A DNA stretch of 64,000 nucleotides from Gordius sp. MW1 (lineage: Eukaryota > Nematomorpha > Gordioida > Gordea > Gordiidae), in NCBI GenBank assembly GCA_964036665.1, contig OZ038530.1, forward strand, positions 2,418,001 to 2,482,000, written 5' to 3'. Below the pieces are notes generated by a model. The model worked only from the letters and a program-made list of their open reading frames with translations. It searched no databases and was not told where the DNA came from. Each line of letters starts with the position of its first letter. The stretch's first letter is position 1. The position numbers and the translations under genes are program-made. This document shows positions 1 to 64,000 of the stretch, piece after piece.

Positions 1-3000
1 TGAGGTAAAAATATTTATTTTTTTCGCCTCTATGTGAAAGAGCATGAAAAAATATATAAGAGTAAGCCAATTTGAGAATCCTATTATCCTCGATTGACTT
101 CCGAAAAGAGGTTTTAAGATGCGAGAACTATCATTTTGACAAAAGACAACGTTTTATTGTTGCGATTAGTTTGTTGTATCGCAACGTGAGTGCTTAATTT
201 TTCAAAAATGCACTATGCGATCATGATTTCAAAGTAATAGATTTCTGATTCTGATAAATTTTTACTTGGGATCATAGAAACCACGTCTGAAAACGACAAC
301 TTTCATCGGATGAATACGGTTCAAAGAAAAATATGTGAAAAATTTTGAGGTAAAAATATTTATTTTTTCGATTCTATGTGAAAGAGCATAAAATAATATA
401 TAAAAGTAAGCCAATTTGAGAATCCTATTATCCTCGATTGACTTCCGCAAAGAGGTTTTAAGCTGCGAGAACTATCATTTTGACAAAAGACAACGTTTTA
501 TTGTTGCGATTAGTTTGTTGTATCGCAACGTGAGTGCTTAATTTTTCAAAAATGCATTATGCGATCTTGATTTCAAAGTAATAGTTTTCTGATTCTGAGA
601 AATTTTTACTTTTTATCATCGAAACCACGTCTGAAAACGACAACTTTCATCGGATGCATACGGTTGAAAGAAAAATATGTGAAAAAATTTGAGGTAAAAA
701 TATTTATTTTTTTCGATTCTATGTGAAAGAGCGTAAAAAAATATATAAAAGTAAGCCAATTTGAGAATCCTATTATCCTCGATTGACTTCCGCAAAGAGG
801 TTTTAAGCTGCGAGAACTATCATTTTGACAAAAGACAATGTTTTATTGTTGCGATTAGTTTGTTGTATCGCAACGTGAGTGCTTAATTTTTGAAAACTGC
901 TCTATGCGATCATGATTTCAAAGTAATAGTTTTTAGATTCTGAAAAATTTTTACTTGGAATCATAGGAACCACGTCTGAAAACGACAACTTTCATCGGAT
1001 GAAAACGGTTGAAAGGAAAATATGTGAAAAATTTTGAGGTAAAAATATTTATTTTTTTCGCCTCTATGTGAAAGAGCATGAAAAAATATATAAGAGTAAG
1101 CCAATTTGAGAATACCATTATCCTCGATTGACTTTCGAAAAGAGGTTTTAAGATGCGAGAACTATCATTTTGACAAAAGACAACGTTTTATTGTTGCGAT
1201 TAGTTTGTTGTATCGCAACGTGAGTGCTTAATTTTTCAAAAATGCACTATGCGATCATGATTTCAAAGTAATAGTTTTCTGATTCTGATAAATTTTTACT
1301 TTTTATCATCGAAACCACGTCTGAAAACGACAACTTTCATCGGATGCATACGGTTGAAAGGAAAATATGTGAAAAATTTTGAGGTAAAAATATTTATTTT
1401 TTTCGATTCTATGTGAAAGAGCATGAAAAAATATATAAGAGTAAGCCAATTTGAGAATCCTATTATCCTCGATTGTATTCCGAAAAGAGGTTTTAAGATG
1501 CGAGAACTATCATTTTGACAAAAGACAACGTTTTATTGTTGCGATTAGTTTGTTGTATCGCAACGTGAGTGCTTAATTTTTGAAAACTGCTCTATGCGAT
1601 CATGATTTCAAAGTAATGGTTTTTAGATTCTGATAAATTTTTACTTGGGATCATAGAAACCACGTCTGAAAACGACAACTTTCATCGGATGAATGCGGTT
1701 CAAAGAAAAATATGTGAAAAATTTTGAGGTAAAAATATTTCTTTTTTTCGATTCTATGTGAAAGAGCGTAAAAAAATATATAAAAGTAAGCCAATTTAAG
1801 AATCCTATTATCCTCGATTGACTTCCGCAAAGAGGTTTTAAGCTGCGAGAACTATCATTTTGACAAAATGCAACGTTTTATTGTTGCGATTAGTTACTTG
1901 TATCGCAACGTGAGTGCTTAATTTTTCAAAAATGCACTATGCGATCATGATTTCAAAGTAATAGTTTTCAGATTCTGATAAATTTTTACTTGGGATCATA
2001 GAAACCACGTCTGAAAACGACAACTTTCATCGGATGAATACAATTCAAAGAAAAATATGTGAAAAATTTTGAGGTAAAAATATTTATTTTTTTCGATTCT
2101 ATGTGAAAGAGCATAAAAAAATATATAAGAGTAAGCCAATTTGAGAATCCTATTATCCTCGATTGACTTCCGAAAAGAGGTTTTAAGATGCGAGAACTAT
2201 CATTTTGACAAAAGACAACGTTTTATTGTTGCGATTAGTTTGTTGTATCGCAACGTGAGTGCTTAATTTTTGAAAACTGCTCTATGCGATCATGATTTCA
2301 AAGTAATAGTTTTTAGATTCTGATAAATTTTTACTTGGGATCATAGAAACCACGTCTGAAAACGACAACTTTCATCGGATGAAAACGGTTGAAAGGAAAA
2401 TATGTGAAAAATTTTGAGGTAAAAATATTTATTTTTTTCGCCTCTATGTGAAAGAGCATGAAAAAATATATAAGAGTAAGCCAATTTGAGAATCCTATTA
2501 TCCTCGATTGACTTCCGAAAAGAGGTTTTAAGATGCGAGAACTATCATTTTGACAAAAGACAACGTTTTATTGTTGCGATTAGTTTGTTGTATCGCAACG
2601 TGAGTGCTTAATTTTTCAAAAATGCACTATGCGATCATGATTTCAAAGTAATAGTTTTCTGATTCTGATAAATTTTTACTTGGGATCATAGAAACCACGT
2701 CTGAAAACGACAACTTTCATCGGATGAATACGGTTCAAAGAAAAATATGTGAAAAATTTTGAGGTAAAAATATTTATTTTTTCGATTCTATGTGAAAGAG
2801 CATAAAATAATATATAAAAGTAAGCCAATTTGAGAATCCTATTATCCTCGATTGACTTCCGCAAAGAGGTTTTAAGCTGCGAGAACTATCATTTTGACAA
2901 AAGACAACGTTTTATTGTTGCGATTAGTTTGTTGTATCGCAACGTGAGTGCTTAATTTTTCAAAAATGCATTATGCGATCTTGATTTCAAAGTAATAGTT

Positions 3001-3414
3001 TTCTGATTCTGAGAAATTTTTACTTTTTATCATCGAAACCACGTCTGAAAACGACAACTTTCATCGGATGCATACGGTTGAAAGAAAAATATGTGAAAAA
3101 ATTTGAGGTAAAAATATTTATTTTTTTCGATTCTATGTGAAAGAGCGTAAAAAAATATATAAAAGTAAGCCAATTTGAGAATCCTATTATCCTCGATTGA
3201 CTTCCGCAAAGAGGTTTTAAGCTGCGAGAACTATCATTTTGACAAAAGACAATGTTTTATTGTTGCGATTAGTTTGTTGTATCGCAACGTGAGTGCTTAA
3301 TTTTTGAAAACTGCTCTATGCGATCATGATTTCAAAGTAATAGTTTTTAGATTCTGAAAAATTTTTACTTGGAATCATAGGAACCACGTCTGAAAACGAC
3401 AACTTTCATCGGAT
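1..3414 (+). repeat. Seven-monomer tandem duplication, 2414-bp spacing
   Basis: Positions 1 to about 1000 reappear at 2415 to about 3414 with the same variants, including the GGAATCATAGGAACC patch at about 958 and 3372 and the one-base-shorter T-run near 363 and 2777. The copies separate where GAAAACGG (about 1001) faces GCATACGG (about 3415). Spacing is 7 monomers. The left copy starts outside the window, so the full length of the duplicated segment is unknown. Confidence 0.85.
1001..2640 (+). repeat. Type-G monomer cluster, left
   Basis: These monomers carry a linked set of variants not found in the main higher-order blocks: GAAAACGGTTGAAAGG, CGCCTCTATG, ATATAAGAG, GAATACCATTATCC in some, CCGAAAAGAGG and AAGATGCGAG. 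One unit has the rarer GATTGTATTCCG form (1471-1482). The same set recurs near 12.7-12.9, 13.75-13.85, 16.7-17.1, 31.1-31.6, 51.0-53.5 and 58.6-61.2 kb. Some units inside the range are mixed or belong to other classes. Confidence 0.6.
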
Positions 3415-3725
3415 GCATACGGTTGAAAGGAAAATATGTGAAAAATTTTGAGGTAAAAATATTTATTTTTTTCGATTCTATGTGAAAGAGCATAAAAAAA
3501 TATATAAAAGTAAGCCAATTTGAGAATCCTATTATCCTCGATTGACTTCCGCAAAGAGGTTTTAAGCTGCGAGAACTATCATTTTGACAAAAGACAACGT
3601 TTTATTGTTGCGATTAGTTTTTTGTATCGCAACGTGAGTGCTTAATTTTTCAAAAATGCACTATGCGATCATGATTTCAAAGTAATAGTTTTCTGATTCT
3701 GATAAATTTTTACTTTTTATCATCG

Positions 3726-6700
3726 AAACCACGTCTGAAAACGACAACTTTCATCGGATGCATACGGTTGAAAGGAAAATATGTGAAAAATTTTGAGGTA
3801 AAAATATTTATTTTTTTCAATCCTATGTGAAAGAGCATAAAAAAATATATAAGAGTAAGCCAATTTGAGAATCCTATTATCCTCGATTGACTTCCGCAAA
3901 GAGGTTTTAAGCTGCGAGAACTATCATTTTGACAAAAGACAACGTTATATTGTTGCGATTAGTTTGTTGTATCGCAACGTGAGTGCTTAATTTTCGAAAA
4001 TGGCTCTATGCAATCATGATTTCAAAGTAATAGTTTTCAGATTCTGATAAATTTTTACTTTTTATCATCGAAACCACGTCTGAAAACGACAACTTTCATC
4101 GGATGAATACGGTTCAAAGAAAAATATGTGAAAAATTTTGGGGTAAAAATATTTATTTTTTTCAATCCTATGTGAAAGAGCATAAAAAAATATATAAGAG
4201 TAAGCCAATTTGAGAATCCTATTATCCTCGATTGACTTCCGCAAAGAGGTTTTAAGCTGCGAGAACTATCATTTTGACAAAAGACAACGTTATATTGTTG
4301 CGATTAGTTTGTTGTATCGCAACGTGAGTGCTTAATTTTCGAAAATGGCTCTATGCAATCATGATTTCAAAGTAATAGTTTTCAGATTCTGATAAATTTT
4401 TACTTTTTATCATCGAAACCACGTCTGAAAACGACAACTTTCATCGGATGCATACGGTTGAAAGAAAAATATGTGAAAAATTTTGAGGTAGAAATATTTA
4501 TTTTTTTCGATTCTATGTGAAAGAACGTAAAAAAATATATAAAAGTAAGCCAATTTGAGAATCCTATTATCCTCGATTGACTTCCGCAAAGAGGTTTTAA
4601 GCTGCGAGAACTATCATTTTGACAATAGACAAGGTTTTATTGTTGCGATTAGTTTGTTGTATCGCAACGTGAGTGCTTAATTTTTCAAAAATGCACTATG
4701 CGATCATGATTTCAAAGTAATAGTTTTCTGATTCTGAGAAATTTTTACTTTTTATCATCGAAACCACGTCTGAAAACGACAACTTTCATCGGATGCATAC
4801 GGTTGAATGAAAAATATGTGAAAAATTTTGAGGTAGAAATATTTATTTTTTTCGATTCTATGTGAAAGAACGTAAAAAAATATATAAAAGTAAGCCAATT
4901 TGAGAATCCTATTATCCTCGATTGACTTCCGCAAAGAGGTTTTAAGCTGCGAGAACTATCATTTTGACAAAAGACAAGGTTTTATTGTTGCGATTAGTTT
5001 GTTGTATGGCAACGTGAGTGCTTAATTTTTGAAAACTGCTCTATGCGATCATGATTTCAATGTAATAGTTTTTAGATTCTGATAAATTTTTACTTGGGAT
5101 CATAGAAACCACGTCTGAAAACGACAACTTTCATCGGATATGAATACGGTTCAAAGAAAAATATGTGAAAAATTTTGAGGTAAAAATATTTATTTTTTTC
5201 GATTCTATGTGAAAGAGCATGAAAAAATATATAAAAGTAAGCCAATTTGAGAATCCTATTATCCTCGATTGACTTCCGCAAAGAGGTTTTAAGCTGCGAG
5301 AACTATCATTTTGACAAAAGACAACGTTTTATTGTTGCGATTAGTTTGTTGTATCGCAACGTGAGTGCTTAATTTTTGAAAATGGCTCTATGCAATCATG
5401 ATTTCAAAGTAATAGTTTTCAGATTCTGATAAATTTTTACTTAATATCATAGAAACCACGTCTGAAAACGACAACTTTCATCGGATGAATACGGTTCAAA
5501 GAAAAATATGTGAAAAATTTTGGGGTAAAAATATTTATTTTTTTCGATTCTATGTGGAAAGCATAAAAAAATATATAAAAGTAAGCCAATTTGAGAATCC
5601 TATTATCCTCGATTGACTTCCGCAAAGAGGTTTTAAGCTGCGAGAACTATCATTTTGACAAAAGACACTGTTTTATTGTTGCGATTAGTTTGTTGTATCG
5701 CAACGTGAGTGCTTAATTTTTCAAAAATGCACTATGCGATCATGATTTCAAAGTAATAGTTTTCTGATTCTGAGAAATTTTTACTTTTTATCATCGAAAC
5801 CACGTCTGAAAACGACAACTTTCATCGGATGCATACGGTTGAAAGAAAAATATGTGAAAAATTTTGAGGTAGAAATATTTATTTTTTTCGATTCTATGTG
5901 AAAGAACGTAAAAAAATATATAAAAGTAAGCCAATTTGAGAATCCTATTATCCTCGATTGACTTCCGCAAAGAGGTTTTAAGCTGCGAGAACTATCATTT
6001 TGACAAAAGACAAGGTTTTATTGTTGCGATTAGTTTGTTGTATCGCAACGTGAGTGCTTAATTTTTGAAAACTGCTCTATGCGATCATGATTTCAAAGTA
6101 ATAGTTTTTAGATTCTGATAAATTTTTACTTGGGATCATAGAAACCACGTCTGAAAACGACAACTTTCATCGGATATGAATACGGTTCAAAGAAAAATAT
6201 GTGAAAAATTTTGAGGTAAAAATATTTATTTTTTTCGATTCTATGTGAAAGAGCATGAAAAAATATATAAAAGTAAGCCAATTTGAGAATCCTATTATCC
6301 TCGATTGACTTCCGCAAAGAGGTTTTAAGCTGCGAGAACTATCATTTTGACAAAAGACAACGTTTTATTGTTGCGATTAGTTTGTTGTATCGCAACGTGA
6401 GTGCTTAATTTTTGAAAATGGCTCTATGCAATCATGATTTCAAAGTAATAGTTTTCAGATTCTGATAAATTTTTACTTTTTATCATCGAAACTACGTCTG
6501 AAAACGACAACTTTCATCGGATGAATGCGGTTCAAAGAAAAATATGTGAAAAATTTTGAGGTAAAAATATTTATTTTTTTCGATTCTATGTGAAAGAGCG
6601 TAAAAAAATATATAAAAGTAAGCCAATTTGAGAATCCTATTATCCTCGATTGACTTCCGCAAAGAGGTTTTAAGCTGCGAGAACTATGATTTTGACAAAA

Positions 6701-9700
6701 TGCAACGTTTTATTGTTGCGATTAGTTTGTTGTATCGCAACGTGAGTGCTTAATTTTTCAAAAATGCACTATGCGATCATGATTTCAAAGTAATAGTTTT
6801 CTGATTCTGAGAAATTTTTACTTTTTATCATCGAAACCACGTCTGAAAACGACAACTTTCATCGGATGCATACGGTTGAAAGAAAAATATGTGAAAAATT
6901 TTGGGGTAAAAATATTTATTTTTTTCGATTCTATGTGGAAAGCATAAAAAAATATATAAAAGTAAGCCAATTTGAGAATCCTATTATCCTCGATTGACTT
7001 CCGCAAAGAGGTTTTAAGCTGCGAGAACTATCATTTTGACAAAAGACACTGTTTTATTGTTGCGACTAGTTTGTTGTATCGCAACGTGAGTGCTTAATTT
7101 TTGAAAACTGCTCTATGCGATCATGATTTCAAAGTAATAGTTTTTAGATTCTGATAAATTTTTACTTGGGATCATAGAAACCACGTCTGAAAACGACAAC
7201 TTTCATCGGATGCATACGGTTGAAAGGAAAATATGTGAAAAATTTTGAGGTAAAAATATTTATTTTTTTCAATCCTATGTGAAAGAGCATAAAAAAATAT
7301 ATAAGAGTAAGCCAATTTGAGAATCCTATTATCCTCGATTGACTTCCGCAAAGAGGTTTTAAGCTGCGAGAACTATCATTTTGACAAAAGACAACGTTAT
7401 ATTGTTGCGATTAGTTTGTTGTATCGCAACGTGAGTGCTTAATTTTCGAAAATGGCTCTATGCAATCATGATTTCAAAGTAATAGTTTTCAGATTCTGAT
7501 AAATTTTTACTTTTTATCATCGAAACCACGTCTGAAAACGACAACTTTCATCGGATGAATACGGTTCAAAGAAAAATATGTGAAAAATTTTGGGGTAAAA
7601 ATATTTATTTTTTTCAATCCTATGTGAAAGAGCATAAAAAAATATATAAGAGTAAGCCAATTTGAGAATCCTATTATCCTCGATTGACTTCCGCAAAGAG
7701 GTTTTAAGCTGCGAGAACTATCATTTTGACAAAAGACAACGTTATATTGTTGCGATTAGTTTGTTGTATCGCAACGTGAGTGCTTAATTTTCGAAAATGG
7801 CTCTATGCAATCATGATTTCAAAGTAATAGTTTTCAGATTCTGATAAATTTTTACTTTTTATCATCGAAACCACGTCTGAAAACGACAACTTTCATCGGA
7901 TGCATACGGTTGAAAGAAAAATATGTGAAAAATTTTGAGGTAGAAATATTTATTTTTTTCGATTCTATGTGAAAGAACGTAAAAAAATATATAAAAGTAA
8001 GCCAATTTGAGAATCCTATTATCCTCGATTGACTTCCGCAAAGAGGTTTTAAGCTGCGAGAACTATCATTTTGACAATAGACAAGGTTTTATTGTTGCGA
8101 TTAGTTTGTTGTATCGCAACGTGAGTGCTTAATTTTTCAAAAATGCACTATGCGATCATGATTTCAAAGTAATAGTTTTCTGATTCTGAGAAATTTTTAC
8201 TTTTTATCATCGAAACCACGTCTGAAAACGACAACTTTCATCGGATGCATACGGTTGAATGAAAAATATGTGAAAAATTTTGAGGTAGAAATATTTATTT
8301 TTTTCGATTCTATGTGAAAGAACGTAAAAAAATATATAAAAGTAAGCCAATTTGAGAATCCTATTATCCTCGATTGACTTCCGCAAAGAGGTTTTAAGCT
8401 GCGAGAACTATCATTTTGACAAAAGACAAGGTTTTATTGTTGCGATTAGTTTGTTGTATGGCAACGTGAGTGCTTAATTTTTGAAAACTGCTCTATGCGA
8501 TCATGATTTCAATGTAATAGTTTTTAGATTCTGATAAATTTTTACTTGGGATCATAGAAACCACGTCTGAAAACGACAACTTTCATCGGATATGAATACG
8601 GTTCAAAGAAAAATATGTGAAAAATTTTGAGGTAAAAATATTTATTTTTTTCGATTCTATGTGAAAGAGCATGAAAAAATATATAAAAGTAAGCCAATTT
8701 GAGAATCCTATTATCCTCGATTGACTTCCGCAAAGAGGTTTTAAGCTGCGAGAACTATCATTTTGACAAAAGACAACGTTTTATTGTTGCGATTAGTTTG
8801 TTGTATCGCAACGTGAGTGCTTAATTTTTGAAAATGGCTCTATGCAATCATGATTTCAAAGTAATAGTTTTCAGATTCTGATAAATTTTTACTTAATATC
8901 ATAGAAACCACGTCTGAAAACGACAACTTTCATCGGATGAATACGGTTCAAAGAAAAATATGTGAAAAATTTTGGGGTAAAAATATTTATTTTTTTCGAT
9001 TCTATGTGGAAAGCATAAAAAAATATATAAAAGTAAGCCAATTTGAGAATCCTATTATCCTCGATTGACTTCCGCAAAGAGGTTTTAAGCTGCGAGAACT
9101 ATCATTTTGACAAAAGACACTGTTTTATTGTTGCGATTAGTTTGTTGTATCGCAACGTGAGTGCTTAATTTTTCAAAAATGCACTATGCGATCATGATTT
9201 CAAAGTAATAGTTTTCTGATTCTGAGAAATTTTTACTTTTTATCATCGAAACCACGTCTGAAAACGACAACTTTCATCGGATGCATACGGTTGAAAGAAA
9301 AATATGTGAAAAATTTTGAGGTAGAAATATTTATTTTTTTCGATTCTATGTGAAAGAACGTAAAAAAATATATAAAAGTAAGCCAATTTGAGAATCCTAT
9401 TATCCTCGATTGACTTCCGCAAAGAGGTTTTAAGCTGCGAGAACTATCATTTTGACAAAAGACAAGGTTTTATTGTTGCGATTAGTTTGTTGTATCGCAA
9501 CGTGAGTGCTTAATTTTTGAAAACTGCTCTATGCGATCATGATTTCAAAGTAATAGTTTTTAGATTCTGATAAATTTTTACTTGGGATCATAGAAACCAC
9601 GTCTGAAAACGACAACTTTCATCGGATATGAATACGGTTCAAAGAAAAATATGTGAAAAATTTTGAGGTAAAAATATTTATTTTTTTCGATTCTATGTGA

Positions 9701-10352
9701 AAGAGCATGAAAAAATATATAAAAGTAAGCCAATTTGAGAATCCTATTATCCTCGATTGACTTCCGCAAAGAGGTTTTAAGCTGCGAGAACTATCATTTT
9801 GACAAAAGACAACGTTTTATTGTTGCGATTAGTTTGTTGTATCGCAACGTGAGTGCTTAATTTTTGAAAATGGCTCTATGCAATCATGATTTCAAAGTAA
9901 TAGTTTTCAGATTCTGATAAATTTTTACTTTTTATCATCGAAACTACGTCTGAAAACGACAACTTTCATCGGATGAATGCGGTTCAAAGAAAAATATGTG
10001 AAAAATTTTGAGGTAAAAATATTTATTTTTTTCGATTCTATGTGAAAGAGCGTAAAAAAATATATAAAAGTAAGCCAATTTGAGAATCCTATTATCCTCG
10101 ATTGACTTCCGCAAAGAGGTTTTAAGCTGCGAGAACTATGATTTTGACAAAATGCAACGTTTTATTGTTGCGATTAGTTTGTTGTATCGCAACGTGAGTG
10201 CTTAATTTTTCAAAAATGCACTATGCGATCATGATTTCAAAGTAATAGTTTTCTGATTCTGAGAAATTTTTACTTTTTATCATCGAAACCACGTCTGAAA
10301 ACGACAACTTTCATCGGATGCATACGGTTGAAAGAAAAATATGTGAAAAATT
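3726..10352 (+). repeat. Ten-monomer tandem duplication, 3452-bp spacing
   Basis: About 3726-6900 recurs at about 7178-10352, offset 3452 bp. Rare variants are shared at the exact offset: TTTCAATCCTATG (3817 and 7269, again 4162 and 7614), GACAATAGACAAGG (4621 and 8073), GGTTGAATGAAAAAT (4801 and 8253), TATGGCAAC (about 5007 and 8459), ACTTAATATCATAG (about 5441 and 8893) and the GGATATGAAT 2-bp insertion (5136 and 8588; 6172 and 9624). I saw no difference between the copies in the parts compared. The duplication therefore looks very recent, or it could be an assembly duplication. Confidence 0.85.
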
Positions 10353-13300
10353 TTGAGGTAGAAATATTTATTTTTTTCGATTCTATGTGAAAGAACGTAA
10401 AAAAATATATAAAAGTAAGCCAATTTGAGAATCCTATTATCCTCGATTGACTTCCGCAAAGAGGTTTTAAGCTGCGAGAACTATCATTTTGACAAAAGAC
10501 AAGGTTTTATTGTTGCGATTAGTTTGTTGTATCGCAACGTGAGTGCTTAATTTTTGAAAACTGCTCTATGCGATCATGATTTCAAAGTAATAGTTTTTAG
10601 ATTCTGATAAATTTTTACTTGGGATCATAGAAACCACGTCTGAAAACGACAACTTTCATCGGATGAATACGGTTCAAAGAAAAATATGTGAAAAATTTTG
10701 AGGTAAAAATATTTATTTTTTTCGATTCTATGTGAAAGAGCATGAAAAAATATATAAAAGTAAGCCAATTTGAGAATCCTATTATCCTCGATTGACTTCC
10801 GCAAAGAGGTTTTAAGCTGCGAGAACTATCATTTTGACAAAAGACAACGTTTTATTGTTGCGATTAGTTTGTTGTATCGCAACGTGAGTGCTTAATTTTT
10901 GAAAATGGCTCTATGCAATCATGATTTCAAAGTAATAGTTTTCAGATTCTGATAAATTTTTACTTGGGATCATAGAAACCACGTCTGAAAACGACAACTT
11001 TCATCGGATGAATACGGTTCAAAGAAAAATATGTGAAAAATTTTGGGGTAAAAATATTTATTTTTTTCGATTCTATGTGGAAAGCATAAAAAAATATATA
11101 AAAGTAAGCCAATTTGAGAATCCTATTATCCTCGATTGACTTCCGCAAAGAGGTTTTAAGCTGCGAGAACTATCATTTTGACAAAAGACAACGTTTTATT
11201 GTTGCGATTAGTTTGTTGTATCGCAACGTGAGTGCTTAATTTTTGAAAACTGCTCTATGCGATCATGATTTCAAAGTAATAGTTTTTAGATTCTGATAAA
11301 TTTTTACTTGGGATCATAGAAACCACGTCTGAAAACGACAACTTTCATCGGATGAATACGGTTCAAAGAAAAATATGTGAAAAATTTTGAGGTAAAAATA
11401 TTTATTTTTTTCGATTCTATGTGAAAGAGCATGAAAAAATATATAAAAGTAAGCCAATTTGAGAATCCTATTATCCTCGATTGACTTCCGCAAAGAGGTT
11501 TTAAGCTGCGAGAACTATCATTTTGACAAAAGACAACGTTTTATTGTTGCGATTAGTTTGTTGTATCGCAACGTGAGTGCTTAATTTTTGAAAATGGCTC
11601 TATGCAATCATGATTTCAAAGTAATAGTTTTCAGATTCTGATAAATTTTTATTGGGATCATAGAAACCACGTCTGAAAACGACAACTTTCATCGGATGAA
11701 TACGGTTCAAAGAAAAATATGTGAAAAATTTTGGGGTAAAAATATTTATTTTTTTCGATTCTATGTGGAAAGCATAAAAAAATATATAAAAGTAAGCCAA
11801 TTTGAGAATCCTATTATCCTCGATTGACTTCCGCAAAGAGGTTTTAAGCTGCGAGAACTATCATTTTGACAAAAGACAACGTTATATTGTTGCGATTTAT
11901 TTGTTGTATCGCAACGTGAGTGCTTAATTTTCGAAAATGACTCTATGCAATCATGATTTCAAAGTAATAGTTTTCAGATTCTGATAAATTTTTACTTTTT
12001 ATCATCGAAACCACGTCTGAAAACGACAACTTTCATCGGATGAATGCGGTTCAAAGAAAAATATGTGAAAAATTTTGAGGTAAAAATATTTATTTTTTTC
12101 GATTCTATGTGAAAGAGCGTAAAAAAATATATAAAAGTAAGCCAATTTGAGAATCCTATTATCCTCGATTGACTTCCGCAAAGAGGTTTTAAGCTGCGAG
12201 AACTATCATTTTGACAAAATGCAACGTTTTATTGTTGCGATTAGTTTGTTGTATCGCAACGTGAGTGCTTAATTTTTCAAAAATGCACTATGCGATCATG
12301 ATTTCAAAGTAATAGTTTTCTGATTCTGAGAAATTTTTACTTTTTATCATCGAAACCACGTCTGAAAACGACAACTTTCATCGGATGCATACGGTTGAAT
12401 GAAAAATATGTGAAAAATTTTGAGGTAGAAATATTTATTTTTTTCGATTCTATGTGAAAGAACGTAAAAAAATATATAAAAGTAAGCCAATTTGAGAATC
12501 CTATTATCCTCGATTGACTTCCGCAAAGAGGTTTTAAGCTGCGAGAACTATCATTTTGACAAAAGACAAGGTTTTATTGTTGCGATTAGTTTGTTGTATG
12601 GCAACGTGAGTGCTTAATTTTTGAAAACTGCTCTATGCGATCATGATTTCAAAGTAATAGTTTTTAGATTCTGATAAATTTTTACTTGGGATCATAGAAA
12701 CCACGTCTGAAAACGACAACTTTCATCGGATGAAAACGGTTGAAAGGAAAATATGTGAAAAATTTTGAGGTAAAAACATTTATTTTTTTCGCCTCTATGT
12801 GAAAGAGCATAAAAAAATATATAAGAGTAAGCCAATTTGAGAATCCTATTATCCTCGATTGACTTCCGAAAAGAGGTTTTAAGATGCGAGAACTATCATT
12901 TTGACAAAAGACAACGTTTTATTGTTGCGATTAGTTTGTTGTATCGCAACGTGAGTGCTTAATTTTTCAAAAATGCACTATGCGATCATGATTTCAAAGT
13001 AATAGTTTTCTGATTCTGATAAACTTTTACTTTTTATCATCGAAACCACGTCTGAAAACGACAACTTTCATCGGATGCATACGGTTGAAAGAAAAATATG
13101 TGAAAAATTTTGAGGAGAAATATTTATTTTTTTCGATTCTATGTGAAAGAACGTAAAAAAATATATAAAAGTAAGCCAATTTGAGAATCCTATTATCCTC
13201 GATTGACTTCCGCAAAGAGGTTTTAAGCTGCGAGAACTATCATTTTGACAAAAGACAAGGTTTTATTGTTGCGATTAGTTTGTTGTATCGCAACGTGAGT

Positions 13301-13857
13301 GCTTAATTTTTGAAAACTGCTCTATGCGATCATGATTTCAAAGTAATAGTTTTTAGATTCTGATAAATTTTTACTTGGGATGATAGAAACCACGTCTGAA
13401 AACGACAACTTTCATCGGATGAATACGGTTCAAAGAAAAATATGTGAAAAATTTTGAGGTAAAAATATTTATTTTTTTCGATTCTATGTGAAAGAGCATG
13501 AAACAATATATAAAAGTAAGCCAATTTGAAAATCCTATTATCCTCGATTGACTTCCGCAAAGAGGTTTTAAGCTGCGAGAACTATCATTTTGACAAAAGA
13601 CAAAGTTTTATTGTTGCGATTAGTTTGTTGTATCGCAACGTGAGTGCTTAATTTTTGAAAACTGCTCTATGCGATCATGATTTCAAAGTAATAGTTTTTA
13701 GATTCTGATAAATTTTTACTTGGGATCATAGAAACCACGTCTGAAAACGACAACTTTCATCGGATGAAAACGGTTGAAAGGAAAATATGTGAAAAATTTT
13801 GAGGTAAAAACATTTATTTTTTTCGCCTCTATGTGAAAGAGCATAAAAAAAAAACTC

Positions 13858-13870
13858 GGGCCTTCGGCCC
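13858..13870. other. GC-rich hairpin at the left edge of the insert
   Basis: GGGCC, loop TTC, GGCCC: a perfect 5-bp stem three bases inside the left boundary and directly before the polypurine tract. It is short but stands out in an AT-rich region. It could be structural or part of the element's end. No function can be assigned. Confidence 0.45.
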
Positions 13871-13874
13871 TCGT

Positions 13875-13940
13875 GGGAAGGGGGAGAAGGGAAGGGGAGT
13901 AGGGGAAGGGAAGAGGGGAAGGGAAGAGGGGAAGGGGGAA
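13875..13940 (+). repeat. G-rich polypurine tract with 13-bp repeats
   Basis: 66 nt of purines with a single pyrimidine (T at 13900). It includes direct repeats of GGGGAAGGGAAGA (period 13) and more than eight runs of three or more G. Such sequence can form G-quadruplex or triplex (H-DNA) structures, as known for polypurine mirror-like tracts. The ORF reading through it is low-complexity Gly/Lys/Glu/Arg and is not a gene. Confidence 0.8.
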
Positions 13941-13971
13941 CTCTTCTATACTCCGTATAAACGTAGCATAT

Positions 13972-13990
13972 TTGCTATGCAATTTATGGG
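13972..13990. repeat. 19-bp inverted repeat, left partner
   Basis: TTGCTATGCAATTTATGGG is the exact reverse complement of 16671-16689. It lies 117 bp inside the left boundary, whereas its partner is only 3 bp from the right boundary. It contains the element's recurrent GCATAGCAA motif in reverse. It may be a remnant of terminal inverted repeats, with the polypurine segment added outside it, or a chance product of a motif abundant in the insert. Confidence 0.6.
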
Positions 13991-14138
13991 CGAGAAAGGT
14001 GGGAAGGGGCGAGAATGCCTATAGGGGGTATTAGATGCAAAATAATTAGTTAATTAGTTATAGGCCCTTGTAGGGGAGGACATAGGGTAATTATCAATGT
14101 TAACCAATTCAAAAACGAAAAAAAATTTCGATTTATTT

Positions 14139-14255
14139 GGCCAATGGTCATTTTTTTATTGGTCAGTAGCCAGCGGGCGGTCAAAAATTCATATTATCAT
14201 TGGTATTAACATGAACAAATATTAATTTAATTTAAAAAAATTAAAAAAAAAATTT
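14139..14255 (+). repeat. Outlying minisatellite unit next to the tRNA-like sequence
   Basis: A diverged copy of the unit that is tandemly repeated at 15059-16160. It shows GGCCAATGG, a T-run, ATTGGTCAGTAGCCAGCGG, GCGGTCAAAAA, a TTATCATTGGTATTAAC segment and then a long A-rich tail. A similar copy starts at 14416, 255 bp further on, so the tRNA-like sequence lies between two copies of this unit. The A-run at 14243-14252 is also the T-run following the tRNA-like sequence on the other strand. Confidence 0.6.
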
Positions 14256-14326
14256 GTCCCCTCACTGACTTGAACCCCACACCTCCAGTTCACAAGCCGG
14301 CGCTATAACCACTATACCATGCTGGC
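14255..14326 (-). tRNA. tRNA-like sequence, probably a SINE head or tRNA pseudogene
   Basis: Read on the minus strand it starts GCCAGCA, has a Pol III A-box match TGGTATAGTGG (14319-14309) and a B-box match GGTTCAAGTCA (14276-14266), at spacing normal for tRNA genes. The anticodon arm would be CCGG/CTGG around CTTGTGAA, a loop of 8 instead of 7. The T stem pairs poorly and the acceptor strands (GCCAGCA versus AGGGGAC) do not pair, so a working tRNA is unlikely. A run of ten T follows directly on the transcribed strand (plus-strand A-run 14243-14252) and would serve as a Pol III terminator. tRNA-derived SINEs keep exactly these two boxes while losing the cloverleaf. The isotype is uncertain (GTG or TGT in the loop). 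Confidence 0.6.
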
Positions 14327-14415
14327 TTTAAAATAGTAGAAGTTATTATGTTATTTATATAGATGATGAAATAATAAAGTTGTGTTTTATGTTTAGAAAA
14401 TCAATATATATCGTC

Positions 14416-14525
14416 GGTCAGTAGCCAGCGGACGGTCAAAAAGTCATATTATCAATGGTATTAACAAAAACAAAAAATTAATTTAATGTAAAAAAAAAAT
14501 TAAAAAAAAGTTTTTTTTTAGTTTT
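14416..14525 (+). repeat. Second outlying minisatellite unit
   Basis: GGTCAGTAGCCAGCGGACGG, TCAAAAAGTCATATTATCAATGG and an A-rich tail repeat the 14161 unit with few changes. The unit lacks the GGCCAATGG half of the hairpin on its left side. It ends in a T-rich stretch near 14509-14521. Confidence 0.55.
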
Positions 14526-15058
14526 AAAAAAGGGCTAAATTCTTAAACTACCAGCCCGATTCGCTCGAAACTTTACCCGTAGGTGCCCAGGGCGGCCGGG
14601 GGTAAAATAACCTTTTCAGATTCCTAAAATACCTTTTCATTTTAAAAATATCGGACATTTCCCTGCCACACGTGCGGTGTAATATCTATGACACGTAGAA
14701 AAATTTTACTAATTATATAAACTTACGCGCGCCATCTAATAAAGTACAATTCGTGTCTGAGTTTAATAGTAGATTCAATTTAATTAGAAATAACGGGCTA
14801 TGCTTATACCTTTGAAGGAGGTTTCGAATTTTGTGTTAGTTTCTATCGATATATTTTATCGTAAATTAGAATCTAATACCTATATTATTTTTTTAAATAT
14901 TACTTTTTAGGTTTTCTATGAAATCACAATCTAATTAAATGAAATATATTAACCCAATAAAAAAATATATATGCATTTATAAGGTTAAAAATATATATTA
15001 CATAGTTGGCTGTCTGTTAGACCATCTATAATAAATTTTTAGGTTATATATAAAATTT
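14526..15058. other. Unassigned single-copy-looking stretch in the insert
   Basis: 533 bp without tandem repeats or a plausible ORF. A GC-rich patch (about 14550-14603, with CCCAGGGCGGCCGGGGG) and a smaller one (TTACGCGCGCCATC near 14724) sit in otherwise AT-rich DNA. I recognise no gene, RNA or known element here. It could be a decayed body of the element whose ends are the repeats. Confidence 0.5.
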
Positions 15059-16160
15059 GGCCAATGGTCATTTTTTTCATTGGTAAGCAGCCAGGACACG
15101 GTAAAAGTGGATATAAATTCATAAGTCAAAAAAAACGAGAAAAAAAAAATTTCGAATCACATTTTGGCCAATGGTCATTTTTTCCATCGGTCAGGAGCCA
15201 GCGGACGGCCAAAAAGTCATAATAGCAATGGTAGTAACAGGAACAATCATAATAGTCAAAAAAAAACGAAAAAATAAACTCGGATTCACATTTTGGCCAA
15301 TGGTCATTTTTTTCCATTGGTCAGCAGCCAGCACACGGTAAAAGTGGATATAAATTCACAAGAGTAAAAAAAACGAAAAAAAAATTTTCGAATCACATTT
15401 TGGCCAATGGTCATTTTTTTCCATTGGTCAGCAGCCAGGACACAATAAAAGTGGATATAAATTCATAATAGTCAAAAAAAACGAAATAAAAGTTTTCGAA
15501 TCACATTTTGGCCAATGGTCATTTTATTTCATTGGTCAGCAGCCAGCGGACGGCCAAAAAGTCATAATAGCAATGGTAGGAACAGGAACAATCATAATAG
15601 TCAAAAAAAACGAAAAAAATAATTTCGATTCACATTTTGGCCAATGGTCATTTTTTCCATCGGTCAGGAGCCAGCGGACGGCCAAAAAGTCATAATAGCA
15701 ATGGTAGTAACAGGAACAATCATAATAGTCAAAAAAAACGAAAAAATAAACTCGGATGCACATTTTGGCCAATGGTCATTTTTTTCATTGGTCAGCAGCC
15801 AACGGACGGCCAAAAAGTCTTATTATCAATGATAGTAACAAGAACAATCATAAAAGTCAAAAAAAACTCCGGGATTCTAACCCAAAAACTAGTTAAATTG
15901 CATAGCAATTAAAAGTAAACAACTTTTATTTATGTTTATTATATAACATTGGTCAGCAGCCAGCGGACGGCCAAAAAGTCATAATAGCAATGGTAGAAAC
16001 AGGAACAATTATAGTAGTCAAAAAAAACGAAAAAAATAATTTCGATTCACATTTTGGCCAATGGTCATTTTTTTCATTGGTCAGCAGCCAGCGGACGGCC
16101 AAAAATTCTTATTATCAATGATAGTAACAAGAACAATCATAAGAGTCAAAAAAAACTCCG
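15059..16160 (+). repeat. Hairpin-bearing minisatellite with 107- and 129-bp units
   Basis: GGCCAATGG starts at 15059, 15166, 15295, 15402, 15510, 15639, 15767 and 16056, giving steps of 107, 129, 107, 108, 129, 128 and 289. Each is followed by a T-run and, in most units, CATTGG, so CCAATGG/CCATTGG can form a 7-bp stem. The long unit continues GCCAGCGGACGGCCAAAAAG, then CATAATAGCAATGGTAG and ACAGGAACAATCATAATAG. The short unit instead has GCCAGGACACGGTAAAAGTGG and ATATAAATTCA. Both end in AAAAAAACGA and TTCGAATCACATTTT. Short ORFs here are by-products of the repeat. Confidence 0.85.
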
Positions 16161-16408
16161 GGATTCCAACCCCAAAACTAGTTAAATTGCATAGCAATTA
16201 AAAAGTAAACAACTTTTATTTATGTTTATTTATAACTAGTTAAATTGCATAGCATTAAAAGTAAACAACTTTTATATTTATTATATAACCAAAACTAGTT
16301 AAATTGCATAGCAATTAAAAGTAAACAACTTTTATTTATGTTAATTATATAACTAGTTAAATTGCATAGCACAACTTTTATCTATGTTTATTATATAATA
16401 GATAATTT
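15888..16408 (+). repeat. 58-bp repeats carrying the AATTGCATAGCAATT palindrome
   Basis: AACTAGTTAAATTGCATAG begins at 15888, 16177, 16234, 16293 and 16351; the last four are spaced 57-59 bp. Each unit continues with GCAATTAAAAGTAAACAAC and TTTTATTTATGTTTATTAT. ATTGC-ATA-GCAAT is an interrupted palindrome, intact in three of the five units. About 180 bp from 15767 (hairpin unit plus one 58-bp unit) is repeated at 16056, so the two repeat families were duplicated together. Between them, 15947-16055 is another minisatellite unit. Confidence 0.8.
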
Positions 16409-16442
16409 AACAAATCTTATATATAACCATTATATAACACAC

Positions 16443-16538
16443 CGAGGGAGATAGAGATGAGGGGTGGGGCACCTCTTATGCATAGCAATTAAAAATAACA
16501 CAGCGAGGGAGATAGAGATGAGGGGTGGGGCACCTCTT
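16443..16538 (+). repeat. 35-bp direct repeat pair, 61 bp apart
   Basis: 16443-16477 and 16504-16538 are identical over 35 bp: a purine-rich stretch beginning CGAGGGAGATAGAGATGAGG and ending GGGGCACCTCTT. The spacer contains another GCATAGCAATTAAAA. It has the look of a short local tandem duplication, with no coding sense. Confidence 0.8.
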
Positions 16539-16600
16539 TCTCATCCATTAATTTAAAAAAGCGATAACCTAATATACCCAATGCAAATAGATAGGGTAAC

Positions 16601-16654
16601 GGACGACGGACGACGGACGACGGACGACGGACGACGGACGACGGACGACGGACG
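16601..16654 (+). repeat. (GGACGAC)7 microsatellite
   Basis: Seven perfect copies of GGACGAC at 16601-16649 followed by a partial copy, then GGACACC. It is GC-rich in contrast to its surroundings. The minus-strand ORF through it (Arg-Arg-Pro-Ser-Ser-Val-Val repeats) is a product of the 7-bp period. Confidence 0.95.
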
Positions 16655-16670
16655 GACACCAAAAAACGAT

Positions 16671-16689
16671 CCCATAAATTGCATAGCAA
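16671..16689. repeat. 19-bp inverted repeat, right partner
   Basis: CCCATAAATTGCATAGCAA, reverse complement of 13972-13990, ends three bases before the satellite resumes. Its position at the very boundary is the best hint that the insert has a defined end. Confidence 0.6.
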
Positions 16690-19600
16690 TTAATATATAA
16701 GAGTAAGCCAATTTGAGAATACCATTATCCTCGATTGACTTCCGAAAAGAGGTTTTAAGATGCGAGAACTATCATTTTGACAAAAGACAACGTTTTATTG
16801 TTGCGATTAGTTTGTTGTATCGCAACGTGAGTGCTTAATTTTTGAAAACTGCTCTATGCGATCATGATTTCAAAGTAATAGTTTTTAGATTCTGATAAAT
16901 TTTTACTTGGGATCATAGAAACCACGTCTGAAAACGACAACTTTCATCGGATGAAAACGGTTGAAAGGAAAATATGTGAAAAATTTTGAGGTAAAAATAT
17001 TTATTTTTTTCGCCTCTATGTGAAAGAGCATGAAAAAATATATAAGAGTAAGCCAATTTGAGAATACCATTATCCTCGATTGACTTCCGAAAAGAGGTTT
17101 TAAGATGCGAGAACTATCATTTTGACAAAAGACAACGTTTTATTGTTGCGATTAGTTTGTTGTATCGCAACGTGAGTGCTTAATTTTTCAAAAATGCACT
17201 ATGCGATCATGATTTCAAAGTAATAGTTTTCTGATTCTGATAAATTTTTACTTTTTATCATCGAAACCACGTCTGAAAACGACAACTTTCATCGGATGCA
17301 TACGGTTGAAAGGAAAATATGTGAAAAATTTTGAGGTAAAAATATTTATTTTTTTCGATTCTATGTGAAAGAGCGTAAAAAAATATATAAAAGTAAGCCA
17401 ATTTGAGAATCCTATTATCCTCGATTGACTTCCGCAAAGAGGTTTTAAGCTGCGAGAACTATCATTTTGACAAAATGCAACGTTTTATTGTTGCGATTAG
17501 TTTGTTGTATCGCAACGTGAGTGCTTAATTTTTCAAAAATGCACTATGCGATCATGATTTCAAAGTAATAGTTTTCTGATTCTGAGAAATTTTTACTTTT
17601 TATCATCGAAACCACGTCTGAAAACGACAACTTTCATCGGATGCATACGGTTGAAAGAAAAATATGTGAAAAATTTTGAGGTAAAAATATTTATTTTTTT
17701 CGATTCTATGTGAAAGAACGTAAAAAAATATATAAAAGTAAGCCAATTTGAGAATCCTATTATCCTCGATTGACTTCCGCAAAGAGGTTTTAAGCTGCGA
17801 GAACTATCATTTTGACAAAAGACAACGTTTTATTGTTGCGATTAGTTTGTTGTATCGCAACGTGAGTGCTTAATTTTTGAAAATGGCTCTATGCAATCAT
17901 GATTTCAAAGTAATAGTTTTCAGATTCTGATAAATTTTTACTTGGGATCATAGAAACCACGTCTGAAAACGACAACTTTCATCGGATGAATACAATTCAA
18001 AGAAAAATATGTGAAAAATTTTGGGGTAAAAATATTTATTTTTTTCGATTCTATGTGGAAAGCATAAAAAAATATATAAAAGTAAGCCAATTTGAGAATC
18101 CTATTATCCTCGATTGACTTCCGCAAAGAGGTTTTAAGCTGCTAGAACTATCATTTTGACAAAAGACAACGTTTTATTGTTGCGATTAGTTTGTTGTATC
18201 GCAACGTGAGTGCTTAATTTTTGAAAATGGCTCTATGCAATCATGATTTCAAAGTAATAGTTTTCAGATTCTGATAAATTCTTACTTGGGATCATAGAAA
18301 CCACGTCTGAAAACGACAACTTTCATCGGATGAATACGGTTCAAAGAAAAATATGTGAAAAATTTTGGGGTAAAAATATTTATTTTTTTCGATTCTATGT
18401 GGAAAGCATAAAAAAATATATAAAAGTAAGCCAATTTGAGAATCCTATCATCCTCGATTGACTTCCGCAAAGAGGTTTTAAGCTGCGAGAACTATCATTT
18501 TGACAAAAGACAACGTTTTATTGTTGCGATTAGTTTGTTGTATCGCAACTTGAGTGCTTAATTTTTGAAAATGGCTCTATGCAATCATGATTTCAAAGTA
18601 ATAGTTTTCAGATTCTGATAAATTTTTACTTTTTATCATCGAAACCACGTCTGAAAACGACAACTTTCATCGGATGAATGCGGTTCAAAGAAAAATATGT
18701 GAAAAATTTTGAGGTAAAAATATTTATTTTTTTCGATTCTATGTGTAAGAGGGTAAAAAAATATATAAAAGTAAGCCAATTTGAGAATCCTATTATCCTC
18801 GATTGACTTCCGCAAAGAGGTTTTAAGCTGCGAGAACTATCATTTTGACAAAATGCAACGTTTTATTGTTGCGATTAGTTTGTTGTATCGCAACGTGAGT
18901 GCTTAATTTTTCAAAAATGCACTATGCGATCATGATTTCAAAGTAATAGTTTTCTGATTCTGATAAACTTTTACTTTTTATCATCGAAACCACGTCTGAA
19001 AACGACAACTTTCATCGGATGCATACGGTTGAAAGAAAAATATGTGAAAAATTTTGAGGTAGAAATATTTATTTTTTTCGATTCTATGTGAAAGAACGTA
19101 AAAAAATATATAAAAGTAAGCCAATTTGAGAATCCTATTATCCTCGATTGACTTCCGCAAAGAGGTTTTAAGCTGCGAGAACTATCATTTTGACAAAAGA
19201 CAAGGTTTTATTGTTGCGATTAGTTTGTTGTATCGCAACGTGAGTGCTTAATTTTTGAAAACTGCTCTATGCGATCATGATTTCAAAGTAATAGTTTTTA
19301 GATTCTGATAAATTTTTACTTGGGATCATAGAAACCACGTCTGAAAACGACAACTTTCATCGGATGAATACGGTTCAAAGAAAAATATGTGAAAAATTTT
19401 GAGGTAAAAATATTTATTTTTTTCGATTCTATGTGAAAGAGCATAAAAAAATATATAAGAGTAAGCCAATTTGAGAATCCTATTATCCTCGATTGACTTC
19501 CGAAAAGAGGTTTTAAGATGCGAGAACTATCATTTTGACAAAAGACAACGTTTTATTGTTGCGATTAGTTTGTTGTATCGCAACGTGAGTGCTTAATTTT

Positions 19601-22600
19601 TCAAAAATGCACTATGCGATCATGATTTCAAAGTAATAGTTTTCTGATTCTTAGAAATTTTTACTTTTTATCATCGAAACCACGTCTGAAAACGACAACT
19701 TTCATCGGATGCATACGGTTGAAAGAAAAATATGTGAAAAATTTTGAGGTAAAAATATTTATTTTTTTCGATTCTATGTGAAAGAACGTAAAAAAATATA
19801 TAAAAGTAAGCCAATTTGAGAATCCTATTATCCTCGATTGACTTCCGCAAAGAGGTTTTAAGCTGCGAGAACTATCATTTTGACAAAAGACAACGTTTTA
19901 TTGTTGCGATTAGTTTGTTGTATCGCAACGTGAGTGCTTAATTTTTGAAAATGGCTCTATGCAATCATGATTTCAAAGTAATAGTTTTCAGATTCTGATA
20001 AATTTTTACTTGGGATCATGAAAACCACGTCTGAAAACGACAACTTTCATCGGATGAATACAATTCAAAGAAAAATATGTGAAAAATTTTGGGGTAAAAA
20101 TATTTATTTTTTTCGATTCTATGTGGAAAGCATAAAAAAATATATAAAAGTAAGCCAATTTGAGAATCCTATTATCCTCGATTGACTTCCGCAAAGAGGT
20201 TTTAAGCTGCGAGAACTATCATTTTGACAAAAGACAACGTTTTATTGTTGCGATTAGTTTGTTGTATCGCAACGTGAGTGCTTAATTTTTGAAAATGGCT
20301 CTATGCAATCATGATTTCAAAGTAATAGTTTTCAGATTCTGATAAATTTTTACTTTTTATCATCGAAACTACGTCTGAAAACGACAACTTTCATCGGATG
20401 AATGCGGTTCAAAGAAAAATATGTGAAAAATTTTGAGGTAAAAATATTTATTTTTTTCGATTCTATGTGAAAGAGCGTAAAAAAATATATAAAAGTAAGC
20501 CAATTTGAGAATCCTATTATCCTCGATTGACTTCCGCAAAGAGGTTTTAAGCTGCGAGAACTATCATTTTGACAAAAGACAACGTTTTATTGTTGCGATT
20601 AGTTTGTTGTATCGCAACGTGAGTGCTTAATTTTTGAAAATGGCTCTATGCAATCATGATTTCAAAGTAATAGTTTTCAGATTCTGATAAATTTTTACTT
20701 GGGATCATAGAAACCACGTCTGAAAACGACAACTTTCATCGGATGAATACAATTCAAAGAAAAATATGTGAAAAATTTTGGGGTAAAAATATTTATTTTT
20801 TTCGATTCTATGTGGAAAGCATAAAAAAATATATAAAAGTAAGCCAATTTGAGAATCCTATTATCCTCGATTGACTTCCGCAAAGAGGTTTTAAGCTGCG
20901 AGAACTATCATTTTGACAAAAGACAACGTTTTATTTATGCGATTAGTTTGTTGTATCGCAACGTGAGTGCTTAATTTTTGAAAATGGCTCTATGCAATCA
21001 TGATTTCAAAGTAATAGTTTTCAGATTCTGATAAATTCTTACTTGGGATCATAGAAACCACGTCTGAAAACGACAACTTTCATCGGATGAATACGGTTCA
21101 AAGAAAAATATGTGAAAAATTTTGGGGTAAAAATATTTATTTTTTTCGATTCTATGTGGAAAGCATAAAAAAATATATAAAAGTAAGCCAATTTGAGAAT
21201 CCTATCATCCTCGATTGACTTCCGCAAAGAGGTTTTAAGCTGCGAGAACTATCATTTTGACAAAAGACAACGTTTTATTGTTGCGATTAGTTTGTTGTAT
21301 CGCAACTTGAGTGCTTAATTTTTGAAAATGGCTCTATGCAATCATGATTTCAAAGTAATAGTTTTCAGATTCTGATAAATTTTTACTTTTTATCATCGAA
21401 ACCACGTCTGAAAACGACAACTTTCATCGGATGAATGCGGTTCAAAGAAAAATATGTGAAAAATTTTGAGGTAAAAATATTTATTTTTTTCGATTCTATG
21501 TGTAAGAGCGTAAAAAAATATATAAAAGTAAGCCAATTTGAGAATCCTATTATCCTCGATTGACTTCCGCAAAGAGGTTTTAAGCTGCGAGAACTATCAT
21601 TTTGACAAAATGCAACGTTTTATTGTTGCGATTAGTTTGTTGTATCGCAACGTGAGTGCTTAATTTTTCAAAAATGCACTATGCGATCATGATTTCAAAG
21701 TAATAGTTTTCTGATTCTGATAAACTTTTACTTTTTATCATCGAAACCACGTCTGAAAACGACAACTTTCATCGGATGCATACGGTTGAAAGAAAAATAT
21801 GTGAAAAATTTTGAGGTAGAAATATTTATTTTTTTCGATTCTATGTGAAAGAACGTAAAAAAATATATAAAAGTAAGCCAATTTGAGAATCCTATTATCC
21901 TCGATTGACTTCCGCAAAGAGGTTTTAAGCTGCGAGAACTATCATTTTGACAAAAGACAAGGTTTTATTGTTGCGATTAGTTTGTTGTATCGCAACGTGA
22001 GTGCTTAATTTTTGAAAACTGCTCTATGCGATCATGATTTCAAAGTAATAGTTTTTAGATTCTGATAAATTTTTACTTGGGATCATAGAAACCACGTCTG
22101 AAAACGACAACTTTCATCGGATGAATACGGTTCAAAGAAAAATATGTGAAAAATTTTGAGGTAAAAATATTTATTTTTTTCGATTCTATGTGAAAGAGCA
22201 TAAAAAAATATATAAGAGTAAGCCAATTTGAGAATCCTATTATCCTCGATTGACTTCCGAAAAGAGGTTTTAAGATGCGAGAACTATCATTTTGACAAAA
22301 GACAACGTTTTATTGTTGCGATTAGTTTGTTGTATCGCAACGTGAGTGCTTAATTTTTCAAAAATGCACTATGCGATCATGATTTCAAAGTAATAGTTTT
22401 CTGATTCTTAGAAATTTTTACTTTTTATCATCGAAACCACGTCTGAAAACGACAACTTTCATCGGATGCATACGGTTGAAAGAAAAATATGTGAAAAATT
22501 TTGAGGTAAAAATATTTATTTTTTTCGATTCTATGTGAAAGAACGTAAAAAAATATATAAAAGTAAGCCAATTTGAGAATCCTATTATCCTCGATTGACT

Positions 22601-23107
22601 TCCGCAAAGAGGTTTTAAGCTGCGAGAACTATCATTTTGACAAAAGACAACGTTTTATTGTTGCGATTAGTTTGTTGTATCGCAACGTGAGTGCTTAATT
22701 TTTGAAAATGGCTCTATGCAATCATGATTTCAAAGTAATAGTTTTCAGATTCTGATAAATTTTTACTTTTTATCATCGAAACTACGTCTGAAAACGACAA
22801 CTTTCATCGGATGAATGCGGTTCAAAGAAAAATATGTGAAAAATTTTGAGGTAAAAATATTTATTTTTTTCGATTCTATGTGAAAGAGCGTAAAAAAATA
22901 TATAAAAGTAAGCCAATTTGAGAATCCTATTATCCTCGATTGACTTCCGCAAAGAGGTTTTAAGCTGCGAGAACTATCATTTTGACAAAAGACAACGTTT
23001 TATTGTTGCGATTAGTTTGTTGTATCGCAACGTGAGTGCTTAATTTTTGAAAATGGCTCTATGCAATCATGATTTCAAAGTAATAGTTTTCAGATTCTGA
23101 TAAATTT

Positions 23108-23451
23108 TTACTTGGGATCATAGAAACCACGTCTGAAAACGACAACTTTCATCGGATGAATACAATTCAAAGAAAAATATGTGAAAAATTTTGGGGTAAA
23201 AATATTTATTTTTTTCGATTCTATGTGGAAAGCATAAAAAAATATATAAAAGTAAGCCAATTTGAGAATCCTATTATCCTCGATTGACTTCCGCAAAGAG
23301 GTTTTAAGCTGCGAGAACTATCATTTTGACAAAAGACAACGTTTTATTGTTGCGATTAGTTTGTTGTATCGCAACGTGAGTGCTTAATTTTTGAAAATGG
23401 CTCTATGCAATCATGATTTCAAAGTAATAGTTTTCAGATTCTGATAAATTC
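23108..23451 (+). repeat. Reference satellite monomer (344 bp)
   Basis: A clean monomer chosen as a reference. In order it carries: the TTACTTGGGATCATAG start; the ACCACGTCTGAAAACGAC segment; the GAATACAATTCAAAG class tag; TTTTGGGGTAAAAATATTT; GTGGAAAGCAT, which is one base shorter than the GTGAAAGAGCAT form; an AATATATAA patch; CCTCGATTGACTTCCGCAAAGAGG, whose CCTC/GAGG ends can pair; the 23349-23375 dyad; GGCTCTATGCAATCATGAT; and CAGATTCTGATAAATT. The start point is arbitrary. The length is close to twice a nucleosome repeat, as known for many animal and plant satellites. Whether nucleosomes are phased here is not visible from the sequence. Confidence 0.9.
23349..23375. other. 8-bp dyad repeated in nearly every monomer
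   Basis: GTTGCGAT at 23349-23356 and its exact reverse complement ATCGCAAC at 23368-23375 are separated by 11 nt (TAGTTTGTTGT). The same arrangement occurs once per monomer throughout both array blocks. An ACGTT just upstream and the AACGT formed at the right arm give an overlapping alternative pairing. Copies with a damaged arm are few: TATGGCAAC near 5007, 8459, 12599 and 29916; TTTATGCGAT near 20935; CGCAATG near 61268. Such a dyad could be a protein-binding site or a hairpin former. Because most copies are recent duplicates, its frequency alone is not proof of selection. Confidence 0.75.
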
Positions 23452-25314
23452 TTACTTGGGATCATAGAAACCACGTCTGAAAACGACAACTTTCATCGGA
23501 TGAATACGGTTCAAAGAAAAATATGTGAAAAATTTTGGGGTAAAAATATTTATTTTTTTCGATTCTATGTGGAAAGCATAAAAAAATATATAAAAGTAAG
23601 CCAATTTGAGAATCCTATCATCCTCGATTGACTTCCGCAAAGAGGTTTTAAGCTGCGAGAACTATCATTTTGACAAAAGACAACGTTTTATTGTTGCGAT
23701 TAGTTTGTTGTATCGCAACTTGAGTGCTTAATTTTTGAAAATGGCTCTATGCAATCATGATTTCAAAGTAATAGTTTTCAGATTCTGATAAATTTTTACT
23801 TTTTATCATCGAAACCACGTCTGAAAACGACAACTTTCATCGGATGAATGCGGTTCAAAGAAAAATATGTGAAAAATTTTGAGGTAAAAATATTTATTTT
23901 TTTCGATTCTATGTGTAAGAGCGTAAAAAAATATATAAAAGTAAGCCAATTTGAGAATCCTATTATCCTCGATTGACTTCCGCAAAGAGGTTTTAAGCTG
24001 CGAGAACTATCATTTTGACAAAATGCAACGTTTTATTGTTGCGATTAGTTTGTTGTATCGCAACGTGAGTGCTTAATTTTTCAAAAATGCACTATGCGAT
24101 CATGATTTCAAAGTAATAGTTTTCTGATTCTGATAAACTTTTACTTTTTATCATCGAAACCACGTCTGAAAACGACAACTTTCATCGGATGCATACGGTT
24201 GAAAGAAAAATATGTGAAAAATTTTGAGGTAGAAATATTTATTTTTTTCGATTCTATGTGAAAGAACGTAAAAAAATATATAAAAGTAAGCCAATTTGAG
24301 AATCCTATTATCCTCGATTGACTTCCGCAAAGAGGTTTTAAGCTGCGAGAACTATCATTTTGACAAAAGACAAGGTTTTATTGTTGCGATTAGTTTGTTG
24401 TATCGCAACGTGAGTGCTTAATTTTTGAAAACTGCTCTATGCGATCATGATTTCAAAGTAATAGTTTTTAGATTCTGATAAATTTTTACTTGGGATCATA
24501 GAAACCACGTCTGAAAACGACAACTTTCATCGGATGAATACGGTTCAAAGAAAAATATGTGAAAAATTTTGAGGTAAAAATATTTATTTTTTTCGATTCT
24601 ATGTGAAAGAGCATAAAAAAATATATAATAGTAAGCCAATTTGAGAATCCTATTATCCTCGATTGACTTCCGAAAAGAGGTTTTAAGATGCGAGAACTAT
24701 CATTTTGACAAAAGACAACGTTTTATTGTTGCGATTAGTTTGTTGTATCGCAACGTGAGTGCTTAATTTTTCAAAAATGCACTATGCGATCATGATTTCA
24801 AAGTAATAGTTTTCTGATTCTTAGAAATTTTTACTTTTTATCATCGAAACCACGTCTGAAAACGACAACTTTCATCGGATGCATACGGTTGAAAGAAAAA
24901 TATGTGAAAAATTTTGAGGTAAAAATATTTATTTTTTTCGATTCTATGTGAAAGAACGTAAAAAAATATATAAAAGTAAGCCAATTTGAGAATCCTATTA
25001 TCCTCGATTGACTTCCGCAAAGAGGTTTTAAGCTGCGAGAACTATCATTTTGACAAAAGACAACGTTTTATTGTTGCGATTAGTTTGTTGTATCGCAACG
25101 TGAGTGCTTAATTTTTGAAAATGGCTCTATGCAATCATGATTTCAAAGTAATAGTTTTCAGATTCTGATAAATTTTTACTTGGGATCATGAAAACCACGT
25201 CTGAAAACGACAACTTTCATCGGATGAATACAATTCAAAGAAAAATATGTGAAAAATTTTGGGGTAAAAATATTTATTTTTTTCGATTCTATGTGGAAAG
25301 CATAAAAAAATATA

Positions 25315-28300
25315 TAAAAGTAAGCCAATTTGAGAATCCTATTATCCTCGATTGACTTCCGCAAAGAGGTTTTAAGCTGCGAGAACTATCATTTTGACAA
25401 AAGACAACGTTTTATTGTTGCGATTAGTTTGTTGTATCGCAACGTGAGTGCTTAATTTTTGAAAATGGCTCTATGCAATCATGATTTCAAAGTAATAGTT
25501 TTCAGATTCTGATAAATTTTTACTTTTTATCATCGAAACTACGTCTGAAAACGACAACTTTCATCGGATGAATGCGGTTCAAAGAAAAATATGTGAAAAA
25601 TTTTGAGGTAAAAATATTTATTTTTTTCGATTCTATGTGAAAGAGCGTAAAAAAATATATAAAAGTAAGCCAATTTGAGAATCCTATTATCCTCGATTGA
25701 CTTCCGCAAAGAGGTTTTAAGCTGCGAGAACTATGATTTTGACAAAATGCAACGTTTTATTGTTGCGATTAGTTTGTTGTATCGCAACGTGATTGCTTAA
25801 TTTTTCAAAAATGCACTATGCGATCATGATTTCAAAGTAATAGTTTTCTGATTCTGAGAAATTTTTACTTTTTATCATCGAAACCACGTCTGAAAACGAC
25901 AACTTTCATCGGATGCATACGGTTGAAAGAAAAATATGTGAAAAATTTTGAGGTAGAAATATTTATTTTTTTCGATTCTATGTGAAAGAACGTAAAAAAA
26001 TATATAAAAGTAAGCCAATTTGAGAATCCTATTATCCTCGATTGCCTTCCGCAAAGAGGTTTTAAGCTGCGAGAACTATCATTTTGACAAAAGACAAGGT
26101 TTTATTGTTGCGATTAGTTTGTTGTATCGCAACGTGAGTGCTTAATTTTTGAAAACTGCTCTATGCGATCATGATTTCAAAGTAATAGTTTTTAGATTCT
26201 GATAAATTTTTACTTGGGATCATAGAAACCACGTCTGAAAACGACAACTTTCATCGGATGAATACGGTTCAAAGAAAAATATGTGAAAAATTTTGAGGTA
26301 AAAATATTTATTTTTTTCGATTCTATGTGAAAGAGCATGAAAAAATATATAAAAGTAAGCCAATTTGAGAATCCTATTATCCTCGATTGACTTCCGCAAA
26401 GAGGTTTTAAGCTGCGAGAACTATCATTTTGACAAAAGACAACGTTTTATTGTTGCGATTAGTTTGTTGTATCGCAACGTGAGTGCTTAATTTTTGAAAA
26501 TGGCTCTATGCAATCATGATTTCAAAGTAATAGTTTTCAGATTCTGATAAATTTTTACTTGGGATCATAGAAACCACGACTGAAAACGACAACTTTCATC
26601 GGATGAATACGGTTCAAAGAAAAATATGTGAAAAATTTTGGGGTAAAAATATTTATTTTTTTCGATTCTATGTGGAAAGCATAAAAAAATATATAAAAGT
26701 AAGCCAATTTGAGAATCCTATTATCCTCGATTGACTCCCGCAAAGAGGTTTTAAGCTGCGAGAACTATCATTTTGACAAAAGACAACGTTTTATTGTTGC
26801 GATTAGTTTGTTGTATCGCAACGTGAGTGCTTAATTTTTGAAAACTGCTCTATGCGATCATGATTTCAAAGTAATAGTTTTTAGATTCTGATAAATTTTT
26901 ACTTGGGATCATAGAAACCACGTCTGAAAACGACAACTTTCATCGGATGAATACGGTTCAAAGAAAAATATGTGAAAAATTTTGAGGTAAAAATATTTAT
27001 TTTTTTCGATTCTATGTGAAAGAGCATGAAAAAATATATAAAAGTAAGCCAATTTGAGAATCCTATTATCCTCGATTGACTTCCGCAAAGAGGTTTTAAG
27101 CTGCGAGAACTATCATTTTGACAAAAGACAACGTTTTATTGTTGCGATTAGTTTGTTGTATCGCAACGTGAGTGCTTAATTTTTGAAAATGGCTCTATGC
27201 AATCATGATTTCAAAGTAATAGTTTTCAGATTCTGATAAATTTTTATTGGGATCATAGAAACCACGTCTGAAAACGACAACTTTCATCGGATGAATACGG
27301 TTCAAAGAAAAATATGTGAAAAATTTTGGGGTAAAAATATTTATTTTTTTCGATTCTATGTGGAAAGCATAAAAAAATATATAAAAGTAAGCCAATTTGA
27401 GAATCCTATTATCCTCGATTGACTTCCGCAAAGAGGTTTTAAGCTGCGAGAACTATCATTTTGACAAAAGACAACGTTATATTGTTGCGATTTATTTGTT
27501 GTATCGCAACGTGAGTGCTTAATTTTCGAAAATGGCTCTATGCAATCATGATTTCAAAGTAATAGTTTTCAGATTCTGATAAATTTTTACTTTTTATCAT
27601 CGAAACCACGTCTGAAAACGACAACTTTCATCGGATGCATACGGTTGAAAGAAAAATATGTGAAAAATTTTGAGGTAGAAATATTTATTTTTTTCGATTC
27701 TATGTGAAAGAACGTAAAAAAATATATAAAAGTAAGCCAATTTGAGAATCCTATTATCCTCGATTGCCTTCCGCAAAGAGGTTTTAAGCTGCGAGAACTA
27801 TCATTTTGACAAAAGACAAGGTTTTATTGTTGCGATTAGTTTGTTGTATCGCAACGTGAGTGCTTAATTTTTGAAAACTGCTCTATGCGATCATGATTTC
27901 AAAGTAATAGTTTTTAGATTCTGATAAATTTTTACTTGGGATCATAGAAACCACGTCTGAAAACGACAACTTTCATCGGATGAATACGGTTCAAAGAAAA
28001 ATATGTGAAAAATTTTGAGGTAAAAATATTTATTTTTTTCGATTCTATGTGAAAGAGCATGAAAAAATATATAAAAGTAAGCCAATTTGAGAATCCTATT
28101 ATCCTCGATTGACTTCCGCAAAGAGGTTTTAAGCTGCGAGAACTATCATTTTGACAAAAGACAACGTTTTATTGTTGCGATTAGTTTGTTGTATCGCAAC
28201 GTGAGTGCTTAATTTTTGAAAATGGCTCTATGCAATCATGATTTCAAAGTAATAGTTTTCAGATTCTGATAAATTTTTACTTGGGATCATAGAAACCACG

Positions 28301-31300
28301 ACTGAAAACGACAACTTTCATCGGATGAATACGGTTCAAAGAAAAATATGTGAAAAATTTTGGGGTAAAAATATTTATTTTTTTCGATTCTATGTGGAAA
28401 GCATAAAAAAATATATAAAAGTAAGCCAATTTGAGAATCCTATTATCCTCGATTGACTCCCGCAAAGAGGTTTTAAGCTGCGAGAACTATCATTTTGACA
28501 AAAGACAACGTTTTATTGTTGCGATTAGTTTGTTGTATCGCAACGTGAGTGCTTAATTTTTGAAAACTGCTCTATGCGATCATGATTTCAAAGTAATAGT
28601 TTTTAGATTCTGATAAATTTTTACTTGGGATCATAGAAACCACGTCTGAAAACGACAACTTTCATCGGATGAATACGGTTCAAAGAAAAATATGTGAAAA
28701 ATTTTGAGGTAAAAATATTTATTTTTTTCGATTCTATGTGAAAGAGCATGAAAAAATATATAAAAGTAAGCCAATTTGAGAATCCTATTATCCTCGATTG
28801 ACTTCCGCAAAGAGGTTTTAAGCTGCGAGAACTATCATTTTGACAAAAGACAACGTTTTATTGTTGCGATTAGTTTGTTGTATCGCAACGTGAGTGCTTA
28901 ATTTTTGAAAATGGCTCTATGCAATCATGATTTCAAAGTAATAGTTTTCAGATTCTGATAAATTTTTATTGGGATCATAGAAACCACGTCTGAAAACGAC
29001 AACTTTCATCGGATGAATACGGTTCAAAGAAAAATATGTGAAAAATTTTGGGGTAAAAATATTTATTTTTTTCGATTCTATGTGGAAAGCATAAAAAAAT
29101 ATATAAAAGTAAGCCAATTTGAGAATCCTATTATCCTCGATTGACTTCCGCAAAGAGGTTTTAAGCTGCGAGAACTATCATTTTGACAAAAGACAACGTT
29201 ATATTGTTGCGATTTATTTGTTGTATCGCAACGTGAGTGCTTAATTTTCGAAAATGGCTCTATGCAATCATGATTTCAAAGTAATAGTTTTCAGATTCTG
29301 ATAAATTTTTACTTTTTATCATCGAAACCACGTCTGAAAAAGACAACTTTCATCGGATGAATGCGGTTTAAAGAAAAATATGTGAAAAATTTTGAGGTAA
29401 AAATATTTATTTTTTTCGATTCTATGTGAAAGAGCGTAAAAAAATATATAAAAGTAAGCCAATTTGAGAATCCTATTATCCTCGATTGACTTCCGCAAAG
29501 AGGTTTTAAGCTGCGAGAACTATCATTTTGACAAAATGCAACGTTTTATTGTTGCGATTAGTTTGTTGTATCGCAACGTGAGTGCTTAATTTTTCAAAAA
29601 TGCACTATGCGATCATGATTTCAAAGTAATAGTTTTCTGATTCTGAGAAATTTTTACTTTTTATCATCGAAACCACGTCTGAAAACGACAACTTTCATCG
29701 GATGCATACGGTTGAATGAAAAATATGTGAAAAATTTTGAGGTAGAAATATTTATTTTTTTCGATTCTATGTGAAAGAACGTAAAAAAATATATAAAAGT
29801 AAGCCAATTTGAGAATCCTATTATCCTCGATTGACTTCCGCAAAGAGGTTTTAAGCTGCGAGAACTATCATTTTGACAAAAGACAAGGTTTTATTGTTGC
29901 GATTAGTTTGTTGTATGGCAACGTGAGTGCTTAATTTTTGAAAACTGCTCTATGCGATCATGATTTCAAAGTAATAGTTTTTAGATTCTGATAAATTTTT
30001 ACTTAAGATCATAGAAACCACGTCTGAAAACGACAACTTTCATCGGATGAATACGGTTCAAAGAAAAATATGTGAAAAATTTTGAGGTAAAAATATTTAT
30101 TTTTTTTCGATTCTATGTGAAAGAGCATGAAAAAATATATAAAAGTAAGCCAATTTGAGAATCCTATTATCCTCGATTGACTTCCGCAAAGAGGTTTTAA
30201 GCTGCGAGAACTATCATTTTGACAAAAGACAACGTTTTATTGTTGCGATTAGTTTGTTGTATCGCAACGTGAGTGCTTAATTTTTCAAAAATGCACTATG
30301 CGATCATGATTTCAAAGTAATAGTTTTCTGATTCTGATAAACTTTTACTTTTTATCATCGAAACCACGTCTGAAAACGACAACTTTCATCGGATGCATAC
30401 GGTTGAAAGAAAAATATGTGAAAAATTTTGAGGTAGAAATATTTATTTATTTTCGATTCTATGTGAAAGAACGTAAAAAAATATATAAAAGTAAGCCAAT
30501 TTGAGAATCCTATTATCCTCGATTGACTTCCGCAAAGAGGTTTTAAGCTGCGAGAACTATCATTTTGACAAAAGACAAGGTTTTATTGTTGCGATTAGTT
30601 TGTTGTATCGCAACGTGAGTGCTTAATTTTTGAAAACTGCTCTATGCGATCATGATTTCAAAGTAATAGTTTTTAGATTCTGATAAATTTTTACTTGGGA
30701 TCATAAAAACCACGTCTGAAAACGACAACTTTCATCGGATGAATACGGTTCAAAGAAAAATATGTGAAAAATTTTGAGGTAAAAATATTTATTTTTTTCG
30801 ATTCTATGTGAAAGAGCATGAAACAATATATAAAAGTAAGCCAATTTGAAAATCCTATTATCCTCGATTGACTTCCGCAAAGAGGTTTTAAGCTGCGAGA
30901 ACTATCATTTTGACAAAAGACAAAGTTTTATTGTTGCGATTAGTTTGTTGTATCGCAACGTGAGTGCTTAATTTTTGAAAACTGCTCTATGCGATCATGA
31001 TTTCAAAGTAATAGTTTTTAGATTCTGATAAATTTTTACTTGGGATCATAGAAACCACGTCTGAAAACGACAACTTTCATCGGATGAAAACGGTTGAAAG
31101 GAAAATATGTGAAAAATTTTGAGGTAAAAACATTTATTTTTTTAGCCTCTATGTGAAAGAGCATAAAAAAATATATAAGAGTAAGCCAATTTGAGAATAC
31201 CATTATCCTCGATTGACTTCCGAAAAGAGGTTTTAAGATGCGAGAACTATCATTTTGACAAAAGACAACGTTTTATTGTTGCGATTAGTTTGTTGTATCG

Positions 31301-34300
31301 CAACGTGAGTGCTTAATTTTTGAAAACTGCTCTATGCGATCATGATTTCAAAGTAATAGTTTTTAGATTCTGATAAATTTTTACTTGGGATCATAGAAAC
31401 CACGTCTGAAAACGACAACTTTCATCGGATGAAAACGGTTGAAAGGAAAATATGTGAAAAATTTTGAGGTAAAAATATTTATTTTTTTCGCCTCTATGTG
31501 AAAGAGCATGAAAAAATATATAAGAGTAAGCCAATTTGAGAATACCATTATCCTCGATTGACTTCCGAAAAGAGGTTTTAAGATGCGAGAACTATCATTT
31601 TGACAAACGACAACGTTTTATTGTTGCGATTAGTTTGTTGTATCGCAACGTGAGTGCTTAATTTTTCAAAAATGCACTATGCGATCATGATTTCAAAGTA
31701 ATAGTTTTCTGATTCTGATAAATTTTTACTTTTTATCATCGAAACCACGTCTGAAAACGACAACTTTCATCGGATGCATACGGTTGAAAGGAAAATATGT
31801 GAAAAATTTTGAGGTAAAAATATTTATTTTTTTCGATTCTATGTGAAAGAGCGTAAAAAAATATATAAAAGTAAGCCAATTTGAGAATCCTATTATCCTC
31901 GATTGACTTCCGCAAAGAGGTTTTAAGCTGCGAGAACTATCATTTTGACAAAATGCAACGTTTTATTGTTGCGATTAGTTTGTTGTATCGCAACGTGAGT
32001 GCTTAATTTTTCAAAAATGCACTATGCGATCATGATTTCAAAGTAATAGTTTTCAGATTCTGAGAAATTTTTACTTTTTATCATCGAAACCACGTCTGAA
32101 AACGACAACTTTCATCGGATGCATACGGTTGAAAGAAAAATATGTGAAAAATTTTGAGGTAAAAATATTTATTTTTTTCGATTCTATGTGAAAGAACGTA
32201 AAAAAATATATAAAAGTAAGCCAATTTGAGAATCCTATTATCCTCGATTGACTTCCGCAAAGAGGTTTTAAGCTGCGAGAACTATCATTTTGACAAAAGA
32301 CAACGTTTTATTGTTGCGATTAGTTTGTTGTATCGCAACGTGAGTGCTTAATTTTTGAAAATGGCTCTATGCAATCATGATTTCAAAGTAATAGTTTTCA
32401 GATTCTGATAAATTTTTACTTGGGATCATAGAAACCACGTCTGAAAACGACAACTTTCATCGGATGAATACAATTCAAAGAAAAATATGTGAAAAATTTT
32501 GGGGTAAAAATATTTATTTTTTTCGATTCTATGTGGAAAGCATAAAAAAATATATAAAAGTAAGCCAATTTGAGAATCCTATTATCCTCGATTGACTTCC
32601 GCAAAGAGGTTTTAAGCTGCGAGAACTATCATTTTGACAAAAGACAACGTTTTATTGTTGCGATTAGTTTGTTGTATCGCAACGTGAGTGCTTAATTTTT
32701 GAAAATGGCTCTATGCAATCATGATTTCAAAGTAATAGTTTTCAGATTCTGATAAATTCTTACTTGGGATCATAGAAACCACGTCTGAAAACGACAACTT
32801 TCATCGGATGAATACGGTTCAAAGAAAAATATGTGAAAAATTTTGGGGTAAAAATATTTATTTTTTTCGATTCTATGTGGAAAGCATAAAAAAATATATA
32901 AAAGTAAGCCAATTTGAGAATCCTATCATCCTCGATTGACTTCCGCAAAGAGGTTTTAAGCTGCGAGAACTATCATTTTGACAAAAGACAACGTTTTATT
33001 GTTGCGATTAGTTTGTTGTATCGCAACTTGAGTGCTTAATTTTTGAAAATGGCTCTATGCAATCATGATTTCAAAGTAATAGTTTTCAGATTCTGATAAA
33101 TTTTTACTTTTTATCATCGAAACCACGTCTGAAAACGACAACTTTCATCGGATGAATGCGGTTCAAAGAAAAATATGTGAAAAATTTTGAGGTAAAAATA
33201 TTTATTTTTTTCGATTCTATGTGTAAGAGCGTAAAAAAATATATAAAAGTAAGCCAATTTGAGAATCCTATTATCCTCGATTGACTTCCGCAAAGAGGTT
33301 TTAAGCTGCGAGAACTATCATTTTGACAAAATGCAACGTTTTATTGTTGCGATTAGTTTGTTGTATCGCAACGTGAGTGCTTAATTTTTCAAAAATGCAC
33401 TATGCGATCATGATTTCAAAGTAATAGTTTTCAGATTCTGATAAACTTTTACTTTTTATCATCGAAACCACGTCTGAAAACGACAACTTTCATCGGATGC
33501 ATCCGGTTGAAAGAAAAATATGTGAAAAATTTTGAGGTAGAAATATTTATTTTTTTCGATTCTATGTGAAAGAACGTAAAAAAATATATAAAAGTAAGCC
33601 AATTTGAGAATCCTATTATCCTCGATTGACTTCCGCAAAGAGGTTTTAAGCTGCGAGAACTATCATTTTGACAAAAGACAAGGTTTTATTGTTGCGATTA
33701 GTTTGTTGTATCGCAACGTGAGTGCTTAATTTTTGAAAACTGCTCTATGCGATCATGATTTCAAAGTAATAGTTTTTAGATTCTGATAAATTTTTACTTG
33801 GGATCATAGAAACCACGTCTGAAAACGACAACTTTCATCGGATGAATACGGTTCAAAGAAAAATATGTGAAAAATTTTGAGGTAAAAATATTTATTTTTT
33901 TCGATTCTATGTGAAAGAGCATAAAAAAATATATAAGAGTAAGCCAATTTGAGAATCCTATTATCCTCGATTGACTTCCGAAAAGAGGTTTTAAGATGCG
34001 AGAACTATCATTTTGACAAAAGACAACGTTTTATTGTTGCGATTAGTTTGTTGTATCGCAACGTGAGTGCTTAATTTTTCAAAAATGCACTATGCGATCA
34101 TGATTTCAAAGTAATAGTTTTCTGATTCTGAGAAATTTTTACTTTTTATCATCGAAACCACGTCTGAAAACGACAACTTTCATCGGATGCATACGGTTGA
34201 AAGAAAAATATGTGAAAAATTTTGAGGTAAAAATATTTATTTTTTTCGATTCTATGTGAAAGAACGTAAAAAAATATATAAAAGTAAGCCAATTTGAGAA

Positions 34301-34815
34301 TCCTATTATCCTCGATTGACTTCCGCAAAGAGGTTTTAAGCTGCGAGAACTATCATTTTGACAAAAGACAACGTTTTATTGTTGCGATTAGTTTGTTGTA
34401 TCGCAACGTGAGTGCTTAATTTTTGAAAATGGCTCTATGCAATCATGATTTCAAAGTAATAGTTTTCAGATTCTGATAAATTTTTACTTGGGATCATAGA
34501 AACCACGTCTGAAAACGACAACTTTCATCGGATGAATACAATTCAAAGAAAAATATGTGAAAAATTTTGGGGTAAAAATATTTATTTTTTTCGATTCTAT
34601 GTGGAAAGCATAAAAAAATATATAAAAGTAAGCCAATTTGAGAATCCTATTATCCTCGATTGACTTCCGCAAAGAGGTTTTAAGCTGCGAGAACTATCAT
34701 TTTGACAAAAGACAACGTTTTATTGTTGCGATTAGTTTGTTGTATCGCAACGTGAGTGCTTAATTTTTGAAAATGGCTCTATGCAATCATGATTTCAAAG
34801 TAATAGTTTTCAGAT
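25315..34815 (+). repeat. Large duplicated segment, copy 2 (empty site)
   Basis: Partner of 9720-20340. The alignment offset is 15595 bp before the internal 1722-bp duplication, about 17317-17320 bp after it, and 14478 bp to the right of the insertion point. The change of 2842 bp gives the net size of the insert. The uninterrupted site reads GCATAAAAAAATATATAAGAG at about 31161-31181. The right end is where CTTACTTGGGATCATAG here faces TTTTTATCATCGAAACTACG in copy 1. Confidence 0.8.
25914..29340 (+). repeat. Five-monomer tandem duplication, 1722-bp unit
   Basis: 25914-27635 is followed directly by a second copy from 27636 to about 29340. Shared rare variants: GATTGCCTTCCG (26041 and 27763), CCACGACTGAAAACG (26575 and 28297), GACTCCCGC (26733 and 28455), the 1-bp loss in ATTTTTATTGGG (27240 and 28962) and GCGATTTATTTG (27488 and 29210). 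The related region at 10.3-12.0 kb has one copy only and lacks several of these variants, so the duplication came after the larger segment was copied. Confidence 0.85.
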
Positions 34816-37800
34816 TCTGATAAATTCTTACTTGGGATCATAGAAACCACGTCTGAAAACGACAACTTTCATCGGATGAATACGGTTCAAAGAAAAATAT
34901 GTGAAAAATTTTGGGGTAAAAATATTTATTTTTTTCGATTCTATGTGGAAAGCATAAAAAAATATATAAAAGTAAGCCAATTTGAGAATCCTATCATCCT
35001 CGATTGACTTCCGCAAAGAGGTTTTAAGCTGCGAGAACTATCATTTTGACAAAAGACAACGTTTTATTGTTGCGATTAGTTTGTTGTATCGCAACTTGAG
35101 TGCTTAATTTTTGAAAATGGCTCTATGCAATCATGATTTCAAAGTAATAGTTTTCAGATTCTGATAAATTTTTACTTTTTATCATCGAAACCACGTCTGA
35201 AAACGACAACTTTCATCGGATGAATGCGGTTCAAAGAAAAATATGTGAAAAATTTTGAGGTAAAAATATTTATTTTTTTCGATTCTATGTGTAAGAGCGT
35301 AAAAAAATATATAAAAGTAAGCCAATTTGAGAATCCTATTATCCTCGATTGACTTCCGCAAAGAGGTTTTAAGCTGCGAGAACTATCATTTTGACAAAAT
35401 GCAACGTTTTATTGTTGCGATTAGTTTGTTGTATCGCAACGTGAGTGCTTAATTTTTCAAAAATGCACTATGCGATCATGATTTCAAAGTAATAGTTTTC
35501 AGATTCTGATAAACTTTTACTTTTTATCATCGAAACCACGTCTGAAAACGACAACTTTCATCGGATGCATCCGGTTGAAAGAAAAATATGTGAAAAATTT
35601 TGAGGTAGAAATATTTATTTTTTTCGATTCTATGTGAAAGAACGTAAAAAAATATATAAAAGTAAGCCAATTTGAGAATCCTATTATCCTCGATTGACTT
35701 CCGCAAAGAGGTTTTAAGCTGCGAGAACTATCATTTTGACAAAAGACAAGGTTTTATTGTTGCGATTAGTTTGTTGTATCGCAACGTGAGTGCTTAATTT
35801 TTGAAAACTGCTCTATGCGATCATGATTTCAAAGTAATAGTTTTTAGATTCTGATAAATTTTTACTTGGGATCATAGAAACCACGTCTGAAAACGACAAC
35901 TTTCATCGGATGAATACGGTTCAAAGAAAAATATGTGAAAAATTTTGAGGTAAAAATATTTATTTTTTTCGATTCTATGTGAAAGAGCATAAAAAAATAT
36001 ATAAGAGTAAGCCAATTTGAGAATCCTATTATCCTCGATTGACTTCCGAAAAGAGGTTTTAAGATGCGAGAACTATCATTTTGACAAAAGACAACGTTTT
36101 ATTGTTGCGATTAGTTTGTTGTATCGCAACGTGAGTGCTTAATTTTTCAAAAATGCACTATGCGATCATGATTTCAAAGTAATAGTTTTCTGATTCTGAG
36201 AAATTTTTACTTTTTATCATCGAAACCACGTCTGAAAACGACAACTTTCATCGGATGCATACGGTTGAAAGAAAAATATGTGAAAAATTTTGAGGTAAAA
36301 ATATTTATTTTTTTCGATTCTATGTGAAAGAACGTAAAAAAATATATAAAAGTAAGCCAATTTGAGAATCCTATTATCCTCGATTGACTTCCGCAAAGAG
36401 GTTTTAAGCTGCGAGAACTATCATTTTGACAAAAGACAACGTTTTATTGTTGCGATTAGTTTGTTGTATCGCAACGTGAGTGCTTAATTTTTGAAAATGG
36501 CTCTATGCAATCATGATTTCAAAGTAATAGTTTTCAGATTCTGATAAATTTTTACTTGGGATCATAGAAACCACGTCTGAAAACGACAACTTTCATCGGA
36601 TGAATACAATTCAAAGAAAAATATGTGAAAAATTTTGGGGTAAAAATATTTATTTTTTTCGATTCTATGTGGAAAGCATAAAAAAATATATAAAAGTAAG
36701 CCAATTTGAGAATCCTATTATCCTCGATTGACTTCCGCAAAGAGGCTTTAAGCTGCGAGAACTATCATTTTGACAAAAGACAACGTTTTATTGTTGCGAT
36801 TAGTTTGTTGTATCGCAACGTGAGTGCTTAATTTTTGAAAATGGCTCTATGCAATCATGATTTCAAAGTAATAGTTTTCAGATTCTGATAAATTCTTACT
36901 TGGGATCATAGAAACCACGTCTGAAAACGACAACTTTCATCGGATGAATACGGTTCAAAGAAAAATATGTGAAAAATTTTGGGGTAAAAATATTTATTTT
37001 TTTCGATTCTATGTGGAAAGCATAAAAAAATATATAAAAGTAAGCCAATTTGAGCTCCTATCATCCTCGATTGACTTCCGCAAAGAGGTTTTAAGCTGCG
37101 AGAACTATCATTTTGACAAAAGACAACGTTTTATTGTTGCGATTAGTTTGTTGTATCGCAACTTGAGTGCTTAATTTTTGAAAATGGCTCTATGCAATCA
37201 TGATTTCAAAGTAATAGTTTTCAGATTCTGATAAATTTTTACTTTTTATCATCGAAACCACGTCTGAAAACGACAACTTTCATCGGATGAATGCGGTTCA
37301 AAGAAAAATATGTGAAAAATTTTGAGGTAAAAATATTTATTTTTTTCGATTCTATGTGTAAGAGCGTAAAAAAATATATAAAAGTAAGCCAATTTGAGAA
37401 TCCTATTATCCTCGATTGACTTCCGCAAAGAGGTTTTAAGCTGCGAGAACTATCATTTTGACAAAATGCAACGTTTTATTGTTGCGATTAGTTTGTTGTA
37501 TCGCAACGTGAGTGCTTAATTTTTCAAAAATGCACTATGCGATCATGATTTCAAAGTAATAGTTTTCTGATTCTGATAAACTTTTACTTTTTATCATCGA
37601 AACCACGTCTGAAAACGACAACTTTCATCGGATGCATACGGTTGAAAGAAAAATATGTGAAAAATTTTGAGGTAGAAATATTTATTTTTTTCGATTCTAT
37701 GTGAAAGAACGTAAAAAAATATATAAAAGTAAGCCAATTTGAGAATCCTATTATCCTCGATTGACTTCCGCAAAGAGGTTTTAAGCTGCGAGAACTATCA

Positions 37801-38045
37801 TTTTGACAAAAGACAAGGTTTTATTGTTGCGATTAGTTTGTTGTATCGCAACGTGAGTGCTTAATTTTTGAAAACTGCTCTATGCGATCATGATTTCAAA
37901 GTAATAGTTTTTAGATTCTGATAAATTTTTACTTGGGATCATAGAAACCACGTCTGAAAACGACAACTTTCATCGGATGAATACGGTTCAAAGAAAAATA
38001 TGTGAAAAATTTTGAGGTAAAAATATTTATTTTTTTCGATTCTAT
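32065..38045 (+). repeat. Six-monomer higher-order repeat, three copies of 2068 bp
   Basis: Marker monomers at 32416, 34484 and 36552 (GAATACAATT class) and at 32760, 34828 and 36896 (CCTATCATCC class) are 2068 bp apart. GCATCCGG is shared by copies 1 and 2 (about 33499 and 35567) but is GCATACGG in copy 3. Copy 3 has a 3-bp deletion near 37053 that opens a short spurious plus-strand ORF. The third copy ends near 38045, where GAGCATGAAAA replaces GAGCATAAAA. Confidence 0.85.
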
Positions 38046-38904
38046 GTGAAAGAGCATGAAAAAATATATAAAAGTAAGCCAATTTGAGAATCCTATTATC
38101 CTCGATTGACTTCCGCAAAGAGGTTTTAAGCTGCGAGAACTATCATTTTGACAAAAGACAACGTTTTATTGTTGCGATTAGTTTGTTGTATCGCAACGTG
38201 AGTGCTTAATTTTTGAAAACTGCTCTATGCGATCATGATTTCAAAGTAATAGTTTTTAGATTCTGATAAATTTTTACTTGGGATCATAGAAACCACGTCT
38301 GAAAACGACAACTTTCATCGGATGAATACGGTTCAAAGAAAAATATGTGAAAAATTTTGAGGTAAAAATATTTATTTTTTTCGATTCTATGTGAAAGAGC
38401 ATGAAAAAATATATAAAAGTAAGCCAATTTGAGAATCCTATTATCCTCGATTGACTTCCGCAAAGAGGTTTTAAGCTGCGAGAACTATCATTTTGACAAA
38501 AGACAACGTTTTATTGTTGCGATTAGTTTGTTGTATCGCAACGTGAGTGCTTAATTTTTGAAAACTGCTCTATGCGATCATGATTTCAAAGTAATAGTTT
38601 TTAGATTCTGATAAATTTTTACTTGGGATCATAGAAACCAGGTCTGAAAACGACAACTTTCATCGGATGAATACGGTTCAAAGAAAAATATGTGAAAAAT
38701 TTTGAGGTAAAAATATTTATTTTTTTCGATTCTATGTGAAAGAGCATGAAAAAATATATAAAAGTAAGCCAATTTGAGAATCCTATTATCCTCGATTGAC
38801 TTCCGCAAAGAGGTTTTAAGCTGCGAGAACTATCATTTTGACAAAAGACAACGTTTTATTGTTGCGATTAGTTTGTTGTATCGCAACGTGAGTGCTTAAT
38901 TTTT
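37870..38904 (+). repeat. Three consecutive near-identical 345-bp monomers
   Basis: Units start at 37870, 38215 and 38560 (GAAAACTGCTCTATGCG), exactly 345 bp each. All carry GGGATCATAG, GAATACGG and GAGCATGAAA. The first differs by AGACAAGG upstream, the last by CCAGGTCTG near 38639. Here the homogenised unit is a single monomer and not a multi-monomer block, which points to a very local, recent amplification. Confidence 0.85.
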
Positions 38905-40686
38905 GAAAATGGCTCTATGCAATCATGATTTCAAAGTAATAGTTTTCAGATTCTGATAAATTCTTACTTGGGATCATAGAAACCACGTCTGAAAACGACA
39001 ACTTTCATCGGATGAATACGGTTCAAAGAAAAATATGTGAAAAATTTTGGGGTAAAAATATTTATTTTTTTCGATTCTATGTGGAAAGCATAAAAAAATA
39101 TATAAAAGTAAGCCAATTTGAGAATCCTATCATCCTCGATTGACTTCCGCAAAGAGGTTTTAAGCTGCGAGAACTATCATTTTGACAAAAGACAACGTTT
39201 TATTGTTGCGATTAGTTTGTTGTATCGCAACGTGAGTGCTTAATTTTTGAAAATGGCTCTATGCAATCATGATTTCAAAGTAATAGTTTTCAGATTCTGA
39301 TAAATTTTTACTTTTTATCATCGAAACCACGTCTGAAAACGACAACTTTCATCGGATGCATACGGTTGAAAGAAAAATATGTGAAAAATTTTGAGGTAGA
39401 AATATTTATTTTTTTCGATTCTATGTGAAAGAACGTAAAAAAATATATAAAAGTAAGCCAATTTGAGAATCCTATTATCCTCGATTGACTTCCGCAAAGA
39501 GGTTTTAAGCTGCGAGAACTATCATTTTGACAAAAGACAAGGTTTTATTGTTGCGATTAGTTTGTTGTATCGCAACGTGAGTGCTTAATTTTTGAAAACT
39601 GCTCTATGCGATCATGATTTCAAAGTAATAGTTTTTAGATTCTGATAAATTTTTACTTGGGATCATAGAAACCACGTCTGAAAACGACAACTTTCATCGG
39701 ATGAATACGGTTCAAAGAAAAATATGTGAAAAATTTTGAGGTAAAAATATTTATTTTTTTCGATTCTATGTGAAAGAGCATGAAAAAATATATAAAAGTA
39801 AGCCAATTTGAGAATCCTATTATCCTCGATTGACTTCCGCAAAGAGGTTTTAAGCTGCGAGAACTATCATTTTGACAAAAGACAACTTTTTATTGTTGCG
39901 ATTAGTTTGTTGTATCGCAACGTGAGTGCTTAATTTTTGAAAATGGCTCTATGCAATCATGATTTCAAAGTAATAGTTTTCAGATTCTGATAAATTTTTA
40001 CTTGGGATCATAGAAACCACGTCTGAAAACGACAACTTTCATCGGATGAATACGGTTCAAAGAAAAATATGTGAAAAATTTTGGGGTAAAAATATTTATT
40101 TTTTTCGATTCTATGTGGAAAGCATAAAAAAATATATAAAAGTAAGCCAATTTGAGAATCCTATTATCCTCGATTGACTTCCGCAAAGAGGTTTTAAGCT
40201 GCGAGAACTATCATTTTGACAAAAGACAACGTTTTATTGTTGCGATTAGTTTGTTGTATCGCAACGTGAGTGCTTAATTTTTGAAAATGGCTCTATGCAA
40301 TCATGATTTCAAAGTAATAGTTTTCAGATTCTGATAAATTTTTACTTTTTATCATCGAAACCACGTCTGAAAACGACAACTTTCATCGGATGAATGCGGT
40401 TCAAAGAAAAATATGTGAAAAACTTTGAGGTAAAAATATTTATTTTTTTCGATTCTATGTGAAAGAGCGTAAAAAAATATATAAAAGTCAGCCAATTTGA
40501 GAATCCTATTATCCTCGATTGACTTCCGCAAAGAGGTTTTAAGCTGCGAGAACTATCATTTTGACAAAAGACAACGTTTTATTGTTGCGATTAGTTTGTT
40601 GTATCGCAACGTGAGTGCTTAATTTTTGAAAATGGCTCTATGCAATCATGATTTCAAAGTAATAGTTTTCAGATTCTTATAAATTC

Positions 40687-43600
40687 TTACTTGGGATCAT
40701 AGAAACCACGTCTGAAAACGACAACTTTCATCGGATGAATACGGTTCAAAGAAAAATATGTGAAAAATTTTGGGGTAAAAATATTTATTTTTTTCGATTC
40801 TATGTGGAAAGCATAAAAAAATATATAAAAGTAAGCCAATTTGAGAATCCTATCATCCTCGATTGACTTCCGCAAAGAGGTTTTAAGCTGCGAGAACTAT
40901 CATTTTGACAAAAGACAACGTTTTATTGTTGCGATTAGTTTGTTTTATCGCAACGTAAGTGCTTAATTTTTGAAAATGGCTCTATGCAATCATGATTTCA
41001 AAGTAATAGTTTTCAGATTCTGATAAATTTTTACTTTTTATCATCGAAACCACGTCTGAAAACGACAACTTTCATCGGATGAATGCGGTTCAAAGAAAAA
41101 TATGTGAAAAATTTTAGGTAAAAATATTTATTTTTTTCGATTCTATGTGTAAGAGCGTAAAAAAATATATAAAAGTAAGCCAATTTGAGAATCCTATTAT
41201 CCTCGATTGACTTCCGCAAAGAGGTTTTAAGCTGCGAGAACTATCATTTTGACAAAATGCAACGTTTTATTGTTGCGATTAGTTTGTTGTATCGCAACGT
41301 GAGTGCTTAATTTTTCAAAAATGCACTATGCGATCATGATTTCAAAGTAATAGTTTTCTGATTCTGATAAACTTTTACTTTTTATCATCGAAACCACGTC
41401 TGAAAACGACAACTTTCATCGGATGCATACGGTTGAAAGAAAAATATGTGAAAAATTTTGAGGTAGAAATATTTATTTTTTTCGATTCTATGTGAAAGAA
41501 CGTAAAAAAATATATAAAAGTAAGCCAATTTGAGAATCCTATTATCCTCGATTGACTTCCGCAAAGAGGTTTTAAGCTGCGAGAACTATCATTTTGACAA
41601 AAGACAAGGTTTTATTGTTGCGATTAGTTTGTTGTATCGCAACGTGAGTGCTTAATTTTTGAAAACTGCTCTATGCGATCATGATTTCAAAGTAATAGTT
41701 TTTAGATTCTGATAAATTTTTACTTGGGATCATAGAAACCACGTCTGAAAACGACAACTTTCATCGGATGAATACGGTTCAAAGAAAAATATGTGAAAAA
41801 TTTTGAGGTAAAAATATTTATTTTTTTCGATTCTATGTGAAAGAGCATGAAAAAATATATAAAAGTAAGCCAATTTGAGAATCCTATTATCCTCGATTGA
41901 CTTCCGCAAAGAGGTTTTAAGCTGCGAGAACTATCATTTTGACAAAAGACAACTTTTTATTGTTGCGATTAGTTTGTTGTATCGCAACGTGAGTGCTTAA
42001 TTTTTGAAAATGGCTCTATGCAATCATGATTTCAAAGTAATAGTTTTCAGATTCTGATAAATTTTTACTTGGGATCATAGAAACCACGTCTGAAAACGAC
42101 AACTTTCATCGGATGAATACGGTTCAAAGAAAAATATGTGAAAAATTTTGGGGTAAAAATATTTATTTTTTTCGATTCTATGTGGAAAGCATAAAAAAAT
42201 ATATAAAAGTAAGCCAATTTGAGAATCCTATTATCCTGGATTGACTTCCGCAAAGAGGTTTTAAGCTGCGAGAACTATCATTTTGACAAAAGACAACGTT
42301 TTATTGTTGCGATTAGTTTGTTGTATCGCAACGTGAGTGCTTAATTTTTGAAAATGGCTCTATGCAATCATGATTTCAAAGTAATAGTTTTCAGATTCTG
42401 ATAAATTTTTACTTTTTATCATCGAAACCACGTCTGAAAACGACAACTTTCATCGGATGAATGCGGTTCAAAGAAAAATATGTGAAAAACTTTGAGGTAA
42501 AAATATTTATTTTTTTCGATTCTATGTGAAAGAGCGTAAAAAAATATATAAAAGTAAGCCAATTTGAGAATCCTATTATCCTCGATTGACTTCCGCAAAG
42601 AGGTTTTAAGCTGCGAGAACTATCATTTTGACAAAATGCAACGTTTTATTGTTGCGATTAGTTTGTTGTATCGCAACGTGAGTGCTTAACTTTTGAAAAA
42701 TGCACTATGCGATCATGATTTCAAAGTAATAGTTTTCTGATTCTGAGAAATTTTTACTTTTTATCATCGAAACCACGTCTGAAAACGACAACTTTCATCG
42801 GATGCATACGGTTGAAAGAAAAATATGTGAAAATTTTGAGGTAAAAATATTTATTTTTTTCGATTCTATGTGAAAGAACGTAAAAAAATATATAAAAGTA
42901 AGCCAATTTGAGAATCCTATTATCCTCGATTGACTTCCGCAAAGAGGTTTTAAGCGCGAGAACTATCATTTTGACAAAAGACAAGGTTTTATTGTTGCGA
43001 TTAGTTTGTTGTATCGCAACGTGAGTGCTTAATTTTTGAAAACTGCTCTATGCGATCATGATTTCAAAGTAATAGTTTTTAGATTCTGATAAACTTTTAC
43101 TTGGGATCATAGAAACCACGTCTGAAAACGACAACTTTCATCGGATGAATACGGTTCAAAGAAAAATATGTGAAAAATTTTGAGGTAAAAATATTTATTT
43201 TTTTCGATTTTATGTGAAAGAGCATGAAAAAATATATAAAAGTAAGCCAATTTGAGAATCCTATTATCCTCGATTGACTTCCGCAAAGAGGTTTTAAGCT
43301 GCGAGAACAATCATTTTGACAAAAGACAACGTTTTATTGTTGCGATTAGTTTGTTGTATCGCAACGTGAGTGCTTAATTTTTGAAAATGGCTCTATGCAA
43401 TCATGATTTCAAAGTAATAGTTTTCAGATTCTGATAAATTCTTACTTGGGATCATAGAAACCACGTCTGAAAACGACAACTTTCATCGGATGAATACGGT
43501 TCAAAGAAAAATATGTGAAAAATTTTGGGGTAAAAATATTTATTTTTTTCGATTCTATGTGGAAAGCATAAAAAAATATATAAAAGTAAGCCAATTTGAG

Positions 43601-46189
43601 AATCCTATCATCCTCGATTGACTTCCGCAAAGAGGTTTTAAGCTGCGAGAACTATCATTTTGACAAAAGACAACGTTTTATTGTTGCGATTAGTTTGTTG
43701 TATCGCAACGTGAGTGCTTAATTTATGAAAATGGCTCTATGCAATCATGATTTCAAAGTAATAGTTTTCAGATTCTGATAAATTTTTACTTTTTATCATC
43801 GAAACCACGTCTGAAAACGACAACTTTCATCGGATGAATGCGGTTCAAAGAAAAATATGTGAAAAATTTTGAGGTAAAAATATTTATTTTTTTCGATTCT
43901 ATGTGTAAGAGCGTAAAAAAATATATAAAAGTAAGCCAATTTGAGAATCCTATTATCCTCGATTGACTTCCGCAAAGAGGTTTTAAGCTGCGAGAACTAT
44001 CATTTTGACAAAATGCAACGTTTTATTGTTGCGATTAGTTTGTTGTATCGCAACGTGAGTGCTTAATTTTTCAAAAATGCACTATGCGATCATGATTTCA
44101 AAGTAATAGTTTTCTGATTCTGATAAACTTTTACTTTTTATCATCGAAACCACGTCTGAAAACGACAACTTTCATCGGATGCATACGGTTGAAAGAAAAA
44201 TATGTGAAAAATTTTGAGGTAGAAATATTTATTTTTTTCGATTCTATGTGAAAGAACGTAAAAAAATATATAAAAGTAAGCCAATTTGAGAATCCTATTA
44301 TCCTCGATTGACTTCCGCAAAGAGGTTTTAAGCTGCGAGAACTATCATTTTGACAAAAGACAAGGTTTTATTGTTGCGATTAGTTTGTTGTATCGCAACG
44401 TGAGTGCTTAATTTTTGAAAACTGCTCTATGCGATCATGATTTCAAAGTAATAGTTTTTAGATTCTGATAAATTTTTACTTGGGATCATAGAAACCACGT
44501 CTGAAAACGACAACTTTCATCGGATGAATACGGTTCAAAGAAAAATATGTGAAAAATTTTGAGGTAAAAATATTTATTTTTTTCGATTCTATGTGAAAGA
44601 GCATGAAAAAATATATAAAAGTAAGCCAATTTGAGAATCCTATTATCCTCGATTGACTTCCGCAAAGAGGTTTTAAGCTGCGAGAACTATCATTTTGACA
44701 AAAGACAACTTTTTATTGTTGCGATTAGTTTGTTGTATCGCAACGTGAGTGCTTAATTTTTGAAAATGGCTCTATGCAATCATGATTTCAAAGTAATAGT
44801 TTTCGGATTCTGATAAATTTTTACTTGGGATCATAGAAACCACGTCTGAAAACGACAACTTTCATCGGATGAATACGGTTCAAAGAAAAATATGTGAAAA
44901 ATTTTGGGGTAAAAATATTTATTTTTTTCGATTCTATGTGGAAAGCATAAAAAAATATATAAAAGTAAGCCAATTTGAGAATCCTATTATCCTCGATTGA
45001 CTTCCGCAAAGAGGTTTTAAGCTGCGAGAACTATCATTTTGACAAAAGACAACGTTTTATTGTTGCGATTAGTTTGTTGTATCGCAACGTGAGTGCTTAA
45101 TTTTTGAAAATGGCTCTATGCAATCATGATTTCAAAGTAATAGTTTTCAGATTCTGATAAATTTTTACTTTTTATCATCGAAACCACGTCTGAAAACGAC
45201 AACTTTCATCGGATGAATGCGGTTCAAAGAAAAATATGTGAAAAATTTTGAGGTAAAAATATTTATTTTTTTCGATTCTATGTGAAAGAGCGTAATAAAA
45301 TATATAAAAGTAAGCCAATTTGAGAATCCTATTATCCTCGATTGACTTCCGCAAAGAGGTTTTGAGCTGCGAGAACTATCATTTTGACAAAATGCAACGT
45401 TTTATTGTTGCGATTAGTTTGTTGTATCGCAACGTGAGTGCTTAATTTTTCAAAAATGCACTATGCGATCATGATTTCAAAGTAATAGTTTTCTGATTCT
45501 GAGAAATTTTTACTTTTTATCATCGAAACCACGTCTGAAAACGACAACTTTCATCGGATGCATACGGTTGAAAGAAAAATATGTGAAAAATTTTGAGGTA
45601 GAAATATTTATTTTTTTCGATTCTATGTGAAAGAACGTAAAAAAATATATAAAAGTAAGCCAATTTGAGAATCCTATTATCCTCGATTGACTTCCGCAAA
45701 GAGGTTTTAAGCTGCGAGAACTACCATTTTGACACAAGACAAGGTTTTATTGTTGCGATTAGTTTGTTGTATCGCAACGTGAGTGCTTAATTTTTGAAAA
45801 CTGCTCTATGCGATCATGATTTCAAAGTAATAGTTTTTAGATTCTGATAAATTTTTACTTGGGATCATAGAAACCACGTCTGAAAACGACAACTTAATAC
45901 GGTTCAAAGAAAAATATGTGAAAAATTTTGAGGTAAAAATATTTATTTTTTTCGATTCTATGTGAAAGAGCATGAAAAAATATATAAAAGTAAGCCAATT
46001 TGAGAATCCTATTATCCTCGATTGACTTCCGCAAAGAGGTTTTAAGCTGCGAGAACTATCATTTTGACAAAAGACAACGTTTTATTGTTGCGATTAGTTT
46101 GTTGTATCGCAACGTGAGTGCTTAATTTTTGAAAATGGCTCTATGCAATCATGATTTCAAAGTAATAGTTTTCAGATTCTGATAAATTT
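40687..46189 (+). repeat. Four-monomer higher-order repeat of about 1378 bp, four copies
   Basis: Units start at 40687, 42065, 43442 and 44821, and the next begins at 46190. Each has the order: GGGG/GTGGAAAGC monomer; GAATGCGG with GCGTAAA or GCGTAATAAA; GCATACGG, mostly with GTAGAAAT, AACGT and AGACAAGG; GAATACGG with GAGCATGAAA. Alternate units are more alike (CCTATCATCC and GTGTAAGAG at 40687 and 43442), so an eight-monomer period of about 2755 bp is laid over the four-monomer one. The fourth unit is 10 bp short because of a deletion at 45895. Confidence 0.8.
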
Positions 46190-49100
46190 TTACTTGGGAT
46201 CATAGAAACCACGTCTGAAAACGACAACTTTCATCGGATGAATACGGTTAAAAGAAAAATATGTGAAAAATTTTGAGGTAAAAATATTTATTTTTTCGAT
46301 TCTATGTGAAAGAGCATAAAAAAATATATAAAAGTAAGCCAATTTGAGAATCCTATTATCCTCGATTGACTTCCGCAAAGAGGTTTTAAGCTGCGAGAAC
46401 TATCATTTTGACAAAAGACAACGTTTTATTGTTGCGATTAGTTTGTTGTATCGCAACGTGAGTGCTTAATTTTTGAAAATGGCTCTATGCTATCATGATT
46501 TCAAAGTAATAGTTTTCAGATTCTGATAAATTTTTACTTTTTATCATCGAAACCACGTCTGAAAACGACAACTTTCATCGGATGAATACGGTTCAAAGAA
46601 AAATATGTGAAAAATTTTGAGGTAAAAATATTTATTTTTTTCGATTCTATGTGAAAGAGCATGAAAAAATATATAAGAGTAAGCCAATTTGAGAATCCTA
46701 TTATCCTCGATTGACTTCCGCAAAGAGGTTTTAAGCTGCGAGAACTATCATTTTGACAAAAGACAACTTTTTATTGTTGCGATTAGTTTGTTGTATCGCA
46801 ACGTGAGTGCTTAATTTTTGAAAATGGCTCTCTGCAATCATGATTTCAAAGTAATAGTTTTCAGATTCTGATAAATTTTTACTTGGGATCATAGAAACCA
46901 CGTCTGAAAACGACAACTTTCATCGGATGAATACGGTTCAAAGAAAAATATGTGAAAAATTTTGAGGTAAAAATATTTATTTTTTTCGATTCTATGTGAA
47001 AGAGCATGAAAAAATATATAAAAGTAAGCCAATTTGAGAATCCTATTATCCTCGATTGACTTCCGCAAAGAGGTTTTAAGCTGCGAGAACTATCATTTTG
47101 ACAAAAGACAACTTTTTATTGTTGCGATTAGTTTGTTGTATCGCAACGTGAGTGCTTAATTTTTGAAAATGGCTCTATGCAATCATGATTTCAAAGTAAT
47201 AGTTTTCGGATTCTGATAAATTTTTACTTGGGATCATAGAAACCACGTCTGAAAACGACAACTTTCATCGGATGAATACGGTTCAAAGAAAAATATGTGA
47301 AAAATTTTGGGGTAAAAATATTTATTTTTTTCGATTCTATGTGGAAAGCATAAAAAAATATATAAAAGTAAGCCAATTTGAGAATCCTATTATCCTCGAT
47401 TGACTTCCGCAAAGAGGTTTTAAGCTGCGAGAACTATCATTTTGACAAAAGACAACGTTTTATTGTTGCGATTAGTTTGTTGTATCGCAACGTGAGTGCT
47501 TAATTTTTGAAAATGGCTCTATGCAATCATGATTTCAAAGTAATAGTTTTCAGATTCTGATAAATTTTTACTTTTTATCATCGAAACCACGTCTGAAAAC
47601 GACAACTTTCATCGGATGAATGCGGTTCAAAGAAAAATATGTGAAAAATTTTGAGGTAAAAATATTTATTTTTTTCGATTCTATGTGAAAGAGCGTAATA
47701 AAATATATAAAAGTAAGCCAATTTTAGAATCCTATTATCCTCGATTGACTTCCGCAAAGAGGTTTTGAGCTGCGAGAACTATCATTTTGACAAAATGCAA
47801 CGTTTTATTGTTGCGATTAGTTTGTTGTATCGCAACGTGAGTGCTTAATTTTTCAAAAATGCACTATGCGATCATGATTTCAAAGTAATAGTTTTCTGAT
47901 TCTGAGAAATTTTTACTTTTTATCATCGAAACCACGTCTGAAAACGACAACTTTCATCGGATGCATACGGTTGAAAGAAAAATATGTGAAAAATTTTGAG
48001 GTAGAAATATTTATTTTTTTCGATTCTATGTGAAAGAACGTAAAAAAATATATAAAAGTAAGCCAATTTGAGAATCCTATTATCCTCGATTGACTTCCGC
48101 AAAGAGGTTTTAAGCTGCGAGAACTACCATTTTGACACAAGACAAGGTTTTATTGTTGCGATTAGTTTGTTGTATCGCAACGTGAGTGCTTAATTTTTGA
48201 AAACTGCTCTATGCGATCATGATTTCAAAGTAATAGTTTTTAGATTCTGATAAATTTTTACTTGGGATCATAGAAACCACGTCTGAAAACGACAACTTAA
48301 TACGGTTCAAAGAAAAATATGTGAAAAATTTTGAGGTAAAAATATTTATTTTTTTCGATTCTATGTGAAAGAGCATGAAAAAATATATAAAAGTAAGCCA
48401 ATTTGAGAATCCTATTATCCTCGATTGACTTCCGCAAAGAGGTTTTAAGCTGCGAGAACTATCATTTTGACAAAAGACAACGTTTTATTGTTGCGATTAG
48501 TTTGTTGTATCGCAACGTGAGTGCTTAATTTTTGAAAATGGCTCTATGCAATCATGATTTCAAAGTAATAGTTTTCAGATTCTGATAAATTTTTACTTGG
48601 GATCATAGAAACCACGTCTGAAAACGACAACTTTCATCGGATGAATACGGTTAAAAGAAAAATATGTGAAAAATTTTGAGGTAAAAATATTTATTTTTTC
48701 GATTCTATGTGAAAGAGCATAAAAAAATATATAAAAGTAAGCCAATTTGAGAATCCTATTATCCTCGATTGACTTCCGCAAAGAGGTTTTAAGCTGCGAG
48801 AACTATCATTTTGACAAAAGACAACGTTTTATTGTTGCGATTAGTTTGTTGTATCGCAACGTGAGTGCTTAATTTTTCAAAATGGCTCTATGCTATCATG
48901 ATTTCAAAGTAATAGTTTTCAGATTCTGATAAATTTTTACTTTTTATCATCGAAACCACGTCTGAAAACGACAACTTTCATCGGATGAATACGGTTCAAA
49001 GAAAAATATGTGAAAAATTTTGAGGTAAAAATATTTATTTTTTTCGATTCTATGTGAAAGAGCATGAAAAAATATATAAGAGTAAGCCAATTTGAGAATC

Positions 49101-49269
49101 CTATTATCCTCGATTGACTTCCGCAAAGAGGTTTTAAGCTGCGAGAACTATCATTTTGACAAAAGACAACTTTTTATTGTTGCGATTAGTTTGTTGTATC
49201 GCAACGTGAGTGCTTAATTTTTGAAAATGGCTCTCTGCAATCATGATTTCAAAGTAATAGTTTTCAGAT
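44464..49269 (+). repeat. Seven-monomer tandem duplication, 2403-bp unit
   Basis: About 44464-46866 is repeated at 46867-49269. Shared rare variants: CGGATTCTG (about 44804 and 47207), GCGTAATAAAA (about 45291 and 47694), TTTTGAGCTGCG (about 45360 and 47763), ACCATTTTGACACAAG (about 45723 and 48126), a 10-bp deletion in GACAACTT|AATACGG (after 45895 and 48298), GGTTAAAAG (about 46247 and 48650) and GGCTCTCTGC (about 46826 and 49229). I noticed two point differences (about 45322/47725 and 46477/48880). Confidence 0.88.
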
Positions 49270-50989
49270 TCTGATAAATTTTTACTTGGGATCATAGAAA
49301 CCACGTCTGAAAACGACAACTTTCATCGGATGAATACGGTTCAAAGAAAAATATGTGAAAAATTTTGGGGTAAAAATATTTATTTTTTTCGATTCTATGT
49401 GGAAAGCATAAAAAAATATATAAAAGTAAGCCAATTTGAGAATCCTATTATCCTCGATTGACTTCCGCAAAGAGGTTTTAAGCTGCGAGAACTATCATTT
49501 TGACAAAAGACAACGTTTTATTGTTGCGATTAGTTTGTTGTATCGCAACGTGAGTGCTTAATTTTTGAAAATGGCTCTATGCAATCATGATTTCAAAGTA
49601 ATAGTTTTCAGATTCTGATAAATTTTTACTTTTTATCATCGAAACCACGTCTGAAAACGACAACTTTCATCGGATGAATGCGGTTCAAAGAAAAATATGT
49701 GAAAAATTTTGAGGTAAAAATATTTATTTTTTTCGATTCTATGTGAAAGAGCGTAATAAAATATATAAAAGTAAGCCAATTTGAGAATCCTATTATCCTC
49801 GATTGACTTCCGCAAAGAGGTTTTAAGCTGCGAGAACTATCATTTTGACAAAATGCAACGTTTTATTGTTGCGATTAGTTTGTTGTATCGCAACGTGAGT
49901 GCTTAATTTTTCAAAAATGCACTATGCGATCATGATTTCAAAGTAATAGTTTTCTGATTCTGTGAAATTTTTACTTTTTATCATCGAAACCACGTCTGAA
50001 AACGACAACTTTCATCGGATGCATACGGTTGAAAGAAAAATATGTGAAAAATTTTGAGGTAGAAATATTTATTTTTTTCGATTCTATGTGAAAGAACGTA
50101 AAAAAATATATAAAAGTAAGCCAATTTGAGAATCCTATTATCCTCGATTGACTTCCGCAAAGAGGTTTTAAGCTGCGAGAACTACCATTTTGACAAAAGA
50201 CAAGGTTTTATTGTTGCGATTAGTTTGTTGTATCGCAACGTGAGTACTTAATTTTTGAAAACTGCTCTATGCGATCATGATTTCAAAGTAATAGTTTTTA
50301 GATTCTGATAAATTTTTACTTGGGATCATAGAAACCACGTCTGAAAACGACAACTTTCATCGGATGAATACGGTTCAAAGAAAAATATGTGAAAAATTTT
50401 GAGCTAAAAATATTTATTTTTTTCGATTCTATGTGAAAGAGCATGAAAAAATATATAAAAGTAAGCCAATTTGAGAATCCTATTATCCTCGATTGACTTC
50501 CGCAAAGAGGTTTTAAGCTGCGAGAACTATCATTTTGACAAAAGACAACGTTTTATTGTTGCGATTAGTTTGTTGTATCGCAACGTGAGTGCTTAATTTT
50601 TGAAAATGGCTCTATGCTATCATGATTTCAAAGTAATAGTTTTCAGATTCTGATAAATTTTTACTTTTTATCATCGAAACCACGTCTGAAAACGACAACT
50701 TTCATCGGATGAATACGGTTCAAAGAAAAATATGTGAAAAATTTTAAGGTAAAAATATTTATTTTTTTCGATTCTATGTGAAAGAGCGTAAAAAAATATA
50801 TAAAAGTAAGCCAATTTGAGAATCCTATTATCCTCGATTGACTTCCGCAAAGAGGTTTTAAGCTGCGAGAACTATCATTTTGACAAAAGACAACGTTTTA
50901 TTGTTGCGATTAGTTTGTTGTATCGCAACGTGAGTACTTAATTTTTGAAAACTGCTCTATGCGATCATGATTTCAAAGTAATAGTTTTT

Positions 50990-53520
50990 AGATTCTGATA
51001 AATTTTTACTTGGGATTATAGAAACCACGTCTGAAAACGACAACTTTCATCGGATGAAAACGGTTGAAAGGAAAATATGTGAAAAATTTTGAGGTAAAAA
51101 CATTTATTTTTTTCGCCTCTATGTGAAAGAGCATGAAAAAATATATAAGAGTAAGCCAATTTGAGAATACCATTATCCTCGATTGACTTCCGAAAAGAGG
51201 TTTTAAGATGCGAGAACTATCATTTTGACAAAAGACAACGTTTTATTGTTGCGATTAGTTTGTTGTATCGCAACGTGAGTGCTTAATTTTTGAAAACTGC
51301 TCTATGCGATCATGATTTCAAAGTAATAGTTTTTAGATTCTGATAAATTTTTACTTGGGATTATAGAAACCACGTCTGAAAACGACAACTTTCATCGGAT
51401 GAAAACGGTTGAAAGGAAAATATGTGAAAAATTTTGAGGTAAAAACATTTATTTTTTTCGCCTCTATGTGAAAGAGCATGAAAAAATATATAAGAGTAAG
51501 CCAATTTGAGAATACCATTATCCTCGATTGACTTCCGAAAAGAGGTTTTAAGATGCGAGAACTATCATTTTGACAAAAGACAACGTTTTATTGTTGCGAT
51601 TAGTTTGTTGTATCGCAACGTGAGTGCTTAATTTTTGAAAACTGCTCTATGCGATCATGATTTCAAAGTAATAGTTTTTAGATTCTGATAAATTTTTACT
51701 TGGGATCATAGAAACCACGTCTGAAAACGACAACTTTCATCGGATGACAACGGTTGAAAGGAAAATATGTGAAAAATTTTGAGGTAAAAATATTTATTTT
51801 TTTCGCCTCTATGTGAAAGAGCATGAAAAAATATATAAAAGTAAGCCAATTTGAGAATCCTATTATCCTCGATTGACTTCCGCAAAGAGGTTTTAAGCTG
51901 CGAGAACTATCATTTTGACAAAAGACAACGTTTTATTGTTGCGATTAGTTTGCTGTATCGCAACGTGAGTGCTTAATTTTTGAAAATGGCTCTATGCTAT
52001 CATGATTTCAAAGTAATAGTTTTCAGATTCTGATAAATTTTTACTTTTTATCATCGAAACCACGTCTGAAAACGACAACTTTCATCGGATGAATACGGTT
52101 CAAAGAAAAATATGTGAAAAATTTTAAGGTAAAAATATTTTTTTTTTTCGATTCTATGTGAAAGAGCGTAAAAAAATATATAAAAGTAAGCCAATTTGAG
52201 AATCCTATTATCCTCGATTGACTTCCGCAAAGAGGTTTTAAGCTGCGAGAACTATCATTTTGACAAAAGACAACGTTTTATTGTTGCGATTAGTTTGTTG
52301 TATCGCAACGTGAGTGCTTAATTTTTGAAAATGGCTCTATGCTATCATGATTTCAAAGTAATAGTTTTTAGATTCTGATAAATTTTTACTTGGGATCATA
52401 GAAACCACGTCTGAAAACGACAACTTTCATCGGATGAATACGGTTCAAAGAAAAATATGTGAAAAATTTTGAGGTAAAAATAATTATTTTTTTCGATTCT
52501 ATGTGAAAGAGCATGAAAAAATATATAAGAGTAAGCCAATTTGAGAATCCTATTATCCTCGATTGACTTCCGAAAAGAGGTTTTAAGATGCGAGAACTAT
52601 CATTTTGACAAAAGACAACGTTTTATTGTTGCGATTAGTTTGTTGTATCGCAACGTGAGTGCTTAATTTTTGAAAACTGCTCTATGCGATCATGATTTCA
52701 AAGTAATAGTTTTTAGATTCTGATAAATTTTTACTTGGGATTATAGAAACCACGTCTGAAAACGACAACTTTCATCGGATGAAAACGGTTGAAAGGAAAA
52801 TATGTGAAAAATTTTGAGGTAAAAACATTTATTTTTTTCGCCTCTATGTGAAAGAGCATGAAAAAATACATAAGAGTAAGCCAATTTGAGAATACCATTA
52901 TCCTCGATTGACTTCCGAAAAGAGGTTTTAAGATGCGAGAACTATCATTTTGACAAAAGACAACGTTTTATTGTTGCGATTAGTTTGTTGTATCGCAACG
53001 TGAGTGCTTAATTTTTGAAAACTGCTCTATGCGATCATGATTTCAAATTAATAGTTTTTAGATTCTGATAAATTTTTACTTGGGATCATAGAAACCACGT
53101 CTGAAAACGACAACTTTCATCGGATGAAAACGGTTGAAAGGAAAATATGTGAAAAATTTTGAGGTAAAAATATTTATTTTTTTCGCCTCTATGTGAAAGA
53201 GCATGAAAAAATATATAAGAGTAAGCCAATTTGAGAATACCATTATCCTCGATTGACTTCCGAAAAGAGGTTTTAAGATGCGAGAACTATCATTTTGACA
53301 AAAGACAACGTTTTATTGTTGCGATTAGTTTGTTGTATCGCAACGTGAGTGCTTAATTTTTCAAAAATGCACTATGCGATCATGATTTCAAAGTAATAGT
53401 TTTCTGATTCTGATAAATTTTTACTTTTTATCATCGAAACCACGTCTGAAAACGACAACTTTCATCGGATGCATACGGTTGAAAGGAAAATATGTGAAAA
53501 ATTTTGAGGTAAAAATATTT
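50990..53520 (+). repeat. Type-G monomer cluster, middle
   Basis: Units with GAAAACGGTTGAAAGG, CGCCTCTATG, GAATACCATTATCC and AAGATGCG lie at about 51050, 51400, 51745 (GACAACGG form), 52780 and 53125. Between them, units with TTTTAAGGT (50741 and 52121) are 1380 bp apart, and GGGATTATAG occurs at about 51012, 51357 and 52737, so a four-monomer exchange also took place here. The cluster runs into a unit with GATTGTATTCCG (about 53596), as at 1471, 59456 and 61180. Confidence 0.65.
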
Positions 53521-54454
53521 ATTTTTTTCGATTCTATGTGAAAGAGCATGAAAAAATATATAAGAGTAAGCCAATTTGAGAATCCTATTATCCTCGATTG
53601 TATTCCGAAAAGAGGTTTTAAGATGCGAGAACTATCATTTTGACAAAAGACAACGTTTTATTGTTGCGATTAGTTTGTTGTATCGCAACGTGAGTGCTTA
53701 ATTTTTGAAAACTGCTCTATGCGATCATGATTTCAAAGTAATAGTTTTTAGATTCTGATAAATTTTTACTTGGGATCATAGAAACCACGTCTGAAAACGA
53801 CAACTTTCATCTGATGAATACGGTCCAAAGAAAAATATGTGAAAAATTTTGAGGTAAAAATATTTATTTTTTTCGATTCTATGTGAAAGAGCATAAAAAA
53901 ATATATAAAAGTAAGCCAATTTGAGAATCCTATTATCCTCGATTGACTTCCGCAAAGAGGTTTTAAGCTGCGAGAACTATCATTTTGACAAAAGACAACG
54001 TTTTATTGTTGCGATTAGTTTGTTGTATCGCAACGTGAGTGCTTAATTTTTGAAAATGGCTCTATGCAATCATGATTTCAAAGTAATAGTTTTCAGATTC
54101 TGATAAATTTTTACTTGGGATCATAGAAACCACGTCTGAAAACGACAACTTTCATCGGATGAATACAATTCAAAGAAAAATATGTGAAAAATTTTGGGGT
54201 AAAAATATTTATTTTTTTCGATTCTATGTGGAAAGCATAAAAAAATATATAAAAGTAAGCCAATTTGAGAATCCTATTATCCTCGATTGACTTCCGCAAA
54301 GAGGTTTTAAGCTGCGAGAACTATCATTTTGACAAAAGACAACGTTTTATTGTTGCGATTAGTTTGTTGTATCGCAACGTGAGTGCTTAATTTTTGAAAA
54401 TGTCTCTATGGAATCATGATTTCAAAGTAATAGTTTTCAGATTCTGATAAATTT

Positions 54455-56160
54455 TTACTTTTTATCATCGAAACCACGTCTGAAAACGACAACTTTCATC
54501 GGATGAATGCGGTTCAAAGAAAAATATGTGAAAAATTTTGAGGTAAAAATATTTATTTTTTTCGATTCTATGTGAAAGAGCGTAAAAAATATATAAAAGT
54601 AAGCCAATTTGAGAATCCTATTATCCTCGATTGACTTCCGCAAAGAGGTTTTAAGCTGCGAGAACTATCATTTTGACAAAAGACAACGTTTTATTGTTGC
54701 GATTAGTTTGTTGTATCGCAACGTGAGTGCTTAATTTTTGAAAATGGCTCTATGCAATCATGATTTTAAAGTAATAGTTTTCAGATTCTGATAAATTTTT
54801 ACTTTTTATCATCGAAACCACGTCTGAAAACGACAACTTTCATCGGATGAATGCGGTTCAAAGAAAAATATGTGAAAAATTTTGATGTAAAAATATTTAT
54901 TTTTTTCGATTCTATGTGTAAGAGCGTAAAAAAATATATAAAAGTAAGCCAATTTGAGAATCCTATTATCCTCGATTGACTTCCGCAAAGAGGTTTTAAG
55001 CTGCGAGAACTATCATTTTGACAAAATGCAACGTTTTATTGTTGCGATTAGTTTGTTGTATCGCAACGTGAGTGCTTAATTTTTCAAAAATGCACTATGC
55101 GATCATGATTTCAAAGTAATAGTTTTCTGATTCTGATAAACTTTTACTTTTTATCATCGAAACCACGTCTGAAAACGACAACTTTCATCGGATGCATACG
55201 GTTGAAAGAAAAATATGTGAAAAATTTTGAGGTAGAAATATTTATTTTTTTCGATTCTATGTGAAAGAACGTAAAAAAATATATAAAAGTAAGCCAATTT
55301 GAGAATCCTATTATCCTCGATTGACTTCCGCAAAGAGGTTTTAAGCTGCGAGAACTATCATTTTGACAAAAGACAACTTTTTATTGTTGCGATTAGTTTG
55401 TTGTATCGCAACGTGAATGCTTAATTTTTGAAAATGGCTCTATGCAATCATGATTTCAAAGTAATAGTTTTCAGATTCTGATAAATTTTTACTTGGGATC
55501 ATAGAAACCACGTCTGAAAACGACAACTTTCATCGGATGAATACGGTTAAAAGAAAAATATGTGAAAAATTTTGAGGTAAAAATATTTATTTTTTCGATT
55601 CTATGTGAAAGAGCATAAAAAAATATATAAAAGTAAGCCAATTTGAGAATCCTATTATCCTCGATTGACTTCCGCAAAGAGGTTTTAAGCTGCGAGAACT
55701 ATCATTTTGACAAAAGACAACGTTTTATTGTTGCGATTAGTTTGTTGTATCGCAACGTGAGTGCTTAATTTTTGAAAACTGCTCTATGCGATCATGATTT
55801 CAAAGTAATAGTTTTTAGATTCTGATAAATTTTTACTTGGGATCATAGAAACCACGTCTGAAAACGACAACTTTCATCGGATGAATGCGGTTCAAAGAAA
55901 AATATGTGAAAAATTTTGAGGTAAAAATATTTATTTTTTTCGATTCTATGTGAAAGAGCGTAAAAAATATATAAAAGTAAGCCAATTTGAGAATCCTATT
56001 ATCCTCGATTGACTTCCGCAAAGAGGTTTTAAGCTGCGAGAACTATCATTTTGACAAAAGACAACGTTTTATTGTTGCGATTAGTTTGTTGTATCGCAAC
56101 GTGAGTGCTTAATTTTTGAAAATGGCTCTATGCAATCATGATTTTAAAGTAATAGTTTTT
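54455..56160 (+). repeat. Partial four-monomer duplication, 1378-bp spacing
   Basis: A monomer with a shortened A-run (GCGTAAAAAATATATAA) and a following CATGATTTTAAAG variant occurs at 54455-54770 and again at 55833-56150. The units between them match only in part: the first interval has TTTTTATCATCG where the second has TTGGGATCATAG. The neighbouring monomer at 56285, with TTTCAATCCTATG and ACGTTATATTG, is of the class otherwise found at 3817-4500 and 7269-7950. Confidence 0.65.
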
Positions 56161-56866
56161 AGATTCTGATAAATTTTTACTTGGGATCATAGAAACCACG
56201 TCTGAAAACGACAACTTTCATCGGATGCATACGGTTGAAAGGAAAATATGTGAAAAATTTTGAGGTAAAAATATTTATTTTTTTCAATCCTATGTGAAAG
56301 AGCATAAAAAAATATATAAGAGTAAGCCAATTTGAGAATCCTATTATCCTCGATTGACTTCCGCAAAGAGGTTTTAAGCTGCGAGAACTATCATTTTGAC
56401 AAAAGACAACGTTATATTGTTGCGATTAGTTTGTTGTATCGCAACGTGAGTGCTTAATTTTCGAAAATGGCTCTATGCAATCATGATTTCAAAGTAATAG
56501 TTTTCAGATTCTGATAAATTTTTACTTTTTATCATCGAAACCACGTCTGAAAACGACAACTTTCATCGGATGAATACGGTTCAAAGAAAAATATGTGAAA
56601 AATTTTGGGGTAAAAATATTTATTTTTTTCGATTCTATGTGAAAGAGCATGAAAAAATATATAAGAGTAAGCCAATTTGAGAATTCTATTATCCTCGATT
56701 GACTTCCGCAAAGAGGTTTTAAGCTGCGAGAACTATCATTTTGACAAAAGACAACTTTTTATTGTTGCGATTAGTTTGTTGTATCGCAACGTGAGTGCTT
56801 AATTTTTGAAAATGGCTCTATGCAATCATGATTTCAAAGTAATAGTTTTCAGATTCTGATAAATTT

Positions 56867-58620
56867 TTACTTGGGATCATAGAAACCACGTCTGAAAACG
56901 ACAACTTTCATCGGATGAATACGGTTCAAAGAAAAATATGTGAAAAATTTTGGGGTAAAAATATTTATTTTTTTCGATTCTATGTGGAAAGCATAAAAAA
57001 ATATATAAAAGTAAGCCAATTTGAGAATCCTATTATCCTCGATTGACTTCCGCAAGGAGGTTTTAAGCTGCGAGAACTATCATTTTGACAAAAGACAACG
57101 TTTTATTGTTGCGATTAGTTTGTTGTATCGCAACGTGAGTGCTTAATTTTTGAAAATGGCTCTATGCAATCATGATTTCAAAGTAATAGTTTTCAGATTC
57201 TGATAAATTTTTACTTTTTATCATCGAAACCACGTCTGAAAACGACAACTTTCATCGGATGAATGCGGTTCAAAGAAAAATATGTGAAAAATTTTGAGGT
57301 AAAAATATTTATTTTTTTCGATTCTATGTGAAAGAGCGTAATAAAATATATAAAAGTAAGCCAATTTGAGAATCCTATTATCCTCGATTGACTTCCGCAA
57401 AGAGGTTTTAAGCTGCGAGAACTATCATTTTGACAAAATGCAACGTTTTATTGTTGCGATTAGTTTGTTGTATCGCAACGTGAGTGCTTAATTTTTCAAA
57501 AATGCACTATGCGATCATGATTTCAAAGTAATAGTTTTCTGATTCTGAGAAATTTTTAATTTTTATCATCGAAACCACGTCTGAAAACGACAACTTTCAT
57601 CGGATGCATACGGTTGAAAGAAAAATATGTGAAAAATTTTGAGGTAGAAATATTTATTTTTTTCGATTCTATGTGAAAGAACGTAAAAAAATATATAAAA
57701 GTAAGCCAATTTGAGAATCCTATTATCCTCGATTGACTTCCGCAAAGAGGTTTTAAGCTGCGAGAACTACCATTTTGACAAAAGACAAGGTTTTATTGTT
57801 GCGATTAGTTTGTTGTATCGCAACGTGAGTGCTTAATTTTTGAAAACTGCTCTATGCGATCATGATTTCAAAGTAATAGTTTTTAGATTCTGATAAATTT
57901 TTACTTGGGATCATAGAAACCACGTCTGAAAACGACAACTTTCATCGGATGAATACGGTTCAAAGAAAAATATGTGAAAAATTTTGAGGTAAAAATATTT
58001 ATTTTTTTCGATTCTATGTGAAAGAGCATGAAAAAATATATAAAAGTAAGCCAATTTGAGAATCCTATTATCCTCGATTGACTTCCGCAAAGAGGTTTTA
58101 AGCTGCGAGAACTATCATTTTGACAAAAGACAACGTTTTATTGTTGCGATTAGTTTGTTGTATCGCAACGTGAGTGCTTAATTTTTGAAAATGGCTCTAT
58201 GCAATCATGATTTCAAAGTAATAGTTTTCAGATTCTGATAAATTTTTACTTGGGATCATAGAAACCACGTCTGAAAACGACAACTTTCATCGGATGAATA
58301 CGGTTAAAAGAAAAATATGTGAAAAATTTTGAGGTAAAAATATTTATTTTTTCGATTCTATGTGAAAGAGCATAAAAAAATATATAAAAGTAAGCCAATT
58401 TGAGAATCCTATTATCCTCGATTGACTTCCGCAAAGAGGTTTTAAGCTGCGAGAACTATCATTTTGACAAAAGACAACGTTTTATTGTTGCGATTAGTTT
58501 GTTGTATCGCAACGTGAGTGCTTAATTTTTGAAAATGGCTCTATGCTATCATGATTTCAAAGTAATAGTTTTCAGATTCTGATAAATTTTTACTTGGGAT
58601 CATAGAAACCACGTCTGAAA
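56867..58620 (+). repeat. Relative of the 2403-bp unit without the 10-bp deletion
   Basis: The monomer order matches 44821-46560: GGGG/GTGGAAAGC, GCGTAATAAAA, GTAGAAAT with ACCATTTTGAC, GAATACGG with GAGCATG, and GGTTAAAAG with the shorter T-run (58246). The offset changes from 12046 to 12056 bp across the position of the deletion, so this copy keeps the 10 bp. It also has ACAAAAGACAAGG where the others have ACACAAGACAAGG. Confidence 0.75.
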
Positions 58621-58629
58621 ACGACAACT

Positions 58630-61390
58630 TTCATCGGATGAAAACGGTTGAAAGGAAAATATGTGAAAAATTTTGAGGTAAAAACATTTATTTTTTTCGC
58701 CTCTATGTGAAAGAGCATGAAAAAATATATAAGAGTAAGCCAATTTGAGAATACCATTATCCTCGATTGACTTCCGAAAAGAGGTTTTAAGATGCGAGAA
58801 CTATCATTTTGACAAAAGACAACGTTTTATTGTTGCGATTAGTTTGTTGTATCGCAACGTGAGTGCTTAATTTTTGAAAACTGCTCTATGCGATCATGAT
58901 TTCAAAGTAATAGTTTTTAGATTCTGATAAATTTTTACTTGGGATCATAGAAACCACGTCTGAAAACGACAACTTTCATCGGATGAAAACGGTTGAATGG
59001 AAAATATGTGAAAAATTTTGAGGTAAAAATATTTATTTTTTTCGCCTCTATGTGAAAGAGCATGAAAAAATATATAAGAGTAAGCCAATTTGAGAATACC
59101 ATTATCCTCGATTGACTTCCGAAAAGAGGTTTTAAGATGCGAGAACTATCATTTTGACAAAAGACAACGTTTTATTGTTGCGATTAGTTTGTTGTATCGC
59201 AACGTGAGTGCTTAATTTTTCAAAAATGCACTATGCGATCATGATTTCAAAGTAATAGTTTTCTGATTCTGATAAATTTTTACTTTTTATCATCGAAACC
59301 ACGTCTGAAAACGACAACTTTCATCGGATGCATACGGTTGAAAGGAAAATATGTGAAAAATTTTGAGGTAAAAATATTTATTTTTTTCGATTCTATGTGA
59401 AAGAGCATGAAAAAATATATAAGAGTAAGCCAATTTGAGAATCCTATTATCCTCGATTGTATTCCGAAAAGAGGTTTTAAGATGCGAGAACTATCATTTT
59501 GACAAAAGACAACGTTTTATTGTTGCGATTAGTTTGTTTTATCGCAACGTGAGTGCTTAATTTTTGAAAACTGCTCTATGCGATCATGATTTCAAAGTAA
59601 TAGTTTTTAGATTCTGATAAACTTTTACTTGGGATCATAGAAACCACGTCTGAAAACGACAACTTTCTTCGGATGAATACGGTTCAAAGAAAAATATGTG
59701 AAAAATATTGAGGTAAAAATATTTATTTTTTTCGATTCTATGTGAAAGAGCATGAAAAAATATATAAGAGTAAGCCAATTTGAGAATACCATTATCCTCG
59801 ATTGACTTCCGAAAAGAGGTTTTAAGATGCGAGAACTATCATTTTGACAAAAGACAACGTTTTATTGTTGCGATTAGTTTGTTGTATCGCAACGTGAGTG
59901 CTTAATTTTTGAAAACTGCTCTATGCGATCATGATTTCAAAGTAATAGTTTTTAGATTCTGATAAATTTTTACTTGGGATCATAGAAACCACGTCTGAAA
60001 ACGACAACTTTCATCGGATGAAAACGGTTGAATGGAAAATATGTGAAATATTTTGAGGTAAAAATATTTATTTTTTTCGCCTCTATGTGAAAGAGCATGA
60101 AAAAATATATAAGAGTAAGCCAATTTGAGAATACCATTATCCTCGATTGACTTCCGAAAAGAGGTTTTAAGCTGCGAGAACTATCATTTTGACAAAATGC
60201 AACGTTTTATTGTTGCGATTAGTTTGTTGTATCGCAACGTGAATGCTTAATTTTTCAAAAATGCACTATGCCATCATGATTTCAAAGTAATAGTTTTCTG
60301 ATTCTGAGAAATTTTTACTTTTTATCATCGAAACCACGTCTGAAAACGACAACTTTCATCGGATGCATACGGTTGAAAGAAAAATATGTGAAAAATTTTG
60401 AGTTAAAAACATTTATTTTTTTCGCCTCTATGTGAAAGAGCATGAAAAAATATATAAGAGTAAGCCAATTTGAGAATACCATTATCCTCGATTGACTTCC
60501 GAAAAGAGGTTTTAAGATGCGAGAACTATCATTTTGACAAAAGACAACGTTTTATTGTTGCGATTAGTTTGTTGTATCGCAACGTGAGTGCTTAATTTTT
60601 GAAAACTGCTCTATGCGATCATGATTTCAAAGTAATAGTTTTTAGATTCTGATAAATTTTTACTTGGGATCATAGAAACCCGTCTGAAAACGACAACTTT
60701 CATCGGATGAAAACGGTTGAATGGAAAATATGTGAAAAATTTTAAGGTAAAAATATTTATTTTTTTCGCCTCTATGTGAAAGAGCATGGAAAAATATATA
60801 AGAGTAAGCCAATTTGAGAATACCATTATCCTCGATTGACTTCCGAAAAGAGGTTTTAAGATGCGAGAACTATCATTTTGACAAAAGACAACGTTTTATT
60901 GTTGCGATTAGTTTGTTGTATCGCAACGTGAGTGCTTAATTTTTCAAAAATGCACTATGCGATCATGATTTCAAAGTAATAGTTTTCTGATTCTGATAAA
61001 TTTTTTACTTTTTATCATCGAAACCACGTCTGAAAACGACAACTTTCATCGGATGCATACGGTTGAAAGGAAATATGTGAAAAATTTTGAGGTAAAAATA
61101 TTTATTTTTTTCGATTCTATGTGAAAGAGCATGAAAAAATATATAAGAGTAAGCCAATTTGAGAATCCTATTATCCTCGATTGTATTCCGAAAAGAGGTT
61201 TTAAGATGCGAGAACTATCATTTTGACAAAAGACAACGTTTTATTGTTGCGATTAGTTTGTTGTATCGCAATGTGAGTGCTTAATTTTTGAAAACTGCTC
61301 TATGCGATCATGATTTCAAAGTAATAGTTTTTAGATTCTGATAAACTTTTACTTGGGATCATAGAAACCACGTCTGAAAACGACAACTTT
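58630..61390 (+). repeat. Type-G monomer cluster, right, with a 1724-bp duplication
   Basis: Type-G units start near 58639, 58984, 60018 and 60707; three share GGTTGAATGGAAAAT. The pair GATTGTATTCCG (59456 and 61180) is 1724 bp apart, together with its neighbours, giving a five-monomer duplication of about 58.98-59.65 and 60.71-61.37 kb. Indels are more frequent here (missing A in AAACCCGTC near 60680, extra T near 61004, missing A near 61073), suggesting older or less homogenised sequence. Confidence 0.65.
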
Positions 61391-63000
61391 CATCGGATGA
61401 ATGCGGTTCAAAGAAAAATATGTGAAAAATTTTGAGGTAAAAATATTTATTTTTTTCGATTCTATGTGAAAGAGCGTAAAAAAATATATAAAAGTAAGCC
61501 AATTTGAGAATCCTATTATCCTCGATTGACTTCCGCAAAGAGGTTTTAAGCTGCGAGAACTATCATTTTGACAAAATGCAACATTTTATTGTTGCGATTA
61601 GTTTGTTGTATCGCAACGAGAGTGCTTAATTTTTCAAAAATGCACTATGCGATCATGATTTTAAAGTAATAGTTTTCTGATTCTGAGAAATTTTTACTTT
61701 TTATCATCGAAACCACGTCTGAAAACGACAACTTTCATCGGATGCATACGGTTGAAAGAAAAATATGTGAAAAATTTTGAGGTAGAAATATTTATTTTTT
61801 TCGATTCTATGTGAAAGAACGTAAAAAAATATATAAAAGTAAGCCAATTTGAGAATCCTATTATCCTCGATTGACTTCCGCAAAGAGGTTTTAAGCTGCG
61901 AGAACTATCATTTTGACAAAAGACAAGGTTTTATTGTTGCGATTAGTTTGTTGTATCGCAACGTGAGTGCTTAATTTTTGAAAACTGCTCTATGCGATCA
62001 TGATTTCAAAGTAATAGTTTTTAGATTCTGATAAATTTTTACTTGGGATCATAGAAACCACGTCTGAAAACGACAACTTTCATCGGATGAATACAATTCA
62101 AAGAAAAATATGTGAAAAATTTTGGGGTAAAAATATTTATTTTTTTCGATTCTATGTGGAAAGCATAAAAAAATATATAAAAGTAAGCCAATTTGAGAAT
62201 CCTATTATCCTCGATTGACTTCCGCAAAGAGGTTTTAAGCTGCGAGAACTATCATTTTGACAAAAGACAACGTTTTATTGTTGCGATTAGTTTGTTGTAT
62301 CGCAACGTGAGTGCTTAATTTTTGAAAATGGCTCTATGCAATCATGATTTCAAAGTAATAGTTTTCAGATTCTGATAAATTTTTACTTTTTATCATCGAA
62401 ACCACGTCTGAAAACGACAACTTTCATCGGATGAATGCGGTTCAAAGAAAAATATGTGAAAAATTTTGAGGTAAAAATATTTATTTTTTTCGATTCTATG
62501 TGAAAGAGCGTAAAAAAATATATAAAAGTAAGCCAATTTGAGAATCCTATTATCCTCGATTGACTTCCGCAAAGAGGTTTTAAGCTGCGAGAACTATCAT
62601 TTTGACAAAATGCAACGTTTTATTGTTGCGATTAGTTTGTTGTATCGCAACGTGAGTGCTTAATTTTTCAAAAATGCACTATGCGATCATGATTTCAAAG
62701 TAATAGTTTTCTGATGCTGAGAAATTTTTACTTTTTATCATCGAAACCACGTCTGAAAACGACAACTTTCATCGGATGCATACGGTTGAAAGAAAAATAT
62801 GTGAAAAATTTTGAGGTAGAAATATTTATTTTTTTAGATTCTTTGTGAAAGAACGTAAAAAAATATATAAAAGTAAGCCAATTTGAGAATCCTATTATCC
62901 TCGATTGACTTCCGCAAAGAGGTTTTAAGCTGCGAGAACTATCATTTTGACAAAAGACAACGTTTTATTGTTGCGATTAGTTTGTTGTATCGCAACGTGA

Positions 63001-63493
63001 GTGTTTTATTTTTGAAAACTTCTCCATGCGATCATGATTTTAAAGTACTAGTTTTCTGATTATGATAAATTTTAACTTTTTATCACGGAAATCACGTCTG
63101 AAAACGACAACTTTCATCGGATGAATATGGTTGAAAGAAAAAAATGTGAAAAATTTTGAGGTAAAAATATTTATTTTTTGTTTTTCTATGTGAAAGAGAC
63201 TGAAAAAATATATAAAAGTAAGCCAATTTGAGGATCCTATTATACTCGATTGACTTCCGAAATGAAGTTTTGGCTGCGAAAACTATCATTTTGATTGTTG
63301 CCATTAGTTTGTTGTATCGCAACGTGAGTGTTTTATTTTTGAAAACTTCTCTATGCGGTCATGATTTCAAAGTAAAGGTTTTCTGATTATGATAAATTTT
63401 AACTTTTTATCATGGAAATCACGTCTGAAAACAACAACTTTCATCGGATGAATACGGTTGAAAGAAAAAAATGTGAGATACTTTGAGGTAAAA
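63001..63493 (+). repeat. Decayed edge monomers, distinct subfamily
   Basis: The last one and a half forward units share changes absent elsewhere: GTGTTTTATTTTTG, AACTTCTC, GATTATGATAAATTTTAAC and GGAAATCACG at about 63001-63100 and 63329-63425. Spacing is 328 bp because 17 bp (the CAAAAGACAACG region) are missing after 63294, next to the left arm of the dyad. Further substitutions are scattered. This is the usual picture at an array edge, where exchange no longer corrects mutations. Confidence 0.85.
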
Positions 63494-63505
63494 ATCTAAA
63501 ACTTC
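63480..63505. other. Orientation-switch junction
   Basis: Forward satellite ends in CTTTGAGGTAAAAA and inverted satellite begins at ATCTAAAACTTCC, with the shared AAAAATC making the exact breakpoint ambiguous by a few bases. The forward side breaks just after the GAGGTAAAAA landmark, the inverted side at the complement of GAGGTTTTAAGAT, so the two sides are not mirror images and do not form a large perfect palindrome. Confidence 0.8.
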
Positions 63506-64000
63506 CCCCCGTGCAAAAATTCTTATCGAGATTCTAACAAGGACATAATGCTAAGAATATTTACTAATTTTTAAAGATTATTTTAGCCACCTTTCAAAAG
63601 AATATGAAAAAATAAATTTTCTTCGACCTCAAAATCTTTTTAACTTATTTGTTCAACCATATACCCTCATGAAAACTTTCGATATCAGAGGTGGATTTCG
63701 TGAAAAAAAAATTTTTTGATCATCAAAAATTATTAACTTTAAATCTCGATCGCATAGAGCTTGTTTCACAAAAATTAGAGACACGCTTAAAAAGCGATAT
63801 TGAAACAATCTAAACGCAACACGAAAATTTTAACTTCTCTCAATCTAAAACTTCCCCCGTGCAAAAATTCTTATCGAGATTCTAACACGGACATAAAGCT
63901 AAGAATATTTATAACTTTTAAAGATTTTTTTAGCCACCTTTCAAAAGAATATGAAAAAAAATATTTTTTCCGACCTCAAAATTTTTTCAACTTTTTTGTT
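63494..64000 (-). repeat. Inverted, diverged subfamily of the same satellite (period about 349 bp)
   Basis: ATCTAAAACTTCCCCC starts at 63494 and again at 63843, so the period is 349 bp; the second copy is cut by the window end. The reverse complement of the main monomer aligns along its whole length: GATCGCATAGAGC with GTTTCACAAAAATT; AGAGGTGGATTTC against AGACGTGGTTTC; CGACCTCAAAATTTTTTCA; CATGAAAACTTTCG against GATGAAAGTTGTCG; ATCTAAAACTTC against ATCTTAAAACCTC; and TATCGAGATTC against AATCGAGGAT. The two inverted copies are close to each other but far from the main array. The GTTGCGAT dyad is not kept. Instead CGCTT-AAA-AAGCG (about 63785-63797) forms a 5-bp hairpin nearby. Confidence 0.85.

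Follow-up and report, generated by a model that had tools for sequence, protein, structure and literature searches.

What is the non-satellite DNA that breaks a single monomer of a long satellite array in Gordius sp. MW1, and did it come there as a mobile element? The window, a stretch of 64,000 nucleotides from contig OZ038530.1, is filled at 1..63495 (plus strand) by the recipient array of a 345-bp satellite, recognised as one TRF array and by long, gap-poor self-alignments; TRF gives 184 satellite copies with the insert counted into the span, or about 176 by length without it. A literature search found no published 345-bp insect satellite, as judged by titles. Self-alignment of the window shows one monomer broken by 2,842 bp at 13852-16693, the inserted sequence itself being non-satellite, and neither TRF nor the self-alignments show a second large interruption in 1..63495. 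The initial annotation had described a 2842-bp insertion with its empty site elsewhere in the window, and we reproduced its flank offsets: positions 13841 and 16701 correspond to contiguous sequence at 31161 and 31179, with offsets of 17320 and 14478 that differ by 2842. The flanks, joined with omission of the AAA before CTCGGG and the AA after GCAATT, align gaplessly with 31025-31319 over 295 bases at 99.66%, and a second monomer, 58579-58873, equals this value over the same 295 bases. When about 300 bases are compared to the left and to the right of the site, the best counterpart is at 31166 (99.66% and 100%), followed by a runner-up at 98.98% and 99.67%. We thus place the paralogous empty target at 31161..31179 (plus strand), on the strength of the flank matches and the empty-site alignment.

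The resemblance between the occupied and the empty site extends beyond the monomer. The three 1,035-bp windows on either side of the insertion are 98.8-99.8% identical to the block around 31161, which defines a near-identical block holding the empty site at approximately 28056..34278 (plus strand, about 6 kb). Beyond them, 13 of the 14 further full windows and the end piece fall to 94.1-97.6%, and the last downstream 1,035-bp window is at 98.5%. Most simply, the satellite block was duplicated first and one of the duplicates later received the insertion, which would give a clean order of events, block duplication and then insertion, within a satellite array. As the two blocks are near-identical and their order has to be deduced, one may ask whether the site at 31161 was formerly occupied by a real element and then lost its copy. 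However, the empty monomer is an ordinary one: GAGCAT-A(n)-T is matched by 21 monomers of the window, and 19 of them read A7-TATATA as it does. Most monomers have a G within the run and fall outside this pattern. To our knowledge, exact and traceless loss is not expected of rolling-circle elements, and we regard such a loss as very unlikely.

Both exact ends of the insert were found at 38 of the 42 places read in the 211.8-Mb genome, in differing flanks and spread over contigs C1-C8. Since these 38 copies carry the same two ends in differing flanks, we conclude that the insert is an element, extending over 13852..16693 on the minus strand (2,842 bp), give or take one or two A/T at either end. 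The initial annotation had proposed an element with a clean presence/absence pair, to be abandoned if the insert occurred only once; the shared ends and the exact empty site bear the proposal out. Translocated heterochromatin or an assembly chimera, which the location within a satellite array might suggest, is refuted by the same observations, and we give it next to no credence. The family has been copied recently: the median difference among copies is 0.09% in the unique part, and all 40 matches to the 209-bp 3' end that were scored, out of 1,674 first-look candidates, are 100% identical. The exact ends run into the thousands, the 17-mer of the 3' hairpin having 3,841 exact genome copies and the 5' 23-mer 7,040, while the reversed control of each has none. 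Of the 58 hairpins in a listed 2.9-Mb stretch, 40 are accompanied within 4 kb by a correctly oriented 5' end, compared with 4, 7 and 8 of 58 in controls with wrong arrangements. The copies fall into size classes of 1.2-2.1 kb and about 2.8 kb. One direct head-to-tail pair, with 5 bp between its members, lies at C8:5411519-5417163, and another pair on the same strand, 200 bp apart, at C5:10178746-10184556. As for viral transfer, two end patterns had no exact match in viral_contigs.

Comparison of the flanks of these copies, which had been suggested for both a constant boundary and target-site duplications, supported the former only. All 38 copies have A at -1 and -3 before CTCGGG and at +1 and +2 following GCAATT. 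On the element strand this corresponds to TT at the 5' boundary (38/38) and T-N-T at the 3' boundary (38/38, with N being T in 30, A in 7 and C in 1), letters that may belong to the element or to the target. The targets are A/T-rich and show two or more Ts at either end, as expected of HINEs, and the A-run/TATA patch noted earlier at the insertion is such a T-rich target viewed from the opposite strand. A shuffle test on the 38 flank pairs gave a mean best match of 3.92 nt, against 3.96 nt after shuffling, with 313 of 500 shuffles equal to or exceeding the observed value, and inspection by eye likewise did not support a target-site duplication. Paralogous empty sites for five copies (L001, L019, L027, L028 and L035) indicate that the target is unmodified to within one or two A/T.

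The features of the element, all on the minus strand unless stated, are arranged between two palindromic ends. At the 5' end, a 22-nt subterminal repeat containing the palindrome AATTGC-TAT-GCAATT (16671..16692) starts about 2 nt from the terminus; its DNA fold has a z of -3.16, with 3 of 200 shuffles equally good. It is followed by a 7-bp microsatellite (16599..16654), 21-70 bp long across the 38 copies, by 58-bp tandem repeats (16176..16371) that include the palindrome core of the 5' end, and by 107/128-bp central tandem repeats (15247..15867) with an internal CCAATGG...CCATTGG palindrome, one unit of which folds with a z of -1.29. The palindrome core, TGCATAGCA, occurs inside the element at 15899, 16188, 16246, 16305, 16363 and 16479, in addition to the terminal copy at 16680. 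At the other end, with the boundary as drawn, the hairpin GGGCC-GAA-GGCCC (13858..13870) lies 6 nt from the 3' terminus, and its DNA fold of -5.2 kcal/mol is modest (z -1.37; 18 of 200 shuffles equally good). A 3' subterminal inverted repeat of 22 nt (13969..13990), 95% complementary to 16671-16692, folds weakly on its own (z -1.42) and is separated from the 3' end by a run that is G/A-rich on the window strand. This inverted repeat might recall a MITE or another cut-and-paste derivative of a terminal-inverted-repeat DNA transposon. However, one of its arms lies about 117 nt inside the end and a target-site duplication is absent, which makes such an origin highly improbable.

In C1:0-4.81 Mb, two internal sequences accompany the hairpin. 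A unique 31-mer (14582..14612, plus strand), which marks this subfamily, has 498 exact copies; of the 17 located in that region, 15 have a hairpin in the correct orientation 464-751 bp away, and for the other two the distances are 2,332 and 2,775 bp. A tRNA-like stretch at 14281..14317, seen by eye only, is a 37-mer with 285 exact copies, and each of the nine in C1:0-4.81 Mb has a hairpin at a distance of 413-451 bp; neither ARAGORN nor Rfam (E<=1) reported a tRNA there, and the sole Rfam row, flavi_FSE (19.4 bits, gathering threshold 43, E 0.26), is taken to be a chance match. The insert is without recognised coding capacity: 25 stop-to-stop frames of at least 50 aa overlap it, the longest being 113 aa, and a Pfam scan of six of the 25 gave no match above cut-off, the row MHCassoc_trimer (22 bits, cut-off 25) being ascribed to chance.

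Since the ends, the targets and the absence of a target-site duplication fit, we assign the insert, with a probability of about 0.9, to the non-autonomous Helentrons (HINEs, of the DINE-1 kind), presumably served by an autonomous partner. The element had been considered not assignable to a known class; in fact, a known class gains a further family and no new class is opened. In favour of the assignment, all 150 Helitron_like_N loci scored, out of 714 candidates, were above cut-off, and 16 of 22 genome hits to a Helentron Rep-motif pattern read RGSPH. As a canonical non-autonomous Helitron, the element would instead be moved by Reps of the Helitron type, which this genome has in abundance: their exact pattern hits number 170, versus the 16 of the Helentron type. 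All eight Rep domains read among 12 PF14214 loci are of the Helitron type (RGLPH), and the Rep in L055 makes this nine of nine motifs read in translation. However, the insert starts without TC, ends without CTRR and does not regularly sit between an A and a T, and its hairpin lies 6 nt from the end rather than about 11, so this reading is improbable. No autonomous copy with the family ends, and no Rep linked to them, was found among the loci read. The 12 PF14214 loci (L043-L054), short at about 3.5 kb each, have none of six exact end motifs, and L055, 9 kb downstream of a Helitron-type Rep, contains one TTGCTATGCAA and no hairpin. Related ends occur at L056, between two Helentron-type (RGSPH) motifs, in a locus with no stop-to-stop frame longer than 167 aa. 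In this sister element, the loop of the 3' hairpin is seemingly kept and the stem is different.

For the HINE, transposition can be envisaged as follows. The Rep/helicase of an autonomous relative would nick the 5' end, at TT followed by the AATTGC-TAT-GCAATT palindrome, and one strand would be peeled away while synthesis makes good the loss. The displaced strand would be cut at a position marked by the 3' hairpin, and the presumed single-stranded copy would join a T-rich site, here the A-run/TATA patch, without duplicating it. In view of the six extra 5'-palindrome cores and the apparent hairpin loop with a different stem in the L056 sister, we also considered that the family might be modular, its size classes arising from alternative starts and exchangeable terminators and its carried repeats seeding new satellites; we hold this to be rather unlikely. 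Young, abundant and non-autonomous, the rolling-circle family can serve to test where such elements stop, how they read through and how they disperse tandem repeats.

According to PMC4067079, the HINEs of Metaseiulus occidentalis and Culex have palindromic subterminal repeats 2-4 nt from the 5' end, as does our insert. Further traits that it shares with these HINEs and with Drosophila DINE-1 are a 3'-proximal palindrome, central repeats or a microsatellite, T-rich targets in which either end has two or more Ts, a variable number of terminal Ts, and no target-site modification (PMC4067079). On the other hand, mite HINEs have subterminal repeats of 12-15 nt rather than 22 nt, and their 3' subterminal repeat and hairpin lie 38-60 bp and 8-35 bp from the end, the former being the range of the mite families and not given there as diagnostic (PMC4067079); at about 117 nt our repeat is outside this range and farther from the end, and our hairpin is nearer. 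The six internal palindrome cores and the unlinked partner further set the insert apart from the mite, Culex and DINE-1 elements as described there (PMC4067079). With canonical Helitrons it has in common the 3' hairpin and the lack of a target-site duplication, and it differs in lacking the 5' TC, the 3' CTRR and the fixed A/T insertion (PMC4067079). Cg_HINE of Crassostrea gigas, according to PMC7492417, resembles the insert in having subterminal repeats on both modules, a 3' palindrome, a left microsatellite (GTCY/GTCC-like in several), central satellite-like repeats and TT targets without duplication, and in the oyster, too, the autonomous partner could not be linked. The sequences and central repeats of the two differ, and the insert combines several kinds of repeats with a unique part (PMC7492417).

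A 345-bp satellite array spans positions 1-63495 of the window and contains one large interruption. The initial annotation had described this as a 2,842-bp insertion in one monomer whose empty site is kept elsewhere, and the comparison bore it out: the insert at 13852-16693 (2,842 bp, minus strand) matches nothing else in the array, and the sequences flanking it run contiguously at 31161-31179. The best match to these flanks (~300 bases on each side) is the empty monomer at 31166 (99.66% and 100%), and the monomer at 58579 equals it over the 295 joined flank bases (both 99.66%). In 1,035-bp windows compared along the two offsets, identity is 98.8-99.8% in the three nearest the site on either side, 94.1-97.6% in 13 of the remaining 14 full windows and 98.5% in the last downstream window; thus, the empty site sits in a near-identical block of ~6 kb, and the simplest order of events would be block duplication followed by insertion. 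A second satellite (~350-bp period) adjoins the end of the array at 63496-64000. Its ~200-bp stretches with 73-75% similarity to the 345-bp satellite in inverted orientation suggest that the two may be related.

We searched the Gordius sp. MW1 genome (G000, 211.8 Mb, 12 contigs, with the window at C4:2418001-2482000) for the element and obtained 56 match rows from the 40 scored of 5,839 first-look candidates, from which the 42 rows of at least 2 kb were taken with 1.5-kb flanks (L001-L042) and 14 shorter ones left out. Further copies with constant ends do exist, as both exact end strings occur 2,789-3,067 bp apart in 38 of the 42, this exactness being partly due to selection, since the 16-mer and 24-mer were picked from the window copy. 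The two exact strings are absent from L038, L039, L041 and L042, which are truncated or rearranged copies; inverted family sequence is present in the flanks of L038, L039 and L042. Among the 38 copies, which were ranked by similarity and hence are the closest relatives and no random sample, the 1,128 columns of the unique part differ between pairs by a median of 0.09%, a mean of 0.26% and a maximum of 1.07%, with 219 of 703 pairs identical, and microsatellite length ranges over 21-70 bp. A search with the 209-bp 3' end gave 100% identity in 40/40 scored of 1,674 candidates. The low pairwise difference and the identical 3' ends among scored matches indicate that copying is recent.

On the minus strand, 5' to 3', the sequence reads TT, then the palindromic subterminal repeat at 16671-16692 (AATTGC-TAT-GCAATT and, next to it, TATGGG; fold z -3.16) and a microsatellite at 16599-16654. 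Next come 58-bp repeats that carry the 5' palindrome core (16176-16371), with extra cores outside them at 15899 and 16479, and 107/128-bp repeats (15247-15867). After a unique part, the subterminal repeat recurs in inverted form at 13969-13990 (fold z -1.42), and a C/T-rich run leads to the 3' hairpin GGGCC-GAA-GGCCC (13858-13870, fold z -1.37, 18/200 shuffles as good), after which T-N-T follows. There are 25 stop-to-stop frames of at least 50 aa (longest 113 aa), and none of the six scanned with Pfam gave a match over the cut-off. By eye, 14257-14330 (minus strand) resembles a tRNA-derived SINE head with a T-run after it; neither ARAGORN nor Rfam confirmed a tRNA there. A 37-mer of this stretch has 285 exact copies. 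The 9 that fall within C1:0-4.81 Mb are all part of hairpin-ended elements, so the stretch may have been captured.

In all 38 copies, the window-strand letters -1 and -3 (before CTCGGG) and +1 and +2 (after GCAATT) are A, and position -2 varies (A 30, T 7, G 1). The 20 flanking bases are 84% (left) and 77% (right) A+T, versus 67% farther out. For L001, L019, L027, L028 and L035, the fetched DNA also contained a paralogous empty site; the match for L008 (83%) was too weak and set aside, and those for L026 and L036 were due to their head-to-tail junction. With AAA and AA omitted, the L001 site fits exactly and the other four are one A short, so the element ends are uncertain by one or two A/T. 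The best L019 match, inside repeats, has one further mismatch, and another there differs by three bases; the L019 flank is an internal repeat of the same element family, and the surroundings of L035 are a second satellite with 85-89% similarity to that starting at window 63496. Of the two flank properties at issue in the initial annotation, the boundary is constant to within one or two A/T and target-site duplication is not supported: the five empty sites showed none longer than one or two A/T, and the mean best flank match was 3.92 nt vs 3.96 nt in shuffles (313/500 shuffles at or above).

Exact genome occurrences number 3,841 for the 3' hairpin 17-mer, 7,040 for the 5' 23-mer and 498 for an internal 31-mer marking the window element's subfamily, with 0 in each reversed-pattern control. 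Over the first ~2.93 Mb of C1, the range in which hairpins and 5' ends are both listed in full, 40/58 hairpins have a correctly directed same-strand 5' end within 4 kb (374-3,768 bp), compared with 4/58, 7/58 and 8/58 for three wrong arrangements. Since 25 of these pairs lie 1.2-2.1 kb and 8 lie 2,765-2,843 bp apart, the family has several size classes.

A possible sister element lies in L056 (G000:C8:31249400-31255400), where related HINE (non-autonomous Helentron) ends and repeated segments occur between two convergent Helentron-type Rep motifs. L056:257-383 is 89% similar to insert positions 50-179 (132 columns), with the same subterminal repeat and a 5'-type end near 671-689. The palindrome CGCCC-TTC-GGGCG at 71-85, a 20-mer of which occurs 10 times in the genome, shares the loop of the element hairpin and differs in its stem. 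It could be read as the sister's terminal hairpin, a reading kept tentative because its distance from the subterminal repeat exceeds that in the window element and several further G/C-rich palindromes of this sort come after it.

The element's features and targets are consistent with a rolling-circle Rep/helicase that copies it through a single-stranded intermediate, as outlined in PMC4067079. Head-to-tail copies lie 5 bp apart (C8:5411519-5414326 and 5414332-5417163) and two further same-strand copies 200 bp apart (C5:10178746-10184556); read-through past a 3' end could yield such pairs. Helitron_like_N domains exceeded the cut-off in 150/150 scored of 714 candidates. The Helentron Rep-motif pattern gave 22 matches, which by eye read RGSPH in 16 (15 QHRGSPHAH, 1 QKRGSPHAH), a stop at that codon in 5 and arginine in 1; the Helitron-type pattern gave 170. 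The nine Rep motifs whose translation was read, eight from the 12 fetched PF14214 loci and one from L055 (9 kb downstream of a Helitron-type Rep), are all of Helitron type, which speaks against a simple link, though the PF14214 loci were ranked by score. No copy among the loci read joins a Helentron Rep to element ends, so the autonomous partner is putative. Helitron-type Rep genes are numerous genome-wide and include some long open frames (1,441 aa at C6:4549760, for instance), and canonical Helitrons may therefore be recent here too.

With most testable HINE features present, the element is a further member of this known, DINE-1-like kind, from which it departs in 3' repeat spacing and hairpin spacing. 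In organisation, the oyster Cg_HINE elements described in PMC7492417 are close to it.
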